From positions 1 to 35,061 of the forward strand of contig CACEHW010000008.1 in assembly GCA_902559415.1 (NCBI GenBank): 35,061 bases of DNA, in the 5' to 3' direction. The notes beneath the pieces are model-generated. The model was not told where the DNA came from and made no database searches. It worked only from the letters and a program-made list of their open reading frames with translations. Both the position numbers and the translations under genes were made by a program. This DNA comes from an uncultured Fidelibacterota bacterium (GTDB lineage: Bacteria; Fidelibacterota; Marinisomatia; Marinisomatales; UBA1611). Each line of letters opens with the position of its first letter. Position 1 is the stretch's first letter. Positions 1-35,061 of the stretch are shown in pieces.

Positions 1-1104
1 TTCTGAATTTGCAGCTATACTTATGCTAGTTTGAAAGTCACTCCCATCTGCGGCTTTCAACGAAGGTATCGATAAAACCATATCGCTTGTTACAGCCATG
101 TAATTATCAATATCAATAACCAGGCTCCCACTACTAATAGTAGCTAAAATAACTTTGTTAGAATCCGCGGATAAACTAATTGTCCCAGATTCAGATATGG
201 ATTGTGTTGGAATTTTTGCATTGGCTGAGATAACCTCGAGGCCACTCCCTGAGATTTCAACAGAAAAAGACGAATTCTTGGCAGCATTATCGATTAACAC
301 ATTATCTTCCCCAGGGCTACTCCCTGTAACCTCAACGATAATATTACCAGGAAGAGTAAGGTCAGATAGTTCTAATAGAGCCGATTGCTGTTCACCGCTA
401 TTTATAGGGCCTGCTATGGTTGTAGAACCCCCCACTATATCTGAGCCGTCAGAGTTCTTTAACTGAACATCAACATCTCCAAGAGGAATAACAAGATCAT
501 TTATAATTGTAAGAGACAAAGACCCAGAGCTAAAGACTGCCTCTGAAAAATCAGTAAAACTAAAATCATTTGTTACTGGCTCTAAAGCAAAAGAAGGTAT
601 GTTCACTGTATTACTATCTGGTATATCAGAAACACTAGGATAGATAGATGAAAATAAATACGGTTCTGTTGCTTGAGGATCAATGTTATCAAGAGAGATT
701 AACCCAACCTCAGAGCTTACTTTATTTTCAATAGGGTCAATCCCAACAGGATCAAACCCAATTTTTTCTTCTACCTCTGTATCTTCGATGGTAACGTTAT
801 CAACACTCTGCGAAAATTGTTTATTTATATCATCAATTGAAAGCTTATCTCCTACTTCTTGCTTGTCAATGTTAACCGTTTTATTGAACACAAAAATCGA
901 ATCGTTAGCTCCGTATGACTCCTTGGTAATACTCGAATCTCCAGTAAGTATATCAACGTCATTCAACGTGATAGATTCTTGATAAATAGAAAAGCCTAAT
1001 GATGGCTGAATTATTGGAAGCTTATCAAGGTCAGGCTCAATTGAACATGATGACAAGAAAGCACCAATAATTAATATTATATTATATCTTTTGAAATGAA
1101 ACAC
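1..1104 (-). CDS. Secreted lipoprotein, partial (C-terminus off the left edge)
   Basis: The minus frame is open from a TAA just upstream of 1104 down to base 1, giving 368 residues with no stop, so the gene continues beyond the window. The only plausible start before the signal peptide is GTG at 1104-1102; no clear Shine-Dalgarno sequence precedes it. The N-terminus reads as a lipoprotein signal: Lys-Arg at residues 5-6, a hydrophobic stretch, then a lipobox L17-S-S-C20. The residues after the Cys (S-I-E-P-D) are acidic, which in Bacteroidetes-type lipoproteins can direct export to the cell surface; that reading is inference. The rest is rich in Ser, Asp, Val and Ile with alternating beta-strand-like patterns (about residues 185-368), suggesting beta-sandwich domains. 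I do not recognise the family. It lies 88 bp downstream of the 3504-aa giant and may be the last part of the same operon, possibly an outer-membrane partner of the giants. Confidence 0.85.
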   Translation of the reverse strand, partial: MFHFKRYNIILIIGAFLSSCSIEPDLDKLPIIQPSLGFSIYQESITLNDVDILTGDSSITKESYGANDSIFVFNKTVNIDKQEVGDKLSIDDINKQFSQSVDNVTIEDTEVEEKIGFDPVGIDPIENKVSSEVGLISLDNIDPQATEPYLFSSIYPSVSDIPDSNTVNIPSFALEPVTNDFSFTDFSEAVFSSGSLSLTIINDLVIPLGDVDVQLKNSDGSDIVGGSTTIAGPINSGEQQSALLELSDLTLPGNIIVEVTGSSPGEDNVLIDNAAKNSSFSVEISGSGLEVISANAKIPTQSISESGTISLSADSNKVILATISSGSLVIDIDNYMAVTSDMVLSIPSLKAADGSDFQTSISIAANSE

Positions 1105-1117
1105 GAAAAAATCTTAA

Positions 1118-1148
1118 AATAATTTGCACACAAAAATAACAAATTATT
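1118..1148 (-). terminator. Weak hairpin before the lipoprotein gene, possible terminator
   Basis: A perfect 9-bp inverted repeat (AATAATTTG at 1118-1126, CAAATTATT at 1140-1148) with a 13-nt loop is followed on the minus strand by TTAAGATTTTTTC, ending right at the GTG start at 1104. The stem has a single G-C pair, so it would be a weak terminator or an attenuating structure, and it could be chance in AT-rich DNA. Confidence 0.3.
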
Positions 1149-1192
1149 ATGATTTTAGATATGATGAATTAAGAAGAATTAAATGACTAATT

Positions 1193-4100
1193 CTATTTTA
1201 ATAATATCATTTTCTTGGAGGCAAAAAAGCTTTCTGCTTCTATTGTATAGATATACATACCTGCTGATACTGGGTCACCCTGATCATTTGTAGCATTCCA
1301 CAATACATTTTTATAACCCGCATCCTGCGATCCACTTAATAATGTGCGCACCTTTGAACCTAACATGTCATAAATCACTATCTTTACAGAACTTGTTTTT
1401 GGAAGTGTATACATGATCTGCGTGCTAGGATTAAACGGATTTGGATAATTTTGCAACAGTGCAAACTCTAACGGTAATACTTCCCCTACAATACCTAGAG
1501 TAACCACAGCGGGTTCAGAAGCATCGCTCTCATTACCACTTAGATCAACCGCGGTTACCCAATATTGAAAATCTCCATCAATACCAACATTGTCAGAGTA
1601 AAAGTTATTTTCAGCAACAAAAACAAGAGCAGACTCTGCTAGAGATTGATTTTGCCTATACACATTATAATGACTTAGATCATCAGCTTCTGAAATATTC
1701 CACTCAAGGTCAACACTTTCACCTTGAAAGGTCGCGACAAGCTGCTGCGGTATAGCAGGAAAAATATTATCGACTGAATATCCAGTTAGTGGCTCGGAAT
1801 CAAAGAAAGTATTCTGATCTAGAGTGTGAGCGGTTACCATGAATGTACTTTCAAAAATACCATCCGCGGTTGAATCTCCTTGCGTTGCAACAATCATGTT
1901 ATAAAGATCAAAACCATGATAAGGAACTGTTGCGATTAAACTCCAATCGTCTTCCATTCTCCATATACTATACTGAGGAAATATCTCATACTCTCTAGGT
2001 TCGCCAGGTGTCCAAGCTAGTTCTAGTTGCCCACCTTGGTCATTTGGAACGTCTTCTAGAAAAACAATAGTAGGAGCTTCAGGACTATCTGGAGCTACAA
2101 AATAGATATCATAGTTAATGACATTATCCTCAATTGTGAATGCACCAGGGATAAAAACAGGGTCGTAGTCTGATCCTGGAACCCAGGCATACATGCTATA
2201 CTCACCATTAACTAAGGGGAGGGTATATGCTCCATTTTCATCTGGAGAGATATAAGCCTGATACGTTAGAACAGAGTTCCACACATTGATCCACACTGTT
2301 GAATTATCACCATAATTAAGATGTACTATGCCAGCGATACCACCATCAAATTCAGATACAGGTGTAAGTGTAAAATCAATGACCTGATCACTACCAGAAA
2401 GTTCAACACCATACTCAAAATTCATGAAGTAGCCATTACTTCCAGCACCAAAATCATAAAGTCCATTTGGTACTTGCAAACTATACTCGCCGTTTTCATT
2501 AGAGAATGTGCTATTTATAGCATAAGATTCTCCTGCTGGAATTACATATACCTCCATATCAAATAGACCGTTTCCACTAAGATCTGTAATTACTCCAGAT
2601 ACGGTATTGAGATACATCTCATCTAAGCTAAAATCTTGGGTAAATGACTGTCCAGAGGTGATAGATAACGTATCTAAATATTCTTCATGGTTATCTGCAG
2701 TTACTGACATATAATACTCTGACTCTGGTAAAAATAATTGATACGAGCCATCATCTAAAGTTTCAACTGAGAATAGCTGGGTGGTATTCACATTGTAAGC
2801 GGTAATGTCCGCTCCACCAACTCCATTTCCATCAATATTAGAATAAACCGTACCTGATAACATTCCAGGGTCAGGATCATTACCTTGTACAAGAGCAATA
2901 TCTAGATCATAAGATGAACCAGCTTCAAACTCTATACTGCCTACAGATTGAACGCTAGTCTCATACCCATCAGCAGATACAATTAATACGCCATCATCAC
3001 AATCATCAGGGTAATAGCTAAACACACGGTACGTTCCAATTTCACCAGTATGATCCCAGTCACTTGCCTGATCACAGTTCAACTGAACCTCTGCATATGG
3101 AATCAACTCATCAGTATCAAAATCTCTTATCGTTCCATAAAGTCTAGAAGCAGCTAACATCTCAGCAATGCCAACGCTTAGTACTTGATGCTCTCCAGAA
3201 CTAAGATAAAAAGCATCGTGCTCTACCCAGTATCCATCTGAGTAAACAAAAAGATCATAGTCCTCCTCACCGGGAACTTGGACCAAGAAATAACCATTCT
3301 CATCTGTAGTTGACTCAATGGTTACCATTTCCTCATCTGTGTAAGCAAGAAGGACTGAGGCATTTGCAAGGGGAACATTCGTGTACCAGTCCGTTACCGT
3401 ACCCTCTACCATTGCATCTTCAAGAACTCCTAAAGAAACATTTATATATGTATCCTCAAATGGCGCGACATAAATATATTGATTATGATCAATTAGTCCC
3501 TCATACGATATAGTTACAAAATAATTGAGTGAACCTAAAAGGTCCATATTGTATTCACCATTTACATCACTAAATGTCTCCGCGCTATAACTTTCATCTT
3601 CAGCTATAGCTATAATATGTGCGCCTTCTAATGGTGAATTATCTGATGCTGATTCAATTACTCCTACAAGTTTACCATTTAACATTTGTTCAGAATCTGG
3701 ACTGGCAGGCATACGAGTATAGGAAAAACCTCCTCCATTTCCACAACAAGTCCAGCTATGCAATACAACATCAAAATAAATATCTTCCTCGATGAGATGT
3801 AAAGACATAAACTGACCTAAAGCACCTCTAGGATTGTTACCTCCAATAGCAGCCTGCCACGGCTGATAGTCGTCTATTGTTAAATCATCTGTCTTTCCGA
3901 AAGACCACTCTGTATTTTCTGGTGACCCAAACGCATCATAGTAAACATAAGCAGAGCTGTAATAATCTTGCTCCTCAGCAATGTTAAAAAGAGGGTTTTG
4001 ATCTTGTCTAGTGATCCAAACATTATCAGTAATACGATCTTGATTTTCTTCTAATGTCCAATCAGCATAATCTTCCTTGGTAAATGTGATACTTTGCCCA

Positions 4101-7100
4101 TACTGATCAGTTCTAGTATACGAAAAACCTCCTCCATTTTGACAGCAGGTCCAGCTATGAAACTCAACGTCATAAAATAAATTTTCTGATACTATAAACA
4201 TAGAAAAAATGTGGCCACCATCATTCAGACTACTCAAGCTCATTTGATTCTGAACAGCCTCTTTAAATGGTCGGTATTCTCCCTCGACATAATCAGTAAG
4301 CCCATAAGCCCATAACGTATTTGAAGGAGCTGAATAAGCTTCATCAGAGCTTTCAAAATAATAGCTATTTTCAGAAAAAGGATTATAAATACCTTGTTGA
4401 TTACCACGAGTAATCCAAGTTCTATCAGTAATTCTATCTTGGTTTTGCTCTAGTAAAGGGTCAGCAAAATCCACCTTCTCAAAATAAACTGCATCTAATG
4501 GATATTCAAATGAATTTATCTCAGCTGGGGTTCTTGTATAAGAAAAGCCACCACCATTATTATTACTTGTCCAACTATGAAACTCCACATCGTAAAATAA
4601 ATCTTCCTGAATGATATACATCGACATAGTTCTGCCAGGAAGATTTTGATGATTACCACCAGTTGCATCTCTAAAACTTTGATACCCATTTGTGTTAGTT
4701 TGTAAAGCAGTTTGTCCTAGTGCCCAAATTGTACCACTTGGAGAAACTCCATGATCTGAATAAGACTCAAAAGCAGCATTATATAGCGGCTGATTATCAC
4801 CACGGGTTATCCAAACACTTGCAGTAATTCGATCTTGATTCTCCTCAAGAGAGGCATCTGCATAATCTTCTTTTGTAAATGTTACTGGCTCTTGAGAATA
4901 TTCACAGGTCCCATCATTAGTGTTAGCATATAGATCATAATTCTCAGCATAAGGATCAGTACAACCATCTACAGCTGGCGGAGGGCCTATCGGAGCAGCA
5001 TCTCCACTAAGCTCAGTACCATAAATAGTTCCATCGTGACCGTTGCCTGTAATATCATAAACTGTGCTATTTTGAACTTCGTTGAAATTCCAATAGCCTA
5101 CTAAACCTGACTCATAACCTAAAAGTTCAGATACCATATAAGACTGAATAGTTTGTTGATCTAGAGCGATATTATAAATAGATAATTCATCTAAAATACC
5201 TGGAAAATGTTCATTGCTGCCTACACTATGATTAACGTAACCAAACTTCAGTGGATATCCTGAGGTACCTTGAAAAGCAGTCTCGAAAGAGCTTTCACCT
5301 TCTAATTGCCCATCAACATATGCCCTAGCCGTATTGCCATCATAGGTAACTGCAATATGGTGCCAATTATTATCTCTTAAATCCGTTGTACCGCTAACAG
5401 AGCCACCGTCACGAACCTCTAACCATAGATTTCCATTACTAGAGCCACTGTTTGAACCAGCATATAAAATATATCCATAACCATTATAGCCTCCTACTAC
5501 AGAACCCCACCAACTATTATGATTGGAAGGTATCTTTACCCATCCAGATATTGTCATTTCATTATTTAGCGCCAGACTTTCATTATAATTAATATCAACA
5601 TAGTCATCTTGTCCATCAAAACTCAAAGCATTATTTACATAAGCAGCTTCACAGCCAATACCCTCAGCACCCAAATTTGAACCAAATTCACCAGCTGAAA
5701 TACTTGATGAATTTTGAGCTAAAGAAAAATCATTACCATTAGCATCACAGAACAAAGGTTCAGAATCAGTATTACCTTCTCCTTCAAATCCTCCTTCAAT
5801 ATTTGAGTATGAAACATCAAATGATCCCCCTTGAATCGTACATAAAGAGGCAACATCATTACCATAAATAATTGAATTTCTAATATTAACCTGTTCATAT
5901 ACAGCAACTATGCCACCTGCACACACGCTACTAGTGTTGTTTGCAATTGTACAATAATTAATATTAGAAGTGGATCCTGTGAATTTTATTCCTCCACCCT
6001 CAACATTTGCATGGTTATTTGATATAACTGAATTTTCAATATCTTGCATCCCATTAATAAATCTTAAACCACCGCCAGTATCTCCAGCAGAATTACCATA
6101 AAAATATGAATCGTTAATAACTGCATGACTTAATTCAGTATTTTCTGCCATAATTGCTCCACCATCAGTACTAGCAGAATTATTTTCAAATGTACAACCT
6201 AATACTTCAAAATAATCTAGACCACTTAAATAAATTGCTCCACCATGTCTAGCAGAACTATTACCAGAAAAAATTGAATTATTTATGTGCGCATTAAAAG
6301 GTATTTCGCTACTAGATGCTAAAATTATACCGCCGCCAGAACCTCCATCAGCAACATTATTCTCAATTATACAATTAGAAATTTCAAGATGGGATTCTGA
6401 ATCATCGCTTGTGATAAAAATACCTGCGCCTGATCCAGGATCACCATTTTCATTAGTAGCATTATTATTTTTAATGGTTGTCTGATCGATATTTAAAAAA
6501 GTGTTATTTGCATAAATACCAGCTCCATCACTTCCAGAACCTGCAGTTTGATTGGATTCAATTAAACTGTTTGCAATCATTAATTCTGAATTTGTTATGT
6601 TTATACCACCACCTTTATCTGAACGCCCAAAGCGAATTGTTACTCCTTCAATATGATATTGACCATTAGATAGGCTAAATACACTACCGTCATAATTCCC
6701 CTGAATGATTACATCTGAGTTTTCATGACCTATTCCATCATGGTTTCCTTGATTACTGGAGCTAGACCTCAAAATAAAATTTTTATTATTTGCAGTTAAT
6801 TTTTCATCGTAAACCCCAGGTTCTACAATTATTTCGGGACTATTAACCCCTGTTTTATCTATCGCTTTTTGAATTGTTTTAAAAGGACTATTTTGTGAAC
6901 CTACATTATCATCAGATCCTTGGGTAGAAACATACCATGGACCTTGATAAGGGATTTGATCTGACCAAACCGCGCCGCTTATTACCCCATGATTCCCATT
7001 CCCAGAATGATCATACAATAAATTTCCATCACCTTCAGAAAACTTCCACATGCCCATTAGTCCAACAGAATATGGATCAGGAGATTCAGACATTAAATAT

Positions 7101-10100
7101 TGAATCTCATATTGTTTGAGAGGCTTACTCCAAACACTCATAGAACTGATCTTACCACCTACATTACCAGAACCACCTAATACATCTGCCATATGCCAAA
7201 CAGAATTATCGTAATCATTTACCGAACCAGGATTTTGAAATACAACGACATTCGCATCAAGCTCACCATTAATGTATACCAACATACTATCCCCAGTAAA
7301 TACAGCACCAATATGCTGCCAACCTGGGACCAATGGAGTTTGAGTGAATCCTAAAGAACCATTTTGGTTATCACTACCATACATAATATTTGATTGTTCC
7401 CCAGTTAGAACTGTGAAACCAATCTTACTCTGATAGCTACCCAGAAAAATACTCTTGTTACCGTTTGTGCTATTAACTTTATTTATAAATGTCCTTTGAC
7501 CATTAAGAGGAATTATATTTTCATCTATGTAAACCCATGTCGCAATTGAAAACTCTTCATCCGAATCCATATCACTTCCTAGATCAACATGGTCTTGACT
7601 TGCCCCAAAACTAAGTGAGTGTTCTCCATTTTCAGGATATCCATAGCAAAATCTGCTATTGACATTTGCCAGCGGATCATAATTATCTGCATATGGATCC
7701 ATGCAACCTAATTTTGAAGATTCACCTGTCCATATAGCACCATTAATCGTGCCATTATTTCCATTACCACTAATATCAGGTAGTGTATTACCCTCACCTT
7801 CATTGAAGTCCCAATGAGCAAAGTAATCACTTTCGTTGTTTATCAATATTTTTACATCATCAATTAATCCATCAAAATATTCACCATATACTGTATTCCC
7901 TCTTCCAAATGATAGTGTGGGGACATTATTAGATTCTTGACCTAGACTTTGAAATGTAACATCATCAGTCTCTATAAGCTGATTATTTAGATACCATTGA
8001 ACCTGATTATTTTCTAATACTATTTTTACAGGATACCACTGGTCAGGTAGGATTACTTCAGAATCTAAATATGCAGTGGAAAAACCTGAATTATCATCTT
8101 TAAATCCAAATTCTAAATAATTCTGATCGGAGAGTCTAATACCAATCTGTGTATTACCAGAAGATTGAGAAGTGATCAAACCCTGATGCTGCCCATCATC
8201 ATGTCCTGCGCTCTGCCTAAAAGTAAACTCAAATTTTAATGATGTAGCGCCACTGAAAGCAGTGTAAGGAATTCCCGTATCAACATAATCATCTGCCCCA
8301 TCAAATCTTAGAGAGTTATTACCTCCTGGAACTGGTAGGATAGGAAGTTCAGGGACATCAGTCTCCCATGAAGCGCCGTTGATTGAACCGTGATTCCCAT
8401 TACCAGAGTGATCGTATAAAATATCCCCATCTCCAACATTAAATCTCCAGTCCGCAAGAAGATCTGCCTCTACACTTGCGACACTTGAATTCATATTCTC
8501 TTGGATCTGTTCTTGTGTTAGTGCGGTATTCCAGATACGTAACATGTCAATGTTCCCATTATACTGCTCCCCATTGCCATTATTATTACTACCAATTCTA
8601 AAACTATTTACACTAAATGAGGCTGTCTTTGTAGACTGACCATCCAAAACACCATCAACATATACCTTCAAATTATTTTGACCTGCATCTGCATCATAGG
8701 TGGCTGCTACATGATGCCAAATATTATCTGTTATATCAGTTGAGCCATAGGTATCATGGGCTATTGGATTACTACACTGAGAACCAAAAAGAAGTTTATT
8801 GTTGTGCTCTGTAAGAAATAAATTTCCACAACCACCCGATACTATATTCGAATATCCGCTGGTCCCATCCTTTTTCACCCATGCCATGATAGTTACTTTT
8901 GAGCTATAGTTTCCTATCTCACCTACACTTACATTATCATTTTCAAAAGATAGCGAATACTCACCATTATCAGGGTAACTAGAGCAGCTTCCATCATCTA
9001 AATTCGCCTCAGAATCATAATTTTCAGCGTAAGGATCAGTGCATCCTAAAATTGGCACATCTTCACTTCTAGAAGGTCCATTTAGCAATGCGTGGTTCCC
9101 TTTTCCTGAAAAATCAAAAGCTGTGCTACCACTACCCTCATTTAATTTCCAATTACCAACAATATCAATATCTGAATTCATAATTCCTGATGACATATAG
9201 TCTGATATCTCTTGCTCACTTAATGCTTCTTTAATTAATAAAATCTCATCAAGATTACCGAAAAATGGCTGAACATCATCTCCATCTATTCCAATACGTA
9301 GCTCAGAATTAGGATCAACATAATACTGGGTGATATCATCACCTTGAGTAATATTCCATGAATCGGCAGTTACATTTTGGCCATCAATATAAATTTGAAT
9401 TAATCCATTATTTTTAGTTATAACTAAGTTGAACCACTCATTTTCAATTATTTGATTTGGTAAAGAATTGTATTGATAACAAGTTCCATTTGAGCACAAG
9501 CTAAACCACACACTATTATCCCAATCTAAATAATTAATGTAATATCCATCAGAGTTATAGTATGTGTTATTTGAAAATAAATTTTGTGATAGATTTACAT
9601 TATTCATTTTCCCAGATATGACCCATGTATAATCACCTTGAATATTTAAATGATCACCATCAGGAATTGATAGATAATCATCTTGCCCATCGAACTCTAG
9701 AGCATAACTGCCATCTTCAGAATATCCTGAACAAGTACCATCATCAGAAGTTGCTTCGGAGTTATAATTTTCAGCATATTCATCTGTGCAACCATAAACA
9801 GGCTCAGCAGGGACATCAGACTCCCATTGATAATTCCCATAAAGATTAAAATGGTTGCCATTACCTGAATTATCAATTAATTGATTACCGGCACCTTGGC
9901 TAAAGTCAAGATTTACAATAGTATTCGCATCAGAACTAAGTGGAAATTGTGGAGAAAAATTTTCAGTATATTTTGCTCCATTAGTAATCGACATACCTGC
10001 ATAACTACAATCAAGCATATGGTCTCCAGCAAAAGGAGAGTGATTATTCATCCTAATATTATTGTTACTGGAAGTATGATCATAACCTTCACTTGGACTA

Positions 10101-11707
10101 GTACTTTGATCATTTAAAACACCATCTAAGTACAATCTAAAATTCCACGAGCCATCTGCATTTGGCTCATAAGTTGCTGCAAGATGATGCCAAGCACCAT
10201 CATCCATTCTTTCATTAGTTATAACTCCATGATCAGCGAAACCTTTCCCTGAATTCTCAGAATCTCCTGGATTAATTCCAAAATTAAAATTCCCATATGG
10301 ATCGCCGCCTCCACTTCTACGGTAACTTGAGACAATATTCGCACCATCATCATAACCTGAATTAGCACCTGTATTTACACCTTCATTCTTATACCAAGCC
10401 TCTACAGTGAATGGCTGAATACCACCAAAAATATTTGTTGATGATGTCAGTGATTCGGAATAACCACTCATAAAATCAAAATGGACAGAATAATTTTCAT
10501 CATTCTCATTTTGCTCTTCACCTGAAAAATATCTTATTGGTCTGATATGTTCTGAAAATGACTGCTTATTTGTTTCTCCAATATTTTGATATTGTACTTC
10601 GCTTGATCCGAAATTGATAAAAAGAGCACCTATTGAACTAAATTCTGTTGAAGACCAATAATAGTGATTTTCATAATCACCAATATTATTTGAAATTGAT
10701 AACTGATACATTAACCACAATTCATCGATTGAAGGTAAATGCCAATCGCTATATCCATTTATTTCAGTATTTAAAGATATGCTAGCAGCATTATCGCCAT
10801 CGCAACCGTTTGCTATATCAATTGAATTCTGCAGACCCGAACCTACAGCGTAACCATCTGCTCCATTAATTTCTGAACCTGAACATCCCCAAGTTGTAGT
10901 TGGATCCCCATCGCCATACCATCCATCTGGAGAGATTTCAATATATCTCCAACCATCAGATACTAAGCCTTTATCATAAATAACAAAACCTCCTGCGGGT
11001 CCTAAACTACCTACAAGATAATCAGAATCGTTTTCAAGCATGGGGGGCACATCATCACTCCAAGCAGCTCCATAAATTATTCCGTTATTACCATTACCAC
11101 TCAGGTCAGTTAGTGTTGAACCTTCACCCTCGTTAAAGTCCCAGTAGCCCAACAAACTAGCTACAGATGTATATTCACCAAAATTTGATAATGCTGAAAC
11201 ACCCGAACCTGAATTATATAAAGCATTTATCTCAGCATTAGTTAATGATTGATCCCACATGCCTAAGGCATCCAAATTTCCTTGAAGAAACATACGCTCA
11301 GGCCAACCCCAACCATGCGAACCCATAAACGTAATAGTTTCTGCAAAAGAATACTCTGCTTCTAAATATAAAAAAATCCAACTATCCTTAATTATACTTG
11401 ACTCATTATAATCTGTTATTTCATTCCCATTCATATAAATTTTACTCCAGCCAGATCCAATGGTCTTATAAGGTTCAAGCCAACTATTGCCTAGACCTGG
11501 TCTCGCATCAATAATATATGAATCACCATTATCAACAGTATTATCACTACTTACCTTAACCCAAAATGCCAAGGATCTAACATTAGTCATGGGTATGTCA
11601 AGCTGATCATCTACCCCGTCAAAGCTAAGAGAATAGTTATCTTGGGGAAACCCTATAGCTAGAGTTGCAAAAAATAATACTAATATTTTATTTACGTTGT
11701 TCTTCAT
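1193..11707 (-). CDS. Giant T9SS-secreted multidomain LamG/beta-helix surface protein (3504 aa)
   Basis: Likely a cell-surface or released adhesin-like protein; substrate unknown. Signal peptide about 1-21. Approximate order: LamG (concanavalin A-like) 22-225; DUF1566/Lcl_C-like domain 230-395 with GYSDWHLPSIDELW near 319; five LamG modules 405-1585; right-handed beta-helix 1588-2023 with many GGGI/GGAI turns; LamG 2024-2233; three NQDRITDN modules 2273-2665; carboxypeptidase-regulatory-like beta-sandwiches 2670-3205; Fn3-like region 3207-3410; T9SS type A sorting domain 3413-3504 with QNYPNPFNPSTQI. Four Cys-x18-Cys linkers of the GCTDPYAENY type separate modules. No catalytic motif was seen. 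The ATG at 11707 lies 20 nt after the stop of the 140-aa gene, so cotranscription is likely. Residues 2763-2953 are encoded by a block identical in the 5281-aa gene. The sorting domain and LamG calls are firm; individual boundaries are estimates. Confidence 0.93.
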   Translation of the reverse strand: MKNNVNKILVLFFATLAIGFPQDNYSLSFDGVDDQLDIPMTNVRSLAFWVKVSSDNTVDNGDSYIIDARPGLGNSWLEPYKTIGSGWSKIYMNGNEITDYNESSIIKDSWIFLYLEAEYSFAETITFMGSHGWGWPERMFLQGNLDALGMWDQSLTNAEINALYNSGSGVSALSNFGEYTSVASLLGYWDFNEGEGSTLTDLSGNGNNGIIYGAAWSDDVPPMLENDSDYLVGSLGPAGGFVIYDKGLVSDGWRYIEISPDGWYGDGDPTTTWGCSGSEINGADGYAVGSGLQNSIDIANGCDGDNAASISLNTEINGYSDWHLPSIDELWLMYQLSISNNIGDYENHYYWSSTEFSSIGALFINFGSSEVQYQNIGETNKQSFSEHIRPIRYFSGEEQNENDENYSVHFDFMSGYSESLTSSTNIFGGIQPFTVEAWYKNEGVNTGANSGYDDGANIVSSYRRSGGGDPYGNFNFGINPGDSENSGKGFADHGVITNERMDDGAWHHLAATYEPNADGSWNFRLYLDGVLNDQSTSPSEGYDHTSSNNNIRMNNHSPFAGDHMLDCSYAGMSITNGAKYTENFSPQFPLSSDANTIVNLDFSQGAGNQLIDNSGNGNHFNLYGNYQWESDVPAEPVYGCTDEYAENYNSEATSDDGTCSGYSEDGSYALEFDGQDDYLSIPDGDHLNIQGDYTWVISGKMNNVNLSQNLFSNNTYYNSDGYYINYLDWDNSVWFSLCSNGTCYQYNSLPNQIIENEWFNLVITKNNGLIQIYIDGQNVTADSWNITQGDDITQYYVDPNSELRIGIDGDDVQPFFGNLDEILLIKEALSEQEISDYMSSGIMNSDIDIVGNWKLNEGSGSTAFDFSGKGNHALLNGPSRSEDVPILGCTDPYAENYDSEANLDDGSCSSYPDNGEYSLSFENDNVSVGEIGNYSSKVTIMAWVKKDGTSGYSNIVSGGCGNLFLTEHNNKLLFGSQCSNPIAHDTYGSTDITDNIWHHVAATYDADAGQNNLKVYVDGVLDGQSTKTASFSVNSFRIGSNNNGNGEQYNGNIDMLRIWNTALTQEQIQENMNSSVASVEADLLADWRFNVGDGDILYDHSGNGNHGSINGASWETDVPELPILPVPGGNNSLRFDGADDYVDTGIPYTAFSGATSLKFEFTFRQSAGHDDGQHQGLITSQSSGNTQIGIRLSDQNYLEFGFKDDNSGFSTAYLDSEVILPDQWYPVKIVLENNQVQWYLNNQLIETDDVTFQSLGQESNNVPTLSFGRGNTVYGEYFDGLIDDVKILINNESDYFAHWDFNEGEGNTLPDISGNGNNGTINGAIWTGESSKLGCMDPYADNYDPLANVNSRFCYGYPENGEHSLSFGASQDHVDLGSDMDSDEEFSIATWVYIDENIIPLNGQRTFINKVNSTNGNKSIFLGSYQSKIGFTVLTGEQSNIMYGSDNQNGSLGFTQTPLVPGWQHIGAVFTGDSMLVYINGELDANVVVFQNPGSVNDYDNSVWHMADVLGGSGNVGGKISSMSVWSKPLKQYEIQYLMSESPDPYSVGLMGMWKFSEGDGNLLYDHSGNGNHGVISGAVWSDQIPYQGPWYVSTQGSDDNVGSQNSPFKTIQKAIDKTGVNSPEIIVEPGVYDEKLTANNKNFILRSSSSNQGNHDGIGHENSDVIIQGNYDGSVFSLSNGQYHIEGVTIRFGRSDKGGGINITNSELMIANSLIESNQTAGSGSDGAGIYANNTFLNIDQTTIKNNNATNENGDPGSGAGIFITSDDSESHLEISNCIIENNVADGGSGGGIILASSSEIPFNAHINNSIFSGNSSARHGGAIYLSGLDYFEVLGCTFENNSASTDGGAIMAENTELSHAVINDSYFYGNSAGDTGGGLRFINGMQDIENSVISNNHANVEGGGIKFTGSTSNINYCTIANNTSSVCAGGIVAVYEQVNIRNSIIYGNDVASLCTIQGGSFDVSYSNIEGGFEGEGNTDSEPLFCDANGNDFSLAQNSSSISAGEFGSNLGAEGIGCEAAYVNNALSFDGQDDYVDINYNESLALNNEMTISGWVKIPSNHNSWWGSVVGGYNGYGYILYAGSNSGSSNGNLWLEVRDGGSVSGTTDLRDNNWHHIAVTYDGNTARAYVDGQLEGESSFETAFQGTSGYPLKFGYVNHSVGSNEHFPGILDELSIYNIALDQQTIQSYMVSELLGYESGLVGYWNFNEVQNSTVYDITGNGHDGTIYGTELSGDAAPIGPPPAVDGCTDPYAENYDLYANTNDGTCEYSQEPVTFTKEDYADASLEENQDRITASVWITRGDNQPLYNAAFESYSDHGVSPSGTIWALGQTALQTNTNGYQSFRDATGGNHQNLPGRTMSMYIIQEDLFYDVEFHSWTSNNNGGGFSYTRTPAEINSFEYPLDAVYFEKVDFADPLLEQNQDRITDRTWITRGNQQGIYNPFSENSYYFESSDEAYSAPSNTLWAYGLTDYVEGEYRPFKEAVQNQMSLSSLNDGGHIFSMFIVSENLFYDVEFHSWTCCQNGGGFSYTRTDQYGQSITFTKEDYADWTLEENQDRITDNVWITRQDQNPLFNIAEEQDYYSSAYVYYDAFGSPENTEWSFGKTDDLTIDDYQPWQAAIGGNNPRGALGQFMSLHLIEEDIYFDVVLHSWTCCGNGGGFSYTRMPASPDSEQMLNGKLVGVIESASDNSPLEGAHIIAIAEDESYSAETFSDVNGEYNMDLLGSLNYFVTISYEGLIDHNQYIYVAPFEDTYINVSLGVLEDAMVEGTVTDWYTNVPLANASVLLAYTDEEMVTIESTTDENGYFLVQVPGEEDYDLFVYSDGYWVEHDAFYLSSGEHQVLSVGIAEMLAASRLYGTIRDFDTDELIPYAEVQLNCDQASDWDHTGEIGTYRVFSYYPDDCDDGVLIVSADGYETSVQSVGSIEFEAGSSYDLDIALVQGNDPDPGMLSGTVYSNIDGNGVGGADITAYNVNTTQLFSVETLDDGSYQLFLPESEYYMSVTADNHEEYLDTLSITSGQSFTQDFSLDEMYLNTVSGVITDLSGNGLFDMEVYVIPAGESYAINSTFSNENGEYSLQVPNGLYDFGAGSNGYFMNFEYGVELSGSDQVIDFTLTPVSEFDGGIAGIVHLNYGDNSTVWINVWNSVLTYQAYISPDENGAYTLPLVNGEYSMYAWVPGSDYDPVFIPGAFTIEDNVINYDIYFVAPDSPEAPTIVFLEDVPNDQGGQLELAWTPGEPREYEIFPQYSIWRMEDDWSLIATVPYHGFDLYNMIVATQGDSTADGIFESTFMVTAHTLDQNTFFDSEPLTGYSVDNIFPAIPQQLVATFQGESVDLEWNISEADDLSHYNVYRQNQSLAESALVFVAENNFYSDNVGIDGDFQYWVTAVDLSGNESDASEPAVVTLGIVGEVLPLEFALLQNYPNPFNPSTQIMYTLPKTSSVKIVIYDMLGSKVRTLLSGSQDAGYKNVLWNATNDQGDPVSAGMYIYTIEAESFFASKKMILLK
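2850..3421 (-). repeat. 572-bp block identical to 13839-14410 (copy in the 3504-aa gene)
   Basis: Reading line by line, I found no mismatch between 2850-3421 and 13839-14410 (offset 10989 bp, same orientation). Homology extends to about 2824 with three mismatches, then stops; at the other edge it stops abruptly at 3422. It encodes residues 2763-2953, starting E-D-A-M-V-E-G-T-V-T-D-W, which covers about two carboxypeptidase-regulatory-like modules. The offset is divisible by three. Confidence 0.93.
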
Positions 11708-11727
11708 GCTTTTAAAGTCTTAACAGA

Positions 11728-12138
11728 TTAATTTGAATCGTTTCCTTTTTTATAATTAATAGTTCTATTCAACTCTCTGGAACTGGTAACCTTATTATTG
11801 GAATTTATTCTTTCAACAGAAGTGTTCTGATTATCATCTTTAATCTGATCTATGATTTTTTTAATAGCCAGTAACTTGCTATTCTCATTATTCACCTTAA
11901 ATGTTTTAGGCTCATATTTAACACCCTTAAGAATTTGTTTTTTCATAAAAGCTTTTTCTTTATTTACTTTAATCATACGAACCTCCTGAATCATTTCTGG
12001 GTCTATAACTAAATCTTGACTGCCATTCGTTCTTTCATCTAATAAAGTTCCAGAGTCGCTTCCTGATCCTGGAATTTCTTTTTGACCCATAATGAGTGAA
12101 GATAATAATGAGATTAATACTATTGATATTTTTTTCAT
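11728..12138 (-). CDS. Small secreted protein of unknown function between two giants (136 aa)
   Basis: I do not recognise a family. The start is placed at ATG 12138 rather than ATG 12150: a GGAG lies 6 nt upstream of 12138, and from there the protein opens as a textbook signal peptide (MKKISIVLISLLSSLIMG, cleaved near G18/Q19). The mature part, about 118 residues, is rich in Lys, Asn, Asp and Ser, begins QKEIPGSGSDSGTLLDERT, has no Cys, and looks partly disordered with a helical central stretch (about residues 45-95). Starting at 12150 would put only 4 nt after the stop of the 5281-aa gene; the real gap is 16 nt. The next giant begins 20 nt after its stop. The context suggests an accessory factor made together with the giants, for example a periplasmic helper or processed peptide, but nothing in the sequence proves this. 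Confidence 0.75.
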   Translation of the reverse strand: MKKISIVLISLLSSLIMGQKEIPGSGSDSGTLLDERTNGSQDLVIDPEMIQEVRMIKVNKEKAFMKKQILKGVKYEPKTFKVNNENSKLLAIKKIIDQIKDDNQNTSVERINSNNKVTSSRELNRTINYKKGNDSN

Positions 12139-12144
12139 ATTCAA

Positions 12145-12148
12145 CTCC
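12145..12148 (-). promoter_or_regulatory. Shine-Dalgarno GGAG that decides the start at 12138
   Basis: On the minus strand the sequence reads ATGGAGTTGAATATG. The GGAG is correctly spaced (6 nt) for the second ATG and lies inside the first four codons if the first ATG were used. It sits only 7 nt after the stop codon of the upstream giant gene, which would suit translational coupling. Confidence 0.6.
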
Positions 12149-12154
12149 ATAGAA

Positions 12155-15100
12155 TTACTTTAATAAAATCATTTTCTTAGCTTGATAAAATGTGCCCGCT
12201 TGGATTGTATATATATACATCCCCGCAGAGACAGATGAACCATTATCATTTGTGGCATTCCATAATACATTTCTAAATCCAGCATCCTGTGTTTCATTTA
12301 CAAGAGTGCGAACTTTACTGCCCAACATATTATATATCGTAATGATCACTTTAGAATTTTCTGCTAGTGCGTACCTTATTTGCGTAGAAGGATTAAATGG
12401 ATTCGGATAATTTTGATTTAATGCAAATTCCTCAGGAATTATTTCTTGCTCTACAGATAATTCAACGCCAGCTACCTCAGACGGATCACTTTCGTTGCCA
12501 TTGTGATCTACCGCTGTGATCCAGTATTCAAAATTACCCCACTCAGAAACTACATCTACAAAAGATGACTCAATTGTCTGAAAAATAAATGCTGGCTCCT
12601 CACTATTAACATCAGCCCTGTAAACATTATGATATGCAAAATCTTCATCAACAGGAGCAGACCATGATAGATCAACCTGATACATTTCGCTATCAATAGC
12701 TTCGTTTGAAACAGCCAAATCTGTAGGAATCTCAGGAGATAAGTTATCCAATGAATACCCTGAATAAGGAGGTGAATCAAAAAACACATAAGGGTCATCA
12801 GTATGCGCGGTTACCATAAATGTACTGTAATGGACAGTATCTTGATTTGCATCTACCAGAGTCGGAACTACTTTATAATATAACTCTGAACCTTCACTAA
12901 AATTTTCTGTTGCAATGTAATGCCATAATTCTGGTGCACCAGTTGGCAAGTTTGAGATCTTTCTCCAAATAGAGTATTGCGTAAATGCTACTTGATCCTC
13001 AGCGTTTCCAGATAACCATGCCATATCAAGTTTTCTACCTTGGTCGTTTGGAACATCAGTTAAGGATGAAATTATTGGAGGCTCTACAAATCCTGGCTGA
13101 CTAAAATGAATATCATAAGTGGTGATATCATCCTCAATTGAGAAAGCATCAGGAATTGCGATACTCGCATAACCATTGGAAGTTGCAAATATTGAATACG
13201 TACCATTAAGTAGATTAATATAAAATGTGCCATTATCAGCTGTAACAGTTTCAGCAAAATAATTATCGTTAAATACGCTTATAGTAGCAGACCCAGATAA
13301 ATTACCAAAAAAGTAAACAGAGCCCATTACAGCCCCATCAAAAGACTCAATTGCATTTAGTGTGAAATTAACTTCTGAATCTCCACCTTCAATTGAAACA
13401 TCATTAACCCAAGACATTTGGTAGCCTGTTATAGATACTGATAAATTAAAATTACCATCAGGTACTGTAAGCTGATACGATCCATTATTGTCTGATAAAG
13501 TAGAGATTTCTGAATCACCTTCATCTGATATAAAATGAGCAGCAACAATTGCCCCTTCGATAGGAGTTTCTTCCTCATTCATTACTATTCCATAAAATGT
13601 ATTTGAATATTCTTCATCAAGATAAATTGTAGTATCTATAACTACTCCTGAATAAATGTAAACCTCTATAAATTTTTCTTGATGCCCCTCTGCATTTACT
13701 GATATAGTATATTGCGATTCCGGTAAAGACATAGAAAATGAACCACTCTCTGTTTGCGCATTATATACCTGGCCAGTATTAATACTAAAAGCATCAAAAG
13801 TTGCTTCAATCACATTTCCATCAATATTAGAGTATACTGTACCTGATAACATTCCAGGGTCAGGATCATTACCTTGTACAAGAGCAATATCTAGATCATA
13901 AGATGAACCAGCTTCAAACTCTATACTGCCTACAGATTGAACGCTAGTCTCATACCCATCAGCAGATACAATTAATACGCCATCATCACAATCATCAGGG
14001 TAATAGCTAAACACACGGTACGTTCCAATTTCACCAGTATGATCCCAGTCACTTGCCTGATCACAGTTCAACTGAACCTCTGCATATGGAATCAACTCAT
14101 CAGTATCAAAATCTCTTATCGTTCCATAAAGTCTAGAAGCAGCTAACATCTCAGCAATGCCAACGCTTAGTACTTGATGCTCTCCAGAACTAAGATAAAA
14201 AGCATCGTGCTCTACCCAGTATCCATCTGAGTAAACAAAAAGATCATAGTCCTCCTCACCGGGAACTTGGACCAAGAAATAACCATTCTCATCTGTAGTT
14301 GACTCAATGGTTACCATTTCCTCATCTGTGTAAGCAAGAAGGACTGAGGCATTTGCAAGGGGAACATTCGTGTACCAGTCCGTTACCGTACCCTCTACCA
14401 TTGCATCTTCGATAGAGTCATCAAGGTCTAGATAAATGTCTTGTGATAGGTCAACGTCTGCCATTGAAAGATACTGGATATTTTCCTGATAGTTGGACAT
14501 AGTAGTGCTTACATAGTAATTTAGATTACTAACAATATCTGCACTAAAATAACCGCTTTCATCACTAGTAACCTCCGTATTATAAATGTTATTTTCCTCA
14601 ACAATGATAACAGAAGCTCCAGCTAATGGAGAATCATCTTCTGAGCTTTTCACATATCCAGAAAGAATAATATCTGGAGTTAAAATAGGTGCCCCTAATG
14701 AGTTTTCATAAGCTCCGATATCAGGATTTGACCCGTTTGGCGCAGGTCTTGGGTTATTATTTAAATCATAATCAATAACTGCTGCAGGACCGATATTAAA
14801 AGATGTAGAGTACTTCACTCCACCTCTACGCAATATTTTATTCTGATCTGAGACTAATTCCCAATTGGTATTTTGAAAATCATTATCATTCACATTCTCA
14901 AACCATAGGACATACGTACCATTCTCTAAATTATTAACCTCATAATTAATCTCAGACTGCCAATCTTCTCCTCCAAATTCAGCGATAATATTATACGTGC
15001 TGTCTTCACCTATTTTTACAATTACATCTTGAGCAAAGCCATTATTCTCTTTATCTAATAACCTAAGTCTTACATTATTTGAAAGTCCACTGTTTAGATC

Positions 15101-18100
15101 TTCACCAAACCCTATACCTAAGGATTGGTCGGATAAATAATAGGTCATCTCAGAGAATAGAGGGTCACTATCTAAAATAGACTGACCTTCATACCCACCT
15201 CCAACAATTGAATTTGAGATTGTAATAGAATTATCGTTATCTACCATATCAACCGTTTGATCCCATAAAATAGAATTCGTCATGTAAATCGGAGCATCCC
15301 AACCGTTCGTTAGTCCAGCATTATCATTCTCAGAAGAATTGTTTGTTATTGTAGCATTGGAAATCGTAACAGTAGAGAAGTCCCATGATGAAACACCACC
15401 GCCTGAAATTGTTGCAAAATTATCAGTGATTAATGCATTTGTTACATTTACATGACAAAAATTATATGCCGTTAGACCAGGTCCATACGCACAAGTATTG
15501 TTACGAGAGATTAAATTTGAAACATCAATATTTGATCCATTATAGAAATAGATACCTGCCCCTAGCCACTGAGACATATTGTTCTGAACAAGAATATCTT
15601 TTGCAATACCATGACCAGCATTTATGTAGAAAATACCACCTCCATCTTCAGATTGATTATATTCTGAAGTGATGTTTTCTAGATGTGAGCCTGGCGCATG
15701 AATACTAATCCCACCGCCCCAACGAGCCTGATTATTTTTTACAATTAAATTTTTAGCTGTATAGTCAGAGCAAAGCACAAGCATCCCGCCACCATCATTA
15801 TTTGGCCAGTTTTCTGAATCTAATGGCTCAAAACCATTTTGAATTGTAAATCCATTTATCTCTCCACCATGAGATTCGTGATCTATGAATACTGGCTTCC
15901 CAGAACCACCAGCATCAATAATAGTTTGTTCTATGAATGAGGTATCTCCATTAGCAGCCAAAGAGTGCAGGAAAACATATTTGTTAATGTATATATTTTC
16001 GAAATAAGTCCCTGGTTGCACGAGGATGGTATCACCAGGAATAGCAAAATCAACTGCTTCTTGGATAGTTGAAAACTCTTCAGGAACATTAACTAATCCA
16101 GGGATAGGTGCTGGAGCTTCAATGGGAGCTCCACTTAACCAAGTAGCACCATTAATTATACCATCATTGCCATTATTTGTTATGTCTATTAAGGAATTTT
16201 CAGAACCTTCGTTAAAATTATATAGAGCTACTAATCCATCTTCAATACCACTTAAAGCTCTATTAGAAATTTCATATATTTCTTCCTCACTTAAGGCTTT
16301 ATTCCAAAAACCTAATTCATCTAATTGCCCATGAAAAAACTCATCAGCATTCTCGTGGTTAACTATTCCAATTTTTATATCACCATTGCCATCATAGGCT
16401 GTTAGATCTGTAGAAAACTCATCAGACATAACATCTAAATTGCCATCAATATAAACCTTGTAACGAGAACCATCATATACAACACTAATAAAATGCCACT
16501 GGTCATCTCTCAAATCAAAATTACCTGAAACCTCACTAGGATTCTCGCAACATATATTTAATCTAATTGCTCCATTATCAAAGTTCCCTCCAGCCCACAG
16601 AGTAAATCCAAACCCAGATCTTCCACCAATGATAGTAGAGTATTCGTTTCCTATATGATTTGATGGTATTTTGACCCAAGCAGTAAAAGTGATTTCATTA
16701 TTCGCAAATTCGAGATTATCACTTGATGATAAAACCACATAATCACTGTTGCCATTAAAGCTAAGAGAATAATTACTATATGGTTCATTACAACCAGGGT
16801 CTTGCGAGAAGCCTACATACGAGTTATCTTGTCCATTAAATAAACTTGAAGAGATACTCGATAGTTCATAGTTTCCTATTGCAGGATTACAGAACTCTGG
16901 ATTTTCATCAAAGTTACCTTCCCCATTATATCCACCTTCAACATTCGAGTAAGTAACATTATTCAATTCAGGCGAAGCAAAAACAGATTGCCCTGAATTA
17001 CCCCACAAGATACAATTTATTAGATTCGGATTAGAATTATAACTAGCTATTCCACCATATGATTGTGCACTATTATCAGCAATGGTAACATTTGAAAGTA
17101 CCACATTTGCATTTATATAAAAATTACATGCACCACCATAATATGCTGTATTTCTAGCGATCAATACATTCATTAGTTCGGGATTACTATTTTCTTCAAC
17201 AGCAATACCTCCACCATATCCATCTATGTCACTAGCTGCGTTTTCAATGATCGACACATTAGATATAACCGGACTTGAATTATCAGAAATATTTATTCCA
17301 CCACCACCCCACTCAGCTGTATTTGATTTAATAATTACATTAGTCACATTAGGACTTGAATTTATGTCGCAGTTTATTCCACCACCACCACCACCTATAT
17401 CATTAAGCGTGGCTTCATTATTTTCAATTAAAGAGGAAATTATAACTGGGCTTGAATTATTTTTACAAGATATACCACCGCCACCGCCTGCAGAATTATT
17501 TCTAATAATACAGTTTTCTATTGTTGGGCTAGACTCAAAGCATGCTACACCGCCACCAAAATCTGAATTACCATTTACAATGGAAAAACCTGATATAAAT
17601 GTGTTTAAGCTTTCACCACTATTAAAAGTAACAACACTCCCGTTTTGGCTACCATCGATGATTGTAGACTCTGGGCCATCAGTAGATATTACTCTGACAA
17701 TTTTACCATTGAAATTTAAATTCTCAAAATATGTTCCAGGAGCTACAAAAACTGAGTCGTTTTCATTGGCTATATTAATAGCATACTGAATTGAAGCAAA
17801 TGGGTAATCTTGAGAACCATTATTACTATCAGAACCGCTATCTGACACATACCACTCAGGTCCAGAATACGGTGGCATTGGAACATCATTGCTCCATGCA
17901 GCACCATAAATAATACCATGATTCCCATTCCCACTAAAATCAATTAATGATGTTCCTTCACCATCATTGAAATCCCAAAAAGACACCAAATCTTCATAGT
18001 GATTTGATCTACCATAAAACAGCTCTTCTATTTCATTATATGATAAAGCTCTACTCCAAATTCCAATGTTATCTAAATTGCCACTCCAGTATTGCCCACC

Positions 18101-21100
18101 AGAAAAACTCCCACCTCTACCAATAACTAAATCAGTTAATGTAGATTCTTGAGAAAGATTTGAAATATTTAAATCTTCAGTCTCTACATGTTCTCCATTG
18201 AAGTACCATTTAATATTATTGGTATTTATTGTAACAGCAACATGAGTCCATTGATTTAGAGATAGCGGGAAAGCATCTAATTGATAATGGGTTAAATTCC
18301 CACCTTCAGGAACAATCGCAATATTAAGATGATTATGTAAAGCATCAGATTCAGTGCCAACGACACCAAATGATAAACTAGTTGGGTAGTTTGATAAAAT
18401 ATATCTACCAAAATTTTCACTGTTATCATCAAGATAAATCCAAGATGAAACAGTTATTTCATTATTTTCAATTATTTGATCATTTTGAATTTCAGTTTGA
18501 ACAAAATCATCAACTCCATCAAAACTTAGCGACATGTTCGGCACATCACAGCTCTCACAACTATTAAAACAAAAAGGGCCTACAAACTGATTATTAGAGT
18601 TCGAAGTAGTAAAAGATCGATCAAAATATTCTCCATATCCACAATCACTAGAAATACCTTCCCATAGCCCTTGCCAATTACCATCTGTTAAACCAATTCT
18701 AAACTTGTACCAGTAGAAAGTATCTCTTTCAAGATCAACCGTTACCTCATAGATCATATCACCATCAGCATCAGTCATTTGGAATCCTGTCTGATCATCG
18801 TCTGAGTCTGCTAATCCACCTACATTACCTCCAGCGAGATATATGCCCTCTGATAGATCTCCTTCATAAACGTCTCCATTACTGAATTCCATCCCCTCAT
18901 AATACCTCATATCAACTTTGAATGTGACAGATGCAGAAGGTGTAACAAGACCATCATCCCAAACCGCACCATTGATATCTCCATGATTTGCATTCCCTGA
19001 ATGATCATATAGTATTTCACCATCCCCAGTATTGAATTTAAAATGAGCTACTGCATCACTAAATAATGTATCTTCATACATTATCCCTTTAATACCATCC
19101 TCATTTAACGCAACCGGCCAAATGCTCAGCTCATCAATAAAACCATCAAAATATTCATCATTGACTCCATTAAGATTAATAGTTGCTCCAATTGCAAATG
19201 GGTACTGGTTTGAGAAATTAGGACTCTCATTAATTTGAGCTTCTCCTATGATATCTCCATTTCGATATAACTTTAAATTATTATTTTCAACTGTAGCAGA
19301 TATGAATACCCACTGATTTTCATAATCTTCTGGATTGATATCTACATCTAATTCATAATAAGGTGACCCATCTACACCAAAAGAAAGAATACTCCCAAAA
19401 TCTTGAAACGATAGTAATATTCTTCCAAAATCTTGCTCTTGCCTGATTATCTCATAGTAGCGAGCTGAGGTGATATCATTTGGGAAGACCCAGGCGTTAA
19501 TTGTCATAGAACTTGATAGCTGATTAACCATATCACCTGATATACTTACATAGTCATCTTGTCCATCAAAAAATAAAGAATGATTTTGATTGTTTGGATA
19601 TCCCTCACAGCTACCATCATTCACGTTGGCATCAGGGTTATAATTTTGTGCAAAACTATCTGTACAACCATATAAAGGTGGCTCTAATGGGGCACTATCC
19701 CCTGACCATGATGCTCCCTCATTAATTCCATTGTTACCATTAGAACTTAAATCAGCAAGAGTTTGTCCTTGACCTTCATTAAAATTCCAATAACCAACTA
19801 AACCTTCTTCCAAACCAGAAAACTCAGAACTTAATTGATCTAAAATTTCAACGTCTGTCAATGGCCTATCCCAAATAGAGACATTATCTATTTTACCAGG
19901 GAAATATGAATTACCATTTGCTGATCCTATAGTTATATCAGCATTTTGGACAAAGGATATATCGTTAAAGTTAACATCCCCCTCACTATCTAATTCACCA
20001 TCAACATATATTTTAACTAAGCCACTCTCAAAAGTAGTTACAACATTAGTCCACTTATTTAATTCAATAGGAGTGTTACCTTTGACTTCTGAGAATGATG
20101 ACCCACCGCCAAAATTCACTGTATAATTATCAGCAGAAGGACTCCAAGTAAATAACCAACGATCGACTCCACCACCTGAACCTTCAGTTCTATTAAATAT
20201 TCTTGTATGAGCTCCATCACTGTATCTGTCTGGCTTGATCCAAGCTGATAAAGTCAAGCCACTATTTATTTGATCAATGGTTGCACTGGATGGAATTCTT
20301 ACATAATCACTAGCACCATTAAAGCTAAGAGAATTGTTCTCACCTGGTGTCGCTGGGAGATTCCAGATTGATCCATTAATATCTCCGTGACTTTGCCCGC
20401 CAGAGCGATCATATACTCTATCACCGCTTCCAGAGTTAAAGCTATATGAAGCAACAATCCCATCAAAGTTTAGCAGGCTATCAACTCCGAACGTAAAATA
20501 TTCTATTTCTGACTCAGATAAATACCTGTTCCAAATTACTACATTATCAATATGTCCATGAAAAAACTCATCTCCCCTGCTCATGGTATTTGACCCAATT
20601 CTCAAGGGGGAAGAAGTATCAATTGAAACAGTATATTCATTAGTTTCATCGACAATAAATCCATTAATATATAATTTCATAATACCATTTAGGTATGTTA
20701 GCGATAGGTCGGTCCATGTATTTTCAGATATTACATGATTTGTTATCCAGTCATTCCCTTCTAATGGAACGATAATAGTATTGTCGTTATTAATATAAAC
20801 TGATAACCTTTTCCCATTTACAGTTCCATCTCCTGCAGAGAAAAGATTTACTCCTTCAAAGTCTTGCGGATTATTATATTTTTTAAAAGATAGATTTATT
20901 GTGAAATTATTAGTCAAATCACCAGAGTTTGTAAAAATCGAATTATTATCTATTTCAACAAAATCATCAACTCCATCAAAAACTAGATTATAGTCTCCAT
21001 TATCAGGATATCCATTACAAGACCCATCATCAATGCTTGCATCTGGATCATAATTAAAAGCATATTGATCTGTACATCCGTATGCCTCAACTCTGGTATA

Positions 21101-24100
21101 AGAAAACCCTCCTCCATCTCTACAACATTGCCAGCTGTGAAACGTTATATTGTAAAATTTCTCTGTACTTTCGACATACATTGACATTGTTTGACCTGGC
21201 AGATCTCTCAAAGCTCCACCTGCGGCATCTTTAAGGTTTGTATAATTTGATAGATCATTATTTGAGTTGGTTGCTCCAAGATACCATTTTGTTCCACTAG
21301 GTGAGTTGTTCTCATTAAACCCAGACTCTGAATACTTATTGTATAAACCTCGCTCATTAGACCTAGTAAGCCACACATCATCTGTAATACGGTCTTGATT
21401 AAATGAAAGATTCGGGTTCGCATAATTATGCTTCCTAAAATAACCATCTGGAGTATCTGGTCCAGTAGCTGGAGTTCTCACATATGCAAAACCACCACCA
21501 TTTTGATCAAATGTGTAACTATGAAACTGAATATCATAATAAAGGTCTGTGCCAATAATATGCATAGAATAAGTTCTTCCAGGAATGTCACGCAGGTTCC
21601 ACTCTCCTCCAACTGTAACTAAAAATGGCTTGTAATTTTCAGTAGAAGAATGATCCTGAGTTGGACCACTAGCCCACTCTGTCCCCTCCGGAGAAGGCCC
21701 GCCATTATGCCCTGAATTATTATAACCACTTTCATATGCAATATTAAAAAGAGACTCATGGTTACTACTGCTATTACTCCTAGCAATCCATATATCATCC
21801 GTAATCCGATCTTGGTTCTCTGCTAAGTTCGGATCAGCAAAGTCAGGTTTTCTAAAATACCCCTCTGGCAATTCTGGACCTTCAACGAGTGTTCTTGTAT
21901 ATGAAAAACCACCACCATTTTGATTGCTTGTCCAGGAATGAAACTCTACATCAAAATAGTAATCCGTTCCAATAATATGCATGGAGTGAGTTTGCCCTGG
22001 CAAATTTTGAAGTCCATTACCTAAAGCTGACTTAAACCCTTTGTAATCCAACACAGAAGAATGGTTTGCTGTTGGCCCGCTTGCCCATTCTGTACCAGCA
22101 GGTGAAATACTATGGTCACGATTTTGCTCATTATAACTACCCTCAAGCGCAGCGTTATATAATGGTTTATTATTACCTCTGGTTATCCAGATATTATCAA
22201 GTATACGATCTTGATTTTCTGCTAGACCTGGATCAGCATTATCTTCTTTTGTAAATGTAACTGTCTCTTGAAAATATATACAACTACCATCATCAAACTC
22301 TACTGTCTCATCGTAGTTATCTGCGTAAATATCCATACAACCAGTTATTGGCGGTTTTTCTGAAGGAATTCTGACATAAGAAAATCCGCCACCGTTATTT
22401 CCTCCAGTCCAAGATGTAAAAATCACGTCAAAATAAATATCAAGAGTTTCTAAATGTAATGAAAAAGTGTCTCCAATAATTGAATTGAAATTTTCCCCAG
22501 ATGCAGAGTAAAGAGGTTCGTAATTGTAAACTGTTTGATTTGATGTTTTGCCTCTAACCCACTTAGTACCTAAAGGGGAGCTATCTTGATCATATTCAGA
22601 TTCAGATATAAAATTAAATAATCCGCCATTACCTGCTCTAGTAAGCCATACATTTTCACTAATCCTATCTTGGCTCTCAACCAGGCTTTGATCTCCAAAA
22701 TCTTCTTTTAAGAAAACTACTGTTTCTTCATAATAAACACAGCTACCATCATCAATGGATGCATTTTCGTCATAATTATCAGCGTAATAATTGGTGCACC
22801 CTGTACTAATATTTGCAGGTGTCCTAGTATATGAAAATCCACCTCCATTTTGCCCATCCCATTCATACTCACTATCATTCGTCCAAGAATGAAAAAGCAC
22901 ATCATAGAAATCATCAGTCCCTTCAACCCTCATTGACATTATTCTCCCAGGTATAAATCTCAACTCAGTTTGTAATGATGACATGAAATCGCTATATGAA
23001 TCGCTTGAAATCTGCGAATTAGTAGAGCCAAATGCCCATAATGTACTCACTGGAGAAACCCCACCAGTGTACCCGCTCTCAACAGCCGCATTGTATAATG
23101 ACTCAGAATCACCGCGAGTAATACGAATATTATCAGTAACCCAATCTTGATTATTATCAACAGCTGGATCTGCAAAATCATCCTTAATGAAGTAAACAGC
23201 ATCTAAGGAGTGACTGATCGTGTCTAATTCAGCTAAAGATCGAGTATATGCAAACCCACCACCATCGTAATTATTTGTCCATTGGTGAAATTCAATATCA
23301 TAAAAAATATCTGTCCCCGTAATGTGCATAGACATCATTTGACCGACTAAAGCTTGAAGGTTATCACCATGATTACTCTCACCAGTTGCTTCATGGAAAG
23401 ATGAATAGCTGTCTGTATTTCTTTGATAACCTGTTAAGCCCATAGACCAAACTGTTCCACTAGGTGAGTTGTTCTCATTAAACCCAGACTCTGAATACTT
23501 ATTGTATAAACCTCGCTCATTAGACCTAGTAAGCCACACATCATCTGTAATACGGTCTTGATTAAATGAAAGATTCGGGTTCGCATAATTATGCTTCCTA
23601 AAATAACCATCTGGAGTATCTGGTCCAGTAGCTGGAGTTCTCACATATGCAAAACCACCACCATTTTGATCAAATGTGTAACTATGAAACTGAATATCAT
23701 AATAAAGGTCTGTGCCAATAATATGCATAGAATAAGTTCTTCCAGGAATGTCACGCAGGTTCCACTCTCCTCCAACTGTAACTAAAAATGGCTTGTAATT
23801 TTCAGTAGAAGAATGATCCTGAGTTGGACCACTAGCCCACTCTGTCCCCTCCGGAGAAGGCCCGCCATTATGCCCTGAATTATTATAACCACTTTCATAT
23901 GCAATATTAAAAAGAGACTCATGGTTACTACTGCTATTACTCCTAGCAATCCATATATCATCCGTAATCCGATCTTGGTTCTCTGCTAAGTTCGGATCAG
24001 CAAAGTCAGGTTTTCTAAAATACCCCTCTGGCAATTCTGGACCTTCAACGAGTGTTCTTGTATATGAAAAACCACCACCATTTTGATTGCTTGTCCAGGA

Positions 24101-27100
24101 ATGAAACTCTACATCAAAATAGTAATCCGTTCCAATAATATGCATGGAGTGAGTTTGCCCTGGCAAATTTTGAAGTCCATTACCTAAAGCTGACTTAAAC
24201 CCTTTGTAATCCAACACAGAAGAATGGTTTGCTGTTGGCCCGCTTGCCCATTCTGTACCAGCAGGTGAAATACTATGGTCACGATTTTGCTCATTATAAC
24301 TACCCTCAAGCGCAGCGTTATATAATGGTTTATTATTACCTCTGGTTATCCAGATATTATCAAGTATACGATCTTGATTTTCTGCTAGACCTGGATCAGC
24401 ATTATCTTCTTTTGTAAATGTAACAGAAATATCTAGAGTATTATAAACATCTTCGCTCCAAGTCGCGCCATTAATGGAACCATGGTTCACATTACCAGAG
24501 TGATCAAAAATAATATCACCCTCCCCTGAACTTAATTTCCAATATCCTACAAGATTTTCATCATCTACTGGGAAAGAAGGATTTGTCAAATAATAATTTA
24601 TTTCATCATTATCTAATACAGTATTCCAAATTGAAATATCAAATATATTCCCTTTTAATGGCATGGTCTCGCTAGTCCAATCTCCAATAATAATATAGTT
24701 ATTCCAGCCAGTATTTAGAGTAGTGTTGTCCTGAGCGAGTAAGTTACCATCAATGTATAATTTTCTTGTGCCATTTTCATTGTATGTATAGACAACATTA
24801 TACCACCGGTCAATTTCAGGAGAAATATCTGTGAGTAAATCACTACTCCATCCAGATGCACAAAATTTTCCTTGATGTATAGTGATACCAAAAGATAGAA
24901 AGTCACCAGGAAGACCGTATGCGATTATACCTTGCTCACTTAGGTCGTTAACCTTGAATGTAGCAGTCATAGTTCGACTAGAATTTGAAAATGGTAAATT
25001 ATTATTTGTTGGGACCTTCACATTATTGTTCCCATTAAATTCTAGTGAATAATTACCATTATCTGGGTATCCAGAACAGCTGCCATCATTTGTATTAGCC
25101 TCAGGATTATAATTTTCAGCATATGGATCTATGCAACCAAGTACTGGTGCGTCTCCGGACCATGTAGCACCATAAATAGTTCCATCATTCCCATTTCCAC
25201 TTAGATCAGTGAGCGTATTTCCTTCACCTTCGCTAAAATTCCAGTAACCTACCAATCCTTCTTCATTACCATTTAGTTGAGTATCTATGTACTGTTCTAG
25301 CTCATTTTGAGTTCTTATAATATTCCAAATTCTTACTTCAGTTAAATTACCATTAAAGAGGCTACCACCTTCCATATTTTTCCCTAGCAAAAAATTTGCA
25401 GGTTGATAACTACCGCCATTACCGAAATTAAAAAGTAATGTGTTTTCCCCCTCAAACTGTCCGTCAATAAAAACTTGTCCTAGTGAGCTAGAGAAATCGT
25501 AAGTGAAACTCAAATGATACCAGGTGTCATTTTCTAACTCTTTTTCAGATATGGGCTCACCACCAATCCAGTGACTTAAACCAATCTTATTATCATTGTA
25601 TGGAGCATCAGCACCTGGTCTATACAATTGCGCCTCCATATTACCATGAAGTCTAGGGCCTGAAGAAATGATAGACGAAGATTGACCAGTTAATTTTTTT
25701 AACTTTAATTCTATAGTATATGAACTGCCAGCTATTAATTCTGAAGGTCCTAATTCGACATAATCATCTATTCCATCAAAACTAAGAGAATTATTCCCGC
25801 CTGGGACAGGTGGGGTTGGTGGCACATAGACATCTTCGCTCCAGGTCGCACCACTTATAGTTCCATGATTAGAATTCCCAGTTCGGTCATACAATAAGCT
25901 TCCATCTCCGCTATTGAAACTCCAATAAGCAGCTAAATCTTCTTCATTTATTGTAGCTTCTGGGTTATCGTAAAGATTATAAATATCATTATCTGAAAGA
26001 ACAGCACTCCATATAGAAACACCATCAATTAGACCATCCCAGAATCTTTCGTTATTTGAAAGAACAGAGTGGACACCAATTCTAAGATCTGCTATAGGCC
26101 CAGCAGGAGCACCACAATTAGAAGTATTAGTCAATTCTCCATTGATATAAATCCTGCTTGTTGACCCATCATTTGTTGCCGCAACAAAATACCATGTATC
26201 AGTTGATAATGTAGGTGAAACAACCTCACACCAGTTGTTCCCATCACCAGTCCAAAAACTCAAACTGTTTAAAGTGCTGGTTTTTTCAATCCCGTATCCT
26301 TTACGTGATTCATCATTAGCCTTACTAACTACACCTTGTAGCACGTTATCAAAATCATCAATTCTTACCCAAGCTGCTAAAGTAATGTCCCCGTTAATCT
26401 CAGTGCTAGGGCTAGTGCCTAGATTAACGTGATCACCTGAGCCGTTGAAGTCAAGAGAATGGTTCCCATTATTAGGATATCCTGAACAGCTACCATCATC
26501 AGAAGTTGCTTCAGAGTTATAGTTGTCAGCATAAGTATCGGTACAGCCAAATACTGGAGGCTCTGGAAACTCATGAACATCATTATCCCAAGATGCACCG
26601 TTAATATCTCCATGATTTAGACTGCCTGAATGATCGTACAAAATACTTCCATCACCAGAATTAAATGTCCAGTAAGAGATTAACTTATCATATTCATCAT
26701 TAAAATAACCGCTATGACGCTGAGTTATCTCTTGCTGATTTAGAACTGAATTAAATATACCTATATTGTCAACATTGCCTGCAAAATTAAGTGGTTGACT
26801 AGGATATCCTCTTTTCCCAACAAGCCAATCTCCATTATCAGAATTTATAAGAACTGTTGAGGCAATATCAGAACCTAAAAGCTCACCATTAATGTATAGC
26901 TTTCTTTGTCTGGTGTCAGCATCAAATGTACCACAAACATAATACCAATCTCCTGGTATGATATTTACTGCAACATCAAGATCATCATAAACAAACGCAA
27001 AGCCGACAGTAGAATTATTTCTTATTAAAAACCCAACTGATTCACCAACATTATGCTCATTCCACTTTGTAAAAATTATTTGTTCATCGTTTGTATCATC

Positions 27101-28000
27101 TGCTTTAAACCAAAAATCTACAGAAAAAGATTTTCCATCTAAATCTATTTTCTCATCACTCCCTAAGTTGACATGAGACCCATTTCCATCAAAGCTAAGA
27201 GAATACTCACCATTATCTGGGTAACCAAAACAGCTACCATCATCAGATGTTGCTTCAGAGTTATAGTTGTCAGCATAAGTATCGGTACAACCAAATACTG
27301 GAGGAGTAGGCACATCATCACTCCAGGTAGCACCATTAATTGAACCATTATTACCATTACCGCTTAGATCAGTTAAGGTAGATCCTCCGCCATCATTAAA
27401 ATTCCAATGTGCAATTAGATTACCAGATAAACTATAATCTGATTCACTGTATATGGACAGATCATCAATGATACCTTGAAATGATCTACCATCCATAGCT
27501 GAAAAGTCACCAATTACAAGATTTTCATCATTAGTTAAACTTGTTATAGAGAAATTAGTATTTGTACCAATTGTTGCATCAACACCAAAATCATTAACTA
27601 ATTGATCATCGAGGTAAAGTCGAAAATGGTCTTGGTTCTTGAAAGTTGTGATAATTGTATGAAATTGATCATCATTTTCAATGGGAGTCGTTAAAGTAAT
27701 AGCACCACCCCCAGGGTTTACTTCAACGTAGAGTAAGCCATTAGCAACCCTTATCTCATATCCAGGACCTGCAGAATAAAATCTCTTTGACAATATATAT
27801 CCCTGATCTCCAATTTCAGAAAATTTCACCGATGCAAAAATTGTAAATTCTTCAGAAATCTGATCTAAACTTTGATTGTCTCCGATAAGCACGTAATCAT
27901 CCACACCATCAAAGCTAAGAGAATGATTAGTCTGGGCAATAATAGATGTACTAATGCCAAAGATAAAAATAAAAAAATATTTAAGTAATGATCTTTTCAT
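12155..28000 (-). CDS. Giant T9SS-secreted multidomain LamG/beta-helix surface protein (5281 aa)
   Basis: Start chosen at ATG 28000, where a signal peptide begins (MKRSLLKYFFIFIFGISTS, to about 23); an in-frame TTG at 28072 would add 24 residues that spoil it. Approximate order: five LamG modules 24-1190; NQDRITDN modules 1-5 at 1193-1876; modules 6-8 at 1914-2305; three LamG 2333-3015; starch-binding-like module 3023-3150 with GIYLAGG; LamG 3153-3370; beta-helix 3378-3735; LamG 3740-3955; second beta-helix 3967-4430; carboxypeptidase-regulatory-like modules 4440-4970; Fn3-like region 4973-5187; T9SS sorting domain 5188-5281 (QNYPNPFNPSTQI, ending KKMILLK). Seven Cys-x18-Cys linkers. LamG modules usually bind glycans or proteins, so a surface adhesin is the likeliest role; no catalytic motif was seen. 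Residues 1193-1516 and 1914-2237 are encoded by a perfect 972-bp repeat. It is the first gene of the apparent operon. Confidence 0.93.
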   Translation of the reverse strand: MKRSLLKYFFIFIFGISTSIIAQTNHSLSFDGVDDYVLIGDNQSLDQISEEFTIFASVKFSEIGDQGYILSKRFYSAGPGYEIRVANGLLYVEVNPGGGAITLTTPIENDDQFHTIITTFKNQDHFRLYLDDQLVNDFGVDATIGTNTNFSITSLTNDENLVIGDFSAMDGRSFQGIIDDLSIYSESDYSLSGNLIAHWNFNDGGGSTLTDLSGNGNNGSINGATWSDDVPTPPVFGCTDTYADNYNSEATSDDGSCFGYPDNGEYSLSFDGNGSHVNLGSDEKIDLDGKSFSVDFWFKADDTNDEQIIFTKWNEHNVGESVGFLIRNNSTVGFAFVYDDLDVAVNIIPGDWYYVCGTFDADTRQRKLYINGELLGSDIASTVLINSDNGDWLVGKRGYPSQPLNFAGNVDNIGIFNSVLNQQEITQRHSGYFNDEYDKLISYWTFNSGDGSILYDHSGSLNHGDINGASWDNDVHEFPEPPVFGCTDTYADNYNSEATSDDGSCSGYPNNGNHSLDFNGSGDHVNLGTSPSTEINGDITLAAWVRIDDFDNVLQGVVSKANDESRKGYGIEKTSTLNSLSFWTGDGNNWCEVVSPTLSTDTWYFVAATNDGSTSRIYINGELTNTSNCGAPAGPIADLRIGVHSVLSNNERFWDGLIDGVSIWSAVLSDNDIYNLYDNPEATINEEDLAAYWSFNSGDGSLLYDRTGNSNHGTISGATWSEDVYVPPTPPVPGGNNSLSFDGIDDYVELGPSELIAGSSYTIELKLKKLTGQSSSIISSGPRLHGNMEAQLYRPGADAPYNDNKIGLSHWIGGEPISEKELENDTWYHLSFTYDFSSSLGQVFIDGQFEGENTLLFNFGNGGSYQPANFLLGKNMEGGSLFNGNLTEVRIWNIIRTQNELEQYIDTQLNGNEEGLVGYWNFSEGEGNTLTDLSGNGNDGTIYGATWSGDAPVLGCIDPYAENYNPEANTNDGSCSGYPDNGNYSLEFNGNNNVKVPTNNNLPFSNSSRTMTATFKVNDLSEQGIIAYGLPGDFLSFGITIHQGKFCASGWSSDLLTDISPEIDRWYNVVYTYNENGTRKLYIDGNLLAQDNTTLNTGWNNYIIIGDWTSETMPLKGNIFDISIWNTVLDNDEINYYLTNPSFPVDDENLVGYWKLSSGEGDIIFDHSGNVNHGSINGATWSEDVYNTLDISVTFTKEDNADPGLAENQDRILDNIWITRGNNKPLYNAALEGSYNEQNRDHSISPAGTEWASGPTANHSSVLDYKGFKSALGNGLQNLPGQTHSMHIIGTDYYFDVEFHSWTSNQNGGGFSYTRTLVEGPELPEGYFRKPDFADPNLAENQDRITDDIWIARSNSSSNHESLFNIAYESGYNNSGHNGGPSPEGTEWASGPTQDHSSTENYKPFLVTVGGEWNLRDIPGRTYSMHIIGTDLYYDIQFHSYTFDQNGGGFAYVRTPATGPDTPDGYFRKHNYANPNLSFNQDRITDDVWLTRSNERGLYNKYSESGFNENNSPSGTVWSMGLTGYQRNTDSYSSFHEATGESNHGDNLQALVGQMMSMHITGTDIFYDIEFHQWTNNYDGGGFAYTRSLAELDTISHSLDAVYFIKDDFADPAVDNNQDWVTDNIRITRGDSESLYNAAVESGYTGGVSPVSTLWAFGSTNSQISSDSYSDFMSSLQTELRFIPGRIMSMRVEGTDDFYDVLFHSWTNDSEYEWDGQNGGGFSYTRTPANISTGCTNYYADNYDENASIDDGSCVYYEETVVFLKEDFGDQSLVESQDRISENVWLTRAGNGGLFNFISESEYDQDSSPLGTKWVRGKTSNQTVYNYEPLYSASGENFNSIIGDTFSLHLETLDIYFDVIFTSWTGGNNGGGFSYVRIPSEKPPITGCMDIYADNYDETVEFDDGSCIYFQETVTFTKEDNADPGLAENQDRILDNIWITRGNNKPLYNAALEGSYNEQNRDHSISPAGTEWASGPTANHSSVLDYKGFKSALGNGLQNLPGQTHSMHIIGTDYYFDVEFHSWTSNQNGGGFSYTRTLVEGPELPEGYFRKPDFADPNLAENQDRITDDIWIARSNSSSNHESLFNIAYESGYNNSGHNGGPSPEGTEWASGPTQDHSSTENYKPFLVTVGGEWNLRDIPGRTYSMHIIGTDLYYDIQFHSYTFDQNGGGFAYVRTPATGPDTPDGYFRKHNYANPNLSFNQDRITDDVWLTRSNERGLYNKYSESGFNENNSPSGTKWYLGATNSNNDLSNYTNLKDAAGGALRDLPGQTMSMYVESTEKFYNITFHSWQCCRDGGGFSYTRVEAYGCTDQYAFNYDPDASIDDGSCNGYPDNGDYNLVFDGVDDFVEIDNNSIFTNSGDLTNNFTINLSFKKYNNPQDFEGVNLFSAGDGTVNGKRLSVYINNDNTIIVPLEGNDWITNHVISENTWTDLSLTYLNGIMKLYINGFIVDETNEYTVSIDTSSPLRIGSNTMSRGDEFFHGHIDNVVIWNRYLSESEIEYFTFGVDSLLNFDGIVASYSFNSGSGDRVYDRSGGQSHGDINGSIWNLPATPGENNSLSFNGASDYVRIPSSATIDQINSGLTLSAWIKPDRYSDGAHTRIFNRTEGSGGGVDRWLFTWSPSADNYTVNFGGGSSFSEVKGNTPIELNKWTNVVTTFESGLVKIYVDGELDSEGDVNFNDISFVQNADITIGSANGNSYFPGKIDNVSIWDRPLTDVEILDQLSSEFSGLEEGLVGYWNFNEGQGQTLADLSSNGNNGINEGASWSGDSAPLEPPLYGCTDSFAQNYNPDANVNDGSCEGYPNNQNHSLFFDGQDDYVSISGDMVNQLSSSMTINAWVFPNDITSARYYEIIRQEQDFGRILLSFQDFGSILSFGVDGSPYYELDVDINPEDYENQWVFISATVENNNLKLYRNGDIIGEAQINESPNFSNQYPFAIGATINLNGVNDEYFDGFIDELSIWPVALNEDGIKGIMYEDTLFSDAVAHFKFNTGDGEILYDHSGNANHGDINGAVWDDGLVTPSASVTFKVDMRYYEGMEFSNGDVYEGDLSEGIYLAGGNVGGLADSDDDQTGFQMTDADGDMIYEVTVDLERDTFYWYKFRIGLTDGNWQGLWEGISSDCGYGEYFDRSFTTSNSNNQFVGPFCFNSCESCDVPNMSLSFDGVDDFVQTEIQNDQIIENNEITVSSWIYLDDNSENFGRYILSNYPTSLSFGVVGTESDALHNHLNIAIVPEGGNLTHYQLDAFPLSLNQWTHVAVTINTNNIKWYFNGEHVETEDLNISNLSQESTLTDLVIGRGGSFSGGQYWSGNLDNIGIWSRALSYNEIEELFYGRSNHYEDLVSFWDFNDGEGTSLIDFSGNGNHGIIYGAAWSNDVPMPPYSGPEWYVSDSGSDSNNGSQDYPFASIQYAINIANENDSVFVAPGTYFENLNFNGKIVRVISTDGPESTIIDGSQNGSVVTFNSGESLNTFISGFSIVNGNSDFGGGVACFESSPTIENCIIRNNSAGGGGGISCKNNSSPVIISSLIENNEATLNDIGGGGGGINCDINSSPNVTNVIIKSNTAEWGGGGINISDNSSPVISNVSIIENAASDIDGYGGGIAVEENSNPELMNVLIARNTAYYGGACNFYINANVVLSNVTIADNSAQSYGGIASYNSNPNLINCILWGNSGQSVFASPELNNVTYSNVEGGYNGEGNFDENPEFCNPAIGNYELSSISSSLFNGQDNSYVGFSQDPGCNEPYSNYSLSFNGNSDYVVLSSSDNLEFANNEITFTAWVKIPSNHIGNEYSTIIGGRSGFGFTLWAGGNFDNGAIRLNICCENPSEVSGNFDLRDDQWHFISVVYDGSRYKVYIDGNLDVMSDEFSTDLTAYDGNGDIKIGIVNHENADEFFHGQLDELGFWNKALSEEEIYEISNRALSGIEDGLVALYNFNEGSENSLIDITNNGNDGIINGATWLSGAPIEAPAPIPGLVNVPEEFSTIQEAVDFAIPGDTILVQPGTYFENIYINKYVFLHSLAANGDTSFIEQTIIDAGGSGKPVFIDHESHGGEINGFTIQNGFEPLDSENWPNNDGGGMLVLCSDYTAKNLIVKNNQARWGGGISIHAPGSHLENITSEYNQSEDGGGIFYINAGHGIAKDILVQNNMSQWLGAGIYFYNGSNIDVSNLISRNNTCAYGPGLTAYNFCHVNVTNALITDNFATISGGGVSSWDFSTVTISNATITNNSSENDNAGLTNGWDAPIYMTNSILWDQTVDMVDNDNSITISNSIVGGGYEGQSILDSDPLFSEMTYYLSDQSLGIGFGEDLNSGLSNNVRLRLLDKENNGFAQDVIVKIGEDSTYNIIAEFGGEDWQSEINYEVNNLENGTYVLWFENVNDNDFQNTNWELVSDQNKILRRGGVKYSTSFNIGPAAVIDYDLNNNPRPAPNGSNPDIGAYENSLGAPILTPDIILSGYVKSSEDDSPLAGASVIIVEENNIYNTEVTSDESGYFSADIVSNLNYYVSTTMSNYQENIQYLSMADVDLSQDIYLDLDDSIEDAMVEGTVTDWYTNVPLANASVLLAYTDEEMVTIESTTDENGYFLVQVPGEEDYDLFVYSDGYWVEHDAFYLSSGEHQVLSVGIAEMLAASRLYGTIRDFDTDELIPYAEVQLNCDQASDWDHTGEIGTYRVFSYYPDDCDDGVLIVSADGYETSVQSVGSIEFEAGSSYDLDIALVQGNDPDPGMLSGTVYSNIDGNVIEATFDAFSINTGQVYNAQTESGSFSMSLPESQYTISVNAEGHQEKFIEVYIYSGVVIDTTIYLDEEYSNTFYGIVMNEEETPIEGAIVAAHFISDEGDSEISTLSDNNGSYQLTVPDGNFNLSVSITGYQMSWVNDVSIEGGDSEVNFTLNAIESFDGAVMGSVYFFGNLSGSATISVFNDNYFAETVTADNGTFYINLLNGTYSIFATSNGYASIAIPDAFSIEDDITTYDIHFSQPGFVEPPIISSLTDVPNDQGRKLDMAWLSGNAEDQVAFTQYSIWRKISNLPTGAPELWHYIATENFSEGSELYYKVVPTLVDANQDTVHYSTFMVTAHTDDPYVFFDSPPYSGYSLDNLSPEIPTDLAVSNEAIDSEMYQVDLSWSAPVDEDFAYHNVYRADVNSEEPAFIFQTIESSFVDVVSEWGNFEYWITAVDHNGNESDPSEVAGVELSVEQEIIPEEFALNQNYPNPFNPSTQIRYALAENSKVIITIYNMLGSKVRTLVNETQDAGFRNVLWNATNDNGSSVSAGMYIYTIQAGTFYQAKKMILLK
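13839..14410 (-). repeat. 572-bp block identical to 2850-3421 (copy in the 5281-aa gene)
   Basis: Partner of the block in the 3504-aa gene. It encodes residues 4531-4721. Flanking sequence on both sides has diverged so far that only protein-level similarity remains, so the identity is confined to this island. Confidence 0.93.
21290..22261 (-). repeat. 972-bp perfect direct repeat, copy B (C-terminal copy)
   Basis: Compared line by line with 23453-24424 (offset 2163 bp) with no mismatch found. It encodes residues 1914-2237 of the 5281-aa protein: two complete NQDRITDN modules and the first half of a third. One boundary (22261) falls exactly on the V-T-F-T-K-E-D module start; the other (21290) falls inside a module just after S-P-S-G-T. 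Confidence 0.95.
23453..24424 (-). repeat. 972-bp perfect direct repeat, copy A (N-terminal copy)
   Basis: Partner of 21290-22261, encoding residues 1193-1516. The two copies are separated by 1191 bp holding the rest of module 3, modules 4 and 5 and two Cys linkers. The 2163-bp period equals 721 codons, so gain or loss of one period keeps the frame. Confidence 0.95.
26487..26560 (-). repeat. 74-bp linker repeat, copy 1 (near-identical to 27231-27304)
   Basis: It differs from 27231-27304 at two positions that I can see (offset 744 bp, 248 codons). It encodes the FGCTDTYADNY linker between LamG modules, so a LamG-plus-linker unit was probably duplicated here, after which the LamG parts diverged. 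Confidence 0.8.
27231..27304 (-). repeat. 74-bp linker repeat, copy 2
   Basis: Partner of 26487-26560, encoding the same FGCTDTYADNY Cys linker after the first LamG module. Confidence 0.8.
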
Positions 28001-28058
28001 ATTTAATGTTATATGGAAGGTAATAATCGCCTTACCATACAAAAATTTTCTTATACAC

Positions 28059-28084
28059 ATTATATATAACAAAATTTATGCCAA
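28059..28084 (-). promoter_or_regulatory. Candidate promoter of the 5281-aa gene and its operon
   Basis: On the minus strand a perfect TATAAT (28064-28059) lies about 58 nt upstream of the ATG at 28000. A TTGGCA (28084-28079) precedes it, but the 14-nt spacer is short, so only the -10 element is persuasive. If real, transcription starts near 28052, which would exclude the upstream TTG start at 28072. AT-rich DNA makes chance matches common. Confidence 0.3.
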
Positions 28085-28212
28085 TATTTAAGAAAAACGT
28101 ATATTTTTAACCCCACTGAGTAAAAAAAAATTTCCATCGAAAATATGGAAGATCTACAGTGTAACAAAATATTACGTTATGTAATTATTTGAAGAAACTG
28201 TACAATAAAAAG
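28085..28212. other. Intergenic region between sodN terminator and giant-gene promoter
   Basis: No coding frame is seen. It holds a poly-A run (28122-28130) and an inverted repeat TTCCAT at 28132-28137 with ATGGAA at 28145-28150 (7-nt loop), a possible operator. A second short symmetric patch, GTAA...TTAC, lies near 28160-28175. No known regulator site is recognised. Confidence 0.35.
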
Positions 28213-28252
28213 AAAATAATAGAAAAGCCCCAATAATTACATATTGAGGCTT
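28213..28252 (-). terminator. Rho-independent terminator after the Ni superoxide dismutase gene
   Basis: On the minus strand AAGCCTCAATA pairs with TATTGGGGCTT (28252-28242 with 28235-28225): 11 pairs with one U-G wobble and a 6-nt loop, followed by TTCTATTATTTTC. It lies 23 nt past the stop codon at 28276 and separates this gene from the giant-protein operon. Confidence 0.85.
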
Positions 28253-28275
28253 AAATAGTAAAAATATTTAAAGGG

Positions 28276-28773
28276 CTATTTATCTTGTTTAAGCTTTTTT
28301 AGATGGTCAATTCCGTGCTGGTCAAGGTATAGATTTGTGAACTTATCCAGAAGCTCATAAGCATCACTACAATTACGCTGATCAACTGTCTGCTTGCATT
28401 TCATCATCTTTACAATAAGCTGTTGAAGAGTCAGAGTCTGATCGACATACTTTTGTCTGTCTTTATCACCTTTTTCTTTTGCCTTAACACGCTGAGCTAA
28501 AAAGTAGTTTAGAATTGTCTCCTGTACGTTTTGAGCGTGAGCTTCTTTGGTAGTAACCCACCTAGATATTTGATTTAAAGACTGAGCATCAGATTTCCCA
28601 GCAAGTTCGTTGATCTTGTTCATTGCCTTGCGGATTGTTGTTATATCTTCTTCAATTTGAACGATTCGTGCAGCATCACCATAAATACCACATGGTACCT
28701 GGCAATGCCCGTATACCTTTGTCGATAAAACAAAAAGAATCGATATAAAAAATATTTTTAAAACTTTAATCAT
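28276..28773 (-). CDS. sodN: Nickel superoxide dismutase with N-terminal export signal
   Basis: It converts superoxide to hydrogen peroxide and oxygen at a nickel centre. The hook motif HCQVPCGIY starts at residue 23. In known enzymes the nickel ligands are the free amino group and side chain of His1, Cys2 (thiolate and backbone amide) and Cys6; all are present (H23, C24, C28), with Pro27, Gly29 and Tyr31 also conserved. Residues 1-22 form a Sec-type signal peptide (Lys3/Lys6, core FFISILFVL, cleavage V-Y-G/H), so signal peptidase would expose the required His. The mature part, about 143 residues, is predicted helical and longer than the roughly 117 residues of the Streptomyces enzyme. It has an unusual extra Cys pair, C126 and C135. 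ATG 28773 has AAGGA with proper spacing (AAAAGGAATATCT before ATG). Terminators on both sides make it monocistronic. No SodX-type maturation protease or nickel transporter is in the window. Confidence 0.93.
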   Translation of the reverse strand: MIKVLKIFFISILFVLSTKVYGHCQVPCGIYGDAARIVQIEEDITTIRKAMNKINELAGKSDAQSLNQISRWVTTKEAHAQNVQETILNYFLAQRVKAKEKGDKDRQKYVDQTLTLQQLIVKMMKCKQTVDQRNCSDAYELLDKFTNLYLDQHGIDHLKKLKQDK

Positions 28774-28800
28774 AGATATTCCTTTTAATTAATGATAATT

Positions 28801-28839
28801 AAATTAAATAAAAAAGGGGCTTTAAATAAAACCCCTTTT
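28801..28839 (-). terminator. Rho-independent terminator after the partial giant gene
   Basis: AAAAGGGG (28812-28819) and CCCCTTTT (28832-28839) form an 8-bp stem with a 12-nt AT-rich loop. On the minus strand it is followed by a T-rich tract (TTTATTTAATTT). It begins 26 nt after the stop codon at 28865. The stem is also symmetric on the plus strand, but no plus-strand gene is present. Confidence 0.88.
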
Positions 28840-28864
28840 CTATTTCAACTAAACGTAGTTTGAA

Positions 28865-31800
28865 TTACTTCATCAAGACCATCTTACGATTCTGAATGAA
28901 ATCTCCCGCCTGAATCGAGTAGATATACATACCCGCACTGACAGGTCTTCCGATTTCATTAGTCGCATTCCACATTACAGTTCTATATCCAGCGCTTTGG
29001 ACCTCATTCACCAAGGTGCGAACTTTACGACCTGTTATATCATAGATAGATATCACAACTCGCGTTTCACTTGGAAGAGCGTATTGTATCTGCGTAGATG
29101 GATTAAATGGGTTTGGATAGTTTTGCTTCAGCGCAAATTCCGTAGGCATACCCACCTCATCTTCAGATGAAAGTACCGCAGAAACAATGCCTGAAGATTC
29201 AGACTCTAATCCAGAAAGATCTACAGCTGTAATCCAATACTCATATGCCCCAATGTCTTCCATTGCCTGATCTACATAAAAAGAATCAGTCGTTGTAAAT
29301 ACCATTGCTGGTTCATTGGTCAGGATATCCTGCCTATAGACATTGAAGTAGCTAAAGTCTTCATCAACCGGACCGGACCAACTCAAGGACACTGAACCTG
29401 GGCCTGTTGAGAATGACAAGCTCATTGGAGCCCCTGGATGTAGGTTATCGATAGAATAACCACTCATTGGCTCTGAATCAAGCCAGAAAGACACCTCATC
29501 TGTATGCGCAGTAACCATAAAGGTGCTCATGTGTATACCGTGCGCTGAAGAATCACCAAGGGTTGGTACTACCGCAGCATAAGGATCCATTCCATGCCAA
29601 GGAACTGTCTCGATGTAATCCCACAGATCAATTGGTGAGTTAACCACTTTCCTCCAAATGGAGTACTGAGTGAAATAACCCCAATCGCCAGGCATACCAG
29701 CGTCCCATACTGTACGCATCTGCCTACCTTGATCATTTGGAACATCGTGCAGATTTACTATGTGTGGAGGACCTGCATACCCATATTCAAAAAGTTCTAC
29801 ATCAAAATTGACTGTATTACCTGCAATCTCAAACGCTTCTGACATATAAAAAGAAGTATAACCATCTGCATCTACATATATATCATAAACACCATCCACT
29901 AGATCAACAGAGTAAAAGCCATTTTCATCTGCGTTAACATGAGCGTCGTAAACATCACTATAGACGTTTACATGTGACCACATAGGCATATATTCCCCAA
30001 CAAATGAGATAACCCCCTGAACTGAACCAGTCATAACAGAAGGAGTCAGAGTGAAGTCTATTGTTACATCAGCATTCAGATCTACACCATAGACCCGCTC
30101 ATTAAGAAACCCTTCAGAATAAACAGCCATATTATAAAGCCCGCTTGGAACGACCATTGAATAATAACCTTCATAATCAGTAAAGGTGTGTTCCACCCAA
30201 CCTTCATAATAATTATCATCATAGCTATTGATTTCTACATGTGCATCATAGACAGGGTTACCCATATCATCATAGACATATCCTGATATTGTGAAGTACT
30301 CTTCTACAGGATAATACTCTACATTATAATAAAATACCGAGCCGGTATAAACCTCATCCTCAGCGTAAAAACCGTAATTCGTAAGCCCAGGAATCGGATC
30401 CTGTACAGAAATATAGTAACTTACTCCTTCATTACTTGCAGGTACATCAATTCCAAAATAACCACCTTCATCTGTATATAATGTAAACAGATCATCACTG
30501 TTATATATTGTAACCTCTACACCCGATAGATAAGTAGTATCACCATACATATTATTGGAGTAATCTACCGTAAAAGTATGCCCCTCTATTCGTGCTGTTT
30601 CCGATGGACCCTCAATATTATAATTATATACATAAGCATCAAGCTCATCATCAAAAACAGTGGCATTCAGCATGAAAGTCTCAGAACTATATTGGCCATT
30701 AAATAAAGACCAAACACTTAGCTCTACACCATTCAAAGCCCAGAATCGATAATAACCATTTTGATCTACTTGCCCTCTATTCCAAATATTAAGACCATCG
30801 CTTAAAATCATTTGGCCCCAAACAAAAGTACCAGTAGCAGGATTACCCATATCATCAACAGCATATCCCTGAACTATTGTATTAAGCTCAATTACCGATA
30901 TATCTGATACGAAAGTAAGATCATCACCTACATAAAATTCAGTAAGTATGTCATAGCCTCCACCTTCCCACTCTGCTCTTTGAATCAGAGGAACTAATCT
31001 TCCTTGGTAGCTAATATCCTCTGGTTCACTGCTTACAAGTAATCGAACAGAATCTCCAGCAGCTATATCCATCGAACCTATATCATAGGTACCATCTGCT
31101 CTTGTAACACCAAGTGCAGCATCAACAAAGTAGTGGAATCCATAATCGTCTGTCATTATCTCTGACATTTGAACAAACATACCATGAACAGGCTCATTTT
31201 CTTCCCCGCTTAATGTTGCAGTACCAGAAAAACGAATAGTAGAAGAATTAAATGGACTTACCTGTACTTCTTCATGGACTGTACCATCGGTGTTCATTGC
31301 CGCAAAAATAAATGTAGCACCCTGAGTATCCAAAAATTCTAGATCATGGATATGCGCTGCGTATTTCCCGGTCTCATCATTTAGATCATCAGGCCCGTTA
31401 TCAAAGATCAACATCACTGACCCAGGTCCATCAGCATTAAACTCATCATTGAGTACGTTTATGTCATTTTCATCTAAAACGCCATTGAAGTTTGAATCCC
31501 AGAAAACTCCGACCGAACCTATATACTGATCTATATCATCTGTAGAAGTCTCAAACTCAGCGGTGAGTACTAAACCAGGTCCATCAATATTATATTCATT
31601 TGAAAGAGGAGTACCGCCAGTTTCATAAGATTCAATATCATATATATCGATACTAGTAAAATTCGTGAAATCAAGCTGTTCAGGACCTTCAACTGAGACC
31701 CTAGAATAACCAAATCCACCACCGTTAGATTGCCCAGGTGTCCATGATGTAAATGTAACATCAAAATAGAGATCTTCTTCTATCAAATGCAGAGATAAAG

Positions 31801-34800
31801 TATTACCAACAATATTGGTAAAACCACCAAGGTGATCTAAAACGACATCTCGCAGGTGGCTGTATGCACCGCCATTTGAATGGTGCATGTCTGTTGAACC
31901 AAAAGCCCAACGAGTGCCAGCAGGTGAAGGATCTGAATGCATGCTCTCAACAGCAGCATTATAAAGCCATCCTGCCCCACCTCTAGTCAGCCAAACGTTA
32001 TCCGTTATTCTGTCTTGATTCTCAGGAAGAGATGGATCAGCAAAATTTTCTTTTGTAAAAGAGACTTCCTCTCCATCATCTTCAAATGCACAAGGGACAT
32101 CATAAACATCAACCAGTAAACATCCGTCTAAGTTTGGATCATAGTCCTCATACATGTCAGGAGCACAATACTCTGGCTTCCACAAACGGTTTGCATAATT
32201 TTCATAGTCTGTTATCTCAATACATGACAAGTCCTCATTTTCATTATCTAGAAAATTTTCTTGTACTCCATTAACGACCCACAGATATTCCATTTGATCT
32301 GAAGGTGTAGGATCTAAAGCGACATGAAAGAAACCTCCAAGACCAAAGAATTCAGCATCCTCAGGGTTCCAAAACTCAACCCACTGAGCTACAGGGCCTC
32401 CTTGAGGATCCCAGTTCCACCATGGGCCTGTCATACGAACTGACATATCTGAAAAATCATATTCAGATGTATCTACAAGTAAAACAGCATGCAACTGATC
32501 TTCACAATCGAAAATATCACAGAAGTCTTGTGGCGGACATTCTCCCCAAGATTCATCATCAACATAAATATACCAGTAGTCCATGTATTCGTCATCGCCA
32601 GGATAATATTCTGCATTTTCATAAGAGACTTCAGCAACCCTGTTGTAGCCTCCTTGACCATTATCTACACCACACTCAGCTGGCACATCTTCTTGTGCAG
32701 ACCATCCTTCACATACATATTTATACTCATATGTTCCAGGAGGTAGATCAATACTACCATAGTAATATCCGTCATTGTCATCATCAATAAGCTCCACTCC
32801 AGCTCCACTCCAACCATCAAATGTCCCGGTAACAAAAATACTACCTTCACAAGGAGCTGCACCTTGCGGAATATCAAACTCAATCGAGATAAAATTATCC
32901 TCAATTAAGTTGCAGGTACCTTCTCCACAAAGACCAAAGCAATGATTTATCGAGCGATCAACAATAGTTGTACTGAATGCTCTATCATTATACTGACCAA
33001 ATGCACATTCCTGACCTTGGATATTTTCTTTGTTATCCCAGCCTGTACCATTTACATAGGTATAGGCATCATTTAAGTCTGCTGGAAAACTATCTGCTAA
33101 GAACCATGTGTTCGTCGAACCATCAACTTGCGTAAATGGATAACGACCTTCCCAAGGACCGCCAAAATAATTTCCGCCAGCTAAAAATAACCCAGCGTCT
33201 GATACAACCTCATCACCCATATCAAGAGTAATCATGACGTAGACACTATCACTATAGGTATAGTCACAATCCCCAAATCGATGATCAGCTGTACCATCAC
33301 CATCAACAGTTATTCTTCTATCAGAATAAGGCTCTACAGCACAAGATTGACCTACAATATTTTCTTTTACATCCCAGCTCATTCCATTTGTGAATGTATA
33401 GTCATACGTACCACCATCAATGAGGTCAACCTCAATCTCATAGACACCATCATGATTAAAATCAATCATACGGTAGTTGTCTTCCCACGGGCCACCAAAT
33501 GGTCCGCCAGCTAGGTGGACACCATCAGGAGATATCTCTTCAACCCCAGTCATATCAACTCTGAATTTTACGGTTGCTGTATCTGGAGCACCTATAGTTT
33601 CGCAGGTCCCCTCTCCACATAGACCAAAACAGTGATATACCTGTCTATCGACTATAGTTGTCCTAAATTCTCTATCACTATATTGACCAAAGGCACAATC
33701 TTGACCTTGGATATTTTCTTTATTCCCCCAACCAGTACCATTGACATATGTATAGGCATCGTTTAAAACGGCAGGAAAACTATCTGCTAGGTACCATGTG
33801 TTCGTCGAACCATCAACTTGCGTAAATGGATAACGACCTTCCCAAGGGCCACCAAAATAATTTCCACCAGCTAAAAATAGACCGGCATCTGAAATAACCT
33901 CATCACCCATATCAACTGTGAACTCAACGTAAACGCTGTCACTGTAAGTGGCATCACAATCTTGGAACTTAGCAATGACATTTGTGTTCTCAGTCACAGT
34001 CATACTTCTGTCGTTATAATTGGAAGGATTAGCACATGACTGACCTTCAATATTTTCCTTGTTACCCCAGCCATGGCCATTGGTATAGGTGTAGAATATG
34101 CTTGAGCCAGTAGTAATTTCAAACGTGCCTTCATATACACCATCACCATTATGGTCTGATAATCTACCTGATTGATTGCCATCATTTGGTTCACCCCAAA
34201 TAGCACCAGCAACATAAACACCCTGATCCGATACAGTTTGGTCATTCATATCTAAGTAGAATGTAACGTTTGAGACCGGTGGTACGTAATCGCATGAATA
34301 GCAAGAGCCATAACAAACTAAAGGAAGTTCAATATCTTGATCTCCAATAGTAGCGATTCTATCGTTATACTCGCCCACGCCACATGGCTCTAGAGCATTT
34401 GCATCCTCAAAACCGTCCCATGTACCGAACGATGGCTGATTTCTAAATTTATAATTAACATCCTGATTTATTGCTAGTTCGACTGTTACTTTCCATATAT
34501 CATCGCCATCAGAGTCATCCATCAATAAACCATCTTGTCCAAATTGCCCACCAGCCAGGTAAACTCCATCAGGGTGAGTATCAACTTCATTCATGTCTAC
34601 GCTGAAAGTGACATCAACAAAAGGGTCAAAGCCATCTCTAACAAATTTAAATGTCCAGTAGTTACCACCGACCTCTATGGATAAGGTCATAAGGTTACCA
34701 TCAAAAGATAAAATATCATAAGTCCTTGAATCTGGTACAGCATCAGTCACACCAGAAAGTTCTCCACCATTATATGCCTTAGCCAAAGCAAAATAGGCAC

Positions 34801-35061
34801 CAACACCGCTCAATTTTAATGTCATATCTGCTTCATTATGGCTCCACGTAGCATCATTAGAATTATTATGTGGGGCAATCGGAGCTCCACAGCCCTCATC
34901 TACACCTTGCCAAGTTTCAAGCCATGTTTCTGTTCCCATATCGTTATCAAATGAACCGTCGGCATTCATCACAAATTTATCATCAAAAAGGCAAGCCCTA
35001 GTTGTTACATCACCTGCTGAGTTTGACCACCAAATACTACCTGTAGCATTTTCTCCAGAGC
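28865..35061 (-). CDS. Giant T9SS-secreted protein with starch-binding-like repeats, partial (2064 aa visible)
   Basis: The frame stays open to the right edge, so GTG 34972 and later starts are internal and the true start lies outside the window. Approximate order in visible residues: 1-145, a domain (WWSNSAGDVTTRACLFDD near 10-27) that I recall from marine FCB secreted proteins, sometimes beside GH16 glucanases; five tandem starch-binding-like modules (CBM20/48-like) 146-718, each with VxFxVDM, GVxLAGG, a KENIxGQxC-type stretch and terminal Cys pairs; an AMPK/CBM48-like module 721-833 with VTGTFDGWSG; an unrecognised domain 845-980 (WWNWDPQGG); one NQDRITDN module 998-1123; unrecognised beta-rich region 1124-1380; carboxypeptidase-regulatory-like modules 1385-1760; Fn3-like region 1765-1968; T9SS sorting domain 1970-2064, ending RKMVLMK. 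Likely surface-exposed or released and glycan-binding; no catalytic motif is visible, though an enzyme domain could lie upstream. It is separated from sodN by a terminator. Confidence 0.92.
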   Translation of the reverse strand, partial: SGENATGSIWWSNSAGDVTTRACLFDDKFVMNADGSFDNDMGTETWLETWQGVDEGCGAPIAPHNNSNDATWSHNEADMTLKLSGVGAYFALAKAYNGGELSGVTDAVPDSRTYDILSFDGNLMTLSIEVGGNYWTFKFVRDGFDPFVDVTFSVDMNEVDTHPDGVYLAGGQFGQDGLLMDDSDGDDIWKVTVELAINQDVNYKFRNQPSFGTWDGFEDANALEPCGVGEYNDRIATIGDQDIELPLVCYGSCYSCDYVPPVSNVTFYLDMNDQTVSDQGVYVAGAIWGEPNDGNQSGRLSDHNGDGVYEGTFEITTGSSIFYTYTNGHGWGNKENIEGQSCANPSNYNDRSMTVTENTNVIAKFQDCDATYSDSVYVEFTVDMGDEVISDAGLFLAGGNYFGGPWEGRYPFTQVDGSTNTWYLADSFPAVLNDAYTYVNGTGWGNKENIQGQDCAFGQYSDREFRTTIVDRQVYHCFGLCGEGTCETIGAPDTATVKFRVDMTGVEEISPDGVHLAGGPFGGPWEDNYRMIDFNHDGVYEIEVDLIDGGTYDYTFTNGMSWDVKENIVGQSCAVEPYSDRRITVDGDGTADHRFGDCDYTYSDSVYVMITLDMGDEVVSDAGLFLAGGNYFGGPWEGRYPFTQVDGSTNTWFLADSFPADLNDAYTYVNGTGWDNKENIQGQECAFGQYNDRAFSTTIVDRSINHCFGLCGEGTCNLIEDNFISIEFDIPQGAAPCEGSIFVTGTFDGWSGAGVELIDDDNDGYYYGSIDLPPGTYEYKYVCEGWSAQEDVPAECGVDNGQGGYNRVAEVSYENAEYYPGDDEYMDYWYIYVDDESWGECPPQDFCDIFDCEDQLHAVLLVDTSEYDFSDMSVRMTGPWWNWDPQGGPVAQWVEFWNPEDAEFFGLGGFFHVALDPTPSDQMEYLWVVNGVQENFLDNENEDLSCIEITDYENYANRLWKPEYCAPDMYEDYDPNLDGCLLVDVYDVPCAFEDDGEEVSFTKENFADPSLPENQDRITDNVWLTRGGAGWLYNAAVESMHSDPSPAGTRWAFGSTDMHHSNGGAYSHLRDVVLDHLGGFTNIVGNTLSLHLIEEDLYFDVTFTSWTPGQSNGGGFGYSRVSVEGPEQLDFTNFTSIDIYDIESYETGGTPLSNEYNIDGPGLVLTAEFETSTDDIDQYIGSVGVFWDSNFNGVLDENDINVLNDEFNADGPGSVMLIFDNGPDDLNDETGKYAAHIHDLEFLDTQGATFIFAAMNTDGTVHEEVQVSPFNSSTIRFSGTATLSGEENEPVHGMFVQMSEIMTDDYGFHYFVDAALGVTRADGTYDIGSMDIAAGDSVRLLVSSEPEDISYQGRLVPLIQRAEWEGGGYDILTEFYVGDDLTFVSDISVIELNTIVQGYAVDDMGNPATGTFVWGQMILSDGLNIWNRGQVDQNGYYRFWALNGVELSVWSLFNGQYSSETFMLNATVFDDELDAYVYNYNIEGPSETARIEGHTFTVDYSNNMYGDTTYLSGVEVTIYNSDDLFTLYTDEGGYFGIDVPASNEGVSYYISVQDPIPGLTNYGFYAEDEVYTGSVFYYNVEYYPVEEYFTISGYVYDDMGNPVYDAHVEINSYDDNYYEGWVEHTFTDYEGYYSMVVPSGLYNMAVYSEGFLNERVYGVDLNADVTIDFTLTPSVMTGSVQGVISFVGEYMPMWSHVNVYSDVYDAHVNADENGFYSVDLVDGVYDIYVDADGYTSFYMSEAFEIAGNTVNFDVELFEYGYAGPPHIVNLHDVPNDQGRQMRTVWDAGMPGDWGYFTQYSIWRKVVNSPIDLWDYIETVPWHGMDPYAAVVPTLGDSSAHGIHMSTFMVTAHTDEVSFWLDSEPMSGYSIDNLHPGAPMSLSFSTGPGSVSLSWSGPVDEDFSYFNVYRQDILTNEPAMVFTTTDSFYVDQAMEDIGAYEYWITAVDLSGLESESSGIVSAVLSSEDEVGMPTEFALKQNYPNPFNPSTQIQYALPSETRVVISIYDITGRKVRTLVNEVQSAGYRTVMWNATNEIGRPVSAGMYIYSIQAGDFIQNRKMVLMK
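32908..33255 (-). repeat. Starch-binding-like module repeat, copy 2 (diverged)
   Basis: It resembles 33598-33945 at a 690-bp offset (230 codons). Most of it carries scattered substitutions, but around 33102-33156 about 55 bases match without a difference (encoding the GPWEGRYPFTQVDGSTNTW part), suggesting local gene conversion or strong constraint. Confidence 0.8.
33598..33945 (-). repeat. Starch-binding-like module repeat, copy 1 (diverged)
   Basis: Partner of 32908-33255. Between the two lies a third, more distant module of the same type, so modules alternate in type (A-B-A), consistent with duplication of a two-module unit. Confidence 0.8.

What the first reader, a model, noticed from the sequence alone, without database searches (positions are those of the whole stretch)
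2850..14410. 572-bp identical block shared by two giant genes in matching phase
2850-3421 and 13839-14410 are identical but their flanks are diverged, a typical gene-conversion island. The 10989-bp offset is divisible by three and both genes use the same absolute frame, so crossover between the blocks would delete the 136-aa gene and yield an intact 5272-residue chimera with the N-terminus of one giant and the sorting domain of the other. The arrangement allows modular exchange without frame damage.
Basis: partly seen in the sequence, partly recalled or inferred. Interest (0 to 1): 0.7.

Follow-up and report, generated by a model that had tools for sequence, protein, structure and literature searches.

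The report
Copied cassette between neighbouring giant genes
In an uncultured, probably marine bacterium, two neighbouring giant genes for secreted proteins share a perfectly identical 572-letter stretch that was almost certainly copied from one gene into the other, a known kind of gene conversion seen here in an unstudied lineage.

Summary
The genes are A (1193-11707, minus strand, 3504 aa) and B (12155-28000, minus strand, 5281 aa). Outside the block their homologous C-terminal regions are only 50-60% identical in DNA, with saturated silent sites; inside there are 0 changes over about 124 silent sites. A same-genus genome (G002) gives the direction. Its A orthologue matches A evenly (71-83% protein identity) through block and flanks, whereas B jumps from 26% to 78% and back to 37%. 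So A's block is native and B's was copied from A. The block holds two CarboxypepD_reg-like domains and replaces the equivalent segment of B. Three silent differences in adjacent codons just past the edge, then 19 identical bases, suggest an older 598-bp transfer re-homogenised later, or an assembly-collapsed interior. The in-frame 5272-residue chimera is arithmetically correct, but nothing shows that it occurs, and divisibility of the offset by three is irrelevant. B also carries a second perfect repeat (972 bp, in frame). The B-D-A island is absent from one congener. This is interlocus gene conversion, as known for H. pylori homA/homB and babA/babB: ordinary in kind. Reads are needed to exclude assembly collapse.

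The parts
2850..3421 (-). 572-bp block, copy in gene A (residues 2763-2952), inferred native/donor copy; two CarboxypepD_reg-like domains
   Evidence: identity; polarity; domains
13839..14410 (-). 572-bp block, copy in gene B (residues 4531-4720 counted from ATG 28000), inferred recipient copy
   Evidence: identity; polarity
2824..2849 (-). tail of the transferred tract in A: 3 silent differences from B in adjacent codons (ACG GTT TAT vs ACA GTA TAC), then 19 identical bases
13813..13838 (-). the same tail in B
1193..11707 (-). gene A, 3504 aa: LamG repeats, CarboxypepD_reg repeats, T9SS type A sorting domain at the C-terminus
12155..28000 (-). gene B, 5281 aa (5305 from TTG 28072): LamG repeats, about 130-aa repeat modules, CarboxypepD_reg repeats, T9SS-type C-terminal sorting domain
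11728..12150 (-). gene D, 140 aa, small exported-looking protein between B and A (gaps of 4 and 20 nt); relatives in G002 and G005
21290..22261 (-). 972-bp perfect repeat inside gene B, second copy in gene order
23453..24424 (-). 972-bp perfect repeat inside gene B, first copy in gene order
28276..28773 (-). nickel superoxide dismutase gene flanking the B-D-A island
1..1104 (-). gene F (runs off the window), other flank of the B-D-A island; adjacent to the Ni-SOD gene in G004

Best explanation
A segment of gene A, two CarboxypepD_reg-like beta-sandwich domains of the secreted protein's C-terminal region, was copied without reciprocity into the homologous place of its paralogous neighbour B by RecA-type ectopic recombination (interlocus gene conversion). 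The original transfer probably covered about 598 bp. The inner 572 bp is identical now either because a later conversion re-homogenised it or because the event is recent and the three edge differences arose separately. Shown: exact identity, saturated divergence outside, A-to-B polarity of the sequence, co-linear replacement in the same reading phase. Inferred: the recombination mechanism, the two-step history, and any effect on protein function.
For: 0 of about 124 synonymous sites differ inside the block, against pS 0.63-0.73 (saturated) outside it, in co-linear homologous C-terminal regions. The G002 A orthologue matches A at 72% / 78% / 71-83% protein identity (upstream / block / downstream) but B at 26% / 78% / 37-56%. 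Downstream flanks group A with G002 (alternatives rejected, AU p <= 4e-6), whereas A and B are identical in the block. G005's syntenic B-slot gene has a native counterpart of the same two-domain segment at the same place (50-54% identical), so the block replaces rather than inserts. Edge pattern: all 3 silent differences of a 598-bp tract lie within its last 26 bp (p about 6e-5 if silent differences were spread evenly). Published parallels: C-terminal segments of H. pylori homA/homB and babA/babB evolve in concert by intragenomic conversion (PMC2795765); measured bacterial conversion has a mean walk of about 500 nt in either direction (PMC5485169).
Against: The genes are now only 50-60% identical next to the block, and their longest shared run elsewhere is 24 bp; that is poor substrate for RecA, so the first transfer may have been illegitimate or may date from when B was more similar. 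The direction rests on one orthologue of A; the probable B orthologue in G002 is withheld (reads N). Assembly collapse of the interior cannot be excluded without reads. With only three edge differences the two-step history is weak, because one multi-base mutation could make them.
Confidence: 0.72

Rival explanations
1. Long-standing concerted evolution: an old duplicated segment shared by A and B throughout the genus is kept identical by frequent conversion, rather than by one recent copy event.
For: Edge differences are confined to the last 26 bp of a 598-bp tract, where conversion is expected to be least efficient; B keeps the G002-like codons ACA GTA there while A has ACG GTT. The arrangement is older than the species: D follows the B-slot gene in G005, and in G002 a D relative follows a withheld stretch.
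Against: Not separable from a recent event with the sequences held; the G005 copy is diverged and its A is off the contig.
Confidence: 0.35
2. Assembly artefact: two similar but not identical copies were collapsed to one consensus by a short-read metagenome assembler, or the paths through the repeat were paired wrongly.
For: The genome is a 65%-complete draft in 83 contigs; differences survive only close to the edge, as bubble removal would leave them; there are two perfect repeats in one contig; the homologous contigs of G001, G002 and G005 break at or next to this locus.
Against: Wrong pairing is unlikely for A: upstream-block-downstream of A is contiguous and evenly similar in G002, which leaves the other pairing to B. 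Collapse would still need copies that are nearly identical, so a transfer is required anyway.
Confidence: 0.2
3. The segment in B came from an A-like gene of another cell (homologous uptake or phage-borne DNA) rather than from the neighbouring gene.
For: Identity to a donor of the same species would look the same.
Against: No relative in viral contigs; no third copy in the genome; perfect identity to the neighbour needs no outside donor.
Confidence: 0.1
4. Selection for an identical protein segment, without recombination.
For: The segment is about as well conserved as the better parts of its flanks between A and G002.
Against: 0 of about 124 silent sites differ although A and G002 are near saturation at silent sites in the same segment (pS 0.65).
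Confidence: 0.01

Closest known systems
Helicobacter pylori homA/homB and babA/babB segment 3 (PMC2795765, citing Pride and Blaser 2002)
   Same: Paralogous surface-protein genes whose 3' (C-terminal) segment is homogenised by intragenomic gene conversion while the N-terminal part diverges.
   Different: There homA and homB are about 90% identical overall and many strains document the process; here the flanks are below 60% identical, the tract is one sharp block, and one draft genome is held. A and B are T9SS-type secreted proteins, not outer-membrane adhesins of known ligand.
Salmonella tufA/tufB gene conversion (PMC5485169)
   Same: Non-reciprocal transfer between paralogues in one chromosome; tract lengths of the same order (mean walk of about 500 nt in either direction).
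   Different: tuf genes differ at 12 positions in 1185 nt; here conversion would have crossed strongly diverged DNA unless the segment was already similar.
Cell-wall island variation in Haloquadratum walsbyi (PMC4535781)
   Same: Genomic island of surface-protein genes that differs between relatives through recombination.
   Different: Archaeal; whole-island and about 250-bp exchanges between lineages rather than one identical block between neighbouring genes.

Membership tests
Interlocus gene conversion between paralogues | Silent-site divergence abruptly near zero inside a tract and high outside, in homologous co-linear genes | tested here: met
   0 of 124 inside; pS 0.63-0.73 outside
Interlocus gene conversion between paralogues | Tract phylogeny differs from flank phylogeny (paralogue joins paralogue) | tested here: met
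   downstream flank groups A with G002 (AU p <= 4e-6 for alternatives); block: A and B identical at every base. On protein alone the block tree is only favoured, AU 0.90 vs 0.10
Interlocus gene conversion between paralogues | Non-reciprocal: donor unchanged, recipient replaced | tested here: met
   A native by comparison with G002; B-slot gene of G005 has its own counterpart segment
Interlocus gene conversion between paralogues | Dependence on RecA-type recombination | not testable with these tools
   needs experiment
Concerted evolution (homA/homB type) | In several strains each pair is more alike within the strain than between strains | tested here: inconclusive
   only one genome has both genes readable; the probable B of G002 is withheld
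Silent-cassette antigenic variation (pilE/pilS type) | Reservoir of silent partial copies elsewhere in the genome | tested here: not met
   only two copies, both in intact genes (genome 65% complete)
T9SS cargo protein | C-terminal type A sorting domain above the curated cut-off | tested here: met
   TIGR04183 32.9 bits for A (cut-off 23); PF18962 29.6 for B (cut-off 27); for A PF18962 is 24.8, below its cut-off

The most novel reading that the evidence does not exclude
The island of giant T9SS genes is an actively recombining surface-protein array in which identical in-phase blocks (572 bp between genes, 972 bp within B) recurrently produce chimeric or shortened giants in the living population, a variation system not described in this lineage.
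Probability: 0.1. Interest if true: 0.55.

Novelty: new member of a known kind. Interest (0 to 1): 0.3.

Why it matters
It gives a polarised, base-precise example of gene conversion between neighbouring giant secreted-protein genes in an uncultured, probably marine lineage, and shows how such genes exchange multi-domain segments while keeping frame. If reads confirm identity, the locus could be used to measure conversion in natural populations; if they do not, it is a warning about repeat collapse in draft genomes.

Tried and rejected
Chance or selection for identity: rejected by silent sites. Third copy or silent cassettes in the own genome: none. Phage-borne donor: no relative in viral contigs. 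Donor B to A: rejected, because A's block fits its orthologue as well as A's flanks do. Breakpoints exactly at domain borders: the left one is in a linker, the right one in the first strand of the next domain; a placement count gave about 7% by chance, so nothing is made of it. Predicted structure: mean pLDDT 63.5 and domain 3 unresolved, so no fold search was run. Naming the lineage: of the named relatives, TMED217 is unclassified in the taxonomy, MED-G177 is not listed, and TMED217 occurs in no held paper. A first impression that G002 has only one copy of the block was dropped when the stretch upstream of its D gene proved to be masked.

Full report
Observation. The two stretches are identical over exactly 572 bp and are maximal. 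Both genes lie on the minus strand: A = 1193-11707 (3504 aa), B = 12155-28000 (5281 aa from ATG 28000; 5305 from TTG 28072), with the 140-aa gene D (11728-12150) between them, 4 nt after B and 20 nt before A. The block is residues 2763-2952 of A and 4531-4720 of B and starts on a codon boundary in both. Outside it the longest run shared by A and B is 24 bp, and no exact direct repeat above 124 bp occurs in 720 kb of sampled stretches of this genome and three congeners.

What the genes are. Both have LamG repeats, several CarboxypepD_reg-like domains and a C-terminal sorting domain of type IX secretion. They are therefore probably secreted or surface-attached modular proteins (inference from the domains); the ligand is unknown. 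A weak Pfam hit of B to a clostridial neurotoxin binding domain overlaps a LamG repeat and is taken as a shared jelly-roll fold, nothing more. The block contains the second and third CarboxypepD_reg-like domains of the C-terminal region (A residues 2767-2844 and 2856-2939). The left edge lies in a linker, the right edge in the first strand of the next domain (low-confidence model).

Direction. The downstream 550 residues of A and B are co-linear homologues at 34-54% protein identity with saturated silent sites. The A orthologue in same-genus genome G002 (contig CAJQGZ010000089.1) matches A evenly: 72% upstream, 78% block, 71-83% downstream. Against B it gives 26%, 78%, 37-56%. Likelihood on the downstream flank rejects any grouping other than A with G002. 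Hence the A copy is native and the B copy came from A or an A-like gene. The B-slot gene of G005 (TMED217), in the same order C - Ni-SOD - B - D, has its own 50-54% similar segment at the same place, so the block replaced a counterpart.

History. Directly after the block come three silent differences in adjacent codons (A: ACG GTT TAT; B: ACA GTA TAC) and then 19 identical bases on the same diagonal, after which similarity ends. A tract of about 598 bp is therefore likely. That all three silent differences lie at its very edge (p about 6e-5 under even spread) suggests an older transfer with later homogenisation of the interior; collapse of the interior by the assembler would look the same, and one multi-base mutation could also do it. 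Zero differences in 572 bp bound divergence at about 0.5% (rule of three, own calculation).

Frame argument. But frame is kept because both copies are read in the same phase, which homology guarantees; that the offset is a multiple of three is a one-in-three coincidence across intergenic DNA. No such junction is seen in the own genome or in the readable sequence of the six congeners.

Surroundings. B holds a second perfect repeat of 972 bp (324 codons), which starts at a module start and stops in mid-module at SPSGT, so that the two modules there share a front half and differ in the back half. In G004 the Ni-SOD gene and gene F are direct neighbours, with about 124 bp between them whose two ends align to the two flanks of the island here; B-D-A is thus a present/absent island in the genus. 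In G005 the N-terminal two thirds of the B-slot protein is of another architecture. Together these make the locus recombinationally lively, but each is seen in one draft genome.

Comparison. H. pylori homA/homB and babA/babB show the same pattern, a 3' segment evolving in concert by intragenomic conversion. Salmonella tuf conversion gives tract lengths of this order. The case is a new member of a known kind. Limits: draft genome, no reads, one A orthologue, and the probable B orthologue of G002 withheld.

Noticed in passing
21290-22261 and 23453-24424: 972-bp perfect in-frame repeat inside gene B covering about 2.5 copies of a roughly 130-aa module (FTKEDxADPxLxxNQDRITDxVWITR...GGGFSYTR); it ends in mid-module, so the modules share a front half and differ in the back half.
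   Followed up: partly
4508-4888 (one copy); further copies in A, B and C: The roughly 130-aa repeat module has no match in Pfam or NCBIfam although it recurs in all three giant genes and in congeners.
   Followed up: partly
1105-28275: The whole B-D-A stretch (about 27 kb) is absent in same-genus genome G004, where Ni-SOD and gene F are adjacent with a clean empty site (L057 about 4139-4263).
   Followed up: partly
28276-28773: Nickel superoxide dismutase gene sits between giant secreted-protein genes and follows gene C in four congeners; it scores below NCBI's sodN cut-off (46 vs 90 bits) but well above Pfam's.
   Followed up: partly
32912-33250 and 33602-33940: Gene C has an internal repeat at 690-bp offset, mostly 72-98% identical per 50 bp, with a 55-bp exact core: an older duplication of the same sort.
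   Followed up: no
L052 3746-11797: The syntenic B-slot protein of G005 (2683 aa) shares only its C-terminal part with B; part of its N-terminus resembles the N-terminus of gene C instead.
   Followed up: partly
L070 1104-1227 and 2583-2706 (G000:C12): A 124-bp exact repeat with an offset divisible by three (1479) on a stretch that holds another giant ORF (2628 aa) of the same genome.
   Followed up: no

Follow-up and report, generated by a model that had tools for sequence, protein, structure and literature searches.

Exact in-frame repeats within and between giant surface-protein genes of an uncultured Fidelibacterota bacterium point to recent block copying

Results and discussion

A locus of giant genes in a variable slot

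The window analysed here is a stretch of 35,061 nucleotides from an uncultured Fidelibacterota bacterium (GenBank assembly GCA_902559415.1) and comprises the entire contig C8 of a draft genome, of Ca. Neomarinimicrobiota type, that has 83 contigs and is 65% complete, of which about 772 kb was read. Along the minus strand the gene order is F (a giant), the sodN-like gene E, D (a giant), C, B (a giant) and A. Gene D (12155..28072, minus strand) encodes a giant surface-type protein with LamG domains, a module array, CarboxypepD_reg domains and a T9SS tail; its open reading frame spans 5305 residues from a TTG and 5281 residues when counted from the ATG at 28000, the length that had been given in an earlier, sequence-only reading of this DNA. 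The T9SS sorting domain at the C-terminus was recognized by Por_Secre_tail and TIGR04183 above the curated cut-offs, and SprA (PF14349) was found above cut-off in six of the seven same-genus genomes, whereas the present genome, at 65% completeness, yielded no match. The LamG domains, the T9SS-type tail and the occurrence of SprA in the genus support the designation as a surface protein made in that reading. Gene B (1193..11707, minus strand) is a paralogous giant of 3504 residues that contains three modules and has the same C-terminal layout as gene D, and gene F (28865..35059, minus strand) is a further giant with one module, cut by the contig end.

The sodN-like gene E (28276-28773, minus strand), which lies between two giant genes, carries the motif HCQVPCGIYGD and resembles nickel superoxide dismutase, with a score against TIGR02753 that is below the cut-off. 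Its identity to the counterparts in same-genus genomes is 84-86% in three cases and 60% in a fourth. The sodN-to-A slot was compared among relatives (loci L050, L051, L053 and L054 against window positions 1-28800). In the same-genus genome G004 the genes F, sodN and A follow each other in order and the slot is empty, in G005 sodN is followed by another, different giant (about 2690 residues), and the contigs of G001 and G002 end inside sodN. Because the slot content differs between G004 and G005, the D-C-B island is to be seen as the filling of a variable slot, and the slot is an island that is hard to assemble.

A 972-bp exact repeat in the module array of gene D

Module parsing and a profile search delimited an array of eight modules of about 120 residues, M1-M8, in gene D (21089..24424, minus strand). 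The perfect in-frame direct repeat of 972 bp that the sequence-only reading had reported within this array was recovered on alignment: positions 21290-22261 and 23453-24424 are identical at 972 of 972 bases, the match cannot be extended by even one base at either end, and outside it the identity at the same offset drops to about 20-50% per 100 bases. The N-terminal copy (23453..24424, minus strand) holds M1, M2 and the first half of M3, and the C-terminal copy (21290..22261, minus strand) holds M6, M7 and the first half of M8; the block is wholly coding and thus comprises two and a half modules, M6-M7-M8a being identical to M1-M2-M3a. The copies are separated by a spacer of 1191 bp or 397 codons (22262..23452, minus strand), which contains the rest of M3 together with M4, M5 and linkers and is diverged throughout. 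Both the spacer and the repeat period are in frame, the latter being 2163 bp or 721 codons as counted before.

None of the 315 degenerate codons differs between the two copies. The strong divergence of the neighbouring modules, also noted earlier, could be quantified: outside the block, paired modules have 36-61% of their residues in common, about half of the codons for these shared residues differ silently, and adjacent modules in the array are at most 57% identical. The identity of the two copies is far beyond chance.

The block itself has a narrow distribution. It was absent from the same-genus genomes, had no DNA-level relative beyond short fragments in 60 related genomes and had no copy among the phages or viral contigs searched; a search of genome contigs returned only two loci, at 32-34% protein identity, in Ca. 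Neomarinimicrobiota NAT38 and MED-G176. We also considered a mobile element or phage cassette and rejected it (no tRNA, no phage match, a block that is entirely coding).

An unnamed module

The module can be recognized by the pattern F.K.D.ADP..ENQDRIT..VWITRG ... FHSWT..NGGGFSYTR (for instance at 24053-24424 and 4529-4885). By profile search it is present in 37 of the 245 genomes of the phylum, mostly in one or a few copies, and one other genome of the phylum gave 15 module matches, mostly in a single diverged array. A single frame of 2139 residues at positions 8700-14300 of locus L146 (genome G230, contig C175) holds an array of some 14 members of this module family, diverged and without long exact repeats.

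The module array had no Pfam or NCBIfam match above cut-off, a profile search of the PDB with the module gave matches only at E >= 0.08, and a structure search with a confident AlphaFold2 model of the module (pLDDT 92.7, pTM 0.86) had its best hits at E 0.37 in the PDB and 0.48 among viral models. Judged from this model, the module appears to be a domain family without a match in the PDB or among viral models, the structure libraries compared, and it is worth defining as such.

A second exact tract shared by genes B and D

A self-search for exact repeats revealed a second long repeat, absent from the sequence-only reading: 572 bp that are common to gene B (2850..3421, minus strand) and gene D (13839..14410, minus strand) and that sit within 598 bp at 99.5% identity. 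At the protein level B and D are 33% identical in the N-terminal flank, 100% in the tract and 46% in the C-terminal flank, and none of 183 codons in the tract differs silently between them.

The same-genus genome G002 could serve as an outgroup, as it has a B-like C-terminus adjoining the same lipoprotein-like gene A. Over the N-terminal flank, the tract and the C-terminal flank the outgroup is 72, 78 and 76% identical to B, versus 26, 78 and 47% to D. G002 resembles B over all three segments but D in the tract only, which makes the tract in D a B-type patch between D-type flanks. The tract fits ectopic gene conversion, and the outgroup shows the direction to be from B, the donor, into D, the recipient. 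Between B and its orthologue in G002, 68 of 143 codons in the tract and 193 of 401 in the C-terminal flank differ silently, whereas over the 972-bp and 572-bp pairs together none of 498 degenerate codons differs (95% upper bound about 0.6%), so that both copying events are far younger than the split from G002. The B/D tract is the stronger evidence for block copying of the two.

Edges and probable direction of copying of the 972-bp block

The 3' edge of the 972-bp block lies inside homologous module halves (NNSPSGT/VW and NNSPSGT/KW, with the slash at the edge), and the 3' flanks of the two copies are homologous module halves that are 42% identical. The 5' edge coincides exactly with a module start, beyond which there are two different linkers and the homology between the sites ends. 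This is the pattern expected of a conversion tract that extends as far as the homology does. Gene B again offers a comparison: the 5' linker of the C-terminal copy (GSCIYFQET/VTFTKED) resembles the linker before module B1 (GTCEYSQEP/VTFTKED), and the 3' flank of the N-terminal copy (M3b, LDAVYF.K.DFADP, M4) parallels B1b-linker-B2.

On the most economical reading, the N-terminal site once had a B1-like module and would have received the block from the C-terminal site, thereby gaining modules. Exact identity and the comparison of flanks suggest the C-terminal copy as the source and the N-terminal copy as the recipient, and the pair was probably made by a single conversion event; as no outgroup carries the block, we derive both the direction and the number of events from the likeness of flanks in modules that are only 40-60% alike.

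Other repeats in the genome and in its relatives

In the roughly 772 kb that were read, only the 972-bp and 572-bp exact repeats exceed 124 bp. Imperfect repeats with a period divisible by 3 were found elsewhere in gene D (108 bp, 89%), in gene F (360 bp, 83%) and in large open reading frames on contigs C12 (132 bp, 99%) and C38 (619 bp, 92%). These imperfect in-frame repeats, which are of graded age, are evidence of recurrent segmental copying and are not an effect of graph collapse. Exact repeats in those module loci of relatives that were examined, 80 kb of a single-contig assembly among them, did not exceed 127 bp, which may reflect a limit of assembly or a real absence of longer ones.

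The repeat of 619 bp on contig C38 (locus L091) is direct (4911-5529 versus 6075-6693) and has a period of 388 codons in a frame of 1742 residues. In addition, contig C10 (locus L062) has several repeats of 128-253 bp at 80-96% between 5600 and 16400, some with periods out of frame, in a region without a large open reading frame.

Origin of the exact repeats

The 972-bp pair probably represents very recent copying within a modular giant surface protein, for which ectopic recombination or conversion is the most likely route, a like process having put 572 bp of B into D. In such a scenario, out-of-register homologous recombination or gene conversion would have copied 2.5 modules from the C-terminal to the N-terminal part of the array, and a similar process would have copied the 572 bp from the neighbouring paralogue. 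The very recent duplication or gene conversion proposed in the sequence-only reading is well supported in this respect and gains strength from the outgroup-polarised second tract and the repeats of graded age.

The explanation that competes best is that the repeats are a product of assembly, the cell containing one copy or two differing copies, with a loop in the graph having been walked or similar copies having been merged, and with strain mixture as a possible addition. A direct repeat gives a simple loop in the graph through which an assembler can pass, and copies that are nearly identical can be merged in the process. Each of the two long repeats is of this simple, direct kind and lies on a single contig; both are longer than any likely k-mer, and they are part of a fragmented draft (83 contigs, 65% complete) in which other exact repeats reach at most 124 bp, and at most 127 bp in the loci of relatives, as if longer ones normally break contigs. 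A short-read assembler guessing at longer repeats would fit this ceiling of 124 bp; no contig-end overlap that might betray the assembler was common to the stretches read. Nevertheless, each of the four junctions between block and flank should have been read, the outgroup backs the B-type sequence inside D for the 572-bp tract, and the imperfect in-frame repeats of graded age are independent of graph collapse. We consider an assembly product unlikely. Because the junctions should have been read, the presence of the block in both contexts is firmer than the copy number, unless the DNA was chimeric. The exactness and the copy number of the long repeats are provisional, as loops can be walked and near-identical copies can be merged, and they may partly reflect choices of the assembler; real, recent block copying in the giant genes is likely.

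Less probable still is a two-step course in which unequal crossing over duplicated the whole 2163-bp period in tandem and a deletion between homologous module halves then took out the second spacer. The in-frame period and the position of the 3' edge in homologous module halves, where a deletion could occur, are in line with such a course, but two events are then required, each so recent that no silent difference has arisen, and the second tract, between two genes, shows that conversion occurs at the locus. An old duplication kept identical by selection on protein or RNA, for which we found no support, is effectively refuted by the 0 of 315 degenerate codons differing, against about half differing silently in other modules of the same protein, and by the absence of the block from same-genus relatives.

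Predicted consequences and relation to known systems

Recombination between the two 972-bp copies would remove or add 721 residues in frame, and a gain or loss of 721 residues in one step, as put forward in the sequence-only reading, is arithmetically possible. Likewise, a deletion of 10,989 bp through the 572-bp tract is predicted to yield an in-frame fusion of D and B. Both predictions are based on this arithmetic and on the general behaviour of direct repeats, which can recombine with each other.

The process is known from other bacteria, in its working the locus resembles other repeat-bearing surface proteins that recombine, and the present case is a new example in an under-studied lineage. 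Cassette systems draw on dedicated repeat donors that lie apart from the gene being expressed, whereas the donors here are located inside long open reading frames and we found no silent-cassette array. With the variation of the MgPa adhesin of Mycoplasma genitalium (PMC2169797) the locus shares the copying of segments between homologous surface-protein sequences.

The stalks of Periscope Proteins (Whelan et al. 2021, PMC8201768) are built of domains in tandem, with neighbours that are highly similar to each other. These proteins share with gene D the array of surface modules, the highly identical DNA repeats that should permit intragenic length change and the need for long reads in counting. 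In gene D, however, adjacent modules are not alike (at most 57% identical, as given above), which places it outside the Periscope definition; its block of 2.5 modules matches only the block 397 codons away, and the gene is from an uncultured marine lineage and known here from one genome. The Giant1-5 proteins of Apilactobacillus kunkeei (Pedersen et al. 2026, PMC12863079) are similar in having consecutive giant surface-protein genes, repeat segments and much intragenic recombination, but that study reports no sign that giants within a genome had recently undergone conversion with each other, whereas here conversion between the paralogous giants B and D is seen. In the PE/PPE genes of Mycobacterium tuberculosis, ectopic conversion between paralogues brings in several variants at once and is poorly seen by short reads (Stritt et al. 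2025, PMC12046097). That family is unrelated, and conversion was shown there between outbreak isolates with long reads, while here it is deduced from a single draft genome compared with an outgroup.

A bolder interpretation, which we put forward only tentatively, is that the sodN-to-A slot is a hypervariable island of T9SS giants in Ca. Neomarinimicrobiota, with ongoing in-frame conversion of module blocks, identical modules that are non-adjacent and a protein of 5281 residues, built in part from a domain that lacks a known fold relative, whose length and mosaic differ between cells of a single population. Giant surface-protein genes in such lineages are often broken by assembly, and the locus provides a specific example, open to test, of recent block copying both inside and among the giant surface proteins of a marine lineage that is uncultured. 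If cells were to carry one, two or three periods, this would be a mechanism of length and mosaic variation in a marine bacterium rather than in a pathogen.
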